From positions 1,221,501 to 1,285,500 of the forward strand of contig NZ_RYFW01000002.1 in assembly GCF_004138335.1 (NCBI RefSeq): a DNA stretch of 64,000 nt. The letters run 5' to 3'. Shown here piece by piece: positions 1 to 64,000 of the stretch (its first letter is position 1; every line of letters starts with the position of its first letter). The stretch is from Peristeroidobacter agariperforans (GTDB lineage: Bacteria > Pseudomonadota > Gammaproteobacteria > Steroidobacterales > Steroidobacteraceae). Position numbers and translations under genes: made by a program. The notes under the pieces are model-generated. The model was not told where the DNA came from and searched no databases. It saw nothing but the letters and a program-made list of their open reading frames with translations.

Positions 1-729
1 GAGTGAAACCGACGAGCGTCCGTTACGAATGACGTGACGGCACGCGTCGACCACCAGCGCTTTGGAGGCGAGCACGGCTTCGACTTCGTCGAGCGCGAGC
101 GGGCGTTCTTCGCCGCGAGCGATCAAGCGAGCCGCGGGCGAATTCAATACGTGTGACGCGTTCTCGACCTCGGCGCTCAGTGCCGGAATCCTCGCTTCGC
201 GAGCGGCGCGTCTAGCACGAGTGAGGGCGGCGCGAGCCGTCTTGGAATCAACGCGTCTCATCGCGATGCCTGCAACGATCAATTCATGAGCGGCTCTCAG
301 CGCCGTCGGCATGGAGGCGAAGTCGAGTTCGGCCAGCAGTTGTTCGGCCGCATCGACGCGCCCGATCAACAGCAGACGGCGGATTTCGAGATATCGAGCC
401 AGTGCGGCGTTGGTCGTGTCGCCGTGGGTTTCGAGCGTCACGCGTGCTGTATCGAGTGCCTTTTGTGGCCAGTGCAGGTCGCGCGAGGCCAGTGCAATTT
501 CGGCTTCGGCGACGACGCACCGGGCCCGGGCCATCGTTTCTTTCGGACCGAACGCACGCGCGGCGCTTCGAACGAGCGCTTTCGCTCTGACGAAATCGCC
601 CAGCTGCGCCATGGCGATGCCTCGTAGCGCCAGGGCAGGCGCGTCGTCGCGTAGGGCAACGCGCTTCAGCGCGCCGAGTGGATCGCCCGCCGATAGCGCC
701 CGCGCGGCGGCGGTGATCATTGAATCCAT
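1..729 (-). CDS. Helical protein of unknown function, 3' end cut by window edge
   Basis: An open frame of 243 codons runs from an ATG at 729 off the left edge with no stop, so only the N-terminal part is visible. The start is chosen because a GGGA stretch lies 5 nt upstream; a second in-frame ATG is at 720. The translation (MDSMITAAARALSAGD at the start) is rich in Ala, Arg and Leu and reads as successive amphipathic helices, resembling a TPR-like solenoid. Six or so short frames in other phases cover the same DNA and are shadows. The gene is divergent from the DUF2182 gene at 818 with 88 bp between them. I do not recognise a catalytic motif; a regulator with its DNA-binding domain beyond the edge is possible but not shown here. 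Confidence 0.7.
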   Translation of the reverse strand, partial: MDSMITAAARALSAGDPLGALKRVALRDDAPALALRGIAMAQLGDFVRAKALVRSAARAFGPKETMARARCVVAEAEIALASRDLHWPQKALDTARVTLETHGDTTNAALARYLEIRRLLLIGRVDAAEQLLAELDFASMPTALRAAHELIVAGIAMRRVDSKTARAALTRARRAAREARIPALSAEVENASHVLNSPAARLIARGEERPLALDEVEAVLASKALVVDACRHVIRNGRSSVSL

Positions 730-817
730 CTGAATCCCGTCAAACTTGTAACTCCCACGGCGGCCTTGGGGTGCTTACGCTGCCTGGCAGTAAAGCATAC
801 CAACGGAGCGCGGACCC

Positions 818-1600
818 ATGACGCGAGACCTGACTGCCGAGTCGGCCTTTTATGCTGTTTCGGCGCTGCTGTTCGCAACCAGTGTGACGGTGACCGTCGT
901 CTGGTGCGCGTCGATGTCGGCGATGGGCGGAATGCCCATGCCCGGCGGCTGGACCATGTCCATGGCCTGGATGCGAATGCCGGGACAGAGCTGGATCGGC
1001 GCCACTGCGAGCTTCGCCGGCATGTGGATGGTGATGATGGTTGCGATGATGCTGCCATCGTTGGTCCCCATGCTGAGTCGCTACCGACGCGCTGTAGGTG
1101 AGGCCGGCGAGGCGCGCTTGGGGCGACTGACGATGCTGGTCGGCGCCGGTTATTTCTTTGTATGGACGCTGCTCGGACTGATGGCTTTTCCTGTCGGCAT
1201 GATGCTGGCCAGCCTCGAGATGCAAGCGCCGACGATCGCCCGCGCCGTGCCCGTCGCAACAGGTGCGATCGTCCTGCTGGCGGGCGCGCTTCAGTTCACG
1301 ACCTGGAAGGCCCATCATCTTGCGTGCTGTCGTCACTCACTGGCTTGCGCTGGTTGCTTGCGAGCGGATGCCGCGACGGCCTGGCGGCATGGCCTTCGAT
1401 TGGGCATTCACTGCGCGCACTGCTGTGCAGGTCTGACCTTGATCCTGCTGGTCGTGGGGGTGATGGACCTGCGAGCGATGGCGGCTGTGGCGGCGGCCAT
1501 CTCCCTGGAGCGGCTTGCGCCTGCCGGGCAGCGGATCGCTCGGGGTATCGGCATTCTGTTGATCGGGCTCGGGTCCTGGATGACGCTTGCGGCCCTGTAG
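818..1600 (+). CDS. DUF2182-family polytopic membrane protein
   Basis: A 260-residue, very hydrophobic protein with about six or seven membrane spans. The N-terminal third is strikingly rich in Met and Gly (MSAMGGMPMPGGWTM, then MWMVMMVAMMLPS), and a central loop holds a His/Cys-rich patch (HHLACCRHSLACAGC and HCAHCCAG). These are the hallmarks of the DUF2182 family, annotated as predicted metal-binding integral membrane proteins; Met, Cys and His clusters suggest soft-metal (copper) handling, which is inference. Length fits the family. A GGAG lies about 11 nt before the ATG. It is followed after 83 bp by a glutathione S-transferase gene on the same strand, but no functional link is evident. 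Confidence 0.88.
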   Translation: MTRDLTAESAFYAVSALLFATSVTVTVVWCASMSAMGGMPMPGGWTMSMAWMRMPGQSWIGATASFAGMWMVMMVAMMLPSLVPMLSRYRRAVGEAGEARLGRLTMLVGAGYFFVWTLLGLMAFPVGMMLASLEMQAPTIARAVPVATGAIVLLAGALQFTTWKAHHLACCRHSLACAGCLRADAATAWRHGLRLGIHCAHCCAGLTLILLVVGVMDLRAMAAVAAAISLERLAPAGQRIARGIGILLIGLGSWMTLAAL

Positions 1601-1683
1601 CTTTTTTCGGGTCGAGCGTTCGTTGCGTGTCGGTTTTGGGGGTGCTGGTTCGTCTTTGAGCTACCTTGGAAGGAGAGGCGCCC

Positions 1684-2310
1684 ATGAAGTTGTACGAGTT
1701 CGCACCCACCCGTTCGATTCGAGCCCGCTGGGCCTTGCAGGAGCTGGACCTGCCGTTCGACGCCGTCGAAATCAAACTGCTCGAAGGCGCGGGCCAGACG
1801 CCGGAATATCTGGCGCTCAATCCCACCGGCAAAGTGCCCACGCTGGTCGACGGCGATTTCGTGGTGACCGAGTCGGTGGCCATCGTGGTCTACCTGGCCG
1901 AGAAATATCCGCAGAAGGGCTTGCTGCCAACTGATCTCAAGCAGCGCGCGCAGCTCAATCGTTGGATGCTGTTCATCGTCACCGAACTAGAGCAGCCGTT
2001 GTGGCGGATCGCGCGCAATTCGTTCCTGTACCCGGAAGAGCAGCGCCAGGCTACGGATATCGAGATCGCCAAGGGCGAGTTCAGGAAGATGGCCGCGGTG
2101 CTGGAGCAGCACATGCAGGGCAGGGCATTTCTGGTCGGCGACCGGGTGAGCGTCGGCGACTTCATCGCCGCCTATACGCTCGATTGGGGCAACGAAGCCG
2201 GGCTGCTCGATGAGTGCCCGACGCTGCTCGGCTACATGAAGCGCATGTACGACCGCCCCAAAGCGGCAATGCGAATCAAAGATGCACTGAAGACCGTGGA
2301 GGCAGCTTGA
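1684..2310 (+). CDS. Glutathione S-transferase family protein
   Basis: A 208-residue protein with the usual GST layout. The thioredoxin-like N-terminal domain spans about residues 1-80 and carries the glutathione-binding signature: a cis-Pro in KVPTLVDGD and the Glu-Ser pair in VTESVAIVVYL. The all-helical C-terminal domain follows, with the conserved N-capping motif region VSVGDFIAAY. The start at 1684 is set by AGGAG at 1670-1674, 9 nt upstream; an in-frame ATG at 1666 would place the RBS inside the gene. The family conjugates glutathione to electrophiles or acts as thiol peroxidase or isomerase; the substrate cannot be read from sequence. Its stop codon is directly abutted on the other strand by the stop of a dehydrogenase remnant. 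Confidence 0.93.
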   Translation: MKLYEFAPTRSIRARWALQELDLPFDAVEIKLLEGAGQTPEYLALNPTGKVPTLVDGDFVVTESVAIVVYLAEKYPQKGLLPTDLKQRAQLNRWMLFIVTELEQPLWRIARNSFLYPEEQRQATDIEIAKGEFRKMAAVLEQHMQGRAFLVGDRVSVGDFIAAYTLDWGNEAGLLDECPTLLGYMKRMYDRPKAAMRIKDALKTVEAA

Positions 2311-2436
2311 TCACAGCGTGCTGACGCCGCCGTCCACGAGCAGTTCACTGCCGAGCATGAAACGGGACTCGTCGGAGGCCAGGAACACCGCGGCCTTCGC
2401 GAGCTCGAGCGGCGTGCCCATGCAGTGGCGCCGGAT
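2311..2436 (-). pseudogene. C-terminal remnant of a short-chain dehydrogenase/reductase
   Basis: Reading the minus strand back from a TGA at 2313-2311 gives about 36-42 codons that match the C-terminus of classical SDR enzymes: MGTPLELAKAAVFLASDES, then RFMLGSELLVDGGVSTL and stop. This is the standard end of the fold (P-E-E-I-A-x-x-V-x-F-L-A-S-D then G-x-x-L-x-V-D-G-G). Upstream of about 2436 the frame loses all SDR resemblance and runs into the end of the TonB receptor gene, so the Rossmann domain and the YxxxK active site are absent. The fragment cannot be functional by itself. It looks like the scar of a deletion or a replacement by the neighbouring receptor gene. Confidence 0.72.
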
Positions 2437-2457
2437 TATTTCAACAGCCGAAGCGCG

Positions 2458-4563
2458 TCAGAACGTCTTGCGGACTTGCAGCTGCACGAACCGGAGGGCG
2501 TCGATGTGACGATCCTCGTGATAAAGGATTTCACCGCTCGCTCGCGTGCCGTCATAGACCGTGCGCCACCGACTCTTCGGACGACCCGTGAAGTTGTTGA
2601 ACATCAGGCGGATCACGGTGTCGGCCCTGGGTGTCCAATCCCAATACAGCCGGAGGAAATGATCCCAATGATCGGTGCGCACCTCGCCAATGCGGAAATA
2701 GGTCTCGCGCGCACTGTATGAGTTTTCGAGCGACAGCGTCGAGTTCAGGGTCGGAAACTCCTTGGTGATGAGCACGTCGCCGCCCACCGGCGCATGTTTG
2801 GTGATGCGTCGTGACTCGTGCGTCACCGGATCGTCGACCTTGGACCAGTTCCAGTCGCCGTCGAAGCGCAGCTGCGTGCCGGACAGGCCGATCCGGTCCA
2901 GCGGCAGTGACAAACCGAGAGCGATCTTTTCGCGTGTGCCGTCGCCGAGGTTGCCGGGCGCATCGAATTCGCCCACCGGCACCAGATCGACCACATCGCT
3001 GACCCTCGAGTAGGTGTAACTCAGCACGATCGCGCCGCTGCCCCAGAAGCGTTTTTCGACGGCGCCTTCGAACTCCCAGGCGTTCTCGGGCCGCAGCTCG
3101 GCGTTGCCGCCGTTGATGGTGCCCGCATCGAGCGACGCTTGTGAGGCGAAGTCGCGGAACTCGAGCTGGCTGACCGTGCGTTCGATGCGACCTCGCAACT
3201 GGATGTCGCTGTCCATATCGAACCTGACCATGACGCGCGGTTTCGGATAACTGAGCGTGCGCTTGGCGTCGTGATCGCCGGACTGGCTGATCGTCGAGAC
3301 TTCGTAACGCATGCCGATGTCGCTCGCCAGGCGCGGCGTGACTTTCCAGCGAAAATCGACGAATGCCTCGCCACGACGTTCTTCGATCTTCACGGTGTCG
3401 GCGGGCAGCTCCACGGGCGTGCCATCGCGGCTGAGGCGAGCGTCGACGTCCAGAAAGTTGTATGCGCCTTCGAGCCCGCTCTCGACGGTCAGGGCCGGGG
3501 AGGCGCGATAAGTCGCCGAGCTGCGCAGGATGGACTCGCCGCGAAACGCTTCGTCTTCGGAGCTTTGCAGGTTGAAAGCATCGATCGAGTCCGCGGCGAT
3601 GACTTTTCGTTCCAGTGTCTGCAGCAGCAGCGCGCGGCCGGTGAGTGCATCGCTGAACGTATGTTCGTAATCGACGCCGGCTTCCCCCTGATCCAGCCGG
3701 ATGTCGGTGACAACGGTCGAGTCGAAGGTCTGCGGGACGCCGCTGCGCGGCGTGAGGATGTCGAGCTGTTTCGTATCCTGGCTGGTGCCGCCCAGGTTGA
3801 TGCGCAATAGCCCGGCATCGCCCTGGTATTCGGCCGAACCGTTCGCCTGATATTGGCGCTGACGCCAGTCGGTTTCGAAGTCGCTGGCAAGAATGAGCTC
3901 GCGCTCTGCGTTGCGCCGGATCAGTTCGCCGCTGCCGGAGTTGCCGTATTGTTGCTCGTCGCGGACGTTGAGCGTGCCGTTGAGCGAGAGCCGGTCGATG
4001 TTGCTGGCGGATTCCAGCCGCAGCCCGATGCCAGGCTCGTGCTCGGTTGCAAACAATCCAGTGACTTCGCCGGCGTGCGTGCTCATGTTGCCGCTGCGAC
4101 GGACGACGTTCGCGACGACCGATTGACCTTGCATGTTGATGCCGGGCGCGCCGCCTCGAATCACTTCGATCGTGGCGACACCGGACACGGGAATGCGTCG
4201 AAGCACGTCTTCGAGCAGCACGGCTTTCGATGCCGGGCGCTGGCCGTCGATCAGCACGTTGCCGAGTGCGCCGGCGAAGCCTCGCACCGTCGTGTCTCCC
4301 GGATCGAATGCGAAGCCTGGCAGACGCTTGACCATGTCCAAGGCCGTGGTCGGCTGGAATTCCGTGAAGAAGCTCGCTTCGTAGCGAATCACACCGGCGC
4401 CCGCATCGATCGGCACCGCCGAGATCGGCGCGCCGCCGATGGGCGGATCGTCGGGCTCGCTGGTGGTGGCGGGCTCGGAGGCAAGGGCCGCTGCAAATGG
4501 GATGCAGGCGACAAATCCGCCGCGGACGCGACGGGACGAAACGAGAGATTGGCGATCCCGCAT
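2458..4563 (-). CDS. TonB-dependent outer-membrane receptor
   Basis: A 701-residue protein with an N-terminal signal peptide (cleavage near residue 28), a plug domain at about 60-165 (DMVKRLPGF, TVRGFAGALGNVLIDGQRP, IEVIRGGAPG) and a 22-strand barrel over the rest, ending in the aromatic terminal residue Phe (VQLQVRKTF) recognised by the Bam machinery. The plug motifs are typical of TonB-dependent receptors, which import large or scarce ligands with energy from TonB-ExbBD. No canonical TonB box is obvious before the plug. Codons on the opposite strand give a 710-residue open frame that is only a GC-bias shadow. The gene is monocistronic; its 3' end sits next to a lost dehydrogenase. Ligand unknown. 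Confidence 0.93.
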   Translation of the reverse strand: MRDRQSLVSSRRVRGGFVACIPFAAALASEPATTSEPDDPPIGGAPISAVPIDAGAGVIRYEASFFTEFQPTTALDMVKRLPGFAFDPGDTTVRGFAGALGNVLIDGQRPASKAVLLEDVLRRIPVSGVATIEVIRGGAPGINMQGQSVVANVVRRSGNMSTHAGEVTGLFATEHEPGIGLRLESASNIDRLSLNGTLNVRDEQQYGNSGSGELIRRNAERELILASDFETDWRQRQYQANGSAEYQGDAGLLRINLGGTSQDTKQLDILTPRSGVPQTFDSTVVTDIRLDQGEAGVDYEHTFSDALTGRALLLQTLERKVIAADSIDAFNLQSSEDEAFRGESILRSSATYRASPALTVESGLEGAYNFLDVDARLSRDGTPVELPADTVKIEERRGEAFVDFRWKVTPRLASDIGMRYEVSTISQSGDHDAKRTLSYPKPRVMVRFDMDSDIQLRGRIERTVSQLEFRDFASQASLDAGTINGGNAELRPENAWEFEGAVEKRFWGSGAIVLSYTYSRVSDVVDLVPVGEFDAPGNLGDGTREKIALGLSLPLDRIGLSGTQLRFDGDWNWSKVDDPVTHESRRITKHAPVGGDVLITKEFPTLNSTLSLENSYSARETYFRIGEVRTDHWDHFLRLYWDWTPRADTVIRLMFNNFTGRPKSRWRTVYDGTRASGEILYHEDRHIDALRFVQLQVRKTF

Positions 4564-4740
4564 GACAGTCCACTGCTTTGTGGGTGTCCGCGGCTCTGAC
4601 GGCCGCGGTTCTTAACAAGAAGTTTAGGTGGCGGCCGCGGAGAGGATCATGTGATTCGCGCGCCAAAGCACCGGCCGCTTGCAAGGATCAAGCGGCCCAC
4701 GGTGGAGCAGTGGAAGATGTCTGCGCTAGCGATTTATGCG

Positions 4741-5919
4741 TCAGCCGGGATCGCGAACCTCGGCGCCGTGGTGGGTGGCTTGCCAGCGAGCTTGCAGTGC
4801 TGCGAACAGCGCTCGCGTCGAGTTCTGCAGCGCCGGCTCCGGAACTTTCGAGATCCACCAGCTCAGCGCCAGCACGAGGGTCACGCTGCCGGCCAGCGCC
4901 ATTCCGGTCGGAATGCCCCATTCGACGAACACGCCCAACAACGCTCCGCCAGTCACACTATGGAGCAGGTAGAGCGGATAGGTCATCAAGCCGAGCCGTC
5001 GCAGCAGCTGCAGACACCAGCCGGGCAATTGCTGGACGCGGGCGTTGTTGGCGACCACGATCCAGAAGAACAGCATCGCACTCAGCCAGATGAGACACGG
5101 CGTGAGAGGCGAGAACGACATGCCGGTCTTCTCCAGCTTCAACACGCTTTCGCCCGCGATCTGCAAACAGCCGCCGACCGCGAATAGTGCGAGCCAGGCG
5201 AAGTGGGCGCGCGAGGCTTTCTTCAAGAAGTGCGACCACAGCAGCACGCCAAAAGCGAAGAACACGCCGTGCTGTATCAGCAGCAACTGCGCCAGCCTCG
5301 ACCATTGCACGCGGCTGAACAACTCGAATACGGCACTGTCCTTGTCCTGAGCGGCAAGGGTGTAACCGATCCAGAACAGCGTGCTGATCAGACCGATGCC
5401 GCACATGAGGGGCTTGATCCAGCGCTGCCGGTCGATGGTCAGCAACACGAACATCAACGCGTAGAAGCAGATCTCGACCCCGAGCGTCCAGTAGACGCTG
5501 TCGATCCACGCACCGGTCGGAAAGAACGCAACGCTGCGAACATACATCGCAAATAGCGAGAGGGGCCGCATACCAGAGTCGACCAGCAGCCAGGCCAGCA
5601 AAGCGATGGTGGCGCAGATCCACACGGCGGGCACCAGTCGCGTGAAGCGGCTCACGAAAAATTTATACGGCGAGCTGCGCTCCGCCGACACCACGATGAC
5701 GAAGCCGGAGATCACGAAAAAGATCTGCACGCCAGCCCAGCCGAACGGCGCGAAGGTATCCCAATCCTGGAAATCGGCCACACCGTGCGAGGCGAGCGCG
5801 ATCTGCCCCGCGGGGAAGGCCCACGACCAGAAGGCAAGGTGGAACACCATGACGATGCAAGCGGCGAAAAACCGCAGCAGGTCTAGTCCGGGGACGTATT
5901 GAGCTTGGTGGACTTTCAT
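4741..5919 (-). CDS. Acyltransferase family 3 (OafA/YrhL-like) membrane protein
   Basis: A 393-residue protein with about ten membrane helices. The N-terminus (VPGLDLLRFFAACIVMVFHLAFW) carries the Arg and His pair that defines the acyltransferase-3 fold, and RFTRLVPAVW follows in the next conserved block. Such proteins move acetyl or other acyl groups from the cytoplasm onto polysaccharides, lipopolysaccharide or antibiotics. The start at 5919 is chosen because the family begins just before the GLDLLR motif; the frame stays open up to an upstream start at 5997, and no strong ribosome site marks either. It is divergent from the metallo-beta-lactamase at 6057. The acceptor is unknown; no polysaccharide genes are adjacent. 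Confidence 0.9.
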   Translation of the reverse strand: MKVHQAQYVPGLDLLRFFAACIVMVFHLAFWSWAFPAGQIALASHGVADFQDWDTFAPFGWAGVQIFFVISGFVIVVSAERSSPYKFFVSRFTRLVPAVWICATIALLAWLLVDSGMRPLSLFAMYVRSVAFFPTGAWIDSVYWTLGVEICFYALMFVLLTIDRQRWIKPLMCGIGLISTLFWIGYTLAAQDKDSAVFELFSRVQWSRLAQLLLIQHGVFFAFGVLLWSHFLKKASRAHFAWLALFAVGGCLQIAGESVLKLEKTGMSFSPLTPCLIWLSAMLFFWIVVANNARVQQLPGWCLQLLRRLGLMTYPLYLLHSVTGGALLGVFVEWGIPTGMALAGSVTLVLALSWWISKVPEPALQNSTRALFAALQARWQATHHGAEVRDPG

Positions 5920-6056
5920 CGGGAAAGGCGGGAGGTTAACAGCGCGCTGGCTGCATGCGCAGTTGTCGCGATCTGCGAACACTGGCGCTGCTGCCACAAT
6001 TGATCACGATCTGCGCGCGCGGCGACGCTATGCTTGGCGGACTAAGGAGAAATTAC

Positions 6057-6944
6057 ATGTCGCGCAGCTGGATCTTGAGTGCCGTTACGTCGTTGTCGCT
6101 GGTGGGCTCTGTAAATGCTGCCCCGATCGAGTGCTCGCGGTGTGAAGCCTGGAACAAGGAGCAGGTTCCGTTTCAGATCTACGGCAACACTTACTATGTG
6201 GGGCCCCACGGCTTGAGCTCGGTATTGATCACATCGCCGCAAGGTCACGTGTTGATCGACGGCGCCTTGCCGCAGTCGGCGCCGTTGATCGCGAAGCATG
6301 TCGAGCAGTTGGGCTTCAAGCTGACCGATGTGAAAGTCATCGTGAACTCACATACACACTACGATCATGCCGGCGGTATTGCCGAGCTGCAGAAACTGAC
6401 GGGTGCGAAAGTGATCGCGAGCGACAAAGCTGCACCGGTCCTGCGTAGTGGTCGCGTAGAGTCCGACGATCCGCAGGTTGAGCATCTGCTCCCATTCCCC
6501 GCCGTGAGCAATGTGGAAGCCTTGGGCCAGAGGCCATCGTTGCAAGTGGGCACATTGAAGCTGAGCGTGATCCATACACCCGGCCACGCACCGGGTGGCA
6601 CATCCTGGCGCTGGCAGTCTTGCGAAGCGGAGCGCTGCTTGAATTTGGTTTACAGCGACAGCTTGAACGCGGTCTCGGACAAATCGTTCAAGTACGGCGG
6701 CGACCCGCGCTGGCCAACAGCGGCGAAGGAGCTGAGCACGAGCATGGCGGCGATCTCGGCCGCGCCCTGTGACATCTTGATCACGGCGCACCCCGAGCTG
6801 TCGGGGTTATCGGCTGCCATCGATGAGCGCGGCCACGGCGATCGAGCCAAGCTCATCGATTCAGCGGCCTGCAAGCGTTACGTAGCAACGACGCGCCAGT
6901 TGCTCGACAAGCGGCTGGCCAGCGAGAAAAGCGCTCAGCACTAA
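6057..6944 (+). CDS. Subclass B3 metallo-beta-lactamase
   Basis: A 295-residue exported protein: signal peptide at 1-21 (cleavage near VNA-A), then an MBL fold. All ligands expected for a di-zinc B3 enzyme are visible: His99, His101, Asp103 and His104 in SHTHYDH, His177 in HTPGHAPGG, and His245 in ITAHPELSG. The GTSW motif after His177 is also typical of B3. Such enzymes hydrolyse penicillins, cephalosporins and carbapenems in the periplasm. The start is fixed by AAGGAG at 6044-6049, 7 nt before the ATG; the frame is open upstream to 5955. It converges with the outer-membrane protein gene at 6941, the stops overlapping by 4 bp. Chromosomal context and no mobile element suggest an intrinsic gene. 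Activity is inferred from the residues only. Confidence 0.92.
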   Translation: MSRSWILSAVTSLSLVGSVNAAPIECSRCEAWNKEQVPFQIYGNTYYVGPHGLSSVLITSPQGHVLIDGALPQSAPLIAKHVEQLGFKLTDVKVIVNSHTHYDHAGGIAELQKLTGAKVIASDKAAPVLRSGRVESDDPQVEHLLPFPAVSNVEALGQRPSLQVGTLKLSVIHTPGHAPGGTSWRWQSCEAERCLNLVYSDSLNAVSDKSFKYGGDPRWPTAAKELSTSMAAISAAPCDILITAHPELSGLSAAIDERGHGDRAKLIDSAACKRYVATTRQLLDKRLASEKSAQH

Positions 6945-7621
6945 AACCGATACAAGAACGCCAGCTGGAGGATGGGCCACAGGTCGTAATCGCTTACCTC
7001 ATCCTCGATGCGCTGCTGTTCGCGCTCGATGTCGGCTTGAAACTGGTTCGTGCCGGCGAGCGGCCCGGTCGCACGCAAGTTGTCGATGGTCGGTTTCCCC
7101 TGCCAAAGCACACCTATCTCGGCGCCCAGCGTGAAACCTTTCGCGAGCGTACCGCCATAGCCGATCGTCAACGCCGGAGCGAAGTCATCCGTCGTCACGG
7201 TGCCGACGAGCGTGCCTACCTGTGCCGGCGAATAGGTCGTACCGCCAATCGTGACATTCGTGGTCGGCGCTCCCACCAACTCGACCTCGTTATTGTTCGC
7301 CCGTGCGCCCACGGAAATCCGCAGGCCGTCGCCGGTGGGATACCAGTCCAGCATGACGCCGAACGAGTTCAGATTCAGATCGCCATCGTAGCTGATGTCA
7401 TCTACTTCCTCGTCGCGCGAGATCGTCAGGAAACCTGCGTTTGCGCGCGCTCCGAGATATGGGCTGGCACGAAATGCCAGCTCTGGTCCAACGCCCAGCG
7501 TGCCGCCGGTGACGCCGAGCGACCATCGGCCAGCGGAGCTGTCCTGCCCATGAGCAAGGAATGGTGCTGTACTTATACCGAGCGCGATAACGCCTCTCGC
7601 AATCCAGTTGGACGAATTCAT
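6941..7621 (-). CDS. Small outer-membrane beta-barrel protein
   Basis: A 226-residue protein with a signal peptide (MNSSNWIARGVIALGISTAPFLAHGQ) followed by alternating polar/hydrophobic strands and a terminal Phe (LAFLYRF), the pattern of an 8- to 12-strand outer-membrane barrel. The N-terminal strand GVTGGTLGVGPELAFR is typical of opacity/porin-like families. The start at 7621 is favoured because GGGGG lies 8 nt upstream; the ATG at 7627 is too close to it. A helical, charged insertion near the C-terminus (QADIEREQQRIEDEVSD) precedes the last strands. It converges with and overlaps the beta-lactamase gene by 4 bp, so the two mRNAs are antisense at their ends. Exact role not recognised. Confidence 0.8.
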   Translation of the reverse strand: MNSSNWIARGVIALGISTAPFLAHGQDSSAGRWSLGVTGGTLGVGPELAFRASPYLGARANAGFLTISRDEEVDDISYDGDLNLNSFGVMLDWYPTGDGLRISVGARANNNEVELVGAPTTNVTIGGTTYSPAQVGTLVGTVTTDDFAPALTIGYGGTLAKGFTLGAEIGVLWQGKPTIDNLRATGPLAGTNQFQADIEREQQRIEDEVSDYDLWPILQLAFLYRF

Positions 7622-7765
7622 GTTCATACCCCCGTGGCCTCGGCAGCGATAACGATGCGGCTCGCCGCTAGTTCCACGGCGGGGTCTACGGGATTTCACG
7701 TTCACCTACGGTGAGCCACAGCGTTGCTGCGAACGCCCGCTGCGTGCCAAAGCTATCGATACCGC

Positions 7766-7796
7766 TTGACCTCAAGCCCACTTGAGCTTGTACATT
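7766..7796 (+). promoter_or_regulatory. SoxR-type promoter/operator upstream of the methyltransferase
   Basis: TTGACC at 7766-7771 and TACATT at 7791-7796 form -35 and -10 elements separated by 19 bp, the over-long spacing that MerR-family activators correct. Centred in the spacer is an inverted repeat, CCTCAAG-CCCA-CTTGAGC at 7770-7787, matching the known SoxR box CCTCAAG-N4-CTTGAGG at all but the last base. The methyltransferase ATG lies 37 bp beyond the -10. No soxR gene is in the window. Spacing and half-sites together make a chance match unlikely. Confidence 0.82.
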
Positions 7797-7833
7797 GGCC
7801 GCATCGCCGCAGTAGCGCCGAACAGAGGACAGT

Positions 7834-8685
7834 ATGAGCGAAGCGCTCGTTGCCAATCAGGATCAGGTGGCGCTCTGGAACGACGCGTCGGGGCGGACCT
7901 GGGTGGAAATGCAGCCGGTGCTCGATCGGATGCTGTCGCCGTTTGAGGCGCCACTGATCGAAGCGGCATTTCCAGGGCAGGCCGGTCGTGTGCTCGACGT
8001 GGGCTGCGGCTCGGGAGCGACGACGCTTGCGATGGCGAAACGATTGGGTACGAGCGGCAGGTGTGTCGGGGTGGATATTTCTGGGCCGTTGCTAGCGGCC
8101 GCGAGGCAGCGTGCGGCTGCTGATGGAATCGATACAGCGACATTCGTACAGGCGGATGCGCAGACTCATGCGTTCGTTCCGGGCAGTTTCGATGCGATGA
8201 TCTCTCGGTTCGGGGTCATGTTCTTCGATGCTCCGGAAGCAGCGTTCGACAATATCCGTCGCGCGATGCGCATCGGCGCGAAGTTGGCCCTCGTTGCGTG
8301 GCGGAGTCCCGCGGAGAATCCGTTCATGACGACGGCCAAACGCGCGGCCGAGCCATTGCTGACAAACATGCCCAAGCCCGATCCGAATGCTCCTGGGCAG
8401 TTCGCGTTCGCGGATGGCAATCGGGTTCGAGGCATCCTGCAAGCCGGCGGCTGGAGCGACATCGACGTGCAGCCGTTGGATGCGGAAGGAACGATCGCCG
8501 AAAGCGAGTTGCTCGCCTATGTGACCAGGCTCGGGCCGGTGGGGCTTGCGTTGAGAGAAGTGGACGAGGCGACGCGAGCGCGCGTAACAGAAGTCGTGCA
8601 CGCCGCCTTCCAGCCTTATATCAAGAATGGCGCCGCGCACTTCGGGATGGCGTGCTGGCTCGTGACTGCGACGAGGAAACACTGA
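7834..8685 (+). CDS. Class I SAM-dependent methyltransferase, probably SoxR-controlled
   Basis: A 283-residue cytoplasmic protein with the Rossmann-like methyltransferase core: motif I VLDVGCGSGATT at about 52-63, the acidic ribose-binding residue at the end of strand 2 (GVDISGPLL), and the post-motif II region FVQADAQTH. The segment DAMISRFGVMFFDAPEAAF is typical of small-molecule methyltransferases of the UbiE/menaquinone-like group. The substrate cannot be read from sequence. The gene stands alone behind a SoxR-type promoter, so its expression is predicted to rise with redox-cycling compounds; methylating a phenolic or quinone compound is a reasonable but untested idea. Start follows GAGGAC-like sequence and fits the family N-terminus. 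Confidence 0.9.
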   Translation: MSEALVANQDQVALWNDASGRTWVEMQPVLDRMLSPFEAPLIEAAFPGQAGRVLDVGCGSGATTLAMAKRLGTSGRCVGVDISGPLLAAARQRAAADGIDTATFVQADAQTHAFVPGSFDAMISRFGVMFFDAPEAAFDNIRRAMRIGAKLALVAWRSPAENPFMTTAKRAAEPLLTNMPKPDPNAPGQFAFADGNRVRGILQAGGWSDIDVQPLDAEGTIAESELLAYVTRLGPVGLALREVDEATRARVTEVVHAAFQPYIKNGAAHFGMACWLVTATRKH

Positions 8686-8824
8686 GCGAATTCATATCGA
8701 CCGGCGCCCCGCAGGAAAGTTCAAGTGGCTTGTACCAGCTTGAGCTGTGCGCGGGCCGCGTTAGTTTCCATCCATTACGCGATCATGTTCCTGGTCGATA
8801 GCTCTCACAGAAAGGAGTTACGTC

Positions 8825-9247
8825 ATGGCGATGAGCGTTTCCGCGAGTGCTAGTGGCGAGCCGTTGGTGGATATGAATACGACGCCGTTGATCGACGTCA
8901 TGCTGGTGCTGCTGATCATGTTCATCATCACGCTGCCGGTGGTGACCAACAACATCAAACTGGATCTGCCCGTCAAACCCGACGGCAAGGCGGCGACGAC
9001 CGAAAAAATCGATCTGACGATTGATTACGACGGCACCATTCTCTGGAACGGCGCGGTGATCGAAAGCCTCGCGCAACTGGAGCAGTACTTCCGTGCCGAG
9101 GCAGCCAGGCCCAATCAGCCCGAGCTGCACGTTCGACCGGACAAACGCGCGAAGTACGATTACGTCGCGCAGGTGCTTGGCAGCGCTCAGCGCAGCGGCA
9201 TGCAGCGCATTGGCTTCGCGGGCCAGGAACAATTCATTGAGAAGTAG
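8825..9247 (+). CDS. exbD: ExbD/TolR-family biopolymer transport protein
   Basis: A 140-residue inner-membrane protein with one N-terminal span. The sequence DMNTTPLIDVMLVLLIMFIIT holds the membrane Asp that carries protons in ExbD/TolR, and the periplasmic domain ends in the family motif YDYVAQVLGSAQRSGMQRIGF. It would pair with an ExbB/TolQ-type channel to energise TonB or a similar protein. The ribosome site AAAGGAG stands 7 nt before the ATG. No exbB or tonB gene is adjacent, which is unusual since these genes usually cluster; it probably supplements a complete system elsewhere, and may serve the TonB receptors in this window. Confidence 0.93.
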   Translation: MAMSVSASASGEPLVDMNTTPLIDVMLVLLIMFIITLPVVTNNIKLDLPVKPDGKAATTEKIDLTIDYDGTILWNGAVIESLAQLEQYFRAEAARPNQPELHVRPDKRAKYDYVAQVLGSAQRSGMQRIGFAGQEQFIEK

Positions 9248-9250
9248 TCG

Positions 9251-9631
9251 TCAGCCGGGCGTATTGATCACGGCTTCGATCCGATAGCCGTCGGGGTCGA
9301 GCACGAACGCGGCGTAATAGTGCGGGCCGTAATCGAGACGCAGTCCCGGCGGCCCGTTATCTTGCCCGCCGTGTTCCAGCGCGGCAGCGTGAAAGCGATC
9401 GACTTGATCGCGGGCTTGGGCCGCGAGCGCCAGATGAAAACCAGGCCCGGGAATGACGATGCCTTTCGGCACGAGCTTCAATGCCAGCTTGTCGTCGCCG
9501 CCCGGATAGCCATAGCCCACCGCCGTATCGTCGCTCCAGACGCGCACGAAGCCCAGCGGCGCGAGCGCCGCATCGTAGAAGCAGGCCGCCCGCTGCAGAT
9601 CGCGGACGGCGAACGAGATGTGATGAAGCAT
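9251..9631 (-). CDS. VOC (glyoxalase/dioxygenase superfamily) protein
   Basis: A 126-residue protein consisting of one VOC domain: an N-terminal His strand (MLHHISFAV), the pairing loop RAACFYDAALAPLGF, and the C-terminal PDGYRIEAV with its conserved metal-ligand Glu. VOC proteins use a divalent metal for isomerase, lyase or ring-cleaving reactions or bind antibiotics; the residues do not tell which. The start at 9631 follows the aminotransferase stop with one base between (TGA-C-ATG), so translation is likely coupled, although no separate ribosome site is apparent. Pairing with an aromatic-type aminotransferase hints at work on a 2-oxo acid product; this is inference. Confidence 0.85.
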   Translation of the reverse strand: MLHHISFAVRDLQRAACFYDAALAPLGFVRVWSDDTAVGYGYPGGDDKLALKLVPKGIVIPGPGFHLALAAQARDQVDRFHAAALEHGGQDNGPPGLRLDYGPHYYAAFVLDPDGYRIEAVINTPG

Positions 9632-9632
9632 G

Positions 9633-10823
9633 TCAGGCGACCGAACCGATCGCCTTGGCGATGTAATCGATCGATTCCATGCTGACACCCGCGATGTTGA
9701 TACGGCCATCGCGCGTCATATAGATGTGGTGCTGCTGGCGCAGTGTATCGGCCGCCTCCGGCGTCACCGGGATGGTCGAGAACATGCCGCGCTGTTTTTC
9801 GATCACAGAAGCCATCTCGGCGCTGCAAGTCTTGGCCAGCGCCGCGGACAGCGCGCTACGGAGCGAAAGCATCCGGTTGCGCATGGCGTCGACTTCGTTG
9901 CGCCAATCTTCACTGAGCTTCGTGTCGCTAAGGATGCGCGCGACAATGGCTGCGCCGTGATCCGGCGGCATCGACCAAACGCCGCGAGCGATTTTGCGTA
10001 GATGACTGGTCGCGGCGTTCGTCTGCGTGCCGGACTCCGACAGCACCATGAGCGCGCCGACGCGTTCACGATACAAACCGAAGTTCTTCGAGCACGACAC
10101 GGCGATGAGCGCTTCGGGCACCGTCGCCGCAATCAGACGAGCGCCTTCGGCATCCGCTTCGATGCCTTCGCCCAAACCTTGATATGCGATATCGACGTAC
10201 GGCACGAGCCGACGTTGCAACAACACGTCGGCAATCTTGCGCCACTGTGCGATCGATAGATCCGCACCCGTCGGGTTGTGACAGCAGCCGTGCAACAACA
10301 CGACATCGCCCGCGGGCAGCGAGCTCAGACGCTCGAGCATGGCGTCGAATTTCACCGTGCCGGTGCGATGTTCGAAGTAGGGATAGCGCTCGAGCTGCAA
10401 TCCTGCGCCGCTGAGCAGCGGCACGTGATTGGCCCAGGTCGGATCGCTGACGTGAACCGTCGGGCGCGCGCCGCCGACGGTCAGCAGTTCTGCGCCCAAA
10501 CGCAAGGCTCCACATCCGCCCGGCGATTGCACTGCTCGCACGCGGCCGCTGGTCAGTGCCGGATGTTTGCTGCCGAGAACCAGTTCGGCGATCAGCGCAT
10601 TGAACTGCTCGTTGCCAGCCGGCCCGACGTATGTCTTGGTCTGTTGGTCGGCGAGCACTGCCTGCTCGGCGGCCCGCACGGCGCGCAACACGGGGGTTTT
10701 GCCATGCTCGTCTTTATAAACGCCTACGCCCAGATCGATTTTCGTGGCAGCCGTGTCGGCGCGAAAGGCCGCCATCAGGCCGAGGATGGGGTCTTCGGGA
10801 AGCGCTTGCAGGTTCTCGAACAA
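9633..10823 (-). CDS. Aspartate/aromatic amino acid aminotransferase (class Ia), TTG start
   Basis: A 396-residue PLP enzyme of the AspC/TyrB family. Visible landmarks are the N-terminal FENLQALPEDPILGL, the substrate-loop GVGVYKDE, the PLP-contacting DIAYQGLG and the Schiff-base lysine in SCSKNFGLYRERVGAL. It exchanges amino groups between aspartate or aromatic amino acids and 2-oxoglutarate. I place the start at a TTG (10823) because the family begins exactly there and CGGAG lies 9 nt upstream; the frame is open to an ATG at 11003, but that would add 60 residues unlike any family member and overlap the neighbour. It is translationally coupled to the VOC gene downstream. Confidence 0.92.
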   Translation of the reverse strand: MFENLQALPEDPILGLMAAFRADTAATKIDLGVGVYKDEHGKTPVLRAVRAAEQAVLADQQTKTYVGPAGNEQFNALIAELVLGSKHPALTSGRVRAVQSPGGCGALRLGAELLTVGGARPTVHVSDPTWANHVPLLSGAGLQLERYPYFEHRTGTVKFDAMLERLSSLPAGDVVLLHGCCHNPTGADLSIAQWRKIADVLLQRRLVPYVDIAYQGLGEGIEADAEGARLIAATVPEALIAVSCSKNFGLYRERVGALMVLSESGTQTNAATSHLRKIARGVWSMPPDHGAAIVARILSDTKLSEDWRNEVDAMRNRMLSLRSALSAALAKTCSAEMASVIEKQRGMFSTIPVTPEAADTLRQQHHIYMTRDGRINIAGVSMESIDYIAKAIGSVA

Positions 10824-10923
10824 GGGGGCAACTCCGTGAAATGCGAGGCGTGGCGGTGCGCCGAAACCCCATATATTAGAGAGATGCGGGCCGCTCGGCC
10901 ATGGGCAGGCGCCTACCGCCCGT

Positions 10924-12162
10924 TCAGCCTTGCACGCCGCCCGATCGATACAGCGCGCGCACGAAATCCGACTGGGTGATGATGCCGACCAGTCGGTTGT
11001 CATCGCAGATGACCGGGATGTGATGATGGCCGTGCTCGGAGAAGATCGGCATCAGCTCGCCCACCGATCGGTCCGCGCTGACGACGCGCACCTTGTGGCA
11101 CATGATCTGGCCAACGGCCTCGGGCTTGGTCGCGTGAGTGTTGCCGCTGCGCTTGATCAGCAGATTGAGTCGCTCGCGCATCAGATTGCTGCGGTCCACG
11201 TCGGCGTGGCGCATGAAGTCGGCGAGCGAAATGATGCCGATGATGCGTCGATGCCGATCGACCACGGGCAGCGCCTTGACCCGATGGCGACGCATGAGCG
11301 CCCAGGCTTCTTGCAGGTCGGTGCCGTATTCGACCGTGAAGACGGTGCGCGTCATGATGTCTTCGCAGCGCAGCTCGCTCATGCGCCGTTCCATGGCGTT
11401 CATCTCGGCCATGTGCAGGATGTTCTCCAGCTCGTCGCGGCTCACGTCGAGCACCTGGTTGTAACGTTTCAGCACCTCGTCGAGATCGGCGGAGCTGAAA
11501 CGGCTGTTCGGCACGTGGGCGCGCTCGATCACCTGGCCGTGCGGATAGCGGCGACCTGTCGCGGTGTTATAGACGATGCCGACGAGGACCAGCAGAACGC
11601 TGTTGGTCAGCACGGGGAAGAGTACGAAGTCGAGCGAGTTTGCATGTGCTAGGACCGCAAGCAGCGCGGCTGCGCCGCCGGGCGGATGCAGGCAACGAAG
11701 AGCAAACATCGCCACCAGCGCCGCTGCCACCGCGACGCCCGCAGCAAGAGCGGGGTCGTCGATCAGCTGGACGCACAGGACACCCATCAAGGCGGAGACG
11801 GTGTTGCCGCCGACCACTGACCAAGGTTGCGCCAGGGGACTCGCAGGTACGGCGAACACCAACACGGCGGTCGCACCGAGCGGCGCGATCAACCACATTG
11901 CTGTCTCCGGGCTGGCGCAGAGCCGACATAAGACCGCTGTGATCACGATGCCCAACATGGCGCCGACGATGGCGCGCCATTGCTCCGAGGTATCGACAGT
12001 GAGCGGAGCGGGGAGGAAGCCTTTCAGCCAGATCGAGACGTTTTCTTGCCAGGTGGGACTGCGAGAAGGCGCAACCGTGCGCGGCGGGTCGAAAGGCGGC
12101 ACAAACACCAGGGCGGAGGAACAAAGGGCGCGCAATATACGAGTGCGCCGGGCGGCTGTCAC
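10924..12162 (-). CDS. HPP-family membrane protein fused to a CBS-domain pair
   Basis: A 412-residue protein. Residues about 60-210 form four or five membrane helices of the HPP family, including the namesake motif in LRCLHPPGGAAALLAV. Residues about 265-410 form two CBS domains (MTRTVFTVEYGTDLQEAWALM... and VRVVSADRSVGELMPIF...), each with the GIISLADF or GIITQSDF end. CBS pairs usually bind adenine nucleotides and gate the attached channel or transporter. Chloroplast and cyanobacterial HPP proteins move nitrite, so anion transport is possible but unproven here. The N-terminal 40 residues are weakly conserved and the true start may lie further in. It is divergent from two small genes at 12255 and 12404. 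Confidence 0.88.
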   Translation of the reverse strand: MTAARRTRILRALCSSALVFVPPFDPPRTVAPSRSPTWQENVSIWLKGFLPAPLTVDTSEQWRAIVGAMLGIVITAVLCRLCASPETAMWLIAPLGATAVLVFAVPASPLAQPWSVVGGNTVSALMGVLCVQLIDDPALAAGVAVAAALVAMFALRCLHPPGGAAALLAVLAHANSLDFVLFPVLTNSVLLVLVGIVYNTATGRRYPHGQVIERAHVPNSRFSSADLDEVLKRYNQVLDVSRDELENILHMAEMNAMERRMSELRCEDIMTRTVFTVEYGTDLQEAWALMRRHRVKALPVVDRHRRIIGIISLADFMRHADVDRSNLMRERLNLLIKRSGNTHATKPEAVGQIMCHKVRVVSADRSVGELMPIFSEHGHHHIPVICDDNRLVGIITQSDFVRALYRSGGVQG

Positions 12163-12254
12163 TGGGTCGGCTGGGCATACCGTTATTCCCGCCAGATTGA
12201 CGCTGGCAACGCGGCGGCACTATCGTGTCCGCCGGGCGACAGCAGGGCCGACAC

Positions 12255-12401
12255 ATGAGCGACACGATCGAGGCGGGGTCGGCCGAGGATCGGAGTCATC
12301 CGCCATCTGACGCTTCGATGCTCGAGTTGATCGAGCACTATCGGGCACAGATCGAAGTGAACGGTGTGAGTGCGGTCGTCAAGTTTATCGGGGCGAACTG
12401 A
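12255..12401 (+). CDS. Small hypothetical protein (48 aa)
   Basis: A 49-codon frame, ATG at 12255 to TGA at 12401, reading MSDTIEAGSAEDRSHPP at the start and ending EVNGVSAVVKFIGAN. A weak purine stretch (CAGGGCCG) precedes the ATG. It ends 2 nt before the GTG start of the 96-residue ORF at 12404, so the pair could be translated together, and both lie divergent from the HPP-CBS gene. No domain is recognised. The length is too short to judge coding potential with confidence, and it may instead be leader sequence for the next gene. Confidence 0.4.
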   Translation: MSDTIEAGSAEDRSHPPSDASMLELIEHYRAQIEVNGVSAVVKFIGAN

Positions 12402-12403
12402 GC

Positions 12404-12694
12404 GTGATGCGGCGGAAGCGAAATCCTGTCGGGATTGCAGCGGGAAAGCTCATTGTCGCTATCCAGAAGGAATGTGCCGAGGCCATTGGCGAACCTGACG
12501 CGGCTCTTGGTCGGAAGGTCCTGGATCGTGCTCATGTCCTGCTGCAAGCGTCGCAGAGCTCATCCGTGCTGAGCCTCCTCGACGGCAGGACGGTTGTTGA
12601 ATACCTGGATCCGGCGTGGGTGGAAAGGCACTCATCGGTCACGCCAAGTATCGTCGCATTCATGGCCGCGTTAGATGCACACGAGAACGTATAA
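12404..12694 (+). CDS. Hypothetical protein (96 aa)
   Basis: A 96-residue frame starting GTG-ATG (MMRRKRNPVGIAAGKLIVAIQ) with a predicted helical middle (GRKVLDRAHVLLQA) and a C-terminal part reading TVVEYLDPAWVERHSS. No signal peptide, membrane span or known motif is visible. Third-position GC is clearly lower than in the surrounding genes, which could mean recent acquisition or a poorly expressed gene. It follows the 48-residue ORF by 2 nt and ends 41 bp before the convergent cytochrome P460 gene. Function unknown; a real but unrecognised protein is somewhat more likely than a chance frame. Confidence 0.5.
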   Translation: MMRRKRNPVGIAAGKLIVAIQKECAEAIGEPDAALGRKVLDRAHVLLQASQSSSVLSLLDGRTVVEYLDPAWVERHSSVTPSIVAFMAALDAHENV

Positions 12695-12735
12695 CAACAC
12701 GCGCGAGCCCACTGCACGCCGCGTTGGGCATACCG

Positions 12736-13221
12736 TCATTCCCGATAACTGCTGAACACGAAGTCCTGTTGCTGCCGGGCGATGTGGCAGGTGAAACAGG
12801 CGGTCGCGGCCTTGTCGCCGACCACGCGCTCGGTAGGGCTGTCGCCGGCGAATCCTTCGAATCCCCAGCCGCCGGTCGCGGCATATTTTCTGGTGTCCTT
12901 GAGCATGACACCGACGACTTTGCGCTTGCCTTCGGTGATTGCCGAATCGGCGTCGTTGGCTTCGAGCAGATCGAACACGATGGTCGAGCCGTCGGGGAAC
13001 TTGCCGCTGCGATATCCCGCCCGCGCCTTCTCATTCGCATAGAGATGATGAATGCCGCCGAAAGAAGCGTGCAGCGGATGGCCGGTCTGGATGACCATGG
13101 ACTTGATGTGCTGCCACTGTCGATAGCCTTGCGGATAAGGCACAGCGTCCGTTGCCGCGTTGACCGCGACTGCGCCGATGACTAGAGCGGCGGGGATGGC
13201 GAGAGCGATGGAGAGCTTCAC
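12736..13221 (-). CDS. Periplasmic cytochrome P460-family c-type cytochrome
   Basis: A 161-residue protein with a signal peptide (about 1-22, MKLSIALAIPAALVIGAVAV) and a single C-terminal c-type haem site Cys142-Phe-Thr-Cys145-His146. The body reads as the cytochrome P460 domain: WQHIKSMVI near the start and GKFPDGSTIVFDLLE in the middle. In ammonia oxidisers P460 proteins oxidise hydroxylamine with an unusual lysine-haem cross-link; relatives in other bacteria bind NO or act as cytochrome c'-beta. Which of these applies, and which lysine might cross-link, cannot be read directly. The gene is divergent from an HxlR regulator with 106 bp between them, suggesting control by a reactive small molecule. 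Confidence 0.9.
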   Translation of the reverse strand: MKLSIALAIPAALVIGAVAVNAATDAVPYPQGYRQWQHIKSMVIQTGHPLHASFGGIHHLYANEKARAGYRSGKFPDGSTIVFDLLEANDADSAITEGKRKVVGVMLKDTRKYAATGGWGFEGFAGDSPTERVVGDKAATACFTCHIARQQQDFVFSSYRE

Positions 13222-13327
13222 GGTGCACCTCGGTGCTGCAATGTCGGTGAGGGGCAGCGTAGGATGTGCTCACGCCGCCGTGAAGCAGGCTCCAAACGGT
13301 GGCTTGGTTACTTTTTGGTGTACATCG

Positions 13328-13705
13328 ATGCCAGCGCTGAAAAAGGCCAGTGAAAAAAAATTAGCGGTGAGAACACCGAAGCCGCCGACCGCGGCGCGCA
13401 TGGTGGAGGACATCATCGGCTGCAAATGGTCGCTGACCGTGCTGTCGCTGGTGCGCTCCGGCGTGAAGCGGCCGGGGGCCATGCAGCGGCGCGTGGAAGG
13501 ATTGACGGCGAAGGTGCTGAACGAGCGCCTGCGCAAGCTGCTGCGCTATGAAATCATCGAACGCGAAGTGTTCGCTGAAGTGCCGCCGCGAGTCGAGTAT
13601 CGATTGACGGACTTCGGCAAGAGATTCGGCGCCGTGATCGATCAGATCACGGCGCTCGATGCCGAACGTAATCGACTTACCACCACACCGTATAGAGCGC
13701 AGTGA
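13328..13705 (+). CDS. HxlR-family winged-helix transcriptional regulator
   Basis: A 125-residue protein of HxlR type: MVEDIIGCKWSLTVLSLVRSG is the recognition-helix region with the conserved Cys-Lys-Trp, and KVLNERLRKLLRYEIIERE plus PRVEYRLTDFGK are the second helix and wing. HxlR proteins bind DNA as dimers and many sense aldehydes, quinones or disulfide stress through the conserved Cys. The start at 13328 gives the normal family length; the frame stays open upstream to 13160 but that part overlaps the cytochrome promoter. It is divergent from the P460 gene, its likely target. Its 3' end overlaps the end of the convergent symporter gene by 29 bp. Confidence 0.9.
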   Translation: MPALKKASEKKLAVRTPKPPTAARMVEDIIGCKWSLTVLSLVRSGVKRPGAMQRRVEGLTAKVLNERLRKLLRYEIIEREVFAEVPPRVEYRLTDFGKRFGAVIDQITALDAERNRLTTTPYRAQ

Positions 13706-15239
13706 GGATCAGCACCACGCCGAGCGAGCACACGTTGAAACTCGCCGAGGTCTTGTAACTCACATCCGTAGTGTTGACCTGGCTCTTCGAGGCTGCCGCC
13801 GGTTGCAACAGCGAGAACACGATTGCGAGTGCCAGCGCCAGCAGGAACACGACCATCATGCGATCCAGGAAGGGCAGGCCAGGCCACAGCGCCTTGATTG
13901 CAATCGAGAGCGCGAATGAGCCAATCGTCGCCGCGAGCGCTCCGGCTTCGGTGGCGCGCTTCCAGAACAAGCCGAGCATGAAGATCACGACGATGCCCGG
14001 CGTGAAGAAGCCGGTGTACTCCTGGATGTACTGGAACGCCTGATCGAAGCTGCCGAGCAGCGGACGCGCCGTCATGATCGCCAGGAGGATCGAAACGACG
14101 GCGGTAATGCGCCCAACCAGCACCAGCTGCCTCTCGGGCTTCGGCTGGCCCATCTTGTTATAGATGTCCAGCGTAAAGATGGTCGCGATCGAGTTGATCT
14201 TGGACGCGGTGGACGCAATGATCGCCGCGATCAGCGCCGCGAACACCAAGCCGGCAATGCCCGTGGGCAACAGCCGCATCATGGTCGGATAGGCTTCATC
14301 GGGCTTCGCCAGATCCGGCGCGAGAATCACGGCGGCGATGCCCGGCAATACGATGATCACCGGCATCAGCAACTTCAGGAAGGCGGCAAAGATCACGCCC
14401 TTCTGCGCTTCGCCCAAGCTTTTCGCCGCCAGCGCACGCTGGATGATGTATTGATTGAAGCCCCAGTAGCTGAGGTTCGCGATCCACATGCCGCCGATCA
14501 GCACCGACAAGCCGGGCAGATCTTTGTAATAGGGGTGCAGAGCGTCGAGGATCATGTGGAAATGTCCCGGTGCGCGTTCGAGCAGGGTGTCGAAGCCCGC
14601 CACGACGCCGTTGCCGCCACTGATCTTGTTCAGCGTCAGGTACGAAACCATCAGTCCGCCGAGCACCAGCAGGGACACCTGCACGATGTCGGTCATGGCA
14701 ACCGCGCGTAAACCACCGCGCAGCTGATACAGGAGCGCGAACACACCTAATCCCACCAGTGCCCAGGTCTGATCGGCGCCAGTGACCTTCGCCACGGCAA
14801 TCGAGCCCAGCCAGATGATGGAAGTGAGATTCACGAACACGTAGAGGCCGAGCCAGAACACCGCCATCAAGGTGCGGATGCGCGTTCCGTAACGCTCTTC
14901 CAGGAACTGCGGCATGGTGTAGATCTTGTTCGCCAGGAAAATCGGCAGGAACCATTTGCCGACGATCAGCAGTGTCAGCGCCGCCATCCATTCATAGGAG
15001 GCGATCGCAAGTCCGATGGCATAGCCCGAGCCCGACATGCCGACGATCTGCTCGGCCGAAATGTTGGCGGCGATCAGCGAGGCGCCGATGGCCCACCAGG
15101 GCAGGGTCTTGGACGCCAGAAAGTATTCAGCCGAATCCTTTTCCTGGCCGCCGCGCTCGCGCGACACCCACTGCGCGAGGGCGAACAGGCCGATGGCGTA
15201 GATGACAATGATGATCAGGTCGAGCGTGGCTAGCTGCAT
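13677..15239 (-). CDS. Sodium:solute symporter (SSS family), probable sugar transporter
   Basis: A 520-residue inner-membrane protein with about 14 spans and the LeuT-fold SSS signatures: SLIAANISAEQIVGMSGSGYAIG in TM1/TM2, YWGFNQYIIQRALAAKS, and the Na2-site region IIASTASKINSIATIFTLDIY. The overall sequence resembles the vSGLT-type sodium/galactose transporters more than the proline or acetate members. It would bring a monosaccharide across the inner membrane with Na+. It lies 67 bp downstream of the sugar 1-dehydrogenase gene on the same strand, so the two are probably one transcript starting at the divergent promoter near 16.3 kb. C-terminal hydrophobic span ends at a Trp pair. Confidence 0.92.
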   Translation of the reverse strand: MQLATLDLIIIVIYAIGLFALAQWVSRERGGQEKDSAEYFLASKTLPWWAIGASLIAANISAEQIVGMSGSGYAIGLAIASYEWMAALTLLIVGKWFLPIFLANKIYTMPQFLEERYGTRIRTLMAVFWLGLYVFVNLTSIIWLGSIAVAKVTGADQTWALVGLGVFALLYQLRGGLRAVAMTDIVQVSLLVLGGLMVSYLTLNKISGGNGVVAGFDTLLERAPGHFHMILDALHPYYKDLPGLSVLIGGMWIANLSYWGFNQYIIQRALAAKSLGEAQKGVIFAAFLKLLMPVIIVLPGIAAVILAPDLAKPDEAYPTMMRLLPTGIAGLVFAALIAAIIASTASKINSIATIFTLDIYNKMGQPKPERQLVLVGRITAVVSILLAIMTARPLLGSFDQAFQYIQEYTGFFTPGIVVIFMLGLFWKRATEAGALAATIGSFALSIAIKALWPGLPFLDRMMVVFLLALALAIVFSLLQPAAASKSQVNTTDVSYKTSASFNVCSLGVVLILTALYTVWW

Positions 15240-15306
15240 GTTGGTTGTTCTCTATCCGTGGTCGCTGTTCATAGCCAAGAGGACGCTGACGTTCAGCAAG
15301 GCGGCT

Positions 15307-16239
15307 TTAGAAATGGAAGGCGGCGCTTTGCTGGCGGTGGCCGAGCTTGAAGGCGTCCGCGACGAGTTGCAATGGTGTCGAGTCGACATCGCTGCTGCCG
15401 GCCCCGATCAGCTCGGCGAAGCGCCGATACAGTCGCGCATATTCCTGATCGGCGGCTGCCAGGTGCGGCATTTCATCGATGTACAAACGGCTGCCACCAT
15501 CGGCGAGCAGCAGCGTTTGCTCATCGGTGAGCACTTCGATGTCCCAGCAGGGCGTGCCCGAATAGAGAAAGTCGAAGGAGGCTTGCACTCGCGCTGCGGA
15601 GCCGTGCGACATCGCAACCTCCGCCGCAATCGGCGATTCCCAGTTGCTGGGATATTCCAGTGTCGCCGAGCGCATCGTCAGCTTGTCCGGCAGGATGCGC
15701 GTCAGGATGGACAGCGCGTTGATGCCCGGATCGAACACGCCCATGCCGCCGGCCTGCAGGATCCAGTGCTGTCCGGGATGCCAGACGCGAATGTCTTCCT
15801 TCCAGGTGACGCGAACGCTCTCGATGGTTCGTTCACTGAGCCACTCGCGTGCCGGCTCTACGCCAGCCGCTTCGCGTGAATGCCAGGTGGTAAAGAGCGT
15901 CAGCCCGCGCCGTTGCGCGCGTTGCTCGAGATCGTGAACCTCTTCGACGCTTGCCGCCGGCGGCTTTTCTAGCATTACGTGCAGTCCGGCCTCGATCGCC
16001 TCGCGCGCGAGCTCATAGCGACAGGCGGGCGGCGTGCACAAGGACACGGCGTCGACCTCGATGCCCGAGGCCAGCATTGCGGCGACGTCAGAAAAGGTGG
16101 ACACGTGGGTGAGGGGCCCACCCCGGTTCACTGCCGCGACCAGTTCGAAGGCCGGGTTGCGCGCCAGCGCGGGTAAGTGCTGGTCGCGAGCTATTTTTCC
16201 CACTCCCACGAGCGCGAGCTTGATCGCTGCTGATCCCAC
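15307..16239 (-). CDS. Gfo/Idh/MocA-family L-arabinose/D-galactose 1-dehydrogenase
   Basis: A 310-residue NAD(P)-dependent enzyme. The N-terminal Rossmann motif is ALVGVGKIARDQHLPAL, the catalytic lysine lies in LEKPPAAS, and the C-terminal domain reads WKEDIRVWHPGQHWI and FDPGINALSILTRILP. These blocks closely match what I recall of Azospirillum L-arabinose 1-dehydrogenase and pseudomonad galactose 1-dehydrogenase, which oxidise the sugar at C1 to the lactone. The frame opens at a TTG (16290), but a GTG at 16239 with GACGAGG 9 nt upstream gives the family's normal N-terminus and length. Divergent from the dehydratase at 16402, it performs the step before it in the non-phosphorylative pathway. 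Arabinose versus galactose cannot be settled by eye. Confidence 0.88.
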   Translation of the reverse strand: MGSAAIKLALVGVGKIARDQHLPALARNPAFELVAAVNRGGPLTHVSTFSDVAAMLASGIEVDAVSLCTPPACRYELAREAIEAGLHVMLEKPPAASVEEVHDLEQRAQRRGLTLFTTWHSREAAGVEPAREWLSERTIESVRVTWKEDIRVWHPGQHWILQAGGMGVFDPGINALSILTRILPDKLTMRSATLEYPSNWESPIAAEVAMSHGSAARVQASFDFLYSGTPCWDIEVLTDEQTLLLADGGSRLYIDEMPHLAAADQEYARLYRRFAELIGAGSSDVDSTPLQLVADAFKLGHRQQSAAFHF

Positions 16240-16322
16240 CTTCGTGAACCTCGTCGAGCCGGGCCGGCGATAGACGCTGGCATTTGCCAACGCTTGCGGC
16301 TATCTTCGTCGCGGCAAAGCTG

Positions 16323-16340
16323 ATTTATATGATATATAGG
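16323..16340 (+). promoter_or_regulatory. Candidate GntR operator in the divergent sugar promoter
   Basis: ATTTATATGATATATAGG matches, at 15 of 18 positions, the reverse complement of the sequence at 24284-24301 in front of the GntR/FCD regulator gene. Its centre (TATATGATATATA) is palindromic, as expected for a dimeric GntR protein. The site lies between the dehydrogenase (minus) and dehydratase (plus) starts and is the most AT-rich spot in the locus, so it probably also covers a -10 element. I found no further copy before the symporter, mutarotase or TonB receptor. Confidence 0.65.
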
Positions 16341-16401
16341 CTTTATAGACTGCGACACCGCCAATAGCAACAGCGGGGCCGCCTCGCGGCAGGGGACTTG
16401 A

Positions 16402-18201
16402 ATGATCGACAATGGGCAAGGCCGTCGGAAACTGCGTTCGCGTTCCTGGTTCGACAATCCGTCGAATCCGGACATGACCGCGCTCTATATCGAGAAGTAC
16501 CTGAATTATGGCCTGTCGATCGAAGAGCTGCAGAGCGACCGGCCCATCATCGGCATCGCACAGACCGGCAGCGATCTGACGCCCTGCAACCGCCAGCACC
16601 TGGTCCTGGCCGAGCGCGTCAAGGCCGGCATTCGCGAGGCCGGCGGCATTCCGCTCGAATTTCCGCTGCACCCCATTCAAGAGACCGGCAAGCGGCCGAC
16701 CGCGGGCCTGGATCGCAATCTGGCTTACTTGAGCCTGGTCGAGACGCTGTTCGGTTATCCGCTGGATGGCGTGGTGTTGACCATCGGCTGCGACAAGACG
16801 ACGCCCGCGGCGTTGATGGCGGCCGCCACGGTGAATCTGCCGGCCATCGCGCTGTCCGTGGGCCCGATGCTCAACGGCTTCTACGAAGGGCGCCGCGTCG
16901 GTTCGGGCACCATCGTCTGGAAGGCGCGCAGCATGCTCGCGGCGGGCGAGATCGATTATCAAGGCTTCGTGCGACTGGTGGCGTCGGCGGCGCCGTCGAC
17001 CGGCTTCTGCAACACCATGGGCACGGCGACGACCATGAACTCGCTGACCGAAGCGCTCGGCATGTCTTTGCCCGGATCCGCTGCGATTCCCGCGCCCTAT
17101 CGCGACCGCCAGGAGTGTGCGTACCGGACTGGCTTGACCATCGTCGAGCTCGTCAACGTAGACCGCAAGCCTTCGGATATTCTCACTCGCGACGCATTCC
17201 TCAATGCGATTCGCGTGAACTCGGCGCTCGGCGGTTCGACCAACGCGCCGATTCACTTGAACGCCATCGCACGTCACGTCGGTGTGGAATTGACGCTGGA
17301 AGATTGGGAGCGCCACGGCCACGACGTGCCGCTGCTCGTGAATCTGCAGCCGGCGGGCGAGTATCTCGGTGAAGATTTCTACCGCGCGGGTGGCGTGCCT
17401 GCCGTGGTTGGCGAGTTGATTCGCGCCGGCCTGATCGCCGGTGACGCGTTGACGGTGAACGGCAAGACCATCGGCGAGAACTGCGCAAATGCTCGCAGCA
17501 TCGACGAGGATGTAATTCGACCTTTCGCGAAGCCGCTGAAGCCGAACGCTGGACTGACCGTGCTCAAGGGCAATTTGTTCGATTCGGCGATCATGAAGAC
17601 CAGCGTGATCTCACCGGACTTCCGCGCGCGCTATCTGTCCGATCCGAAGGATCCGGATGCATTCGAAGGCAAGGTCGTGGTGTTCGACGGTCCCGAGGAC
17701 TATCACTCGCGCATCGACGATCCCGCGCTGGGCATCGACGATCGTTCGATTCTGGTGATCCGCGGCACGGGGCCGATTGGCTATCCGGGCGGTGCTGAGG
17801 TTGTGAACATGCGTCCGCCCGCCGCGCTGATTCGCGCCGGCGTGGATGCGTTGCCTTGCATCGGCGATGGCCGGCAGTCCGGAACGTCGGGCTCGCCCTC
17901 GATTCTCAATGCTTCGCCCGAGGCGGCGGTCGGTGGCGGCCTGTCCTTGCTCCGCACTGGCGATCGCGTGCGGATCGATCTGCGCCGTCGTGAAGTTCGC
18001 GTGCTGATCGAAGATCAAGAGCTCACTGCGCGTCGTAAAGAAGCCGAGGCTGCGGGGCCGACGTATCCGCAGTCACAAACGCCGTGGCAAGAAATCCATC
18101 GCGCGCTGACGGGTCAGTTCGAGACCGGCGCGGTGCTGGAAATGGCCGTGAAATATCAGCGACTGGCGCAGACGGTGGACAATCTGCGCGACAGCCACTA
18201 G
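16402..18201 (+). CDS. IlvD/Edd-family sugar-acid dehydratase (arabonate/xylonate/galactonate)
   Basis: A 599-residue enzyme. Cys62 (TPCNRQH), Cys130 (IGCDKTTPA) and Cys203 (GFCNTMGTA) sit where the three ligands of the [2Fe-2S] cluster lie in Caulobacter xylonate and Rhizobium arabinonate dehydratases, offset by two or three residues, and [21 protein letters not shown] is the conserved C-terminal block. The opening [18 protein letters not shown] is characteristic of the pentonate branch rather than of IlvD proper. It removes water from an aldonic acid to give a 2-keto-3-deoxy acid. AGGGGA lies just before the ATG. Directly downstream follow mutarotase and glycoside hydrolase genes in the same direction. 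Pentonate versus galactonate preference is open. Confidence 0.92.
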
Positions 18202-18226
18202 TTACCAGTCAGTTGGGGGCAATTCG

Positions 18227-19402
18227 ATGTCGAAACGTTCGATGAGCGCGACGCTGGTCAGCGTCGCGCCGCTAAGCCTGATATGCGCCATGTCACTCGT
18301 GAGTGCGGGCGCGCAGGCGGCCGACTATGCACGCGCATCCTTCGGCAAGCTGGCCGACGGTCGAGCGGTCGAAGTGGTCACCTTGCGGAATGCCAAAGGC
18401 GTGAGAGCGGGGGTCATCAACTACGGCGCGGCGCTGCAATCGCTGGTGATGCCCGATCGTGACGGCAAGCTCGCCGATGTGACGTTGGGCCATTCCTCGC
18501 TCGACGGTTATCTGGCCAAGCCCAATTACTTCGGTGCGACCGTGGGTCGCTTCGCCAATCGCCTCGCCGACGGCAAGTTCACGCTGGACGGCAAGCAGTA
18601 CCAGACGCCGCGCAACGATAACGGCAACGCGCTGCACGGTGGCGAGCGCGGCTTCGACAAAGTCCTGTGGGAAGTCGTGGATGTGAAGCGTGGCGACACG
18701 GCGTCGGTTCGTATGCGCTATGTCAGCAAGGATGGCGATCAAGGCTACCCGGGCACGCTGACCGTCTTCGCCACTTACTCGTTGAACGAAGCGAACGAGC
18801 TGCGCATCGAGTACACGGCGACGACCGATCGCCCGACGATTGCGAACATCACCAATCATGCTTATTGGAATCTGGCCGGCGAGGGCGCTGCGGTCGGAGC
18901 GATGGGACACATCCTCACCATTCCTGCGGAACACTACACGCCGGTGAATGAAAAGCTGATTCCGACCGGCGAATTGCAGCCGGTTGCGGACACGGTGTTC
19001 GACTTCCGTAAGCCGCAACCGATCGGCGCACGCGTGCGCGAAGCGCGCGATCCGCAGATCGTCTACGGCAAGGGTTACGATCACAACTTCATGATTGCCC
19101 GCGACGTGACCAATGAGCCGCGGCTGGTGGCGCGAGTGGAGGAACCCACCACCGGTCGTGGCTTCGAGCTGTTGTCGAATCAGCCGGCGCTGCAGTTCTA
19201 CTCGGGCAACTTCCTGGATGGCACAGTGATCGGCAAGTCCGGCCGCCTGTATCGCCAGGGCGATGCGCTGGTGCTCGAGCCGCAGCTGCCGCCTGACGTG
19301 CCCAATCAGCCGAAACTCGGTTCGGCGCGACTCGAGCCAGGCGCGACTTATCGGAACGTCCTGGTCTATCGTTTGTTTGTCAACGGAGCGCGTGCGCACT
19401 GA
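18227..19402 (+). CDS. galM: Periplasmic aldose 1-epimerase (mutarotase)
   Basis: A 391-residue GalM-family protein with an added signal peptide (about 1-32, ending AGAQA-ADY), so it acts in the periplasm. Active-site residues are visible: the sugar-binding His in NALHGGERGFDK, the catalytic His in NHAYWNLAGEG, the Asp in GYDHNF and the Glu in ALVLEPQLPPD. It interconverts alpha and beta anomers of sugars such as galactose, glucose, arabinose or xylose. It begins 25 bp after the dehydratase stop and is followed 34 bp on by a glycoside hydrolase. Export fits supplying the right anomer to the symporter after extracytoplasmic hydrolysis. Confidence 0.94.
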   Translation: MSKRSMSATLVSVAPLSLICAMSLVSAGAQAADYARASFGKLADGRAVEVVTLRNAKGVRAGVINYGAALQSLVMPDRDGKLADVTLGHSSLDGYLAKPNYFGATVGRFANRLADGKFTLDGKQYQTPRNDNGNALHGGERGFDKVLWEVVDVKRGDTASVRMRYVSKDGDQGYPGTLTVFATYSLNEANELRIEYTATTDRPTIANITNHAYWNLAGEGAAVGAMGHILTIPAEHYTPVNEKLIPTGELQPVADTVFDFRKPQPIGARVREARDPQIVYGKGYDHNFMIARDVTNEPRLVARVEEPTTGRGFELLSNQPALQFYSGNFLDGTVIGKSGRLYRQGDALVLEPQLPPDVPNQPKLGSARLEPGATYRNVLVYRLFVNGARAH

Positions 19403-19436
19403 AGCGCCCGCCGCCGCCCGTCATAGGAGAAACCGC

Positions 19437-20579
19437 ATGAACAAAATTGTCTCCATCGCGCTCGTTGCCTTGATGCAACTGGCGCTGTTGGTCGCCGCTC
19501 CGGCCTTCGCGGCCGAGCGCTGGACCGAGCAGCAGGCCCATGAGTGGTACAACCGCCAGCCCTGGCTGGTCGGCGCCAACTACATTCCAGCCAATGCCAT
19601 CAACCAGCTGGAGATGTGGCAGGCCGACACCTTCGACACGGCGACCATCGACAAGGAGCTGGGTTGGGCGAAGGCCATCGGCATGAACACCATGCGCGTC
19701 TATCTGCACAATCTGTTGTGGGAGCAGGACGCCAAGGGCTTCAAGCAGCGCATCGATGCATTCCTCACGATCGCCGCCAAGCATGGCATCAAGCCCATGT
19801 TCGTGCTGTTCGACAGCTGCTGGGATCCGGAGGTGAAGCTCGGTCCGCAGCGTCCGCCGATTCCCGGCGTGCACAACTCGGGTTGGGTGCAGGCTCCCGG
19901 CCGCGCACGCCTGGAAGATGTTTCTCAGTACCCGAAGCTGCGCGAGTACGTACAGGGCGTGGTAGGAGCCTTCGCGAAGGATGCTCGCATTCTGGCGTGG
20001 GACGTTTGGAACGAGCCCGATAACGACGGCGGCGGCAACTATCCGAAGCACGTCGGCAAGCAAAAGTATGTCGAAACCCTGCTGCCGCAAGTATTCGAGT
20101 GGGCGCGCTCGCAGAAGCCGACGCAGCCTCTCACCAGCGGCGTGTGGCATCACGATGACTGGTCGTCGCTCGACAAGCTTAACGCCATCGAGAAGATTCA
20201 GATCACGCAGTCCGATGTGATCTCCTTCCACGATTACAGCTGGCCGGAAATTTTCGAGCGTCGCGTGAAGCAGTTGCAGGGCTATGGGCGTCCTCTGCTG
20301 TGCACGGAATACATGGCGCGCGGCAACGGCTCGACGTTCGATAACTCGCTGCCGCTCGGCAAACGTCACAACGTGGCGATGTTCAACTGGGGCCTGGTCG
20401 ACGGCAAGACGCAGACGCGCATGCCCTGGGATTCCTGGAAGAAGCCCTACACGGCGGAAGAGCCGACCATCTGGTTCCACGACGTGTTCCGCGCCGACGG
20501 CAAGCCGTATCGAGCAGCTGAAACGGAGCTGATCAAGCGCCTGACCAGTTCGCCGCGCGAGGCAGCCGGCACTCGGTAA
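19437..20579 (+). CDS. Secreted clan GH-A glycoside hydrolase (GH5-like)
   Basis: A 380-residue exported protein: signal peptide 1-26 (ending APAFA-AE), then a TIM barrel. The acid/base Glu193 lies in WDVWNEPDN at the end of strand 4, and the nucleophile is probably Glu291 in LCTEYMARG at the end of strand 7; the early strand GMNTMRVYLHNLLW is also typical of clan GH-A. The family cleaves beta-linked polysaccharides; sequences like this are often labelled cellulase or xylanase without proof. AGGAG at 19424-19428 fixes the ATG; the frame is open to 19263 but inside the mutarotase gene. A terminator follows at 20605. It likely feeds the sugar enzymes encoded upstream. Confidence 0.88.
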   Translation: MNKIVSIALVALMQLALLVAAPAFAAERWTEQQAHEWYNRQPWLVGANYIPANAINQLEMWQADTFDTATIDKELGWAKAIGMNTMRVYLHNLLWEQDAKGFKQRIDAFLTIAAKHGIKPMFVLFDSCWDPEVKLGPQRPPIPGVHNSGWVQAPGRARLEDVSQYPKLREYVQGVVGAFAKDARILAWDVWNEPDNDGGGNYPKHVGKQKYVETLLPQVFEWARSQKPTQPLTSGVWHHDDWSSLDKLNAIEKIQITQSDVISFHDYSWPEIFERRVKQLQGYGRPLLCTEYMARGNGSTFDNSLPLGKRHNVAMFNWGLVDGKTQTRMPWDSWKKPYTAEEPTIWFHDVFRADGKPYRAAETELIKRLTSSPREAAGTR

Positions 20580-20604
20580 TCGATAGCGAATAACCGATAT
20601 CCCC

Positions 20605-20647
20605 AAGGGACGAGCCACGGACGGTTTCGTCCCTTTCTTGTTTTGCT
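20605..20647 (+). terminator. Rho-independent terminator after the glycoside hydrolase
   Basis: A perfect 9-bp stem AAGGGACGA (20605-20613) / TCGTCCCTT (20627-20635) with a 13-nt loop is followed by TCTTGTTTTG. It closes the dehydratase-mutarotase-hydrolase transcript and separates it from the TonB receptor gene, which must have its own promoter in 20648-20768. Confidence 0.85.
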
Positions 20648-20768
20648 CAGCCGAATCGGACGTGAGACGTTTCCGAGTCAGGCGCAGTCAAAGCCTGTCC
20701 GGGCATGCCCGTCTCGCCGCCCGCTGACCAGACGAGCATTCTCGAAATAGTTTTCGGGAGGCGCGGTC

Positions 20769-23513
20769 ATGGGCACGGTGGACGGCATCCTGCGATGGTC
20801 GACGGCGCTGGCGCTGAGCACGACATCGGCGGCCTATGCCCAGTCGACACCGGCACAGGGTGGCGAGATCGAGGAAGTGGTGGTCGTCGGTCTGCGCGCC
20901 AGCCTCGAGGCCGCAGCGGAGATCAAACAAAACTCCGATCTGGTGATGGACTCGATCGTTGCGGACGACATCGGCAAGTTCCCGGACAACACCACGGCAG
21001 CGGCTCTGCAGCGCGTGCCGGGCGTGCAAGTGACGGTCAACGACAACAACGAAATCGCGAATCCCATCATTCGTGGCATTCCAGACATTCTGACCACGCT
21101 CGATGGCCGTGAGATCTTCACCGGTGTCGGCCGCGCCTTTGCGTTTCAGGATCTGCCGGCCGAAGCGCTGGCCGGCGCGGATGTATTCAAGTCGAGCAAC
21201 GCGAGTCTGATCGAAGGCGGCGTGGCCGGTGTCATCAACCTGCGGCTGCACAAGCCATTCGATTTCGAACAGGGCTGGAGCGGGGCGGTCAACACGCGCG
21301 GCATCTATGGCGACAATGTCGACAAGGTCAGCGGCACCATCGGCGGTCTGGTGAGCAATCGCTGGGCTGTCGGCGATGGCGAGATGGGTGCGCTGCTGAA
21401 TGTTTCCTACTCGGATATCGATTTCGATCGTCCGATCTCTTTCAACTGCGATCCGCGCTCGGGCAGCAATGGTCCGGCGGGCGGCGCCGGCGCGATCCTG
21501 CCGACCTGCGTCGGCGGTTTGAATCAGTACGGCGACTATCAGCGTCCGCAGGTCAATGCGGCGTTCCAGTGGCAGCCCTCCGATGAGTTGGAGATCTACG
21601 CGGACGGCATCTACACCGAGTATGAGTCGCGCTGGGAGACGGATTTCATCTTCTCCGACATCTTCGCCGCCCAGAACATCACGAACCTGACGCCTACGGG
21701 GCGTTGCGACAGCTATCGTGTCAACGATGCAGGCTTCCAGGGCACGGAAGGCGATCCCCAAGCCGATCCGCCGGTGCCACCCGATCCCTTGCAGAGTCTC
21801 TGCGTCGGGCAGTCGGCGCGCTTCAACAACGTTCCAGGCTTGACCAGCACGCAGGCCAGGGACAGCGGCACCGACCAATATGTGATCGCCACCGGCGTGC
21901 GCTGGAACGCCGGCTCGTGGCATTTCGACGGCGACGTTTCCTACGAGCGCTCGCACACCGAGAACCGCATCATCATCGTGGACATCGGCAAGCAGGTGCC
22001 CACGGTCGACGTGACCGTCGACGACGACAAGCACGGCACGACCGACATGGCCGGCAACCCGCTCGGCGTCGCGGACGACTTCCGATTCGCCAACAGCTTG
22101 TTCCAGGATCTCAATGACGCGGTCGGCAAGCAGTTCGCGGTCGCGGCCAATGGCGCTTATGACCTGGATGGCTGGCTCGGTCAGATCCAGTTCGGATTGC
22201 GCTATGCCGACCGCGATTCGACGTTTCGGGCATTCTCCGGCGGGCCCGAAGCGCCCGGCGGCAATCGCACCACGCTGGTGAGCTCGGTCGACCTGCCGGG
22301 CAACTTCCTGGTGCGCTCGCCCTCGAGCATTTCCTATATCAACGGCGGTCAGCACTGGCTGACGCCGAATCGCAATTTCCTGCTCGATCAGACCGACACA
22401 CTGCGCGCGTTGTATGGCGCGCCGGCCGGCGATCCGGATTGGAATCCGACGCGCAACTACGATGCGAACGAGCAGGCGTATGCCGGCTACTTACAAGGCA
22501 AGTATCAGTTCGAATTCGGCAACGGCTGGCAGCTCGATGGCTTGCTGGGCGGCCGCATGGTGCGCACGGATCGTGAGATAACAGGCACGGGCACGGTCAC
22601 GCCGGCGCCGACGGCGGAGGATCCAGCTCCGGCGGCGGTGTTGACGCCCGTGACCACCGACACCAGCGACGACGACTTCCTGCCGAGCTTCAGCGCACGT
22701 TTGAGACTGTCGCCAGATCTGCAGTTCCGTTTCTCGGCGGCGCGCACGATGGCGCGGCCTGCATTCGAAGACCTCAATCCGGGCCTGACGTACGAGGTGC
22801 CGATCAACGCCAACATTCGCCCGAATGGTTTCGGCGGCAACCCGAACCTGAAGTCGCAGATGTCGGATGCGTACGATCTCACGGTCGAGTACTACTTCGC
22901 GCGCAGCAACTACGTGTCAGCGGCGTTGTACTACCGTGACATCAAAGATCGCATCGTCGACGCCATCAACCCCGAGACGATCGATGGCGTCACTTACAAC
23001 ATCACTCGTCCGCGCAACGTCGGCAGCGCCGAGTTGCAAGGCATCGAGCTGGCGGGGCAGATGTTCTTCGACTTCCTGCCGGGCTTCTGGAGCGGCTTCG
23101 GCGCGATGGCGAACTTCACGCTCGCCGATAGCGAGATCACGACCAGGGACGATGTGCTGGAAGGGGAGGAACTGCTGGGCGTGTCCAAGTACAGCTACAA
23201 CCTGGGCTTGCTGTATGAACAGTCGGGCGTCACGGGCCGGCTGATCTACACGCACCGTTCGGACTACACGGAGACATTGCTCGGCGGATTGCTCGCGCCG
23301 GTCGGCGCTGGTGCGCAGTTCAACGGAGTGCGTGATAACGGCCGGCTGGACTTCTCGCTGGGTTATGACTTCACGGACTACCTGACCGTGAGCATCGACG
23401 GCACGAATCTCACGCAGGCCAGGTACTACAGCTACTTCGGCAACGAATCGTTCCCGCACGACGTGCGCGACGACGAGCGTACGTTCGGCGTGAGCCTGCG
23501 CGCCAGATTCTGA
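20769..23513 (+). CDS. TonB-dependent receptor (Xanthomonas/Caulobacter type), probable oligosaccharide importer
   Basis: A 914-residue outer-membrane protein: signal peptide to about 24 (SAAYA-Q), TonB box EEVVVVG, plug at about 45-165 (IVADDIGKFPDNTTAAALQRVPGV, NPIIRGIPDILTTLDGR, EGGVAGVINLR) and a barrel ending GVSLRARF. The plug wording IVADDIGKFPD is the hallmark of the large receptors expanded in Xanthomonadales and Caulobacterales, many of which take up plant oligosaccharides. Four Cys residues sit in extracellular loops between about 230 and 350, possibly disulfide-linked. It has its own upstream region after the terminator at 20605; the GntR gene follows tail to tail with no base between the two stops. 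The ligand is inferred from the surrounding sugar genes. Confidence 0.95.
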   Translation: MGTVDGILRWSTALALSTTSAAYAQSTPAQGGEIEEVVVVGLRASLEAAAEIKQNSDLVMDSIVADDIGKFPDNTTAAALQRVPGVQVTVNDNNEIANPIIRGIPDILTTLDGREIFTGVGRAFAFQDLPAEALAGADVFKSSNASLIEGGVAGVINLRLHKPFDFEQGWSGAVNTRGIYGDNVDKVSGTIGGLVSNRWAVGDGEMGALLNVSYSDIDFDRPISFNCDPRSGSNGPAGGAGAILPTCVGGLNQYGDYQRPQVNAAFQWQPSDELEIYADGIYTEYESRWETDFIFSDIFAAQNITNLTPTGRCDSYRVNDAGFQGTEGDPQADPPVPPDPLQSLCVGQSARFNNVPGLTSTQARDSGTDQYVIATGVRWNAGSWHFDGDVSYERSHTENRIIIVDIGKQVPTVDVTVDDDKHGTTDMAGNPLGVADDFRFANSLFQDLNDAVGKQFAVAANGAYDLDGWLGQIQFGLRYADRDSTFRAFSGGPEAPGGNRTTLVSSVDLPGNFLVRSPSSISYINGGQHWLTPNRNFLLDQTDTLRALYGAPAGDPDWNPTRNYDANEQAYAGYLQGKYQFEFGNGWQLDGLLGGRMVRTDREITGTGTVTPAPTAEDPAPAAVLTPVTTDTSDDDFLPSFSARLRLSPDLQFRFSAARTMARPAFEDLNPGLTYEVPINANIRPNGFGGNPNLKSQMSDAYDLTVEYYFARSNYVSAALYYRDIKDRIVDAINPETIDGVTYNITRPRNVGSAELQGIELAGQMFFDFLPGFWSGFGAMANFTLADSEITTRDDVLEGEELLGVSKYSYNLGLLYEQSGVTGRLIYTHRSDYTETLLGGLLAPVGAGAQFNGVRDNGRLDFSLGYDFTDYLTVSIDGTNLTQARYYSYFGNESFPHDVRDDERTFGVSLRARF

Positions 23514-24266
23514 TCAGCGTCGTTTGGCGGCTGCTTTGCCGGATTTCTCCGGCTCGGCCGCATCGATCAGGTCGAGCACATCGCTGACAAGCTTCTTCAT
23601 CGCCGCGCGAGCCTTCTCCGGCTGGCGCTTCACGATCGCGTGCGCGACCGCGGCGTGATCCGGAATGCTCGCCGAATGGCCCTTGAGGCGGTTCGTGAAT
23701 TGGATCGAGCTGCGCAGGGCCGTGGCGACCACGTCCTGAAACTGCGCGAAGAAAGGATTCTTCGAACCCTTCAACACCGCTACGTGAAATGCGATGTCGG
23801 CTTCGAGAATCTGCTCGCCGCCGGTTTCCGCCGCCTTCATCCGCTCCAGGCCGGCATTGATCGCAGCCAACTCGTTGTCATCGGCGAGCAGCGCTGCGAG
23901 CGCCGCCGCTTCGGGCTCGATGGCGCTGCGCAGTTGGTTGAATTGTCTGAGTAGATCGAGCGAGAACTTCCGGTTCAATAGCCAGCGCAGCACGTCGGTG
24001 TCGAACAGATTCCACGACGAGCGCGGCTGCACGATCGTTCCCTGGCGCGGCCGGGCGCTGACCAGGCCCTTGGCGGTCAGCATCTTGACCGCCTCGCGCG
24101 TCACCGAACGGCTGACGCCGTGTTGTTTGGCCAGCTCCGCCTCGGTGGGAAAAGCGCCGTTGTCGTATTGGCCAGTGACGATCGCACGGCCGAGTGCGTC
24201 GAGCAGGCCATGGGTCAGATTCCGGCCAAGGTTGAGCCGCAGCTCCGCGGGAGTTGTCTCGATCAC
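23514..24266 (-). CDS. GntR-family regulator with FCD ligand domain, sugar-acid type
   Basis: A 250-residue protein. Residues about 15-82 are the winged helix (FPTEAELAKQHGVSRSVTREAVKMLTAKGLV) and 100-235 the all-helical FCD domain, whose metal/ligand residues include the Asp and His of EADIAFHVAVL and the His pair in PDHAAVAHAIV. FCD regulators commonly sense sugar acids; DgoR and UxuR are examples. The GTG start at 24266 is the first possible, because a TAG stands 7 codons upstream, and no ribosome site precedes it. A basic tail (EKSGKAAAKRR) ends the protein. An 18-bp motif before it is repeated in the dehydrogenase/dehydratase promoter, so it probably represses both itself and that operon. 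Confidence 0.92.
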   Translation of the reverse strand: MIETTPAELRLNLGRNLTHGLLDALGRAIVTGQYDNGAFPTEAELAKQHGVSRSVTREAVKMLTAKGLVSARPRQGTIVQPRSSWNLFDTDVLRWLLNRKFSLDLLRQFNQLRSAIEPEAAALAALLADDNELAAINAGLERMKAAETGGEQILEADIAFHVAVLKGSKNPFFAQFQDVVATALRSSIQFTNRLKGHSASIPDHAAVAHAIVKRQPEKARAAMKKLVSDVLDLIDAAEPEKSGKAAAKRR

Positions 24267-24283
24267 GGCGATGACTTGAATGT

Positions 24284-24301
24284 CCTATTCGTCATATAAA
24301 T
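24284..24301 (-). promoter_or_regulatory. Candidate autoregulatory GntR operator
   Basis: On the minus strand this reads ATTTATATGACGAATAGG, sharing ATTTATATGA and ATAGG with 16323-16340 at identical spacing. It ends 17 bp before the GTG start of the regulator gene and is flanked by TGTCC/GGACA half-sites (24281-24285 and 24301-24305). The position so close to the start is where a repressor would block its own promoter. Confidence 0.62.
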
Positions 24302-24416
24302 GGACATTACCATTCAGCGGCGCTCCCTGCCAGGACGTCTCGTCAAAACGCGCGCGGCGTTCGGCCGGAGCCGAGCTTGCGATCGGCTCAGCCCCGGCTC
24401 CCTGCAATTCTCGAGA

Positions 24417-26054
24417 CTACCGGTGCCGCATGCCTCGTCCGGAGCCGCCGCTCTTGCGCTGCCGGGCTGCCACATTTGCTTCCGGAGCATCGCCTTCGGG
24501 CTCGCCATTGGAGTAGGTCGGACCCTTGCGATTCTGTCCCGGCGCGGGCTTGCCCTCGAGCGGCGGCAGCGCCTTCGCCTTTTCCAGATCGATTCCGGCG
24601 CCCTGCGCGACGCGGGTGCCGTAATCGGGGTCGCAGTGCCAGAAGTGCCAGACCATGCGCAGCTGGATCTGCTCCGGGCATTGCTTCAGATCGGTCGCCA
24701 GATTGTCGATCAGATCGTCGCGCTCCCAAGCTTCGAACGTGCGATAGCGCTCGCCGGCTTGTTTGTAATCGTCGGACGTGCGGGTGGTCTGATAGCGGCC
24801 CAGATGGCCTTCGACGTACTGGTGATAGTCCGGGCCGGAGCGTGGCGATTCCCGCAATCCGCCGATGTTGCTCGGCTCGTAATTGACGTGCGGATTCTCG
24901 CCGCCGTCATCGACGAAATAAGCCATCTGCCCGTCGCGCTGATTGGTTGCCGGCGGCTGCGCCGGTGCGTTCACCGGCAGTTGCAGGTAGTTCGGGCCGA
25001 CCCGATAGCGCTGCGTGTCCGAATACGAAAGGGTGCGACCTTGCAGCATCTTGTCGTCCGAGAAATCGATGCCGTCGACCAGTACGCCGGTGCCGAACGC
25101 GGACTGCTCGGTCTCCGCGAACACGTTGGCCGGATTCTTGTCGAGCACCAGCCGGCCGACCGGCAGCAGCGGAAACTTGTCTTCGGGCCAGCGCTTGGTG
25201 TCGTCGAGCGGATCGAAGTCCAGCTCCGGATGTTCGCCATCCGCCATGATCTGCACGCACATCTCCCATTCGGGATAGTCGCGCCGCTCGATGGCGTCAT
25301 AGAGGTCGTGCGTGGCATGGCCCACGTCGCGCGCCTGTATCTCGGCGGCCTGTTTGCTGGTGAGATTCTTCACCCCCAGCTTCGGCTCGAAAGAGAACTT
25401 GCACAGCACCGCCTGGCCGCGCTCGTCGACCAGTTTGTATGTATTCACGCTCGAGCCTTCCATGTGGCGATAGTCCGCGGGAATGCCCCACGGGCTCTTC
25501 ACCCACGTCACCATGTGCAACGCTTCCGGATGCAACGAGACGAAGTCGTAGAAGCGCCATGGCTCCTGCCGGTTCGACACCGGGTCGGGCTTGAACGCGT
25601 GAATCATGTCCGGGAACTTGATGGCGTCGCGGATGAAAAAGATCTTCAGGTTGTTGCCGACCAGGTCCCAATTGCCGTCGACGGTCTTGAACTTGATGGC
25701 GAAGCCCCGCGGATCGCGCGCCGTCTCCGGGGATTCCTTGCCGCCGATGACGGTAGAGAAGCGAATGAACACCGGGGTCTTGACGCCGGCCTGGGTCAGC
25801 ACCTTCGCACGCGTGTACTTGGTCGCCGCATCCTTGCCTATTTTTCCGTACGCCTCGAAATATCCATGAGCGCCGGTGCCACGCGCATGTACGACGCGCT
25901 CGGGGATGCGTTCGCGATCGAAGTGCGTGATCTTCTCGATGAATGGATAATTCTCGAGCGTCGCCGGTCCGCGTTCGCCCACGGAACGCAGGCTCTGGTT
26001 GTCGGTGACTGGATGACCCTGGCGAGTGGTCAGAGTGCGATGCTGCTCGGTCAT
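24417..26054 (-). CDS. Monofunctional haem catalase
   Basis: A 545-residue catalase. The active-site His56 lies in [16 protein letters not shown], the distal Asn135 in [10 protein letters not shown], and the proximal haem ligand Tyr344 in the RxxxY motif [14 protein letters not shown]. It converts hydrogen peroxide to water and oxygen. The usual GNNTP is GNNLK here, a modest departure near the distal pocket. The C-terminus after about 480 is a charged, Gly/Pro-rich tail ([12 protein letters not shown] to [10 protein letters not shown]). The ATG at 26054 is preceded by AAAGGAG within 7 nt; the open frame to 26117 is not needed. The gene is alone, divergent from the SRPBCC gene. A 626-residue antisense frame here is a shadow. 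Confidence 0.95.
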
Positions 26055-26191
26055 AGGAGGCTCCTTTCGATCGGCGTGCGCGAACCGGACCGCAGACAAT
26101 ACTTGCCTGCAGAGCACTGTTCCTCAGCCCCTATCCGTAATGGCCGGAGCCTTCGACAGTGCGGTATCCTCAAGCGCTAGCGGGGGACTAC

Positions 26192-26740
26192 GTGAGTCAG
26201 GACAAACGATCGGCGTCGCCGGATGACGAAGACGAACAGCGCGAGTACAGCTCGCCGGCGTGCTATCTGCACGAGTTCGAGACATATAACCGGGTCGACT
26301 CGGCCTCGCGAATCATTCATGCGTCGCCGGAAAGAATTTATCGTGCGCACATGGATCCGCGTGAGCTCATTGCCTGGTTGCCGCCCGAGGGCATGACCGG
26401 CCGCGTCGATCGATTCGAGCCCCGCGTAGGCGGCACTTATCGAATGGTGCTCACGTACGACCAACCGTCAGCTGCAGCCAAGACGACGGAGAACTCCGAT
26501 TCGGTGCAGGGTCGGTTCGTCGAGCTGGTGCCCGACCGGCTGATTGCGCAGCAGGTCACATTCGATTCCGACGATCCGGCGTTCGCGGGTGAGATGAAGA
26601 TCACATGGACCTTCATGCCGGCGCCGGAAGGCACGCGAGTGGAGGTTCGTTGCGAGAACGTGCCCAAGGGCATCAGCCCGGAGGATCACGCCGCGGGTCT
26701 GGCGTCATCGCTGGCAAACCTGGCGAAGTTTTGCGAATGA
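26192..26740 (+). CDS. SRPBCC (AHSA1-like START-fold) protein
   Basis: A 182-residue protein. After a charged N-terminal tail rich in Asp, Glu and Ser, residues about 40-180 form an SRPBCC domain: ASRIIHASPERIYRAHMDPRELIAWLPPEGMTG, EPRVGGTYRMVL, and WTFMPAPEGTRVEVRCENVP. The fold makes a deep hydrophobic cavity and serves in lipid or co-chaperone binding; no ligand can be named. I use the GTG at 26192, preceded by GGGGGA; another GTG at 26159 is in frame. It is followed after 38 bp by the metallophosphoesterase gene and could share its transcript. Confidence 0.82.
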   Translation: MSQDKRSASPDDEDEQREYSSPACYLHEFETYNRVDSASRIIHASPERIYRAHMDPRELIAWLPPEGMTGRVDRFEPRVGGTYRMVLTYDQPSAAAKTTENSDSVQGRFVELVPDRLIAQQVTFDSDDPAFAGEMKITWTFMPAPEGTRVEVRCENVPKGISPEDHAAGLASSLANLAKFCE

Positions 26741-26778
26741 GTCGTACGTAGCTGTCGACAGGGCAGGGCGCGTGGCCC

Positions 26779-27558
26779 ATGCTCGCGACGATGGCAACCA
26801 GAGTCTTCGCCGTGTCGGATATTCACGTCGACTTCGACGTCAATCTCCAATGGGTGCGGCAGCTGTCGCGGGCGGACTATCGCGACGACATCCTGATCCT
26901 GGCGGGCGACGTAACTCATAAGCCCGTCGAACTGGGCAGTTGCCTGAACGAGCTCGCGACCCGTTTCGCCAAAGTGCTGTTCGTGCCGGGGAACCACGAC
27001 GTGTGGGTATTGGGCGAGGCGCCGGAGCAAACCTCGCTGCAAAAGTTCGCCGACGTGGTGGCGCTGGCGGAACGCAGCGGCGCTTCGGTGCAGCCTTATC
27101 GGCGTGGCGACGTGCTGATCGCGCCGATGCTGAGCTGGTACGATTATTCCTTCGGTGAGCCCAGCGCCGAGTTGTACCACCTGTGGATGGACTTCCACGC
27201 TTGCCGGTGGCCGGCAGACTTCAAGCCTCAGGACGTGGCCACCTATTTCATGGATCGGAACCAGCGAAATTCAACCCAGGGCGCGGGCAAGGTCATCACG
27301 TTTTCTCATTTCCTGCCGCGCATCGACCTGATACCGGCGCAGGTTTCGAGCCGGCACCGCCTGCTCGATCCCGTGCTCGGCAGCTCGCGGCTGGACCGGC
27401 AGATCCGACAGCTGGGGTCGAGTATGCACGTGTATGGCCACAGCCATATCAATCGCCGCATCGACATCGATGGTGTAACGTACATCAACAATGCCCTGGG
27501 ATATCCTGGCGAGGAGCGCATCGCCAAACGCGAGCTCCTCTGCATCGACGAGCTATGA
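26779..27558 (+). CDS. Calcineurin-like metallophosphoesterase, PptH-like by context
   Basis: A 259-residue protein with the five metal-binding blocks in order: SDIHVD (D-x-H), LAGDVTH (GD), VPGNHDVW (GNHD), TFSHFLPR (H) and VYGHSHIN (GHxH). No signal peptide, so it is cytoplasmic. Its last four bases overlap the start of the phosphopantetheinyl transferase gene (ATGA at 27555-27558). In Mycobacterium tuberculosis the metallophosphoesterase PptH is likewise encoded upstream of and overlapping the transferase PptT, and removes phosphopantetheine from carrier proteins. I infer the same opposing activity here from gene order and family; the sequence alone would only support a phosphodiesterase. 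Two in-frame ATGs (26779, 26791) are possible starts. Confidence 0.87.
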   Translation: MLATMATRVFAVSDIHVDFDVNLQWVRQLSRADYRDDILILAGDVTHKPVELGSCLNELATRFAKVLFVPGNHDVWVLGEAPEQTSLQKFADVVALAERSGASVQPYRRGDVLIAPMLSWYDYSFGEPSAELYHLWMDFHACRWPADFKPQDVATYFMDRNQRNSTQGAGKVITFSHFLPRIDLIPAQVSSRHRLLDPVLGSSRLDRQIRQLGSSMHVYGHSHINRRIDIDGVTYINNALGYPGEERIAKRELLCIDEL

Positions 27559-28361
27559 CACCATTACGCCGTGACAGCCTGGTCGCCAGCCCGCGCCATA
27601 TCGATGTGTGGCTGGCCTATTACCACGAGATTGCCGATCCTGAGCTTCACAAGAACTATCGCGCGCTGCTGACCGAAGAGGAGCGCGGCAAGGAATTTCG
27701 TTTCTATTTTCCCGACGACCAGCGGCGCTATCTGGTGACTCGCGCGCTGGTGCGAACCGTGCTGTCGCGCTATCTGCACGTCCAGCCCACCGATTGGCGC
27801 TTCGCGAATAATCGCTACGGCCGGCCGGAGATCGCGAATCTCAGCCGCGAGGAGTGCGGCCTGTGCTTCAACATTTCGCACACTCGCGGATTGATTGCCC
27901 TGGGCGTCACCCAAGGCCGCGAGCTCGGCATCGACGTGGAGAACCTGCGAACTCGCGAGGTTTCGCTCGGCATCGCCGATCGCTTTTTCGCCAAGTCCGA
28001 AGTGGACGAGCTTGCGACCGTGCCGGAGGAGCGACAACAGGATCGCTTCTTCGAGTACTGGACGTTCAAGGAGTCCTATATCAAGGCGCGCGGCATGGGG
28101 TTGTCGATTCCGCTCGGGCAGTTCAGCTTTCACTATCCGCACGAGCGTGCGGTGAATCTGGCGGTTGATCCGTCGTTGGGAGACGACGCGAGCCGGTGGA
28201 GCTTCTGGCAGTACCGGCCGACGGACGAATATCTGATGGCGGTGTGCGCGGAGCGCCGCGGCGAAGGCGCTCCGTCGATTGCGTTGAGGAAGGTTGTGCC
28301 GTTGGTGGCGGAGGAGGGGGTGGAGGCGGAGGTGCTGAAGAGGTCGGAAGGGGGCGGCTGA
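27555..28361 (+). CDS. Sfp-type 4'-phosphopantetheinyl transferase
   Basis: A 268-residue enzyme of the Sfp/Gsp type. The two Mg-binding acidic residues are Asp127 and Glu129 in GIDVEN, the C-terminal signature is WTFKESYIKARG with Glu173 and Lys177, and His109 lies in NISHTRG. It transfers phosphopantetheine from coenzyme A to a serine of an acyl or peptidyl carrier protein. The start is the ATG inside the ATGA overlap; the longer frame to 27183 lies within the phosphoesterase gene. The last 20 residues are encoded by a very G-rich stretch. No polyketide, peptide synthetase or carrier protein gene is in the window, so its clients are elsewhere. It ends 6 bp before the convergent tadC. Confidence 0.93.
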   Translation: MTPLRRDSLVASPRHIDVWLAYYHEIADPELHKNYRALLTEEERGKEFRFYFPDDQRRYLVTRALVRTVLSRYLHVQPTDWRFANNRYGRPEIANLSREECGLCFNISHTRGLIALGVTQGRELGIDVENLRTREVSLGIADRFFAKSEVDELATVPEERQQDRFFEYWTFKESYIKARGMGLSIPLGQFSFHYPHERAVNLAVDPSLGDDASRWSFWQYRPTDEYLMAVCAERRGEGAPSIALRKVVPLVAEEGVEAEVLKRSEGGG

Positions 28362-28367
28362 CAAGCG

Positions 28368-29333
28368 CTAGTGCGCGATCTTTCCGAACACCTCTACCAA
28401 CCCGATGACCGCCGGGCCGATAACAACTAGGAAAAATGACGGGAACAGGAACAGCACCAGCGGGAAAACCATCTTTGTGCCGATCTTAGCTGCTTGTTCC
28501 TCGGCAGCCTGAGTACGTTTATCGCGGAACTCTTCCGAGTAAACACGCAGGGCATCGGCGATGCTCGTGCCAAAGCGCATCGTCTGCACCAGCAATGCAG
28601 TCATCCCGCGAATATCATCCAATCCGGTTCGCTCTGACAGATTCTTGAGAGCCGTGCCGCGCTCGACGCCGGCGCGCATCTCCGCGTTTACCAGCGCGAG
28701 CTCATCTCCGAGCGCAGGATGGCTCACCGCGAGCTCATCGGCGACTCGTGCCAAGGCGGGCGCCAGGCCCAGGCCGGATTCAACGCACACGACCAGAAGA
28801 TCGAGAGCGTCTGGGAATCCGGCGCGCAACGCTCGCTGCCGCTTCGCGACTTGTCGGTCGAGCCACGCAGAGCAAACGATCCAGCCGAGGTAACCTGCAC
28901 CGCCTGCCATCAACATCAGCTGGTTGGTGGAGATCTTTGGAAACAACGGTGACGCGAGCAGCACGGTCAGGGGCAGAATCGTTATCGCCAACGCTTTCGT
29001 GCCGTAATACAGTGTGCGGGCGTTTGCCGAGCGATAGCCGGCATGGACGAGCAAGCGCTCGACCCGTTTGCGTTCGCGATCGGAGCGAGGCGTAACCAGT
29101 GCGGCGAAGCTGCTCATATTCGCAGCCATGCTTGTTGCCACCGACGGACGCTCACCATCCGCTGAGCCCAGCTGTCCCAGACGGCGCCGCACCGGATCGA
29201 GCAGTCCCACGACGAACGCGGAAACCCCCATGGTGAGCGCGAATGCGGCAGCGGCGGCTAGCGCTATGAGCAGTATCCCGGCCCCGCCGTTATCGCCGAG
29301 GAAGTCCTGCAAGGAAATCAATACTGCGTCCAC
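28368..29333 (-). CDS. tadC: TadC, inner-membrane platform protein of the Tad pilus
   Basis: A 321-residue type II secretion F-domain protein. One span lies near 15-40, and the GspF domain at about 155-300 (DALDLLVVCVESGLGLAPALARVADEL, then FGTSIADALRVYSEEFRDKR) is followed by a final hydrophobic pair. With TadB it forms the membrane platform on which the CpaF ATPase acts. I place the start at a GTG (29333) with AGGAG five bases upstream; the ATG at 29375 would overlap tadB by 34 nt. This is the last gene of the pilus operon, 8 bp after tadB. Confidence 0.92.
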   Translation of the reverse strand: MDAVLISLQDFLGDNGGAGILLIALAAAAAFALTMGVSAFVVGLLDPVRRRLGQLGSADGERPSVATSMAANMSSFAALVTPRSDRERKRVERLLVHAGYRSANARTLYYGTKALAITILPLTVLLASPLFPKISTNQLMLMAGGAGYLGWIVCSAWLDRQVAKRQRALRAGFPDALDLLVVCVESGLGLAPALARVADELAVSHPALGDELALVNAEMRAGVERGTALKNLSERTGLDDIRGMTALLVQTMRFGTSIADALRVYSEEFRDKRTQAAEEQAAKIGTKMVFPLVLFLFPSFFLVVIGPAVIGLVEVFGKIAH

Positions 29334-29341
29334 AGGAGCTC

Positions 29342-30316
29342 CTAGATGTCGAGACGGACCAGGCGCCGAATCCAAAGGATCCCGATCGATCCCATGACTA
29401 CCGCGCAGGAGATCATCGTCGGCCCTTTGGGGTGGTCGATCAGTCGGGCGATATAGTCGGGATGTAACATCCAGAGGACCCCGAACAGGACGATCGGAGT
29501 CATCGACAAGATCCAGCCCGACAGCCGTCCTTCCGCGGAGAGGGTCTTGACACGCCGTTGGAAGCGAAAGCGGCCGCGGATCACGCCGCTGATCTTCGCG
29601 AGATTTTCGGCGAGATTGCCGCCGGACTCACGCTGCACGATTACGGCCGTGATCAATGCAGTCACGGAGACACTGGGCACTCGCTGCAACATTCCAAATA
29701 ATGCGCGTCGGGGATCGTTGCCGTAGCTGAGATCGGCGAAGGTAAGCTCGAATTCGCGCGAAATGGGCTCTTCCATGTCTTCGGCGACCAGTTTCAGGCA
29801 GTGGCCGAACGGATGACCTGCCTTGAGCGCACGCTGAATCATGTCGATCGCATCCGGCATCTGCTCTTCGAAGCGCGCGAAGCGCTGTGTACGTTGACGG
29901 AGGACTATGACGAAGGGAGCGGCCAGCCCGATGAGTCCGCTCGAGAGCGCCACGAGCCACCACCGCGACAGGACCCAGCCACCGAGCATGCCGCCGATGC
30001 ACAAACATATCGCGAGCAGAACTATGCGGTAGGCGCTGGTCTCGCGCCCGGCCTGCTCCAGAATGCGGGCCAGCCGCTCCATGCCGGGCATGGATTCCAG
30101 CATCCGTTCGAAGGGCGACAGCTCGCGCAGATACTTCTCCCGGAGCAGAGACGTGAACTCCGGTCCTCCCGAAGCATCGGCCAGCCGTTGCAGCCGCTCG
30201 TGGATGCGCTTGCTCATTTTGCGAGAGTCGCTGAAGACCGGAACCACCGTGCCCTGCAAGAGCAACACCACGGTGAAGAACACCAGCAAAACGAACAGCC
30301 ATATGCCGTTGGACAT
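29342..30316 (-). CDS. tadB: TadB, inner-membrane platform protein of the Tad pilus
   Basis: A 324-residue F-domain protein with one N-terminal span (GIWLFVLLVFFTVVLLL), a soluble stretch, two spans at about 95-135, the GspF domain (PDAIDMIQRALKAGHPFGHCLKLVAEDM, then VIVQRESGGNLAENLAKISGVIRGR) and two C-terminal spans. It is the partner of TadC. The ATG follows the cpaF stop by 3 bp, so the two are translated together. Confidence 0.93.
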   Translation of the reverse strand: MSNGIWLFVLLVFFTVVLLLQGTVVPVFSDSRKMSKRIHERLQRLADASGGPEFTSLLREKYLRELSPFERMLESMPGMERLARILEQAGRETSAYRIVLLAICLCIGGMLGGWVLSRWWLVALSSGLIGLAAPFVIVLRQRTQRFARFEEQMPDAIDMIQRALKAGHPFGHCLKLVAEDMEEPISREFELTFADLSYGNDPRRALFGMLQRVPSVSVTALITAVIVQRESGGNLAENLAKISGVIRGRFRFQRRVKTLSAEGRLSGWILSMTPIVLFGVLWMLHPDYIARLIDHPKGPTMISCAVVMGSIGILWIRRLVRLDI

Positions 30317-30319
30317 GAC

Positions 30320-31693
30320 TTATCTCCGCGTGAACTGAGCGCCGGCGCCGTCGGCCCGGAACACGTCGATCGGCAGCTCGATGCCACGGGCGTGCACTTC
30401 TCGCAGGAACGCCGGCACGATGCCCGTCGGCTTGAGCTCGCCGAGCACGTTCCCTTTGGCATCGACGCCGCGCCGCTCGAAGGCGAACAGCTCCGTCGAG
30501 GTGATGATGTCGCCTTCCATGCCGTTGATCTCCTGCAGGCTGACGACGCGCCGCCGGCCGTCTTCCATGCGTTCGACCTGAATGACGATGTCGATCGCCG
30601 ATGCGATCTGGGAACGCAGCGCCTTGGTGGGAAAGCTGATGCCAGTCAGCGACACCATATTCTCAATTCGTCCAAGAGCATCGCGCGGTGTATTGGCGTG
30701 AATGGTCGTCAATGACCCATCGTGGCCCGTGTTCATCGCCTGCAGCATGTCCAGCGCTTCGCCGCCACGAACTTCGCCCAGCACGATGCGATCCGGTCGC
30801 ATGCGCAAGCTGTTTCGTACCAGGTCACGCTGGGTGACGGCACCGCGGCCCTCGATGTTCGGCGGGCGTGTTTCCAATCGCACGACGTGCGGCTGTTGTA
30901 ATTGTAATTCCGCCGAGTCTTCGATCGTGACGATGCGATCGGTGTCGGGAATGAAACCGGACATCAGGTTGAGCAACGTGGTCTTGCCCGCGCCCGTGCC
31001 ACCGGAAACCACCACATTCAAGCGTGTCTTCACGATCGCATTCATCACTTGCGCGATCGCCGGCGTGAGGCTGCCGAGTTGAATCAGATCGTCGATGGTG
31101 AGCAGCTCGACCGCGAAACGTCGGATCGAGAGCGTGGGCCCATCGATGGCCAGGGGTGGAATGATTGCGTTGACGCGCGAGCCGTCCTTCAGTCGTGCGT
31201 CCACCATCGGCGACGATTCGTCAATGCGGCGGCCGACCGCCGATACGATGCGATCGATGATGTTCAGCAAGTGAGCGTCGTTCGTGAACATGATGTTGGT
31301 GAGCTCGAGCTTGCCGCGTCGCTCGACATAGACCTGGCGGGCGCCGTTGACCAGGATGTCCGAGACGGTTTTGTCGGCGAGCAGCGGCTCGAGCGGACCG
31401 AGCCCGAGCACTTCATCCTCGATGCGACGGACGATGCGTTGGCGCGAAGCGATGCTGAGCGGTGCGCGCTCTTCGGCGATGAGGTTCTCGCAGACCTCGC
31501 GAATCTGCCGGCGCGCGTCCTTGTCTTCCATGCCGCCCAGCAGCGACAGATCGAGCACTTTGAGCAGGCGCTGATAGATGGTCTCCTTCCACTCCCGCTC
31601 GGCGGGCGACAGCGGTCGCATGCGGTCATCAGTCTCGCCGGGCTCGCCCGATGCGATGGAGTGTCTGGCAGCCAGACTGAGGTCTGCGCTCAT
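30320..31693 (-). CDS. tadA: TadA/CpaF, secretion ATPase of the Tad pilus
   Basis: A 457-residue type II/IV secretion ATPase. Residues 110-190 form the N-terminal PAS-like domain ([22 protein letters not shown]), Walker A is [12 protein letters not shown] at 231-242, followed by the Asp box (TIEDSAEL), Walker B region ([21 protein letters not shown]) and His box ([14 protein letters not shown]). It powers assembly, and by family knowledge also retraction, of the Flp pilus. Its start overlaps the cpaE stop as ATGA. The opposite strand carries shadow frames only. Confidence 0.95.
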
Positions 31694-32883
31694 CGTGATC
31701 TCCCGGGAATCAAACTGGAAAAGGTGCGCGCGATAATGCCGGAGCGCCGCTGGACGGAGGTGCCGCCGAGGCGCGTCTCCAAAGTCATCACCGCGCGCGT
31801 GATCGATGCGGATGCGGCGTAGTCGAGCAGGGCAGTGCCGCTATTGATGCATTCAGAAACGGTTTTGTAATCGTTGGGTACGAGCGTGGGCGCGTTGCAT
31901 GCTAGCGCCTTCTGGATGTCGTCGACGCCGATCTCCGAGCTCTTGTCGTGACGATTAATGACGACACACAGCTGATCCTTGGCGACGCCGACATCCGAGC
32001 GCAGCCATTGAATCAGTCGTGTCGCGTCGCGCACAGCGGTAACGGATTGCTGAAGAACGATGACGATTTGATTCGTTCGCTGCATTACGGCCGTCGTGAC
32101 CTCATCCACGCAGCGGGGCATGTCAAGCACCACGTGCTCATGAGTGCGCAGCGTGACGTCCAGCAGTTGACCGACCGCGCCGGCTGAGATCGCGCCCGGC
32201 GCGAGCGGCTCATCGGCGGCGTGGCTCAGAACGTTGAGCCCTGACGCGTGCTTTGCGAAGTAGCCGTCGAGCGCCACTTCATCGAGCTGGCTCAGGTTGT
32301 CCAGCGCCTGCGCGATGCCGCGTTTGGGATAAAGATCCAGATAGAGTGGGGCGGCGCCGAACTGCAAGTCGAGGTCGAGCAATGCCACTCGTTGCTTCGA
32401 TTTCGCGGCGAGCACGTGTGCGACGTTGCATGCGAGCAGGGTCGCGCCACAGCCGCCCTTGGCATTCATGAATACCGAGATCCGCGCAGCGGTCACCGGA
32501 GCCGGGCGGCGGCGCTCGTCCTGAGTGCGTTGCAGCGCTTGCAACAGATCGGCGGGGTTGAGGGGGTCGGGAATGAGATCGCGAGCGCCGGCCTGCATCG
32601 CCAAGCGCATCACGTTCATCTCGTTCGCTGCGCCGACCACGATAAGCGCGGGCCTGCGGTCTGGCGAACGCGCGGCAATCGCTTCCAACTCCTCACGCCA
32701 CAAATGGCTTAAATGCAGGATGACGACATCCGGCAGCGAATCCACGCCATGCAACGGATCGACGTGCCCGTTGCTGTTTAGCTGTCGCGATGGATTGAAA
32801 TCCGCGGCCGCCAGGATTTGCTCGAGATGATCGAGCATGTCCTTGCGGCGCGCGACGAGCAGGATATGACGAGGGTGCGTCAT
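31690..32883 (-). CDS. cpaE: CpaE/TadZ, MinD-like localisation protein with atypical Walker A
   Basis: A 397-residue protein: a receiver-like domain at about 5-120 ([41 protein letters not shown]) and a MinD/ParA-type domain from about 133. The P-loop reads KGGCGATLL (142-150): the deviant signature lysine is present but the usual GK[S/T] lysine is Ala, as in other TadZ/CpaE proteins. It directs the pilus machine to the cell pole. The receiver-like part keeps no obvious phospho-acceptor Asp in the canonical setting. Start and stop overlap the flanking genes by 4 nt. Confidence 0.92.
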
Positions 32884-33365
32884 GCGGGTACTACCGTGCA
32901 GGGAAGGAAAGCCTGTTGCGTCGGCGAATACCCGAGGCTCTCGATGGGCAGCGTCGCGGTGAAAGCCGGCATCAGAAATTCGGGCATGACGAATGGAATC
33001 AGCAACTGTACCGAGTAGTCGACGATCTGCACCCGGACGTAGCGGATGGCGGCATAACTCCCCACCGGATTCGCTAGCGGGGCGCCTGCCTGATCCAGAT
33101 AGGAGACCACGACATTGTCGGTCGTCAGGCCCGGAGCGATGAGGCTGGAGCCGTTCGCAGTGGCGAAGATCGCGACTCGCGCTGGCCCTGAATCACCGAC
33201 CGGACAGATCGCAGCCACTCGGGCGCCACGGCGCGTACTCTCGGCAAGCGCATTGGCCATGAACAGCGCCCGGCCGAACTCGATTACGCCGAACATCACC
33301 ATGAACAGCACGGCGGCGACGATGGCGAACTCGACACAGGTGACACCTTGCTGATGACGGCGCAT
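32880..33365 (-). CDS. TadE-like pseudopilin (downstream copy)
   Basis: A 161-residue protein starting MRRHQQGVTCVEFAIVAAVLFMVMFGVIEFGRALF, the TadE pattern of a short basic leader, a Gly followed four residues later by Val-Glu-Phe, and one N-terminal helix. Family knowledge says the prepilin peptidase CpaA/TadV cuts such proteins after the Gly. The rest is periplasmic. It overlaps cpaE by ATGA and follows the second TadE-like gene by 2 bp. Minor pilins of this class help pilus assembly or adhesion; individual roles cannot be assigned. Confidence 0.88.
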   Translation of the reverse strand: MRRHQQGVTCVEFAIVAAVLFMVMFGVIEFGRALFMANALAESTRRGARVAAICPVGDSGPARVAIFATANGSSLIAPGLTTDNVVVSYLDQAGAPLANPVGSYAAIRYVRVQIVDYSVQLLIPFVMPEFLMPAFTATLPIESLGYSPTQQAFLPCTVVPA

Positions 33366-33367
33366 GA

Positions 33368-33832
33368 CTACCTCATGATGACGGCGGCGGACAGCGTCAT
33401 GGAGAGATCGATCCCGTCCCCAAGGCCGAACGTCGGCAGCGTCGCGCCGAGCATCGGTTCGTAAACGTATGTGGCGGCGACCGATATGAAGCCGTTGCCG
33501 TTGTTGGACACGATGACGGCGCCCGGATCCATTCCCTCCAGCAGCGGCCCGCCAGTGCCAGCCGTGTTACCGGTCATTACCAGATTCACCGTCGCGGTGC
33601 GCATCTCGTTCGTTATATTCACGACTCGGGTACTGTTGGTTGCAGCGGCAGCAGCATAGCGCGCGCCATCTCGAACGGCTTTGACGAGTGTGTTGTATTG
33701 AAACAGCACGCGGCCAATCTCGGCGGTTGCAAACATCAGCAGGAACAGAATCGGCGCGCAGATCGCAAACTCGACGGTTGCGATCCCTCGTTGCCCGTGC
33801 GCTCCTGAAGAGAGAGTGTGCATGTGAGTCAT
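33368..33832 (-). CDS. TadE-like pseudopilin (upstream copy)
   Basis: A 154-residue protein with a longer polar leader, then QRGIATVEFAICAPILFLLMFATAEIGRVLFQYNTLVKAVRDGARYAA: the processing Gly, Glu at +5 and the single hydrophobic helix of TadE. The C-terminal part is periplasmic, rich in Thr, Asn and Gly. It lies 4 bp after the TadG-like gene. Compared with the neighbouring copy the leader and tail differ strongly, so they are paralogues rather than a recent duplication. Confidence 0.88.
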   Translation of the reverse strand: MTHMHTLSSGAHGQRGIATVEFAICAPILFLLMFATAEIGRVLFQYNTLVKAVRDGARYAAAAATNSTRVVNITNEMRTATVNLVMTGNTAGTGGPLLEGMDPGAVIVSNNGNGFISVAATYVYEPMLGATLPTFGLGDGIDLSMTLSAAVIMR

Positions 33833-33836
33833 GCCT

Positions 33837-35120
33837 TCATGAATCGTTACTGGCTGGGTCGTCGTACAGCTGAATGATCTGCGGTCCGAAGCTGGTGACC
33901 GGATTGGGCCCCGGCGTGCCGTTGACGGAGCAGTCGTCGACGAACTGCCCGAACACGTTCGAAACCGTGCCGCCCATTTGGACCGGCTGCAGCAGAAAGA
34001 AACAGGCGAAGCCCAGCAACGGCACCGATCCAGCGCCTCCGACGGTACCGGAACAGTCGCCGACGGGAACCGCGAGAACGCGGCGTCCGAACGCGCCGGT
34101 GCCGCCGTCCGTGATAGGCGGATAATCGTAGTCTTCGTTATTCAGTTGCTCTTCATAGTCTCGATAGTCGAACAGCCGATCGCGGATATTCTCGGGCGTG
34201 ATTCGATCGCCGCCCTGATAGACGTCGTAACCCTGGGTGAGATCGCGCTCATCGCGGGGCCTCGCGGTCACTTCCGGCGACTGGCCTTCCACGATCACAT
34301 CGGGAGGATATTCCGTCGCGTTCACCGGTCCCTGATATCGGCCGAAGCGCGTGTTCAAGCCTTGCGCCACCGGGCCGACCAGGCCACCGGGTTGGGTTTC
34401 TATCGTCGTGCCGCCGGCGAGGCAGGCGCTGTAGCTGCCCGCCATGTTTTGAAGAACGACGCTGCCGCCGGGTGCGCCGAGCCGAATCAATTGAAAGTTG
34501 CCGGGCCCGACTGTGGATTGACCGCCAGGCGTCGCATTCTTGAGGACCACTGCCTCGTTGTTCTCGTAGCCCCACATCCCCGGTCCACCGGGAGAACCGC
34601 ACACCATCATGGGCGCCAGGTTACAAACGGTGCTGCCGGCATTCAGTGTGCGGGGGCCGGCAACAGCGGTCGCGGACACCGTTTTCTCGAAAATGCCGCC
34701 AACACTCACCAACCATGCGGGCATAACAAAGCCGGTTGCACGCACGCGAACGTAAGGACCGTTCGGCGCACCAGCAGCGAATGGAGGCAGCGTCGCGGAG
34801 AATTCCACGGCGACGTCCAGGTCACCGTCGCCGCTGCCATAAGAGATCTCCAGCTCTCGATTGCCTGCGGTCTCTGCATTGCGAGTGAATGCGTCGAACG
34901 CTTCTGCCTCGGCCGCGATGATGTTCCCTTCAGTGGCGGTGAGCGTTTTTGCGGCGGCGAGCGCCGCCGCGTCCACTGCGTTTTGCAAACGCGTCTTGTT
35001 GAGAAACGCATGTCCCATGTCGAGGGCCAATCCCGCCGTCAGGATCAGTGCGCTCATTGCAATTGCAATCAGGACGGCAACGACGCCGCGTTGAGCATGG
35101 GGTGATTCGTGCAACGGCAT
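33837..35120 (-). CDS. TadG-like pilus-assembly protein
   Basis: A 427-residue protein. The N-terminus is the Tad domain: AQRGVVAVLIAIAMSALILTAG, LALDMGHAFLNKTRLQNAVDAAALAAAKTL, which combines a pilin-like helix with a helical segment. The remainder is extracytoplasmic, contains five or six Cys and long Gly/Pro/Asn stretches, and ends PASNDS. It lacks a clear von Willebrand MIDAS motif, so it corresponds to the TadG-related rather than the full VWA type. Family members anchor or tip the pilus. It is followed immediately by the TadE-like genes. Confidence 0.87.
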   Translation of the reverse strand: MPLHESPHAQRGVVAVLIAIAMSALILTAGLALDMGHAFLNKTRLQNAVDAAALAAAKTLTATEGNIIAAEAEAFDAFTRNAETAGNRELEISYGSGDGDLDVAVEFSATLPPFAAGAPNGPYVRVRATGFVMPAWLVSVGGIFEKTVSATAVAGPRTLNAGSTVCNLAPMMVCGSPGGPGMWGYENNEAVVLKNATPGGQSTVGPGNFQLIRLGAPGGSVVLQNMAGSYSACLAGGTTIETQPGGLVGPVAQGLNTRFGRYQGPVNATEYPPDVIVEGQSPEVTARPRDERDLTQGYDVYQGGDRITPENIRDRLFDYRDYEEQLNNEDYDYPPITDGGTGAFGRRVLAVPVGDCSGTVGGAGSVPLLGFACFFLLQPVQMGGTVSNVFGQFVDDCSVNGTPGPNPVTSFGPQIIQLYDDPASNDS

Positions 35121-35150
35121 GGCAAGCTCCTCAGCGCGGGTTGGCGAACA

Positions 35151-35429
35151 TCAGTTGGTGCCGACCTCGAAGATGATGGGCTGTTTCACTTCGGTGTTGC
35201 CCTTGGCGACGTCCTTGCGATAGACATCGAGCGCGTTTTCCAAGCGTGCGCCGTCGGTCACTTCAGGCGGAAGCTCCGCTGGATTGCTGGCGGCGACTGG
35301 ATCGAAAGTTTGCGCCTGGACCATTTGCTGGACCGAGCTGCCGTAATCGGCATCGCTCAGCGGAGTGTCGGCGCAACCAGCGACTGCGACCGCGGCGATC
35401 GCGACGGCGGAGGGTTTGGTGATGTTCAT
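35151..35429 (-). CDS. Small lipoprotein of the Tad locus
   Basis: A 92-residue protein with signal peptide and lipobox VAVAGC (Cys19), so a 74-residue mature lipoprotein. It continues SDADYGSSVQQMVQAQTFDP and contains LENALDVYRKDVAKG near the C-terminus, a pattern I associate with small lipoproteins seen in other tad loci. It sits between the secretin and TadG-like genes, where CpaD/RcpB or the TadD pilotin often lie; neither of those is present as such. It could help the secretin insert in the outer membrane, which is inference from position. Confidence 0.8.
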   Translation of the reverse strand: MNITKPSAVAIAAVAVAGCADTPLSDADYGSSVQQMVQAQTFDPVAASNPAELPPEVTDGARLENALDVYRKDVAKGNTEVKQPIIFEVGTN

Positions 35430-35458
35430 GAGTCATTCCTGGCGGTGGGCGATGCGGG

Positions 35459-37012
35459 TCACTTGCTCGGCGGGGCGGCGGGCGCCGGCGCTGGTTTGGG
35501 TTCTCCCTCGATCTTGCCGCCGAGGAAGAACGCGGCGCTGCTCGGATCGCCGACGGCATCGGTCGGCAATTTGATCTGCGACGGCTTGATCGGCTTGGCC
35601 AGTCGCGGCGTGACCATGATCACCAGCTCGGTCTCGCCCTTCTGATAGCTCTGGCTGCGAAACAAGTAGCCGAGAATCGGGATGTCGCCGAGGCCGGGAA
35701 ACTTGTTGATCGCCGAACGCATGTTTTCATTCATCAGGCCTGCGATGCCGATGGTCTGCCCATCGCTCAACTCGACGGTTGAAGCGGCACGACGCTCGGT
35801 CAGCGAGGGAATCGTGAAAACGGCGGAAGTGCCAATGGGTGTCAGCGCAACCGAGTTACTGTTGGCCAGCTCGCTGACGCTGACGTTGAGCTTCAGGTTG
35901 ATGCGGCCGCGATCGAGGATCAGCGGAATGAAGGACAGCTTCACGCCGAAGTCCTTGAACTCGATGCCGATCGTGCCGTTGTCCTGCGAGACCGGAATCG
36001 GAAAGCTGCCGCCGGACAGGAACTGCGCGTCCTGTCCCGATAACGTCGTCAGCGTCGGCTCGGCAAGAATCTTCGCCAGGCCACGATTCTGATAGGCATC
36101 GAGCACGACGTTCGCGATGAAATCGCTGCTCAGGAAGCTGCCGAAGAAGCCGGTGCTGTTGATGGTCGGCAGGTCCGGCGCGAATTCGTCGAATACCGGT
36201 CCGATCGGGTTGCCGCCGGCATTGGTGCCGTCGCCGAAAACCGGCACGCGCACGTTGCCGGGCTGGAATAGCGCATCGGGGAAAGTGGCTCCGCCATTAA
36301 CGCCGCCGGTCACCCATTTGCCGGTGTTCTGGAGCGCGTTGAACTGCGCGTTCAGATTGCGAACCGCTTCGCGGTTCACTTCGGCGATCTTCACTTGCAG
36401 CATTACTTGATGTGCACCGCCGACGGTCATCAGGTTGATTACCTCGCCGGATTTCTTGTCGGCTTGACCGCCGCTGGACGACTGCTGCTTGAACATGATT
36501 TTTTCTTTTGCAGTGGCCATCTGCTCCAGGTATCCGCGGGCGACCTGCAAAGCCGCATCCATCTTTGCCGTGCTCGAGACCTGTCCCGACATGACTATGT
36601 TTCTCTGAGCGCTCCATAGCTCGACATTCTCTCCGGGCAGGACGAGCGATATCTGCTTCTTCAGATTGTCCAGATCGTGAGTCACCGTGATATTCAGCGC
36701 GCTGACCAGCCGGTCCTCGCGATCCCACAGCATCACGTTGGTGGCGCCGAGATCCTTGCCCAGTACATACAAACCGTCGTCGCCCAGCAGCAGCACGTCG
36801 GCGATGTCGGGATTGCCGATAGAAACGCGTTTGACGGCCTCCGGCAGATCGACGATGCGGCTCTTGTATATGGGTACGGAGAACGTTGTGCTGCGAGTGG
36901 CGCGAATGACCTGATCGGCGGCGTCCTGCGCCGGCGCCTCGACCGACGCCGTCATGGCGGTCAATCCGATCAGCAGTGCCGACACAATCGATCTCGGGCT
37001 TGATTGACGCAT
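35459..37012 (-). CDS. cpaC: CpaC/RcpA, outer-membrane secretin of the Tad pilus
   Basis: A 517-residue exported protein: signal peptide to about 28 (VEAPAQ), the N-terminal pilus domain (RIVDLPEAVKRVSIGNPDIADVLLLGDDGLYVLGKDLGATNVMLWD), a BON/N1-like part, and the secretin core (KILAEPTLTTLSGQDAQFLSGGSFPIPVSQ; GVKLSFIPLILDRGRINLKLNVSVSEL; GDIPILGYLFRSQ). It forms the ring through which the pilus leaves the cell. The tail is Pro/Ala-rich. It follows cpaB by 53 bp and precedes the small lipoprotein by 29 bp. Confidence 0.95.
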   Translation of the reverse strand: MRQSSPRSIVSALLIGLTAMTASVEAPAQDAADQVIRATRSTTFSVPIYKSRIVDLPEAVKRVSIGNPDIADVLLLGDDGLYVLGKDLGATNVMLWDREDRLVSALNITVTHDLDNLKKQISLVLPGENVELWSAQRNIVMSGQVSSTAKMDAALQVARGYLEQMATAKEKIMFKQQSSSGGQADKKSGEVINLMTVGGAHQVMLQVKIAEVNREAVRNLNAQFNALQNTGKWVTGGVNGGATFPDALFQPGNVRVPVFGDGTNAGGNPIGPVFDEFAPDLPTINSTGFFGSFLSSDFIANVVLDAYQNRGLAKILAEPTLTTLSGQDAQFLSGGSFPIPVSQDNGTIGIEFKDFGVKLSFIPLILDRGRINLKLNVSVSELANSNSVALTPIGTSAVFTIPSLTERRAASTVELSDGQTIGIAGLMNENMRSAINKFPGLGDIPILGYLFRSQSYQKGETELVIMVTPRLAKPIKPSQIKLPTDAVGDPSSAAFFLGGKIEGEPKPAPAPAAPPSK

Positions 37013-37065
37013 ATGGAGAAAGATCCGTCCTGAAGTTAACTGATTTCGAGTTCAGCGGCCGCACA

Positions 37066-37860
37066 TCAAGTGCTGCTTTCACCGCTGTCGACCAGCGTGC
37101 CGCGGATGATCGTCACACTTTGCGCCGCCGGACGTGCCGGTGCACGCCGCACTGGCTTGGCAACAGGGGGCGCTGGGACCGGCTCGGGAGTGGCGGCGAG
37201 CTGCGGCCGAAATTCATCCGTGGGGTTGCGCAAGGTCAGCTGGATGCGACCCTCTTCACGGGCGCGCACCAGGACCTCGGCTTCTTGCGGTGTCATCTCG
37301 AGCGTGACCGCGCGGACCACGACTGGTTCGTTCTTGTCCTGAGTCGATGTTTGGTCCACCGCCAGCACGTTGATGTTCATCAGGATGGTTTCGGTTGTGG
37401 CGCGGTCATGGCTCCGGCGTGCGGCGACCACATCGACTCGATTTCCAGGCAACAGGAAACCTGCGACGCCAACGACGTCATCGACGCGTACGGTAACGGC
37501 GCGCATCTCCGGCTTGATTAGTGCGGCCAGCGTGCTGCCGGCTCCGCTCTTCGTGAAACGCTCCTTCAGCAGCACTTCGCCATTGAATACTTTTTGCGAG
37601 GCGATGAGCCCTTCGATCTCCTTGACGCTGCTGAAGTGGTTGCCCAGCGACGTGCCAGTGGGCACGGTGATGACTTTCACGTGGCGACCTTCCATTACAG
37701 TGCCGTAGGGCAGTTCCATCGCTGCGACAACGACCGAGGATCCCGCGTCTGCAGCGTCGCCAGCGCGAGTGCGCTGTTCCACCCAATTTTTCGCCGACCA
37801 CGCCGCCGCGGCTCCGAACACCAGCGACAGCAATACCATCGTTACACCTCGACGTTTCAT
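37066..37860 (-). CDS. cpaB: CpaB/RcpC, Flp pilus assembly periplasmic protein
   Basis: A 264-residue protein: one N-terminal span (VTMVLLSLVFGAAAAWSA), a SAF domain at about 43-110 (VVVAAMELPYGTVMEGRHVKVITVP), and a RcpC-type second domain (RAVTVRVDDVVGVAGFLLPGNRVDVVAAR). The Pro-rich end (ATPEPVPAPPVAKPVRRAPARP) may reach through peptidoglycan. SAF domains bind sugars, so a link between peptidoglycan and secretin is the usual suggestion. Its start overlaps the stop of the AAA+ ATPase gene by 4 nt. Confidence 0.92.
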   Translation of the reverse strand: MKRRGVTMVLLSLVFGAAAAWSAKNWVEQRTRAGDAADAGSSVVVAAMELPYGTVMEGRHVKVITVPTGTSLGNHFSSVKEIEGLIASQKVFNGEVLLKERFTKSGAGSTLAALIKPEMRAVTVRVDDVVGVAGFLLPGNRVDVVAARRSHDRATTETILMNINVLAVDQTSTQDKNEPVVVRAVTLEMTPQEAEVLVRAREEGRIQLTLRNPTDEFRPQLAATPEPVPAPPVAKPVRRAPARPAAQSVTIIRGTLVDSGESST

Positions 37861-39206
37861 GATTGCGTACTCCGCAGCTCTGCCGCGGCGTCATTGTCGG
37901 AGCCCGGCGTGGTTACAAAATAATTGTCCCAGGCCCACTGCAGCGCTCCAGTGCTCAGGCCGGCACGGTCCTCGAGATAGATGGAGCGGTCGAGCGCCAT
38001 GCCGATCAAGTCGCGCGGATGGCACGGCAGCAGGGGAGTGTTGTTGGGCGTGTACAGAGAATCGATCATGAACTGGCAGAGCGCGGCGTCGTAGCGAACG
38101 CTGCGTGCTTCGCAGGCCCGCTGCCAGATCAGGTGATACTGCTGCGGATCCAGCGGCTGGAAGCCGATCTTGTAGCCGATGCGCCGCAGGAATGCGTCAT
38201 CGACCAGCTCTCTCGGCTGCAGGTTCGTGGAGAAAACCAGAATCACGTCGAATGGCGTGCGGAAGTGCTGGCCGGTGTTCATGCTGAGATAATCGACGCC
38301 TTCTTCCATCGGCAAGATCCAACGGTTCAGCACCGTAGTGGGCGGGATACGCTGCCGGCCGAGGTCGTCGAGAATCAACATGCCGCCGTTCGCCTTCACT
38401 TGCACCGGTGCACGGTATTGGCGAGTTGCCGGGTCGAACTGCACTTCGAGCATGTCCGCCGTCAGCTCGCCACCGGTGATCACCAGCGGTCGCAGGCAGA
38501 GCACGTAACGAGGATCGTGGCCTCGTGTCAGCATCACGATCGGCGAGATCTCCTGGCACTGACGATGCACGCTGGGATCGAAAACGCGCACTACGGTGTC
38601 GCCGATCGCAATTGCGTGCGGTATGAGACAAGTGTCATCGAACAGGCGCGCCAGCCGCTGGGTGATGAATGTCTTGCCGGTGCCAGGCGGGCCATAAACA
38701 AATATCGCCTTGCCAGAATTCATTGCCGGCCCGAGCCGATCCAGGAGTGCGGGGTCGAGCACCGTGTCTTCGAACGCCGCGAACATCCGTTCGCGCGTTA
38801 CGTTGCGCCCTCGAACGGACTGGGTGAGAACGACTTGGTTGTAGTAGTCGAGGGGGACAGGCGTGGGGCCGACGTACCCGCTGGCCATCAGCGACGCCAT
38901 TGCAGAGCCGCGACCCCGCTCGGTGAGTGCGTAGCCCAATCCCTGGTTATCGCCGTGCTGAGCTCGAACTTCGATGCGGCCTTCTTGGCGCAGAAAGCCG
39001 AGCAACTCTTCCAGCAAACGGCCGGATAGGGCGGTGCGGCTCACGAGCTCGCGCATCGACAGCACGCCGCCTTCGAACAGGTGTTTCTCCACCAGATCGC
39101 CGAGAAATGTCGCAGGCAGTCCCGTTGCTGCTAGGGTCTGGGGCCGCGGCGCGGCGCGCGCTGCGTCACGGCTCAAGTCATCACTGGGCGGCGTTTTGTT
39201 GTACAT
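37857..39206 (-). CDS. Non-canonical AAA+ ATPase in the Tad operon
   Basis: A 449-residue cytoplasmic protein. About 25-110 reads as a winged-helix-like domain (FLGDLVEKHLFEGGVLSMRELVSRTALSGRLLEELLGFLRQEG). The AAA+ core follows: Walker A FVYGPPGTGKTF, Walker B GGMLILDDLGRQ, sensor 1 VILVFSTNLQ, an arginine-finger region DAFLRRIGYKIGF, and a helical lid with HPRDLIGMALD. AAA+ proteins of this form remodel proteins. It is not one of the standard Tad genes of Aggregatibacter or Caulobacter, yet it sits between the prepilin peptidase and cpaB and overlaps cpaB by ATGA, so it belongs to the machine or its control. Function unknown to me. Confidence 0.88.
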   Translation of the reverse strand: MYNKTPPSDDLSRDAARAAPRPQTLAATGLPATFLGDLVEKHLFEGGVLSMRELVSRTALSGRLLEELLGFLRQEGRIEVRAQHGDNQGLGYALTERGRGSAMASLMASGYVGPTPVPLDYYNQVVLTQSVRGRNVTRERMFAAFEDTVLDPALLDRLGPAMNSGKAIFVYGPPGTGKTFITQRLARLFDDTCLIPHAIAIGDTVVRVFDPSVHRQCQEISPIVMLTRGHDPRYVLCLRPLVITGGELTADMLEVQFDPATRQYRAPVQVKANGGMLILDDLGRQRIPPTTVLNRWILPMEEGVDYLSMNTGQHFRTPFDVILVFSTNLQPRELVDDAFLRRIGYKIGFQPLDPQQYHLIWQRACEARSVRYDAALCQFMIDSLYTPNNTPLLPCHPRDLIGMALDRSIYLEDRAGLSTGALQWAWDNYFVTTPGSDNDAAAELRSTQS

Positions 39207-39233
39207 GACTTTGTAGTTGTCCTGGTCTGCAGC

Positions 39234-39773
39234 TCAGTGGGCCGCGATCAACAGGGCGGCAGTGGTGCCGCAGGCGATGGCGACGCCATAGGGAAATCGT
39301 TGGCTGGCCGGGGGAATGTTCTGTCGCGAGCTGCGCATACTCGCAATGGGAGAGACGAGCAGCCCAACTAGTCGATGCAGAGTGGCATTGGCATGCATGG
39401 GCCGGAGCAGCAGCACTGCTACACCCAGGATTGCTCCCGCGACCAAAGTCATACCGACTGCTATCATGGTCGTGCGCATGCCCAGGAAGATGCCGACCGT
39501 TGCCATTGCCTTGACATCGCCGGCACCGAACGCTCGCACCACATAGAAAGGTAGAAGCATGGCAAAGCCGACTGCTGCGCCCCCCAAGGCCGACAGCAAT
39601 CCGTCTTCGCCATGTAGCCAGAGCTGACAGCCCAGGCCAATGACTGCCGCGACTGTGCAAACGACGTTCGGAATGCGATGAGTGCGCCAATCGATGATCG
39701 CGACGGAGAGAACAAACAAGATCAGGGCAGCGTCGAGTTGGTCTTCGGTCGAGAGCATTTCCGGTAGTCCCAT
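39234..39773 (-). CDS. tadV: CpaA/TadV, A24-type prepilin peptidase
   Basis: A 179-residue membrane protein with six spans. The two catalytic aspartates of type IV prepilin peptidases are visible: Asp28 in IIDWRTHRIPN and Asp86 in the GxGD motif FGAGDVKAM. The N-terminal methylase domain of PilD is absent, as usual for TadV. It removes leader peptides from Flp and the TadE/TadG-like proteins at the inner face of the inner membrane. A hairpin lies in the 50-bp gap between it and flp. Confidence 0.92.
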   Translation of the reverse strand: MGLPEMLSTEDQLDAALILFVLSVAIIDWRTHRIPNVVCTVAAVIGLGCQLWLHGEDGLLSALGGAAVGFAMLLPFYVVRAFGAGDVKAMATVGIFLGMRTTMIAVGMTLVAGAILGVAVLLLRPMHANATLHRLVGLLVSPIASMRSSRQNIPPASQRFPYGVAIACGTTAALLIAAH

Positions 39774-39787
39774 GATCGTGGAGAGGC

Positions 39788-39812
39788 GGGAGCACCCGTC
39801 CGCGGTGCTCCC
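39788..39812 (-). terminator. Intercistronic hairpin between flp and tadV
   Basis: In the transcript GGGAGCACC pairs perfectly with GGTGCTCCC across a 7-nt loop (positions 39812-39804 and 39796-39788), 11 nt after the flp stop. No U-tract follows, so it is more likely an attenuating or 3'-end-protecting stem than a full terminator. Such an element would let flp mRNA exceed that of the downstream machine genes. Confidence 0.62.
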
Positions 39813-39823
39813 CCTTTGGACGT

Positions 39824-40018
39824 TTACTCGCCTGCGGGAATGTTTTCGGCAAGCAGGTCGTTGATAGCCTGGATGATGGAGGCGACAGTACCGCCCAGGG
39901 CCTGGAACGCCGTGATCACGGCCAGCCCGATCAGCCCGCCGGCGATCGCATACTCCACCACCGTCAAACCTTCTTCCTCGCGGATGAACTCGGCCACAGC
40001 CTGTTTCAGATTAATCAT
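39824..40018 (-). CDS. flp: Flp-type IVb major pilin
   Basis: A 64-residue prepilin. Leader MINLKQAVAEFIREEEG is cut after Gly17; the mature part starts LTVVEYAIAGGLIGL with Glu at +5 and Tyr at +6, the Flp signature, and one hydrophobic helix. It polymerises into the adhesive Flp pilus. GAGGAG 7 nt before the ATG at 40018 fixes the start; the frame continues open for 59 codons upstream to 40195 but that part is basic and unlike any pilin. It is the first gene of the operon, as is typical for the most abundant product. Confidence 0.95.
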   Translation of the reverse strand: MINLKQAVAEFIREEEGLTVVEYAIAGGLIGLAVITAFQALGGTVASIIQAINDLLAENIPAGE

Positions 40019-40361
40019 TGCTTGACTCCTCAATTTATTGACCACCCGAAACATCGGGCCGGGTGCAAAGCCCTTTCTTCCCCGCTGCCGCGGTGAGCTG
40101 GACTCTCCGGCAAGTGCGAGGCGCATTTCGCGGATGTTCTTGCGAAGGGCCAGCACCTTTTTGCTGATGTGCGGCCAGCGCGTGTCGAAAATCACATTGG
40201 CTACGTGTTCACCACACTGCCGAACCGCGCCTCAATGCGGAATAAATGTGGCCAGCCACAGGCGCTAAAAAGAAAGTGACCAAAATCACTAAAGGAATAT
40301 TTCTCGGCGCGTAGTCTCAGGACCATCGTTATCTGTGGCGCTGCTTGGGGAGAGTCGGGTC
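40019..40361. promoter_or_regulatory. Divergent control region between flp and the receiver-AraC gene
   Basis: This 343-bp region holds no convincing gene. It must contain the start of the pilus operon (leftward) and of the regulator (rightward). Two inverted repeats stand out: TGTGG-CCAG-CCACA at 40247-40260 and AGTGA-CCAAAA-TCACT at 40275-40290, in the AT-rich part 230-270 bp before flp. They are candidate operators. I could not assign -35/-10 boxes with confidence, and I see no convincing sigma-54 site. Confidence 0.6.
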
Positions 40362-41183
40362 ATGCTGCTCTGGGTGGATATGTGCTGCGGTGCGCACGGT
40401 GCGGCATCGGCGGCGGAGTTTGCTCGCCACTGCCAGGTACGGCCCACCGATCAACAACATCTGTGGGCTGCGCTGTCGCTGGCGTCCAACGCGGATGTGA
40501 TTTGTTTCGATTTCGAGCATCCGGACATGAGCTGTCTGAAGTTCATGACCGACACCAAGGCCCGGTTTCCGTCCGTGCCCATCATCATGTTGATGTCCCA
40601 ACAGTCGGCGGACGTGGTGCTGTGGGCGCTGCGCGCCCGGATCTTCGATGTTTTGTTAAAACCGCTGAGCGCGAGGGAGGTTTTGCGTTGTGTACAACGC
40701 CTTTCGCCCGTGCTGGAGGCGCGGCGGACCCAGTCGACCCGATCGAATGCGACCGGCGCCGAAGCGATTCCGGACGAGGCGCGCTATCACGCCCGCCGTC
40801 ACTCCCGGGGCAAGCTGGATGGGGTGTTGGGATACATCGAAAAGAACTATGCCCAGCCGATCAGCGAGCAGGAGGTGGCGAAGGAATACGGGCTGTCGCC
40901 ATTCGAGTTCAGCCGCGTGTTCAGGGCGACCCACGGCATCACGTTCAGAGACTACTTGAGCGAGTGCCGCCTGGTGCAGTCCAAGCGCCTGCTGAGTATT
41001 GCCCAGGTTTCGGTGAGCGATGTCGCGGCCATGGCCGGGTTCAACGATCCGTCTTACTTCGCCCGCTTGTTTCGTAAGCGCACCGGCAGCTCGCCGAGTG
41101 CCTATCGAGCATCGCTATTGACCCTGCCCAAGGGCGCCGGCGCTGCCACTTTGATCGAGGCGGATTCCGAAGCAACGGGTTGA
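40362..41183 (+). CDS. Receiver-domain/AraC-type response regulator, likely control of the Tad operon
   Basis: A 273-residue protein. Residues about 1-110 are receiver-like: an acidic residue early (LLWVDM), the probable phospho-acceptor Asp in ICFDFEHPDMS, a Ser in LMSQQS and the conserved Lys in LLKPLSAREVL. A linker leads to two helix-turn-helix units of AraC type (ISEQEVAKEYGLSPFEFSRVFRATHGITFRDYL and SVSDVAAMAGFNDPSYFARLFRKRTGSSPSAYR). ATG at 40362 follows GGGGAG by 10 nt; a GTG at 40335 is the alternative. No histidine kinase is adjacent. Its divergent position before flp makes the pilus operon the likely target. Confidence 0.88.
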   Translation: MLLWVDMCCGAHGAASAAEFARHCQVRPTDQQHLWAALSLASNADVICFDFEHPDMSCLKFMTDTKARFPSVPIIMLMSQQSADVVLWALRARIFDVLLKPLSAREVLRCVQRLSPVLEARRTQSTRSNATGAEAIPDEARYHARRHSRGKLDGVLGYIEKNYAQPISEQEVAKEYGLSPFEFSRVFRATHGITFRDYLSECRLVQSKRLLSIAQVSVSDVAAMAGFNDPSYFARLFRKRTGSSPSAYRASLLTLPKGAGAATLIEADSEATG

Positions 41184-41189
41184 CAGCGA

Positions 41190-41211
41190 GGACGCTCGTC
41201 CGTGAGCGTCC
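41190..41211. terminator. Bidirectional hairpin between convergent genes
   Basis: GGACGCTC (41190-41197) pairs with GAGCGTCC (41204-41211) across a 6-nt loop in the 42-bp gap between the stops of the AraC-type regulator and the alpha/beta hydrolase. There is no strong T-run on either side, so termination efficiency is uncertain. Confidence 0.6.
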
Positions 41212-41225
41212 CGCCATGTTTCATA

Positions 41226-42215
41226 TCAGCGCGCCGGCAGGCTTCGATCCAGGAATTTCAACATCAGCGCGGCGATTTCCGTGCCTTTGTCCTCGAGCGC
41301 GAAGTGGCCCGAGTCGAGGAGGTGCAGTTCCGCTTTCGGCAAGTCACGCAAGTACGCTTGTGCGCCCTCGGCCGGGAAGATCTTGTCGTTCCGCCCCCAC
41401 ACGATCAGCGTCGGTGGTTGCCGGGTGCGGAAGAACTCGTGGAATTTCGGATACAGCGCGACGTTGGTGCGATAGTCGTAGAACAGGTCGAGTTGTATCT
41501 CCGCGTTGCCCGGTCGATCCAGCAGCGCCTGATCGACCAGCCAGGCGGTCGGATCGATGCGCGACGGATCCTTCACGCCATCCAGATATTGTTCGCGCGT
41601 CGCCGCCAAAGTCGTTGCTCCACGCAACACCTCTCTATCGGCCGTCGAACCGCTCGCCCAGTAAGCTTTGATCGGATTCCAGAACTCCTTGAGTCCTTCC
41701 TCGTAGGCGTTGCCGTTCTGCACGATCAGTGCAGTCACTCGTTCTGGATGTTTCAAGGCCAGGCGATATCCCACCGGTGCGCCGTAATCCATCACATAGA
41801 GCGCATATCGGTCGGCTCGCAACTCGGTCAGAAGGCGATCGGTCAAATCGGCCAGGTGTGCGAAGGTGTATTGGAACTGCTCGCGCGGCGGCGCTGCGCT
41901 ATGGCCAAAGCCAGGATAGTCCGGTGCGATGACGCGATATTTCGTCGCGAGCGCCGGGATCAGGTTCCGATACATGTTCGAGGAGGTCGGAAAGCCGTGC
42001 AGGAGCACGACAGTAGGGGCGTCCGCAGGGCCGGCTTCTCGATAGAAGAACTCGACACCATCGATGCGGTGGGTGCGATAGCGGACAGTGTCTCGAGCGG
42101 ACACTGCACTCGGGGATGCTTTGCCGTTGCTGTCCGCGAACACTGGGACAGCCGTGGCAAGTGCAAGGACGGCAGCCGCGATCGGCCGCCACAAACGGGT
42201 TTGCTGGGTTCTCAT
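41226..42215 (-). CDS. Exported alpha/beta hydrolase with Asp nucleophile (epoxide hydrolase/dehalogenase-like)
   Basis: A 329-residue protein with a signal peptide (to about 28, VPVFA-D). The alpha/beta fold is clear: oxyanion motif [11 protein letters not shown], the nucleophile elbow VMDYGAPVG with Asp143 in place of Ser, the acid in WGRNDKIFP and the His in DSGHFALED. An Asp nucleophile is the mark of epoxide hydrolases and haloalkane dehalogenases. A cap domain lies at about 165-245. Substrate not predictable; export suggests an environmental compound. It is divergent from the CGNR regulator and shares a promoter region containing a perfect inverted repeat. Confidence 0.88.
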
Positions 42216-42268
42216 GGCGAATCTTCCGGTGAGGTAATGGAGGTGTAACCTGTGTGCGCGCGGTTAAT

Positions 42269-42320
42269 AAGTTACGAAACGAATGCGTAACTTGTCAATA
42301 CCAATTTTAAAGGTTACTAT
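42269..42320. promoter_or_regulatory. Face-to-face promoters with a perfect 8-bp inverted-repeat operator
   Basis: AAGTTACG (42269-42276) and CGTAACTT (42286-42293) form a perfect inverted repeat with a 9-bp spacer. Rightward, TTGTCA (42292-42297) and TACTAT (42315-42320) are 17 bp apart and sit before the CGNR gene. Leftward, TTGACA (42298-42293) and TAACTT (42274-42269) are 18 bp apart and sit before the hydrolase. The two -35 boxes share the same bases, and the repeat fills the leftward promoter, so a bound dimer would block the hydrolase gene and touch the regulator's own -35. Confidence 0.75.
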
Positions 42321-42343
42321 GTATTCGCGTTTCCGAGGTGCCC

Positions 42344-42937
42344 ATGCAGCCGCTATTCATTGGCAGCCATCTGGCTGCAGATTTCCTGAACACGGCCTTT
42401 GAGCCGCACGGCGAGCACGTCGAAGTCATCGGCGATGGCAAGCAGCTGTTGGCATGGCTGCAAGCGGCGGGCGTGATGCAGGCCGATCAAGCAGCTCAAT
42501 TCGCACGCAAGCTCGGAGCGAAAGGACTGGATGCAGCGGCTGCGGAAGTCAGGAAGCTCCGCGAATGGGCGCGTACCTGGCTCGCACGCTGGAGGTCAGC
42601 GCCGGGCAGGGACTACGCCGCCGACATCGAGCATCTCAACGACGTGTTGAAGAGCCTCAGCGTCAGACATGAGGTCGCACGGACCAAGGAGGGGCTGGAG
42701 CGCGTCACTCGGTTCCAGATCGAATCTTCCGATGAGTTGCTCGCCGTGCTCGCTTCGGCCATTGGAGATCTCGTAACACAGGAGGATCCGACGCTACTGA
42801 AGTCCTGCGCAGGCGACGGTTGCACGCTTTGGTTCCTGGATCGCACCAAGGCCCATCGACGCATGTTCTGCAGTGCTGCCGGCTGCGGCAACCGCGCGAA
42901 AGTTGCGGCGTTTCGGGAACGGCAGCGCGAGCAGTAG
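42344..42937 (+). CDS. ABATE/CGNR zinc-finger regulator
   Basis: A 197-residue protein: an ABATE domain at about 1-125 (FIGSHLAADFLNTAFEPHG at the start) and a C-terminal CGNR zinc finger, SCAGDGCTLWFLDRTKAHRRMFCSAAGCGNRAKVAAFRER, with the four Cys that would bind zinc and the CGNR motif itself. These proteins are treated as putative DNA-binding stress regulators in Actinobacteria and Proteobacteria. The ATG at 42344 follows GAGG by 5 nt; a GTG at 42338 is in frame. It is divergent from the hydrolase with an inverted repeat between them, which suggests a local repressor pair. Confidence 0.9.
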   Translation: MQPLFIGSHLAADFLNTAFEPHGEHVEVIGDGKQLLAWLQAAGVMQADQAAQFARKLGAKGLDAAAAEVRKLREWARTWLARWRSAPGRDYAADIEHLNDVLKSLSVRHEVARTKEGLERVTRFQIESSDELLAVLASAIGDLVTQEDPTLLKSCAGDGCTLWFLDRTKAHRRMFCSAAGCGNRAKVAAFRERQREQ

Positions 42938-42939
42938 TG

Positions 42940-43791
42940 CTAAACGGCCTGCTGCCGGCGCGCCAGCCTGCGTCCTATCCACTGCCAGAACAGTCGCAGC
43001 AGGAACAAACCGGGAAGGATCACGACCAGCCACGGCACGAGCACAGCGAAGAAGCGGATCACCATGCCGACGGCTTCGCGGAAATCGCTGCCGAAGGAGC
43101 GCAGGGCGTCTCTCACTGGCGTTTGTTCGGAAGTGTAGTCCTGCCGCGGCAACGAAAGATTGATCGTCAGCAGGTCGGTGTCGATGCGACGACGCAGGTT
43201 TGCACGCTGCGTGCTCGTTGAGTCGAGCTGTGACTGCACGCTCGCCAGTTCCTTCGACACCGTGATGAGCTGCTCGATCTTGATGTCCTTGTTCTTCATG
43301 AACTCGGTCAGCCGATCCCGGTGCAGCGTCAGCAGTGCAATCTGTCGTTCGGCGTCGGCGACCGGTTCCGCCAGGTCTTCGGCGCTGGTCGTCCGCGAGG
43401 TTACTTCGCCATCTTTGCTGGCCAGGGCAACGATGGGCTCGACGCCGCCAGGCGCGAGCCGCATTCGAATATTGCCGCTCGGCAGATCTTGATTCGACGA
43501 CAGCGCCACATCGAGCACCGTGCAGTTGGAGGCGCTATCCGCATGGCACGCCGCTTCGATCTCGCGCAGGCGGGTGGGCAGCAGCTCGCGTCCCATCTCG
43601 ATCGAGAGCACGTGCTCATAAGCCAGCGTATCGGCCCGGCGCCGGCCTTGGACCGGCGGCGCCATCGCCGGGACGGTCATGGCCGCCATCTGGACTGGCG
43701 CAAGTTCAGCGGTCTCTTTCCGACTGCAGCCGACCAGGCCGAGAATCAAAATGAACGATGCAAAGCCGAGTAATGCGCTGTTGTGACTCAT
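42940..43791 (-). CDS. DUF4349 lipoprotein
   Basis: A 283-residue protein with a lipoprotein signal (ILILGLVGC, Cys about 22). The DUF4349 domain follows: YEHVLSIEMGRELLPTRLREIEAACHAD, LPSGNIRMRLAPGGVEPIVALASKDGEVTSRTTSAEDLAEPVADAE, a coiled coil (RQIALLTLHRDRLTEFM, LITVSKELASVQSQLD), and a C-terminal membrane span (VIRFFAVLVPWLVVILPGLFLLRLF). A lipid anchor at one end and a helix at the other could bridge membranes. The function of DUF4349 is unknown. The ATG at 43791 follows GGAG by 5 nt. Three phased repeats lie about 100 bp upstream. Confidence 0.88.
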   Translation of the reverse strand: MSHNSALLGFASFILILGLVGCSRKETAELAPVQMAAMTVPAMAPPVQGRRRADTLAYEHVLSIEMGRELLPTRLREIEAACHADSASNCTVLDVALSSNQDLPSGNIRMRLAPGGVEPIVALASKDGEVTSRTTSAEDLAEPVADAERQIALLTLHRDRLTEFMKNKDIKIEQLITVSKELASVQSQLDSTSTQRANLRRRIDTDLLTINLSLPRQDYTSEQTPVRDALRSFGSDFREAVGMVIRFFAVLVPWLVVILPGLFLLRLFWQWIGRRLARRQQAV

Positions 43792-43893
43792 GCTGGCTCC
43801 GACGTTGTCGATCCCGCTGACGCGCCGATGATAATGGAACATCGGTGCGTGCGGTCGTGATCGATTGTGGCAACGTCGGCGCGGTTGGCAACG

Positions 43894-43923
43894 TCAATGT
43901 GCCGTCAATGAATCGTCAATGAA
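43894..43923 (-). repeat. Three 11-bp-phased direct repeats upstream of the DUF4349 gene
   Basis: On the plus strand CGTCAATG occurs at 43894-43901, 43905-43912 and 43916-43923, exactly 11 bp apart, with different 3-bp spacers (TGC, AAT). One copy per helical turn is how OmpR/PhoB-type response regulators arrange their sites (PhoB boxes repeat every 11 bp). The block lies about 105-130 bp before the DUF4349 start and 8 bp beyond the end of the next gene. Confidence 0.7.
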
Positions 43924-43930
43924 CTGTTGA

Positions 43931-46153
43931 TCAGGGCTCCACAGCGACAACATCGTCATACTGCGTTGTGGTCCTGTACATGATCGGGCCATAGCGACCG
44001 GTCGCGTGCGAGTTATCGACGGCCTCCAGCCGCAGTACTTCATTGATATAGACGCGCAGTTGCGTGCCGATTGCTTCGAAGCGCACGCGATACCAGTTGT
44101 TCGTTCCCACGCTGAATGGCGCGCTGTCCAGTTCGACGATGCTGCCGCCCACGAGTTTCTTCAGCGACACGGTGTTGTCATTGCGCAGCGTGACGTAATA
44201 GTAGTTGCCTTCATCTTGATATCGAGCTGCGAGCCCGAACCAGTTGTTGGCACCAGCCGTGGCGGTACGGCGCATACGCGAGTGGATGATCTGATCGCCG
44301 GTTGCGACGCCCGTGATGGATCGAGCGCCCGAGGTCATGTCACTTTGCGTGTAGGTGGTGTCGGCCAGAATGTTCCACGTGCCGGTCTGATCCCATTCCC
44401 AACTGGAGTCTCGCGGATTTCCAAACTGGTAGGTCGCGAGCGTGGCCTGTGGATTGGAGCTATAGACGACGTTGTCGTATTCGGCTTGAGTCTTGTACAT
44501 CATGACGCCGGCTCGGCCGTGATCCAGGGCGTCGTCGCTGGCTTCCGCCAGCAGCCGATTGTCGACGAACACGCGCAGCCGCGTGCCGATGGTTTCCAGC
44601 CGTACGCGGTAGCTTCGATTCAGTGTGATGGTCAACTCCGCCGATGCCAGCGTTGTGAAGGCGCCATCGACCATCCGTCGCAACAGCAGTGTGTTGTTGT
44701 TCCGAATCGTGACGTAATAATAGTTGGCGGCGTCGGTGTAGCGGGTGACCAGGCCGAACCATTTGTCTCCAGTGGTGACGGCGAATGCCGTGGGCTTGAT
44801 GTCCGCTTCGATGGACTGATTGGTCCGATCGGTGTTGTTCCAGAGCGCCGCGGCGTTGCTGACCGTGCTCGTCTGGCGATAGACGCGAGATGTCGCCGTG
44901 GCGGCTACGTTAAAGCTGCTGCCGGCAAGTGGATTCCAGTCGCTCGCGTTGCCGTCTTCGAAGGTGTCTTGCAAGGTTTCCAGCTGCTCGAAGCTCGGCG
45001 GCAGATCGTAAACATAGACTGACTTGTTCGCGAGCACGCCGACGGCGACCTGCCTGCCGTTGAGGTCGGCAAAATTGCCGAAGTACTGATCCGGGCCGCG
45101 ATCGCTGGCGAGCAGTTTCGCCCCATATCGATAGGTTCCCTGGGCATCGCGCTCGAATATCGAGATCGAGCCGCTGTACTGTCCGTGCAGCCTGTCGATC
45201 GGCTGCGTCAGCATCGCGAGAGTCCCCGACATCTCGATGTCGCCCGGCCGGTAAATATCTAGAAAATCCGGTCTCTGCAGCGTATCGGTGGAAGTATAAA
45301 TGGCTGTCGTCGGATCGCGGCGAAACGCCAGCGCTCCCTGGACTGCGCCGCCGCTGGCGAGGAAGTAGCCGCTGTCGATGGCGACGGGGACGCCGTAGCC
45401 ACCGTTCGGATGGTCGGGGGATTCGATGATGAGTTGGTACGGAATGTGGCCGAACTCGCCTTCGAAAATCCGAGGGTGGAGTTGCGGAGTGTAGATCGAT
45501 ACGATCGTCGTATTGCCGTTCGGCGCGACGTCGACATCGCCACGCTGGTCTTCGTTCTCGCAGATGTCGTCCGGCCCTGGCGGTACCGCCGGAGTCGAGC
45601 GGACCAGTTGCCACTCGCCGCTGGCGGGATGCCTGTTATAAGCATTGCTCGACCAGTCGCAGTAGCCGTCGGTGACCACGATGGTGCCGCCATTCAACGC
45701 CAGATCCATGCCGTTGGTCAGGATGGGGGAGACGAACTCTGACCAGGTCGCGCCCTGGCGCTGGAAGATCCAACTGGCGCTTTCCTTCACGATCACGGCG
45801 ACATCGCCTTCCAGCGCCAGCTTGACTGACGGCTGATTTATATCGTCATAGAAAGTGAACTGGTGAAGTTGCCGCACCAGCGACCAGCTGCCATCGAACT
45901 GGCGCTGATATAACCATGTGGCGTTGGTGACGTACGGAGCTTCGGTGTCGTATCGGGAGCCACTGGCCAGCAGCCACTCGCCGTCGATGGCGACCGCGGT
46001 TGGCCAGTCGTAACTCGGATCCGGGCTGGAAATCCTTGCGGACTCTTCCAGCACCAGCGGCCCGGCCATCCCGGCCAGTGGCGTCATCAACAGCAGCGCG
46101 AGGAACGTTCGAGTGCAACGGCGCTGTGTGCCGTATCCCCAGTGAGCAGTCAT
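43931..46153 (-). CDS. Secreted protein with propeller-like N-terminus and two tandem lectin-like domains
   Basis: A 740-residue exported protein (signal peptide ending about LAGMAG). Residues about 30-385 show repeated strand motifs (AVAIDGEWLLASGS, VKLALEGDVAVIVKE, MDLALNGGTIVVTDG, VDVAPNGNTTIVSIY, GRQVAVGVLANKSVYVY) as in FG-GAP-like propellers. Residues about 400-565 and 575-740 are two copies of one concanavalin/LamG-like domain: compare KWFGLVTRYTDAANYYYVTIR with NWFGLAARYQDEGNYYYVTLR, and RVRLETIGTRLRVFVD with RVRFEAIGTQLRVYIN. Such domains bind or cleave carbohydrate; no catalytic pair is evident. ATG at 46153 follows GGGGG; one 12 nt earlier is possible. Confidence 0.83.
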   Translation of the reverse strand: MTAHWGYGTQRRCTRTFLALLLMTPLAGMAGPLVLEESARISSPDPSYDWPTAVAIDGEWLLASGSRYDTEAPYVTNATWLYQRQFDGSWSLVRQLHQFTFYDDINQPSVKLALEGDVAVIVKESASWIFQRQGATWSEFVSPILTNGMDLALNGGTIVVTDGYCDWSSNAYNRHPASGEWQLVRSTPAVPPGPDDICENEDQRGDVDVAPNGNTTIVSIYTPQLHPRIFEGEFGHIPYQLIIESPDHPNGGYGVPVAIDSGYFLASGGAVQGALAFRRDPTTAIYTSTDTLQRPDFLDIYRPGDIEMSGTLAMLTQPIDRLHGQYSGSISIFERDAQGTYRYGAKLLASDRGPDQYFGNFADLNGRQVAVGVLANKSVYVYDLPPSFEQLETLQDTFEDGNASDWNPLAGSSFNVAATATSRVYRQTSTVSNAAALWNNTDRTNQSIEADIKPTAFAVTTGDKWFGLVTRYTDAANYYYVTIRNNNTLLLRRMVDGAFTTLASAELTITLNRSYRVRLETIGTRLRVFVDNRLLAEASDDALDHGRAGVMMYKTQAEYDNVVYSSNPQATLATYQFGNPRDSSWEWDQTGTWNILADTTYTQSDMTSGARSITGVATGDQIIHSRMRRTATAGANNWFGLAARYQDEGNYYYVTLRNDNTVSLKKLVGGSIVELDSAPFSVGTNNWYRVRFEAIGTQLRVYINEVLRLEAVDNSHATGRYGPIMYRTTTQYDDVVAVEP

Positions 46154-46387
46154 GAACGCCCCCATTTCCGTTGCGAGTTCCGTGCGCGTCTGCAGCTCCG
46201 GCTAGAAAAATACACGTCGGAAGCCGAGCTGAAGTTCCTTGTCGCCGACCGCCTCGATCGAAAATATCCACGACGACGCCTGCCGTGATTGCAATCTCGA
46301 TTGCCCGGGCGTATTCCTACCGGCACGCGACGCCGGACGCAGATCCGGGCGCGTGAAATTTACCAAGCATCAGACGGGGGATCTCTC

Positions 46388-48808
46388 ATGACGACGGATT
46401 GGCGTCGGTTGGAATTCGTCCGCGCTTGTATCAAGCCGGCAGTGGCGACGATTGCGTTGATTGGCGCGACGCTCGCGCACGCTCACGACAACGATCGTGG
46501 CGGCGGGCACGACAAAGACGATCACGGTTGGGGTGGCAAGGGCAAGTCGGTCGAGTTGCGCGTGCTGTCGAGTCCGGCCCGGTATGTTTCCGGCGGCGAC
46601 GCTCGCATCGAGGTGCGCGTCCCGTCTGGTCTGCAGAACAAGGTTGAGCTGTATTTGAACGGCCGCCGGCTGCCGGCCGAACTCAAGCGCACCGGCAAGG
46701 ATCGGGTGCAAGCCGTAATCAGCGGGCTGGCGCCGGGCGAGAATCGCCTGGAGGCGCTGATCAAGGGGCGCTGGGACCGGGATGTTCTGAAGCTGACCAA
46801 TTATCCGATCACCGGCCCGATGTTTTCTGGCCCGCAACAGCATCCGTTCGTGTGTACAACGACGCAGAGCGCGGTCGGTCGGCAACCCATCGTCGAGAGC
46901 GCGACGCCGCCGGGCACTCGGGTCTTCGACAGTGCAGGCAACGTGATTGGATACAGTCGCGACTGCTCGATCGACACCTTCGTCACTTATCTGTATCGCA
47001 CGACCGGCAACGCGTGGGCAGTCATGCCGGCCGATGGCAGCCGTCCGGCGGACCTGGCGCAGGTGACATTGCCGGACGGTCGGGTCGTCGATTTCATCGT
47101 GCGCCGTGAGGTCGGCTCGATCAACCGGTTCCTCTACAGCTTCGCGATGCTGGCGCCGGCCGGAGAGCAGGCGGGCAAGCCCGACGTGAGTCGCTGGAAC
47201 GGCCGCTTGCTCTATTGGTTCCAGGGTGGCGTGGCCATCGGGCATTCGCAGGGCACGGTACACGGCGGTTCGCTGAACCCGGACATTCTCAAGCTCGGCT
47301 ACGCTATCGCCCATTCGAGCGGCAACAACACCGGCACGCACTACAACCTGCAGCTGGCCGGCGAGACCATGATGATGACCAAGGAGCGCTTCATCGAGCG
47401 CTACGGCGTGCCGGGCTACACCGTCGGCCTCGGCGGCTCGGGTGGCGCCATTCAACAATACATACTCGGCCAGAATCAGCCCGGCCTGCTCGATGCGCTG
47501 CTGCCGGTGCAGTCGTATCCCGACATGGTCACGCAAACCATCCATGTCGGCGATTGCGAGCTGCTCGAGCACTATATGGACGCGACCGATCGCACCAATC
47601 CCAAGTGGCGCGTCACCAAGAATCGCAGCTGGCTGGTCGGCATGAACGCCGAGGAAGGCTTCGACAAGGTGAACGATCCGCTCGCGCAATTGAAGGTTGC
47701 GCTCGGCTACAGCACCGCGGTCGGCACGACCGAATGTGTGCCGGCATGGCGCGGTTTGTCACCTCTCGCGATGAATCCCTGGTATGGCCAGGCGCCAAAC
47801 CAACAGAACTACGAGCCGCAACCCGACATCGCGGCGATTCGCTGGACGCATTGGGACGATCTGCGAAACATCTATGGGGTCGACGAGACCGGCGCGGCGC
47901 GTCCGACCTGGGACAACGTCGGCGTGCAGTACGGACTGCGATCGTTGCAGGAGAGCAAGATCACTTTCGAGGAGTTCCTGAACCTGAACTGGAACATCGG
48001 CGGCTGGAAGCAGCCGAGCGAGATGGTGCAGGAAGGGTTCCCGTTCCTCGGCACCACCCCTGAGGAGATCAACAAGGCGCTGACCGTGCCGGGCTACTTC
48101 GATCCCTGGAGCCGGCGCAATATGAATCTCAGCACCGATCCGACCAAGCCGGCGCCGCGGACCAAGGGCGATCTGCGAGCGATCCGTGGCGCGTACACGT
48201 CAGGCATGGTGTTCCATGGCAAGCTCGATCGGCCGACCATCGATCACCGTCAGTACATGGAGCGCGAGCTCGACATGCACAACGTGCACCAGAGCTTCGC
48301 CGTGCGTAAGCGTGTGCTGGAACGAATGGGCAACAGCGACATGCTGGTGATCTGGTTCACCGACACCATGCCCGGCGTGCCGAAGGCCAGTCAGTCCATG
48401 GATGCCATCGCGGTGATGGATGAGTGGGTGCGAAACATTCGGAACCATCCGAGCAGGGGCATGCGTCGCAATCGGCCGGCTCGCGCGGTCGACAGCTGCT
48501 TCGATGTGACAGGCAAGTTGATCTATGCGGGTGACGATGCCTGGAACGGCATCCTCGACGACAAACCCGCGGGCCCCTGCACGCAACGGTTCCCGATCTA
48601 CTCGACCTCGCGCATCGTCGCTGGTGCGCCGATCGAAGGCGGCATTTATAAGTGTGCGCTGAAGCCGGTGGAGAAGGCGGTGAGAGAAGGTGTGTATGCG
48701 CCGTGGACGCCGACTGCGGAGCAAGTGACCAAGCTGAAGCAGATCTTCCCAGGCGGCGTGTGCGACTACAGCCGGCCGGACCAGGGGCGGCCTTGGCAGC
48801 GGGATTGA
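46388..48808 (+). CDS. Large secreted DUF6351-like protein, probable alpha/beta hydrolase
   Basis: An 806-residue exported protein (signal ending LAHAH, then a His/Asp/Gly-rich linker). Residues about 50-150 form an Ig-like domain (VELRVLSSPARYVSGGDARIEVRVP); the rest is a tannase-like fold with a candidate nucleophile Ser in TVGLGGSGGAIQQYILG, a Cys-rich set of loops, and late motifs FHGKLDRPTIDHRQYMERE and SQSMDAIAVMDEWVRNI. I recognise it as the DUF6351 family, whose substrate is unknown; the catalytic Ser is inferred. GGGGGA precedes the ATG; the frame is open to 46289. A strong hairpin follows the stop. Neighbours give no pathway. Confidence 0.8.
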   Translation: MTTDWRRLEFVRACIKPAVATIALIGATLAHAHDNDRGGGHDKDDHGWGGKGKSVELRVLSSPARYVSGGDARIEVRVPSGLQNKVELYLNGRRLPAELKRTGKDRVQAVISGLAPGENRLEALIKGRWDRDVLKLTNYPITGPMFSGPQQHPFVCTTTQSAVGRQPIVESATPPGTRVFDSAGNVIGYSRDCSIDTFVTYLYRTTGNAWAVMPADGSRPADLAQVTLPDGRVVDFIVRREVGSINRFLYSFAMLAPAGEQAGKPDVSRWNGRLLYWFQGGVAIGHSQGTVHGGSLNPDILKLGYAIAHSSGNNTGTHYNLQLAGETMMMTKERFIERYGVPGYTVGLGGSGGAIQQYILGQNQPGLLDALLPVQSYPDMVTQTIHVGDCELLEHYMDATDRTNPKWRVTKNRSWLVGMNAEEGFDKVNDPLAQLKVALGYSTAVGTTECVPAWRGLSPLAMNPWYGQAPNQQNYEPQPDIAAIRWTHWDDLRNIYGVDETGAARPTWDNVGVQYGLRSLQESKITFEEFLNLNWNIGGWKQPSEMVQEGFPFLGTTPEEINKALTVPGYFDPWSRRNMNLSTDPTKPAPRTKGDLRAIRGAYTSGMVFHGKLDRPTIDHRQYMERELDMHNVHQSFAVRKRVLERMGNSDMLVIWFTDTMPGVPKASQSMDAIAVMDEWVRNIRNHPSRGMRRNRPARAVDSCFDVTGKLIYAGDDAWNGILDDKPAGPCTQRFPIYSTSRIVAGAPIEGGIYKCALKPVEKAVREGVYAPWTPTAEQVTKLKQIFPGGVCDYSRPDQGRPWQRD

Positions 48809-48820
48809 GATGAAGTGAGC

Positions 48821-48847
48821 GCTGGCGCCCTCGGGTAGGGCGCCAGC
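48821..48847. terminator. Perfect 11-bp hairpin between convergent genes
   Basis: GCTGGCGCCCT (48821-48831) pairs fully with AGGGCGCCAGC (48837-48847) around a 5-nt loop, placed between the stops of the DUF6351-like and reductase genes. The stem is strong in both directions, though no T-tract follows on either side. Confidence 0.7.
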
Positions 48848-48867
48848 TGACTGCAACGGTGCGAGCC

Positions 48868-49887
48868 TCAGCTCACGCCTCGAATCACGACCTTGCCGAA
48901 GTGCCGCCCGGCCTTGAGATGCTCATACGCGAGCTGCGCCTCTTCGAAGGCGAACTCACGATCGATGACGGGCCGGATCTGCGCGGATTCCATGAAGCGC
49001 AGCAGATCTTCCAACATGACGCGGCTGCCGACCATGAAGCCGCTCAGCCGGATATAGTTTCTGAGCAGAGCGACCGGCTCGATCGGAGTACCGCCGAAGC
49101 CCGCGAGTCCGCCGATGATCGAAACCGTGCCGCCCATGCGGGTTGCGGCCAACGACCGAGTCAGTGTGCCGGCGCCGCCGACCTCGACGGTCAGATCGAC
49201 GCCGCGTCCATCGGTGAGACGTCGCGCTTCCTCCTGCCACTCGGGCTGCTTGCGATAGTTGATCGTCGCATCGGCGCCCAGGGCGCGAGCGCGTTCCAAT
49301 TTCTCATCGCTCGACGAAGTGATAATGGCGCGCAATCCCGCAGCTTTCGCCAATTGCAGAGCGATGATGGAAACGCCGCCCGTGCCCTGTAACAGAATGG
49401 TCGAGCCCGGCTTGAGTGCGCCGTCGACGAACAGTGCGTTCCATGCAGTCGTTCCAGCGCACGACAACGTCGCCGCTTCGGCGTAGCTGAGATTCGCAGG
49501 AATGCGAACCAGCGTGTCTTCGTGCGCAATGAACGATTCTGCGAGCACACCGTCGATGTGAACTCCGAACGAGCCGGTGGTCTTGACGGGATCCGGCGCG
49601 CCGTCGATCCAGCCGGAGAAATAACTGTGGATGACGCGATCCCCCGGCTTGAAGCGCGCGACGCGAGCGCCGACTGCGATCACTTCGCCCGCGCCATCGC
49701 CGAGGGGCACCAGCGGCTCATCCTTCAAGTTGATGTAGTCGCCCCGGGCGAACATCAGATCCCGGTAATTGAGCGAAGCCGCGTGGGTCTTGATGAGCAC
49801 TTCATGCGGAGCGGGCACGGGCGTCGGAATGTCCGTGACTCGCAAATTCGAGATGCCGGCGCCGGGGCGCAGTCGATAGGCCTTCAT
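48868..49887 (-). CDS. Zinc-free medium-chain dehydrogenase/quinone oxidoreductase
   Basis: A 339-residue MDR enzyme: GroES-like part with SLNYRDLMFARGDY, the GDGAGEV turn and GDRVIHSYF, and the NAD(P)-binding fold with LLQGTGGVSIIALQLAKAAG. The structural-zinc Cys cluster is absent, and the usual catalytic Cys/His ligands are replaced (NYRD), so it belongs to the quinone-reductase branch. Serine after the dinucleotide strand (TSSSDEK) suggests NADPH. It reduces small carbonyls or quinones; substrate unknown. It is divergent from a LysR gene across 135 bp, its likely regulator. Confidence 0.92.
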   Translation of the reverse strand: MKAYRLRPGAGISNLRVTDIPTPVPAPHEVLIKTHAASLNYRDLMFARGDYINLKDEPLVPLGDGAGEVIAVGARVARFKPGDRVIHSYFSGWIDGAPDPVKTTGSFGVHIDGVLAESFIAHEDTLVRIPANLSYAEAATLSCAGTTAWNALFVDGALKPGSTILLQGTGGVSIIALQLAKAAGLRAIITSSSDEKLERARALGADATINYRKQPEWQEEARRLTDGRGVDLTVEVGGAGTLTRSLAATRMGGTVSIIGGLAGFGGTPIEPVALLRNYIRLSGFMVGSRVMLEDLLRFMESAQIRPVIDREFAFEEAQLAYEHLKAGRHFGKVVIRGVS

Positions 49888-49911
49888 GGAGATTTTCCTT
49901 CGGGAGAGCGA

Positions 49912-49934
49912 CGTAGCTGTCGTGAGTTGCTACG
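49912..49934. promoter_or_regulatory. Candidate LysR site in the reductase/LysR intergenic region
   Basis: CGTAGC (49912-49917) and GCTACG (49929-49934) form a perfect inverted repeat with an 11-bp spacer, consistent with the T-N11-A arrangement of LysR boxes, 25 bp before the reductase start and about 90 bp before the regulator. Confidence 0.6.
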
Positions 49935-50022
49935 ATATCGGAGCCGATTTGTCCCCATTGTGGATAAATGGTCCCGAGATTGGTGCCTAGGTAGCGCCAA
50001 TGGGTCGCCGAGGAGATTAGCC

Positions 50023-50928
50023 GTGAACGAGCGCTTGAATGGCGTGGGTGTGTTCGTCGCCGTCGTGGAAGCGGGCAGTTTCGCCGTGGCTGCTCAGCGC
50101 CTCGCGGTCACACGCTCGGCAGTCGCCAAAACAATCGCGAAACTGGAGCAGCGTCTGAAGGTGCGTCTGTTCAATCGAACCACTCGCAAACAAAGCCTCA
50201 CCGACAACGGGCATGCGTACTACGAGCGCTGCGTTCGGGCGCTGGCCGAGCTGGAAGCTGCGGAGGAATGTATCGAAAGCGGGCGCAGGGAGCCTGCCGG
50301 CAAGTTACGGGTGACGATGCCGGTATTGTTCGGGCGACGGTGTGTCGCGCCGATTCTGCTGGCGCTGAGCGAGCGCTATCCGGAACTGCAGCTCGAGATG
50401 AGTTTCAACGATCGTGTCGTCGACCTGGTGGAGGAGGGATTCGATCTCGCCATTCGTGTCGGGGCGCTGCCTGACAGCTCGCAATTGGTCGCGCGTCGAC
50501 TGGGAATGCAACGCATGGGCATTTGCGCCGCGCCGGCTTATCTCGATCGTCATGGCCGTCCCTCCAGTCCGAGTAAGTTGGACGGTCATCTTCGCCTCGC
50601 CTATCTCTCGGCTGGTCGTGCGAGCGCCTGGCGCGTGCATGACGAGGACGGCGGCGTGGTCCTGCCCCAGGTGAAAACGCGTCTCGGCTTCGATGACCTG
50701 CAGGCAATCGCGGACGCGGCCATCGCGGGCGCCGGGCTCGCTTGGTTGCCGTGCTGGATGATGGCGCCGGAATTGAAAGCCGGGCGACTGGAGCTGGTAG
50801 TCAGTGGCGACCGCGTGCCGGGCACGGAGATTCACGCACTCTGGCCGCGCATGACGCATCTACCGATGAAAGTGCGTGTAGCAGTGGACGCGCTGGTGAG
50901 CGAGATTCCCGACATGCTGAGCCAGTAG
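50023..50928 (+). CDS. LysR-family transcriptional regulator
   Basis: A 301-residue protein. The N-terminal helix-turn-helix (GVFVAVVEAGSFAVAAQRLAVTRSAVAKTIAKLEQRLKVRLFNRTTRKQSLTDNG) and the C-terminal periplasmic-binding-like effector domain (FGRRCVAPILLALSERYPELQLEMSF, FDLAIRVGALPDSSQLVARRLG) are standard and closest to the branch that controls divergent reductases. GTG at 50023 is the start, with AGGAG 7 nt upstream; the frame is open far upstream (49522) but overlaps the reductase gene. It likely controls the adjacent reductase and perhaps the ABM gene that follows by 46 bp. Confidence 0.93.
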   Translation: MNERLNGVGVFVAVVEAGSFAVAAQRLAVTRSAVAKTIAKLEQRLKVRLFNRTTRKQSLTDNGHAYYERCVRALAELEAAEECIESGRREPAGKLRVTMPVLFGRRCVAPILLALSERYPELQLEMSFNDRVVDLVEEGFDLAIRVGALPDSSQLVARRLGMQRMGICAAPAYLDRHGRPSSPSKLDGHLRLAYLSAGRASAWRVHDEDGGVVLPQVKTRLGFDDLQAIADAAIAGAGLAWLPCWMMAPELKAGRLELVVSGDRVPGTEIHALWPRMTHLPMKVRVAVDALVSEIPDMLSQ

Positions 50929-50974
50929 GACCCGACTTTTCATAGCGCGCAGTGTGCGCGACTGGAGGTGCCCC

Positions 50975-51583
50975 ATGACCACCGGAATGCTCGTTCGATT
51001 GGATGCTCAAGCCGGCAAGGAACGCGAAGTGGAGCAATTCTTGAAATCGGCGTTGCCGCTCGTGGAGGAGGAGATCGGCACTCGATCCTGGTTCGCCGTG
51101 CGCTTCGGTCGGGGCGAGTACGGCATCTTCGATACGTTCCTCGATGACGACGCACTGGAAGAACATCTGCACGGCCCGGTAGCAACGGCCTTGCAGCAGA
51201 GCAACGAGCTATTCGACAGCCCGCCCCGGATGCAGAAGGTCGAGGTGCTGGCGGACAAAATGCCGGTGAACCCGATGCCGCCCGATACCAAGGGCTTGCT
51301 GGTCACCTTCAAGGCAAAAGCCGGTCACGAAATCGAGGTGGAGCAGTTCCTGCGTGAAGCGCGGCCCCGGGTCATGGAAGAGCCGAACACGACGGCGTGG
51401 TTCGCAATCCGCACCGAACAGGGCGAGTACGGCATCTTCGACGTGTTCCCGGACAACGGTGCGCGCTTCATACATCTCATGGGTCCCGTGCCGCGCGAGC
51501 TGGCGAAACATTCCATGGCGATGCTCGGCTCGGTGCCCGAGCTGCACCTGGTGAGCGTGCAGGCGGAGAAGCTAGGGGTTTGA
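50975..51583 (+). CDS. Tandem antibiotic-biosynthesis-monooxygenase (ABM) domain protein
   Basis: A 202-residue protein made of two copies of one ferredoxin-like ABM domain, about 1-95 and 103-202: compare GMLVRLDAQAGKEREVEQFLKSALPLVEEE with GLLVTFKAKAGHEIEVEQFLREARPRVMEE, and FGRGEYGIFDTFLDDDA with TEQGEYGIFDVFPDNGA. Single ABM proteins act as dimers; here the dimer may be one chain. Members oxidise quinol or anthrone rings or degrade haem, but many have no known activity. The ATG at 50975 follows GGAGG by 7 nt. It lies behind the LysR gene on the same strand and converges with the next gene, 3 bp apart. Confidence 0.86.
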   Translation: MTTGMLVRLDAQAGKEREVEQFLKSALPLVEEEIGTRSWFAVRFGRGEYGIFDTFLDDDALEEHLHGPVATALQQSNELFDSPPRMQKVEVLADKMPVNPMPPDTKGLLVTFKAKAGHEIEVEQFLREARPRVMEEPNTTAWFAIRTEQGEYGIFDVFPDNGARFIHLMGPVPRELAKHSMAMLGSVPELHLVSVQAEKLGV

Positions 51584-51586
51584 CGG

Positions 51587-54097
51587 TCAGTCCGCGCGAA
51601 CCACCACATCATCGAAGCCTGCTTCGATGACGGTTCCGCCATTGCTCTGACTATCGCAGGCTTCGAAGCGCAGCGTGATCGTCTGGCCCGCGAATCTCGA
51701 CAGATTGACGGACGGCGAGCGCCACACTGCGCCCACATTGCTCGACGCAGCCGTCTTCGTGAACACCGTCACCGGCACTGCGTCCGATCCAACCACGCGC
51801 ACACGGAAATAATCGGCGCTGGTCGCGGTGTCGATGTGGGCCAGGAAATATTTGAAGGTCAGTGTGATCGTGCGCCCGGAAGGCAAGGCGATGGCTGGCG
51901 ATTGCATCGATGTCAGGCCGTTGTCGATGTCGTACACGCCAGCGTTCACGCTCGCCAGGAGCCCGGTGATCATGCAATTCGCCGAGCCGCCGGAACAGTT
52001 GTCCGGCTGCAGGATGACGCCGTTCTGCGTGGTCGGCTGCGGATTGCCCCGTTGCCACAAACCAGCCGTCGCGGTGTCCACACCGGGTGTGCGAATCCAA
52101 CCACCCGCCGATTCAAAGGTGTCCTCGAACAATGCCGACTGTCCGCCACTGCGAAGCGTCGCGGTATAGGTCGTATCGTCGGTTGGCGTCGTGATCTCGT
52201 GAGTCTGCGCGCCACCGTCGGACCAGGATGCGAACTGATAAGTCACGCCAGCCGAGACTTGCGGACTGATCGCACCGATCGTGCGAATGATGCCTTCGAC
52301 GCCGGTGAATGTGTGCGGCGCCGTCACTGGCACGCCTTCGAGCGTCAACTGCGCATTGGGAATGTTGCTGGTGAGCGTGACGACTGAAGTGCGCGGAAGG
52401 ATATCGACGGACGTCGTGTTGCTGAGCCCCTCGGAATCGCGCACCGTCAGGATCAGACGATAGAAAACGTTGGCCGACGTCTCGCCGCGATCGGCAATCG
52501 TGAACGATCCGCCCGCGATGCCGCTGGTTTCGGGCATGTGCGGATGAGTGTGATCGTCGTGATGAAAGTCCACGCGCCAGGTGAATGCGGAGGCCGGCAG
52601 GGCGCCGTCTTCCGGATCGGTCGCGGAGCCCGAGAACGCAAATGTTTGACCGCCACGATACAACGTGCCCGCCACCGGCGATGAGATCGTGGCGCTCGGT
52701 ACGCCATTTGAGAGCACAGTGAGCGTGGCGGCATTGCTGGTGACCGATCCGAATGGGTTGGTGACGGTCACAGAGATCTGCGCGCCGTTGTCGGCGGCCG
52801 TCGTGGTTTGAATCGTGTACGAGGATTGAGTCGCCCCCGGGATCGGTGCGCCATTGCGCAGCCACTGATATTCCAACGGCTGCTCGCCAGCAGCGGAAAC
52901 CGCAAACGTCGCTGGCTGGCCAGCGGACACCGATACACTCACCGGCTGTTCGGAGATCGACGGCGCCGAGTTGGCGGCGTACTGCACTCGATACAGTTCA
53001 CCGCCGTTGCCCCGTGCCAGATAGTAGAGCGAGCCGTCGGGGCCAGTGTCGATATCGACCAGGGCAGCGATGTCGCTGGCGAACGCGGTCGCGGCAGTGT
53101 AGCCCGGCGGAGCGAGCGTGCGGATGAAGCCGGTGCAGTAGTCGCCGAAGAAATATCGGCCGGCATATCCCGCCGGAAAGGTCGAAGTGGTCGGCCGATA
53201 GAACGTAGCGCCGACGATCGCGCAATTCGTGCCTGCATTCGCATAAACGTAAGCGGGATAGCGCACGCCGGCTACACCGCCGGGGGCGAACCCTTCGGTT
53301 TGCGGCCAGCCGAAGTTCGCGCCGGCGCTGGCGTGATTCACTTCTTCCCACGCATCCTGGCCGACATCGTTCACATGAATCCGACCGTTCGAGGGATCGA
53401 CTGCGAACGTGTAAGGATTGCGCAAGCCGCGCGCCCAGATGGCTTGATTCACACCGGTCGTCTGGCCGAGAAAAGGATTGTCTTCGGGAATCGAGCCATC
53501 CGGATTGATTCGCAGCAACTTGCCATGCGTGGTCTCCAGGCTCTGCGCGTTGGCGGAGTTCGAGTTGTCGCCAGTGGCGATGTACAACTTGCCGTCCGCG
53601 CCGAAAGCCAGTGCACCGCCGTTATGGATGTATGCCGTGCTGAGCGGCGACAGCTCGATCAACTGAAGTGCGCTACTCGCATCCGCAACGTCTGGGTTGC
53701 TGGCGCTAGCAGTGAAGCGGACCACCCGATTGACGCGCGGTGGCGCCGTAGGGCTCGTGTAGTACAGATAAACATACGGTGTGGTTGCGAAGTTGGGATC
53801 CAGCGCGACACCTAGCAAGCCACGCTCGCCCAAGGTGTTCGTGCTCAACGTGACGAACGGTTGGCTGAGCAGCACCCCATCGCGGATGACTCGCAACGCG
53901 CCGGTCTGCTGAGTGACGAAGATGCGGCCGTCCGGAGCGACGGCCATCGACGTCGGAGTGGCGATGCCGCTCGCGACGCGGGTTTCGGTAAAGCCGGCGG
54001 GCAGAGTCGCTGCATGAGTGACTGCTGTGAGCGACAGGCTGGCGATGAAGCCGAGAGCCACGCGCCGAAGCACGCGACGCGTTCTTTGAATCCCCAT
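51587..54097 (-). CDS. Secreted PQQ-type sugar dehydrogenase with Ig-like and C-terminal binding domains
   Basis: An 836-residue exported protein (signal ending TAVTHA-A). Residues about 32-385 form a soluble glucose/sorbosone dehydrogenase propeller: GIATPTSMAVAPDGRIFVTQQTGALRVI, ERGLLGVALDPNF, IHNGGALAFGADGKLYIATGD, WARGLRNPYTFAVDPSNGRIHVNDVG. An Ig-like domain (390-470), a fibronectin/PKD-like domain with a His-rich loop (DFHHDDHTHPHMP), another beta domain, and a C-terminal jelly-roll (about 665-836, VNLSRFAGQTITLRFEA) follow. PQQ dependence is by family; the added domains suggest attachment to a polymer. No neighbour links it to a pathway. Confidence 0.87.
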   Translation of the reverse strand: MGIQRTRRVLRRVALGFIASLSLTAVTHAATLPAGFTETRVASGIATPTSMAVAPDGRIFVTQQTGALRVIRDGVLLSQPFVTLSTNTLGERGLLGVALDPNFATTPYVYLYYTSPTAPPRVNRVVRFTASASNPDVADASSALQLIELSPLSTAYIHNGGALAFGADGKLYIATGDNSNSANAQSLETTHGKLLRINPDGSIPEDNPFLGQTTGVNQAIWARGLRNPYTFAVDPSNGRIHVNDVGQDAWEEVNHASAGANFGWPQTEGFAPGGVAGVRYPAYVYANAGTNCAIVGATFYRPTTSTFPAGYAGRYFFGDYCTGFIRTLAPPGYTAATAFASDIAALVDIDTGPDGSLYYLARGNGGELYRVQYAANSAPSISEQPVSVSVSAGQPATFAVSAAGEQPLEYQWLRNGAPIPGATQSSYTIQTTTAADNGAQISVTVTNPFGSVTSNAATLTVLSNGVPSATISSPVAGTLYRGGQTFAFSGSATDPEDGALPASAFTWRVDFHHDDHTHPHMPETSGIAGGSFTIADRGETSANVFYRLILTVRDSEGLSNTTSVDILPRTSVVTLTSNIPNAQLTLEGVPVTAPHTFTGVEGIIRTIGAISPQVSAGVTYQFASWSDGGAQTHEITTPTDDTTYTATLRSGGQSALFEDTFESAGGWIRTPGVDTATAGLWQRGNPQPTTQNGVILQPDNCSGGSANCMITGLLASVNAGVYDIDNGLTSMQSPAIALPSGRTITLTFKYFLAHIDTATSADYFRVRVVGSDAVPVTVFTKTAASSNVGAVWRSPSVNLSRFAGQTITLRFEACDSQSNGGTVIEAGFDDVVVRAD

Positions 54098-54203
54098 GTG
54101 TCCTCCGCTGACGGCATCCGTGCGACGCCTCGTTATTCGATGCGCAAACTAGGAGGCGAGGCATGCGCCAACAATCAGTACAAGCCACGGCGCGCAAGGA
54201 ACT

Positions 54204-55640
54204 TTGCTGACAAGAATTCGTTTCATAGGAGTGTTGTCAGCAACGTGCGTGATAGCGGGTGCCACGGCGTCGAAGCGACCAGATCGAGCATGGTGGCTGC
54301 TTGTTTCGTTGGCACTGTGTTCGGCATGCTCGTCGAATCCCCGAGTCCAAGCGCCTGAGCAGGCTGCGCCGATCGTCGCAAGGCAGCGAGTGCTGTCCGA
54401 GGACGAGAGCGATCCGCTGCTGAAATCGGCGCTCGAGGAATATCAGGACGACGCGGCAGTTCGCGAGTTGGTGGCAGCAGTGCGCCAGTACTCGTCCATG
54501 CCGTTGACCAGCGGCAATCGGGTCGGCGCGCTCATCGACGGTCCGCAAACGTACGCCGCCATCGAAGCGGATCTGAAGGCGGCTCGACACCACATCCATC
54601 TCGAGACGTTCATCTTCGGCGCCGACGAAATCGGCCGGCGCTTCGGCGAGCTGCTGGCGCAAAAGCGCAAGGAAGGCGTCGAAGTCCGCGTGCTCTACGA
54701 CAGTATCGGCAGCATGGACACGCCGAAAGATTTCTTCGAGCAGCTGCGGCAGCAAGGCATCGAAGTGCGCGAGTTCCGGCCGATGAATCCTGTGAAGAAC
54801 CCGCGCATCTGGGACATTCATAACCGCGACCATCGCAAGATCATCGTGATCGATGGCAAGGTCGGGTTCACCGGCGGCATCAATATCGACAGCACGTATT
54901 CCAGCCCGTCCTCTAGTCGCCCCGGGCCGAAGCGCGGCATCGACGATGGCTGGCGCGATACGCACATGCGCATTCAAGGCCCGGCGGTGAAACAGCTGCA
55001 GACACTGTTTCTACAGTCCTGGGCCGAAGCGGGTGAGCCGCTGCCGGCAAAACAGGGCGATCGGTATCTGCCGGCCGTCCCATCCCCCGGGAACACGTTG
55101 ATCACGATCGTCGGCAATGACAGCGAGTCGGATGACCGTTCGTTGTACGGAACGTATCTGGCGGCGTTCAAACAATCCAGCCGCCGGCTGTGGATTACTC
55201 ACGCCTACTTCGCGCCCAATCCGGAGCTGTTGGATGCGCTGGTGGACGCCGCACGGCGCGGCGTCGATGTCCGGCTCATCGTGCCGGCGTTCACCGACTC
55301 GCGGATCGTGCTGAATGCCACGCAATCGACGTTCACGCCATTGCTGAACGCGGGGGTGAAAATCTACGAGCTCAAGGACGCGCTGCTCCACGCAAAGAGC
55401 GTGGTGATCGACGGCTCGGTCTCCATCGTCGGTTCTGCCAACCTCGACATGCGCAGCTTCCTGCACAACGACGAAGTCAATGCCATCGTCATCGATCGCG
55501 ACTTCGGCCAGCGCATGGAAGAAGTGTTCAAGCGGGACGAGCGCGCCTCGCGACCGGTCACGCTCGAACGCTGGCAGAAGCGGTCGCTCTGGCAGCGGTT
55601 CAAGGAGTTCGGCGTGAAGCTGTTCGGCTATTGGATCTAG
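54204..55640 (+). CDS. Phospholipase D/cardiolipin synthase-like protein
   Basis: A 478-residue protein with two HKD motifs, HRKIIVIDGKVGFTGGINI and HAKSVVIDGSVSIVGSANLD, the signature of the PLD superfamily. The N-terminus holds a hydrophobic stretch and a lipobox-like LCSAC at about 40, so it may be a lipoprotein exposed in the periplasm rather than a cytoplasmic-side synthase with two spans as in ClsA. The nominal ATG at 54204 gives an unusually long leader; internal GTG codons (for example near residue 16) are possible starts. It would make cardiolipin or transfer phosphatidyl groups. Confidence 0.88.
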   Translation: MLTRIRFIGVLSATCVIAGATASKRPDRAWWLLVSLALCSACSSNPRVQAPEQAAPIVARQRVLSEDESDPLLKSALEEYQDDAAVRELVAAVRQYSSMPLTSGNRVGALIDGPQTYAAIEADLKAARHHIHLETFIFGADEIGRRFGELLAQKRKEGVEVRVLYDSIGSMDTPKDFFEQLRQQGIEVREFRPMNPVKNPRIWDIHNRDHRKIIVIDGKVGFTGGINIDSTYSSPSSSRPGPKRGIDDGWRDTHMRIQGPAVKQLQTLFLQSWAEAGEPLPAKQGDRYLPAVPSPGNTLITIVGNDSESDDRSLYGTYLAAFKQSSRRLWITHAYFAPNPELLDALVDAARRGVDVRLIVPAFTDSRIVLNATQSTFTPLLNAGVKIYELKDALLHAKSVVIDGSVSIVGSANLDMRSFLHNDEVNAIVIDRDFGQRMEEVFKRDERASRPVTLERWQKRSLWQRFKEFGVKLFGYWI

Positions 55641-56650
55641 GGGCCTCGCCACGCGCGCATGAACTCCGCGCGTTGAGTCGTCTCGTCATCGTGGTAGCGG
55701 GAGGAGAAGTGAAAAGGCTGGGCCTCCTTGACCGAGGCGAGTCGCGCGATCGTTCCCGCTTGCGTGGTCGTGAGATGTGACTTGCCGGCCGCCAGCTCCC
55801 GATCCGCTTCCAGGAATACCGCTTCAATGAACAGCAAATCGGCATTGGCGACGAACGGAATGACACGGTCCCGATTCTCCGGCGTCCAACCGGTGTCGGT
55901 CACGTAGCACACCTTCTGGCCAGGAACGAATTTCAGTACGTCGCGCTTCAATTCGCCGAGCGGGAATGTTTTCTCGCGCGAGCCCTCGCGCGTACGCCAT
56001 CGGACATTGATTGGAGTGTGGTCCGGCGCGCCAGCTCTCGCCAGCTTCTTCAGCTCGGTCAGCCAGGGGCCGGTAGGCAGGCCGCGACTCTCCAGCCGAT
56101 TCTTCCATACATTGATGTGCGTGGCTTCTTCGAAGCAGAAGGCGAGCGACTGGATGTCGTGATGTTCGAGCGCAACGGTGCGGACCAGGAACGCTTCGTC
56201 CCGCAGTAGCACGCCATCTTCGCTCACCGGATCGGGCAGCGCCTCCCGAGCGAACTTGTCTCTGCTCCGAAAGCGCGCGCAGGCGACGCTGCCATCGGCG
56301 TGCACTTCATGGACCTCGATGATGAAGTCGACGGAGTAGTTCTGCACCAGATTCCAGGTATACGCCGCGAGCTTGTGCTCCACCTGGGCAATGAAATGCT
56401 CGGGGCCGTACAGCCGCACGCCGGTATCGCGTCCCAGGCACACTCGCAGCAGATGATCGAAGCCGGCGAAGTGATCCATGTGAGTGTGGCTTACGAATAC
56501 GTCGCTGACTCGCAGGAGCACGCGCGTCGACAACGACTGCACATCGCCAATATCGAACAACAGCGCGCGACGCTGAAACTTCAGGTCGATGCACACCCCG
56601 GGATCGCCCCAGACCCCGTTGACCAGCCTGGCGTGGTAGATCGGCCGCAT
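55637..56650 (-). CDS. MBL-fold hydrolase, RNase Z-like
   Basis: A 337-residue protein with the metal-binding HTHMDH (His55, His57, Asp59, His60) in VFVSHTHMDHFAGFDHLLR, the later Asp in CYVTDTGWT and a His in KSHLTTTQAG. The order and LLFDIGD opening match the RNase Z/phosphodiesterase branch (YP_like ElaC relatives) rather than beta-lactamases. It lacks the long exosite arm of ElaC, so tRNA processing is uncertain. Its stop overlaps that of the PLD gene by 4 bp, tail to tail. No signal peptide. Confidence 0.88.
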   Translation of the reverse strand: MRPIYHARLVNGVWGDPGVCIDLKFQRRALLFDIGDVQSLSTRVLLRVSDVFVSHTHMDHFAGFDHLLRVCLGRDTGVRLYGPEHFIAQVEHKLAAYTWNLVQNYSVDFIIEVHEVHADGSVACARFRSRDKFAREALPDPVSEDGVLLRDEAFLVRTVALEHHDIQSLAFCFEEATHINVWKNRLESRGLPTGPWLTELKKLARAGAPDHTPINVRWRTREGSREKTFPLGELKRDVLKFVPGQKVCYVTDTGWTPENRDRVIPFVANADLLFIEAVFLEADRELAAGKSHLTTTQAGTIARLASVKEAQPFHFSSRYHDDETTQRAEFMRAWRGP

Positions 56651-56701
56651 GCTCGCGCAACGCGGCCCCGCAGGCGAAGTTCCTGTGCGAGCTTCGCTGG
56701 C

Positions 56702-58540
56702 TTACGTGGGGCTCTCGCTGGGACTTGCGCCGGGCACTTCGTTGAGCGCCTTGCCTTCGGTGCGGGGCTTGCTGAATGGAGTGGGGCGCGAGGGCGTCTG
56801 TGCGGTATTCCGTAGCAACATGCCGATTCCGGCCTCATACCCGCCGCCGGCGATCTCGAGGGCGAAACGTTCGGCGTCGCGCTCTCGAATCGAGGCGAGA
56901 ATGTCGGCAATCTCCGAGTCGCTGACTTCGAGCAGGCGCAATGCTGCGCCTCCGGCCTGCAGCGCCGACTCGAATGTTTCCCTGATCTGATAGTCGACGC
57001 CGGCGCCCACGAGCTGACGCGCATGCTCGCGATCGAAGGCGCGTACCAACAGCTGGGCTTGTGGAAACTCGGAGCGCACCAGCTCGACGATGCGATCGGC
57101 GGTCTTGCGGTTCTCGACGCAGACGGCGATCTGGCGCGCCTTGCCGGCGCCGGAGGCGCGCAACACGTCGAGGCGGGTGCCATCGCCGTAGTACACAGTG
57201 AAGCCGAATTGCTGGGCAGCGCGGATCATCTCGACATCCGCATCGATGATGCTCACGTCGACGCCCCGCGCGAGCAGCGCTTGACTGACAACCTGGCCGA
57301 AGCGGCCGAAGCCGATCATGAGCACGCTGCCTTCGAGCCCGTCCGCGATGGGAATGCCGTCCATCGATTGGCTCGCGGGCTCGATGAAACGCCGGACCAC
57401 GATGACCATCAGCGGCGTCAGCACCATCGAGAGCACGACGATCGCGGTCATGTTGGCGTTGACGGTGTCGTCGATGATGCCGACGGCAGCAGCGGCGCCG
57501 TACAGGACAAACGCGAACTCACCGCCTTGTGCCATCAGCACCGCGCGATCCAGAGCTTCTGGATGCGAGCTGCGAGTCACGCGCGCGACGATATAGATGC
57601 ACAGCGCTTTGGTGGCCATCATTGCCGGCACGGCGGCCGCGATCAGCGCCCAATTGTCCGCGACCACTTTCAAGTCGAGGCTCATGCCCACAGCCAGGAA
57701 GAACAGGCCCAAGAGCAAACCGCGGAACGGCTCGACATCCGCTTCGAGTTGATGACGGAAGGTCGATTCGGACAACAGCACGCCGGCGATGAATGCGCCC
57801 ATTGCCATCGAAAGGCCGCCCATCTCCATCAACAGCGCCGAACCGAGCACGACGAGCAAGGCTGCTGCCGACATCACTTCCCGCGTGCGCGCGAGCGCCA
57901 GAATGCTGAAGAGCGGATTGAGCAGCCACACGCCTGCGGCGATCAGACCGGCGAGGGAACCGATGCCGGTCAGCATGGAAATCCACTGCGGCGTATCCGA
58001 TTCGGTCGCTGCGGCCGGCGAGAGGAAGCTCACCAGCGCCAGCAGCGGGACGATCAACAGATCTTCGAACAACAACACCGACACCATCTTCTGCCCGTGA
58101 GGCAGCGCGATGTCGCCGCGCTCGGCGAGCAGTTGCATGACGATGGCCGTCGAGGTGAGCACGAAGCCGGCGCCGCCGATAAAGGCAACCACCGGCGAGA
58201 AGCCGAACGCCATGCCGACGCCGGTGAGCCCGAGCGTGCAAGCGGCAATCTGCAGAGCGCCGAGACCGAAAATCTGCCGTCGCAGGTGCCACAGGTGCGA
58301 AGGCCGCATCTCCAGGCCGATGATGAAAAGGAACATCACGACGCCGAGCTCGGCGAATCGCAGGATGGCGTGCGGATCGGAGAACAGGCCGAGCCCGAAA
58401 GGACCGATCAACAGGCCGGCGGCGAGGTAGCCCAGCACCGAGCCGAGGCCCAGCCGTCTGAACAAGGGAACCGCGATGACCGCGGCGCCCAGCAACGCGA
58501 CGGCGTTGACCAACATGCTTGAATCGTGTTCCGGGGCCAT
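56702..58540 (-). CDS. KefB/KefC-like CPA2 cation:proton antiporter with RCK domain
   Basis: A 612-residue protein. About 5-385 is a 12-13 span CPA2 exchanger (GSVLGYLAAGLLIGPFGLGLFSD; FLFIIGLEMRPSHLWHLRRQIFGLG; LFFLAVGMSLDLK). About 405-520 is a TrkA-N/RCK Rossmann domain (VLMIGFGRFGQVVSQALLARG; VYYGDGTRLDVLRASGAGKARQIAVCVEN). In Kef proteins this domain senses glutathione adducts and opens K+ efflux. The C-terminal tail is Ser/Pro-rich. No KefF/G partner gene is adjacent. Gene is alone; 51 bp separate it from the upstream RNase Z-like gene. Confidence 0.93.
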   Translation of the reverse strand: MAPEHDSSMLVNAVALLGAAVIAVPLFRRLGLGSVLGYLAAGLLIGPFGLGLFSDPHAILRFAELGVVMFLFIIGLEMRPSHLWHLRRQIFGLGALQIAACTLGLTGVGMAFGFSPVVAFIGGAGFVLTSTAIVMQLLAERGDIALPHGQKMVSVLLFEDLLIVPLLALVSFLSPAAATESDTPQWISMLTGIGSLAGLIAAGVWLLNPLFSILALARTREVMSAAALLVVLGSALLMEMGGLSMAMGAFIAGVLLSESTFRHQLEADVEPFRGLLLGLFFLAVGMSLDLKVVADNWALIAAAVPAMMATKALCIYIVARVTRSSHPEALDRAVLMAQGGEFAFVLYGAAAAVGIIDDTVNANMTAIVVLSMVLTPLMVIVVRRFIEPASQSMDGIPIADGLEGSVLMIGFGRFGQVVSQALLARGVDVSIIDADVEMIRAAQQFGFTVYYGDGTRLDVLRASGAGKARQIAVCVENRKTADRIVELVRSEFPQAQLLVRAFDREHARQLVGAGVDYQIRETFESALQAGGAALRLLEVSDSEIADILASIRERDAERFALEIAGGGYEAGIGMLLRNTAQTPSRPTPFSKPRTEGKALNEVPGASPSESPT

Positions 58541-58664
58541 GAGCGACTCGAATGGGGAAAAGGGCGGATGATAGGCGCGGACAGGCGGGGACGGAACAGC
58601 ATGAAGGGTTCCGCGCCGGCTGCGTATCGGAGGAGTCTATGACCCGAATCGCGCGCGAGCGCGA

Positions 58665-60764
58665 TCAGCGGTCTTGGGATGCCTTTTCCCGGAGTTGCTC
58701 GGCGACCTCATCGGCCGGCAGCATCAACGTTTCATCTGACAGCACGACGGCTTCGGAAATGGTCGGCGAGTTGTCGGACGACTCGTCGGCGTTCATCGCC
58801 ACTTGTGCCGTCGGCAGCGAGCGGTCGGCATTTTTCAGGACCTGGAAGGCCTCTTCCGCCTCGAGCGGACCGCAGTAGAAGTAGCCCTGGGCGTAGTCGC
58901 ATCCCATTCGTTGCAGGTCGCGCGCAGCGTCATCGGTCTCGACGATCTCGGCAACCGAGCGCAGGCCGAGGCTGCTGGTCATTTGCACGATGGCAGCCGC
59001 GATCGCGGTATTGGCATGCGCCGAGCCGGCGCGATCGACGAACGGCCTGTCGATCTTCACGTAGCTGAAGGGGAACAGCTGCAGGTAGCTCAACGACGAG
59101 TAGCCGGTGCCGAAGTCATCGAGCATCATCTCGATGCCGAGATCGTGCAGACCTTCGAGGATCTCGCGGGCTCCGCCGGGATTGCTCATCAGCCCGCCTT
59201 CGGTCAGTTCCAGTTTCAGGTATTCGGGCGAGACACCAGTGTCCTTGAGCACTTGCTCTACGTAGGAAGTGAACTCGGGATCGCGCAGCGCGGCGGCAGA
59301 GACGTTTACTGTGAGATAGAAGTCGCGATCGCGGGGCAAGCGATGACGCCATTCGGCGGCGAGCGTGCAGACTTGCAGGATGGTCCAGCGCGTGATCGGC
59401 ACGATCAAGCCGACTTCTTCGGCGAGTGCGAGAAACTTGTCCGGCGTCAGCATGCCTTCGATGGGATGCCGCCAGCGGAGCAGCGACTCGGCGCCGGCGA
59501 CGCAATCGTTCCGCAGGTCGACAATGGGCTGATACATCAAGTGCAGCTCGCGACGCTGGAGCGCGACGTGCAAATCGGCTTCCAGGCTCACCAGGCTCGC
59601 AGCGCTGCTACCCATCGCGGGCTGGTATGCAACCGCGGTCGCGGTATCGTGCCGTCTTGCGACCGATAGAGCGATGTCGGCTTCACGCACAGCTTCTTCC
59701 GCGCGTTGCAGACCCGAGTCGATGCAGGTGACGCCGACTCGAGCTGCCACGTTGAGTTGATGCTTGCGCAGTTCGAAGGGCTGCTGCAGCGTCTTCTGTA
59801 ACAGTCCGGCGATGTCGAGCGCGCCGTCCGCCGAGGGCACATCGAAGATCAGCATCGCGAACTGATCGCCGCTCCAGCGCGCCAGCACGTGTTCGAACTG
59901 TGCCGCGGCTTTCTGGAATCGTCGGGCTGCCTGCACGACGACCTCGTCGCCGGCGGTGTGGCCGAGCGAGTCGTTGATCAGCTTGAAACGATCGATGTTG
60001 ATGAGCATCACCGCGAGTCGTTGCCGGCGACGCGTGCGGACCTCCCGCAAGGCGCGATCGAGCTGATCCATGAAGTAGCGGCGGTTCGGCAGGCCGGTGA
60101 ACGCGTCGTGATAGCGCGAATGCTCGAAGCTCTTCTGCAGGTTCTCGCGCTGCTCGATTTCGAGCGCCAGCTTGCGTTGGGTCGATTGCAGCTGGCGTCG
60201 CGAGAGTGACAGAGCATCCCGCGCCCGGTGCAAGCTGTGCACCAGATCGTGAGTTGCAAACGCCAGCATCCAGGCGACGACCGCCAGCAACGCGATAGCC
60301 GCGGCCAGTTCGCGTGCGGGATACCAGCCAGCCTTGGGGCGCAACGCGAGCTGCACATAACCGCCGGCCAGCTCTTGCGCGTAACCTTCCGGCAAGCGGA
60401 TGCGGCTGATGATGGGATCGTCCAGCCGCTCGATCCGGCTGCTCACGAAGATTCGCGGCGCGCCGCCGCTGGTGTCCACTTTCGACAGCTCGAAGTCGTA
60501 CTCCGGATCGACGATGCGATTCAGCTGCAGCTTCGAGAGCAATTGATCCAGCTCCGCGCCACTCTCGCGCGCAGCCAATGTTTGCAGCTGGCGCTCGACC
60601 GCTCGGCTGTACGTCGTAACAAGCGTGCCCGCCGTCGCACGCGTCTGCTCGGCGCGTTCGCCGACACTCAGCGCAATGAGCCGAGCGCCCGCGAGCACGA
60701 CGACCGCCAGCACCAACAAGGTGAGGGGCCATTGCGAGCCGCGTTTCAGAAGCGAAAGTTTCAT
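58665..60764 (-). CDS. Membrane GGDEF-EAL protein, probable c-di-GMP phosphodiesterase
   Basis: A 699-residue protein: TM1 at about 13-33, a periplasmic sensor part 35-150, TM2 at 152-172, a coiled coil, GGDEF domain about 213-375 and EAL domain about 390-645. The GGDEF site is SGDQF (298-302), which should abolish cyclase activity. The EAL domain keeps its essential residues: Glu426 (as ESL), Asn487, Glu519, Asp549-Asp550 in DDFGTG, Lys570, Glu606 and the QGY at 626. So it probably degrades c-di-GMP, perhaps with GTP binding to the dead GGDEF as a switch. It is the last gene of a four-gene operon, overlapping the outer-membrane gene by ATGA. Confidence 0.93.
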   Translation of the reverse strand: MKLSLLKRGSQWPLTLLVLAVVVLAGARLIALSVGERAEQTRATAGTLVTTYSRAVERQLQTLAARESGAELDQLLSKLQLNRIVDPEYDFELSKVDTSGGAPRIFVSSRIERLDDPIISRIRLPEGYAQELAGGYVQLALRPKAGWYPARELAAAIALLAVVAWMLAFATHDLVHSLHRARDALSLSRRQLQSTQRKLALEIEQRENLQKSFEHSRYHDAFTGLPNRRYFMDQLDRALREVRTRRRQRLAVMLINIDRFKLINDSLGHTAGDEVVVQAARRFQKAAAQFEHVLARWSGDQFAMLIFDVPSADGALDIAGLLQKTLQQPFELRKHQLNVAARVGVTCIDSGLQRAEEAVREADIALSVARRHDTATAVAYQPAMGSSAASLVSLEADLHVALQRRELHLMYQPIVDLRNDCVAGAESLLRWRHPIEGMLTPDKFLALAEEVGLIVPITRWTILQVCTLAAEWRHRLPRDRDFYLTVNVSAAALRDPEFTSYVEQVLKDTGVSPEYLKLELTEGGLMSNPGGAREILEGLHDLGIEMMLDDFGTGYSSLSYLQLFPFSYVKIDRPFVDRAGSAHANTAIAAAIVQMTSSLGLRSVAEIVETDDAARDLQRMGCDYAQGYFYCGPLEAEEAFQVLKNADRSLPTAQVAMNADESSDNSPTISEAVVLSDETLMLPADEVAEQLREKASQDR

Positions 60765-61567
60765 TGCCCTCGCGAGCCTAGATACGCGATAAAGCTCAAG
60801 GTAACGGTGATCTTCTCGCTGCCCGCCACTTCCAGCAGATCGCCGAGCAACTGGATCTCGGCACGCTTGAAGGGCTTGGCAATGCCGAGGAAGTATTCAT
60901 TCGAGTAGCTGGGCGGCAGCACCACACCGGGTTGCAGCACCAGCACCGCCGGATTGGCTTTACCGGTCGAGCCGCCAAGCATCATATTGACGTGCTTGCC
61001 GTAGTAGTCGAAGCGGGCGCTGGTGAGTTCGGTGCCCAGATTGCCGCTCACCGATTGGGCATAGGCAATGTTGGTCACGAACTTCGGCGACCACACGTAG
61101 GTCAGGCCGAGCTTGGGCAGATTGCCGTGCGTGGTGTCGATATCGATCTGGCGCGACTCGAGTTGCACCGAGAATTTGCTGCCGATCGCCTGGCTGATGC
61201 CCAACACGCCGACCTGGTAATCGAATTTGCGGCCGTTGTCGTCGCCTTCGCCATTGTAGTACTCCCCGATGAGAATGAAGCGACGGGCCGGCTCGCCGCG
61301 CCCCCAGGCTGCGCGCACCGAGCCATAGGTCAGCTTGGCTTCCTCGACGAAGGTATGGTCGGCACCGAAGCCGGCGAGGAAGTCGGGCGTGAAGTAGTGC
61401 AGATAGCTGAGCGAGCCGCCACCGCCGTCATCGTCGGTGTCGACGAAGCTGGAGGCGCTGCCGCTCAAGGATAGTTTGTCGAACGGACGCGCATCGACTT
61501 CGGCGGCGCCGGCGGACGCAGTCGCCGCGAGCGAGGACAAGCACAGGACGGCGGATGCAAACCTCAT
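60761..61567 (-). CDS. Outer-membrane beta-barrel of the beta-helix/c-di-GMP operon
   Basis: A 268-residue exported protein (signal ending ASAGA-AE). The rest alternates polar and hydrophobic residues in long strands (SLSYLHYFTPDFLAGFGADHTFVEE, RRFILIGEYYNGEGDDNGR, DYQVGVLGISQAIGSKFSVQLESRQIDI), consistent with a 10- to 14-strand barrel, though the last residue is Gln rather than Phe. Loops are Gly/Asp-rich. Start overlaps the PAS gene's stop, and its stop the GGDEF-EAL start, each by 4 nt, so it is made in step with both. I do not recognise the family; an exporter of polymer or a sensor barrel is possible. Confidence 0.82.
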   Translation of the reverse strand: MRFASAVLCLSSLAATASAGAAEVDARPFDKLSLSGSASSFVDTDDDGGGGSLSYLHYFTPDFLAGFGADHTFVEEAKLTYGSVRAAWGRGEPARRFILIGEYYNGEGDDNGRKFDYQVGVLGISQAIGSKFSVQLESRQIDIDTTHGNLPKLGLTYVWSPKFVTNIAYAQSVSGNLGTELTSARFDYYGKHVNMMLGGSTGKANPAVLVLQPGVVLPPSYSNEYFLGIAKPFKRAEIQLLGDLLEVAGSEKITVTLSFIAYLGSRGQ

Positions 61568-62976
61568 GGGGGCGACACCAACGTTGAATTGGAGAGGGAG
61601 TTCCTTGGAGCGTCGGCGAGGTGCGCGGCCGTGATGTCACTACGGTCGCCGAGAGCGGCGCGTCCCATCGGCAGGAACGCGACGATGTAAAGGCGTTCGT
61701 CCTCGCCGGGCAGCGGCGAAGCGGAGCAGGTCACTTGATAAACGCGCGGGCCGATCTCGATGTGCATCTTGCGACGGCCCGTGAGTCCCGGTTCCCACCA
61801 GCGCGGCGGCATGCCGCCGAGCGACAGCATGTTCGATGCGTCGCTATCCTTGTCGAGGGCTGCGAACAGGGCCTGCGCCGGTTTGTTGAACGAGAGCAGC
61901 CGGCCCTGCGAGTCGATGACCAGCATGGCCTGGCCGCTGACATCGAGCGCCGCGTGAGCTGTGAATTCCTCGGTCTTGTCGTGAATGACGACCAGTGCGA
62001 ACCGCCGCCCGGTCTGCGTCAGGTGCCGCACCTGAACTTCCGTCGCTCGCAGCCGGTCGCCCACTTTGATCATGCTCAGCGGCACCACGCCGCCCGAGCC
62101 GGAAATCGCCTCCTGCACCATCTCCGGATAGGAGAAACGAATGACCTCGAACAGCGGCCGACCGCTGGCGCTTTCTTGATCCTGGAAACGGGTGGCTCGA
62201 GTACTGGCGCAAACGACCTGTAGCGTGTCGCTGTCGATCAACAGCGCCGGGAACGGCATCGCTTCGATCAGGGTGGTCCAGAATTCCTGGCCGCGCTCGG
62301 CTTCGGCGCGGGCGACATCCACATGCGAGTGCAATCGTTCGAAGATGGTGCCGAGATATTCGGCCGCCACTGCGCACGCGAGCAGCAGGATCGCGAACAC
62401 CTGCAGCAGCACGGCGTAGTAGGCCGAGGGTGCGTAAAACCCGGGAAATGTCGACGCCGATGTTTGCTGTCCGAGAATCGCCGCGAGCGATGCGCCAAGC
62501 TCGTTGAGGCCGGGCACATACCAGCGCAGCTCCGGGGCTTGTGCGAGTGCCACGACGCCGGCGACGACGATGGCGAGCACCGCCATCAGATACGGTTGCC
62601 AGCGCGACAGAAAGATCGCACCGACCACTGGCAGCGCGAACACGATCAGAAACGCGGGATTTTGCAGGCCGCCGGCATTCATCCAGATGAAGCCGACGAC
62701 GACGATGCCCAGGATGTGCAACAGGGTGAGCACGGGGCGACGCTCGCCGACGCGGGCCGGTTTGCCGACCACCGTGAATGCAATGTGAATGCCGCCCAGC
62801 GCGAGCAGCCCGAGGCAGGCGGCGACAAAGTTGATATCCAGCGAGCTGACCAGCCAGGGCACGACCGTACCGAGCAGGATGGCGAAGATCGTCAGCAGCC
62901 AGGTGTCATCCAACAGATGGATGCGTGGATCGGTCCACGTCGGCGCCGGGATGATCTGCGTGTCGCCGATGTTCAT
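61564..62976 (-). CDS. Six-helix membrane protein with two PAS-like domains and no output domain
   Basis: A 470-residue protein. Spans lie at about 26-43, 48-70, 82-100, 106-124, 128-146 and 185-206, followed by a short coiled coil (HSHVDVARAEAERGQEFW). About 232-345 is PAS-like (FWTTLIEAMPFPALLIDSDTLQVVCAS) and 345-445 a second one (GQAMLVIDSQGRLLSFNKPAQALFAALDKD). Kinase, cyclase, phosphodiesterase and DNA-binding domains are all absent; the end is a short polar tail. So it senses but must signal through a partner, most simply the GGDEF-EAL protein encoded two genes on. Both ends overlap neighbours by 4 nt. Confidence 0.87.
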   Translation of the reverse strand: MNIGDTQIIPAPTWTDPRIHLLDDTWLLTIFAILLGTVVPWLVSSLDINFVAACLGLLALGGIHIAFTVVGKPARVGERRPVLTLLHILGIVVVGFIWMNAGGLQNPAFLIVFALPVVGAIFLSRWQPYLMAVLAIVVAGVVALAQAPELRWYVPGLNELGASLAAILGQQTSASTFPGFYAPSAYYAVLLQVFAILLLACAVAAEYLGTIFERLHSHVDVARAEAERGQEFWTTLIEAMPFPALLIDSDTLQVVCASTRATRFQDQESASGRPLFEVIRFSYPEMVQEAISGSGGVVPLSMIKVGDRLRATEVQVRHLTQTGRRFALVVIHDKTEEFTAHAALDVSGQAMLVIDSQGRLLSFNKPAQALFAALDKDSDASNMLSLGGMPPRWWEPGLTGRRKMHIEIGPRVYQVTCSASPLPGEDERLYIVAFLPMGRAALGDRSDITAAHLADAPRNSLSNSTLVSPP

Positions 62977-64000
62977 CGCTGCACGGTGCCGGGCTTCGGG
63001 GTGGCATCGCCGGCCGCGACGGTCGCGGCGCCGATGCTGAAGTTGTTGCCCTCGAGAAACGGTGCGGAGCGAATCCTCTCGCCGCCGCCCTCGGGTTGGT
63101 AGTCGGTAATTTTCAGTGCCAGCGCGCGTGGTCGCATGACTTGATTGCCCCGCAGGATGGGCGAGTCGCCGATCACGTCGATGCCGTTGAACTTCGGCTC
63201 GATGATGGTGTTCTCGATGGCGCTGCTGGGACTGCGCTGGTTACCCAGCACGAACGCGAGCCCATAGCCGCTGTTGTGAATCCGGTTCTTGCGGATCACG
63301 GTGTCGGCCGAGGTCTTCAGCATGACGCCATAGGCTTCGATGCCGTCGAACTCGTTGTCTTCGATCACGGCGGCCTGCCCATTCTCGACCACGATGCCCA
63401 TCGCTGCGCCCCGGCTGATGCGATTGCCGCGGACGACTGCGCCGGCGCCCATCAACTGCATCGCAGCTTCCTGTGAATCGAGCAGCTCGTTGCGCTCCAT
63501 GATCATGGAGACATTGGCAGTGAGAATGCCGATGCGCTCCTTGTTGAAGCGGTTGTCGCGGATGCTGATCGCTCCGCCGCGGCTGTCGGGCTCGCTGCGG
63601 ACGGCCCAGATGCCGGCGTCGCGATGCTCGGAGAACTCATTCTTCACGACCATCGCATTCTTGTTGGACGCGGCGAAGCGCACGCCGACGCGGTTCTTGG
63701 CGAAGCGGTTTCGCTCCAGCATCACCTGATCGGCGTTCTCGGCGACATCGATGCCCACGTCGCAATTTTCGATTGAAGCCGCCTGCAATCGAAAGCGGTC
63801 TGCGCGCAGCACGATGCCGGTCTCTTTGCAGTTGTGGATGCGCACGCCTTCGATGGCAATGTTGGCGCCGGAGACATCGAGCACGGCGCCGCCCGGCAGC
63901 TCGCTCGCGTCGATCTCGGTGCCATTCTCGGCAGCAGCAACGACTTTGATGCCACGGGCGTTTGCGAGTGGCGGCAGGGCAGAGGCGAGCGTGATCTTCG
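62973..64000 (-). CDS. Right-handed parallel beta-helix protein, 5' end outside the window
   Basis: The frame stays open to the right edge; at least 342 residues are visible and the start is missing. From about the GTG at 63884 inward the protein is a run of beta-helix coils of 20-25 residues, each with Asn/Gly turns: IEGVRIHNCKETGIVL, MLERNRFAKNRVGVRF, VVKNEFSEHRDAGIW, ISIRDNRFNKERIGIL, VVRGNRISRGAAMGIVV, VIEDNEFDGIEAYGVML, VIRKNRIHNSGYGLAF. This is the NosD/pectate-lyase-like fold, used by polysaccharide lyases, epimerases such as AlgG, and adhesins. No catalytic residues can be assigned. Its stop overlaps the start of the PAS gene by ATGA, heading the visible operon. Confidence 0.86.
   Translation of the reverse strand, partial: KITLASALPPLANARGIKVVAAAENGTEIDASELPGGAVLDVSGANIAIEGVRIHNCKETGIVLRADRFRLQAASIENCDVGIDVAENADQVMLERNRFAKNRVGVRFAASNKNAMVVKNEFSEHRDAGIWAVRSEPDSRGGAISIRDNRFNKERIGILTANVSMIMERNELLDSQEAAMQLMGAGAVVRGNRISRGAAMGIVVENGQAAVIEDNEFDGIEAYGVMLKTSADTVIRKNRIHNSGYGLAFVLGNQRSPSSAIENTIIEPKFNGIDVIGDSPILRGNQVMRPRALALKITDYQPEGGGERIRSAPFLEGNNFSIGAATVAAGDATPKPGTVQR

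What the first reader, a model, noticed from the sequence alone, without database searches (positions are those of the whole stretch)
58665..64000. Four-gene, fully overlapping operon: beta-helix protein, output-less PAS membrane sensor, outer-membrane barrel, GGDEF-EAL enzyme
Seen: all three junctions are 4-nt ATGA overlaps, so the products are made in fixed ratio. Seen: the six-helix protein ends after two PAS-like domains with no effector, and the last gene is a membrane c-di-GMP protein with a degenerate GGDEF site. Known: beta-helix proteins and small barrels work in polymer modification and export (AlgG with AlgE in alginate). Inference: this is an envelope system in which the PAS protein tunes the EAL enzyme, while the beta-helix and barrel act on or export a surface polymer. 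I know of no described system with this set.
Basis: partly seen in the sequence, partly recalled or inferred. Interest (0 to 1): 0.75.

Follow-up and report, generated by a model that had tools for sequence, protein, structure and literature searches.

The report
Seven-gene c-di-GMP-linked surface glycan operon
The four overlapping genes are the second half of a seven-gene operon, kept together in one family of bacteria, that probably makes, modifies and exports an unknown sugar coat under control of the signal c-di-GMP.

Summary
In detail: four minus-strand genes joined by three 4-nt ATGA overlaps (beta-helix, six-helix PAS protein without output, 14-strand barrel, GGDEF-EAL), in a close relative of Steroidobacter agaridevorans. 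But the block is incomplete. Past the window end the operon continues upstream with a methyltransferase, a membrane GT2 glycosyltransferase and a B12-binding radical SAM enzyme, all overlapping. All seven genes lie together in 12 of 14 loci from 14 genomes of one family; contig ends cut the other two. In a 296-genome draw of the order, barrel and PAS protein occur in the same 11 genomes. In three loci the glycosyltransferase gene has moved to the 3' end of the block. Neighbours fit a c-di-GMP-controlled polysaccharide: MBOAT plus AlgX-like genes in one genome, diguanylate cyclase plus PilZ in two. GG[DE]EF is lost in 11 of 11 proteins compared; EAL catalytic residues are complete in 10. Best reading: synthesis, modification and export of a surface glycan, with the EAL enzyme as brake. 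It works like synthase-dependent systems (alginate, Nfr) but lacks QxxRW and AlgG's DPHD: a new variant of a known kind. Polymer, chemistry and sensor input are inferred.

The parts
62973..64000 (-). beta-helix protein, 3' part; the whole gene is 418 aa and starts beyond the window at window-equivalent 64229; N-terminal membrane anchor, right-handed beta-helix
61564..62976 (-). 470 aa membrane protein, six hydrophobic segments plus two PAS-like folds, no output domain
60761..61567 (-). 268 aa outer-membrane barrel, signal-like N-terminus, 14 strands predicted
58665..60764 (-). 699 aa membrane GGDEF-EAL protein: degenerate GGDEF (SGDQF), EAL catalytic residues kept, C-terminal tail with T-h-x-h motif
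62973..62976 (-). ATGA overlap, beta-helix / PAS
61564..61567 (-). ATGA overlap, PAS / barrel
60761..60764 (-). ATGA overlap, barrel / GGDEF-EAL

Best explanation
The four genes are the distal part of a seven-gene operon that assembles, modifies and exports a surface glycan under c-di-GMP control. The membrane GT2 enzyme makes the sugar chain at the inner membrane. The B12-binding radical SAM enzyme and the methyltransferase modify the building block or the chain in the cytoplasm. The anchored beta-helix protein handles or trims the chain in the periplasm. The 14-strand barrel forms the outer-membrane passage or part of it; in the genus a TPR-barrel protein encoded 183 nt upstream may be the main exporter. 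The GGDEF-EAL protein breaks down c-di-GMP locally and so acts as brake; its degenerate GGDEF domain may sense GTP. The PAS membrane protein has no output of its own and probably passes a signal by contact to the EAL enzyme or the synthase. Shown: gene content, order, conservation, motifs, predicted folds. Inferred: chemistry, polymer, direction of control, the PAS contact.
For: The operon continues past the window with rSAM, GT2 and MT, all overlapping. All seven genes lie together in 12 of 14 loci; the other two are cut by contig ends. Barrel and PAS occur in the same 11 of 296 order genomes; GT in those 11 plus one partial match without the operon. The GT gene has moved to the 3' end of the block in 3 of 14 loci. 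The GT profile's only PDB match is hyaluronan synthase (E 1.5e-4); DxD and ED are invariant in 11 of 11. One relative has MBOAT plus AlgX-like genes upstream. Two relatives have GGDEF-only and PilZ genes upstream. EAL residues complete in 10 of 11, GG[DE]EF in 0 of 11. A TPR plus BBP2_2 barrel protein lies upstream in 5 of 14 loci.
Against: QxxRW of processive synthases reads QRVGW in 11 of 11, and TED reads AED. No PilZ or MshEN domain was listed for the window's seven genes and the GGDEF domain has no RxxD I-site. No sugar-nucleotide gene in the operon. The barrel matches generic porins and channels (OmpG, CymA, FadL/TodX), not one exporter. rSAM and MT genes are not known to me from alginate, PNAG or cellulose loci (recalled). 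The acetylation and PilZ neighbours were seen in only 1 and 2 of 14 loci; not all flanking ORFs were scanned. One EAL protein of 11 (L029) has lost a catalytic Glu.
Confidence: 0.6

Rival explanations
1. The operon makes a modified glycolipid or hopanoid-type envelope lipid, not a polymer. The radical SAM enzyme and methyltransferase build the lipid head, the GT2 adds one or few sugars, and beta-helix and barrel help move it to the outer leaflet.
Against: These rSAM scores lie far below curated cut-offs, e.g. HpnJ 37.2 against 577.6 bits. GT is nearest to hyaluronan synthase and PgaC. Acetylation and PilZ neighbours point to polysaccharide. FadL likeness may be only the common 14-strand barrel.
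Confidence: 0.2
2. An uptake or glycan-remodelling system: the barrel imports oligosaccharides released by these agar-degrading bacteria, and the cytoplasmic enzymes modify them.
For: S. agaridevorans degrades agar (title and start of abstract of PMC7966939). The barrel model resembles CymA and OmpG, which pass sugars (recalled).
Against: No glycoside hydrolase, TonB receptor or inner-membrane importer was listed for the seven genes or the TPR-barrel gene. The membrane GT2 points to synthesis.
Confidence: 0.08
3. The radical SAM enzyme matures a peptide (RiPP) or a periplasmic metalloprotein, with the beta-helix in a NosD-like role.
For: Best NCBIfam match of rSAM is the RiPP enzyme ApyD; the best of the beta-helix is NosD. 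Pfam NosD passes its cut-off, as a fold-level match.
Against: Both NCBIfam matches are below cut-off (66.7 against 750; 49.4 against 300). A precursor peptide was not searched for. GT2 and barrel are left unexplained.
Confidence: 0.05

Closest known systems
Nfr system of E. coli (nfrBA-ybcH)
   Same: Inner-membrane GT2, membrane-anchored periplasmic protein, outer-membrane barrel, c-di-GMP control; acetylation genes or a diguanylate cyclase beside some relatives (passages of PMC8669469)
   Different: NfrB carries MshEN, its homologues show QxxRW, and NfrA joins TPR and pore. Here no MshEN was listed, QxxRW reads QRVGW, the operon's barrel stands alone, and rSAM, MT and PAS genes are added
Alginate system (Alg8, Alg44, AlgG, AlgK, AlgE, AlgIJFX)
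   Same: GT2, periplasmic beta-helix, outer-membrane barrel; one relative has MBOAT plus AlgX-like genes (parts of the alginate system from passages of PMC9734138)
   Different: No DPHD or invariant His in the beta-helix; no Alg44-like PilZ gene in the window's operon; 14 strands predicted against a larger AlgE barrel (recalled); rSAM, MT, PAS and EAL inside the operon
PNAG and hyaluronan synthases (PgaC, HAS)
   Same: Weak GT2 likeness
   Different: PgaC 23.3 against cut-off 422.3 bits; partner genes differ
LapD-type GGDEF-EAL receptors
   Same: Inner-membrane GGDEF-EAL with degenerate GGDEF (LapD's own state recalled)
   Different: LapD 127.9 against 1020 bits; EAL catalytic residues kept here

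Membership tests
Synthase-dependent exopolysaccharide systems | Membrane GT2 with D, DxD, TED and QxxRW | tested here: not met
   D, DxD and ED kept in 11 of 11, but TED reads AED and QxxRW reads QRVGW in 11 of 11; so I say 'works like', not 'is'
Synthase-dependent exopolysaccharide systems | Outer-membrane barrel exporter | tested here: inconclusive
   14-strand barrel model, pLDDT 82.5; generic porin and channel matches
Synthase-dependent exopolysaccharide systems | TPR scaffold protein | tested here: inconclusive
   TPR plus BBP2_2 protein 183 nt upstream in the window genome; a relative of it upstream in 5 of 14 loci, all in the genus, one of them cut
Synthase-dependent exopolysaccharide systems | c-di-GMP receptor | tested here: inconclusive
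   None listed for the window's seven genes; PilZ gene upstream in 2 of 14 loci; not every flanking ORF was scanned
Alginate epimerase AlgG | DPHD motif and catalytic His (recalled labels) | tested here: not met
   0 of 13 proteins with DPHD, 0 invariant His columns; one column with His in 11 of 13
NosD maturation protein (TIGR04247) | Curated cut-off 300 bits | tested here: not met
   49.4 bits
HpnJ hopanoid radical SAM | Curated cut-off 577.6 bits | tested here: not met
   37.2 bits
Radical SAM with B12-binding domain | CxxxCxxC, radical SAM and B12-binding domains above cut-off | tested here: met
   CxxxCxxC in 11 of 11; B12-binding 61.8 against 32.1 and Radical_SAM 34.7 against 29.5 bits
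Active diguanylate cyclase | GG[DE]EF | tested here: not met
   0 of 11
EAL phosphodiesterase | Catalytic Glu, Asn, ELTE, DD, Lys, AExVE Glu, Gln (recalled roles) | tested here: met
   The window protein has all; 10 of 11 have all, L029 has K at AExVE
EAL phosphodiesterase | Hydrolyses c-di-GMP | not testable with these tools
   needs an enzyme assay

The most novel reading that the evidence does not exclude
A so far undescribed class of c-di-GMP-governed surface glycan whose sugar is modified by a B12-dependent radical SAM enzyme, made by a synthase with an altered acceptor motif (QRVGW). A dedicated membrane PAS protein would gate it by contact, and the phosphodiesterase's tail would be a phospho-threonine docking site.
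Probability: 0.3. Interest if true: 0.72.

Novelty: new variant of a known kind. Interest (0 to 1): 0.5.

Why it matters
It defines a compact, testable operon for an unknown surface glycan in one bacterial family. It links B12 radical SAM chemistry to a probable exported polymer, a link that paper searches did not show. It also offers an orphan PAS protein and a local c-di-GMP brake encoded in one operon with the machine they may control.

Tried and rejected
AlgG-type epimerase for the beta-helix: no DPHD, no invariant His, one column with His in 11 of 13. NosD, HpnJ, PgaC, LapD as family names: all below NCBIfam cut-off (there the GT and rSAM queries began upstream of the starts chosen later). 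Sequence search of PDB with barrel, PAS and beta-helix profiles: no match. PHROGs: barrel and PAS no match, beta-helix only tail spikes, i.e. probably the common fold.

Wider homologues: the PAS profile found only the own genome among 369 class genomes at E 1e-10, GT only the own among 369 at 1e-15, rSAM only the own among 299 phylum genomes at 1e-40. These are draws, not the whole class or phylum, and in most listed genomes only the best 4 or so first-look candidates were scored, so absence is soft. The GT match in G076 is partial, in a frame that begins with a GNAT domain, with no other operon gene found within the 19.9 kb read. AlgE is not among the 50 rows shown, though Foldseek lists it at TM 0.46; this excludes nothing.

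My first start-codon choice for GGDEF-EAL in relatives gave false gaps near 290 nt; one search corrected it. The rows of alignment A6 for relatives outside the genus still begin at those late starts; the motif counts are not touched by that. Paper searches: listings and abstract starts only, apart from passages of PMC8669469 and PMC9734138; no paper with this gene set was seen.

Rows left out: the GGDEF-EAL alignment used 11 of 14 loci (L010 left out; L013 and L026 cut by contig ends). GT: 11 of 14 (L026 because of my wrong end, L027 and L030 cut). rSAM: 11 (L010 left out; L027 and L028 lack it by contig end). Beta-helix 13 and PAS 13 of 14 (L028 cut). Barrel 14 of 14. L031 and L032 are the same genomes as L010 and L011 and were not counted again.
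Full report
What is there. The window is G000:C10:1221501-1285500. A barrel relative at 97% identity lies in Steroidobacter agaridevorans SA29-B, so the host is a close relative of it. The four ORFs and their three 4-nt ATGA overlaps are as described.

The operon is longer. Beyond the window end (L002 position p = window 56500+p) the same strand carries, in order of transcription: B12-binding radical SAM protein (L002:9976-11577), GT2 glycosyltransferase (8537-9979), methyltransferase (7719-8540), then beta-helix (6473-7729), PAS (5064-6476), barrel (4261-5067) and GGDEF-EAL (2165-4264). With the starts chosen there, five of the six junctions overlap by 4 nt and one, MT/beta-helix, by 11 nt. 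A TPR plus outer-membrane-barrel protein lies 183 nt further upstream on the same strand. Downstream comes a KefB-like antiporter; it was found near the operon in 4 of 14 loci (L002, L010, L011, L012; in L012 some 2.7 kb away), and some of the other stretches end too soon to tell.

Conservation. The barrel occurs in 6 of 14 genus genomes and 11 of 296 order genomes, the own genome counted in both; together 14 distinct genomes, all bearing one family code. All seven genes lie together in 12 of the 14 loci; L027 and L028 are cut by contig ends. Within the 12, GGDEF-EAL of L013 and L026 and GT of L030 are themselves cut by a contig end. The PAS profile hits the same 11 of 296 genomes as the barrel. 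The GT profile hits those 11 and one more, G076, where only a partial match without the operon is seen. In L028, L029 and L030 the GT gene lies after GGDEF-EAL, yet remains in the block. I take this as good evidence of a functional unit. A PAS>barrel 4-nt overlap is available in 14 of 14 loci. Draws of 369 class genomes and 299 phylum genomes gave only the own genome; few candidates per genome were scored there.

Neighbours that speak to function. L014 has an MBOAT acyltransferase and an AlgX-like SGNH protein upstream of rSAM on the same strand. L029 and L030 have a GGDEF-only protein and a PilZ protein there. L025 has a histidine kinase and a response regulator there. L023 has a Ser/Thr kinase just downstream of GGDEF-EAL. 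I scanned chosen flanking ORFs, not all. Acetylation genes and a PilZ receptor belong to the alginate system (passages of PMC9734138), and acetylation or diguanylate cyclase genes lie beside some Nfr loci (passages of PMC8669469).

How it most likely works. The GT makes a glycan at the inner membrane; rSAM and MT modify it or its precursor; the anchored beta-helix handles it in the periplasm; the barrel and, in the genus, perhaps the TPR-barrel protein export it; the EAL enzyme lowers c-di-GMP locally and so restrains it; the PAS protein feeds in a signal by contact. Only content, order, conservation, motifs and predicted folds are shown. The rest is inference, at 0.6 for the overall glycan-export reading. 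Against it stand the altered QxxRW, the missing receptor in the window's own operon and the generic barrel.

Comparison. The nearest described plan is Nfr of E. coli, then alginate. In both the comparison is of working plan, not of membership: tested motifs (QxxRW, DPHD) are not met. I found no paper with this set in seven searches, which cover only open-licence PMC papers.

An extra observation. The GGDEF-EAL tails, otherwise poorly conserved, hold a T-hydrophobic-x-hydrophobic motif in 10 of 11 proteins, against a mean of 2.27 and a maximum of 7 in 2000 shuffles; the stricter form with P or E before T is in 8 of 11, against 0.54 and 5. The motif was chosen after seeing the tails and the proteins are related, so the count is a lead, not a test. 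It resembles phospho-threonine docking sites of FHA domains (recalled).

Noticed in passing
window 58665-58832 (C-terminal tail of GGDEF-EAL) and relatives: Recurrent T-hydrophobic-x-hydrophobic motif in a poorly conserved tail, 10 of 11 proteins; L023 carries many copies and has a Ser/Thr kinase gene next door (L023:1897-3378).
   Followed up: partly
L002:11761-13269 (window-equivalent 68261-69769): TPR plus BBP2_2 outer-membrane protein 183 nt upstream of the operon; relatives of it upstream in 5 of 14 loci, all in the genus; may be the main exporter there.
   Followed up: partly
L028, L029, L030: GT gene relocated to the 3' end of the block after GGDEF-EAL.
   Followed up: yes
L060:10297-11667: Partial GT match with the same QRVGW motif in a frame that begins with a GNAT domain, beside a DUF2334 gene; a DUF2334 gene also lies near the L028 operon.
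   Followed up: partly
L030:7812-8117: Small ORF of 101 aa between the PilZ and rSAM genes without Pfam match.
   Followed up: no
window 54204-58540: PLD-family protein, metallo-hydrolase and KefB-like antiporter downstream of the operon; the antiporter was found near it in 4 of 14 loci.
   Followed up: no
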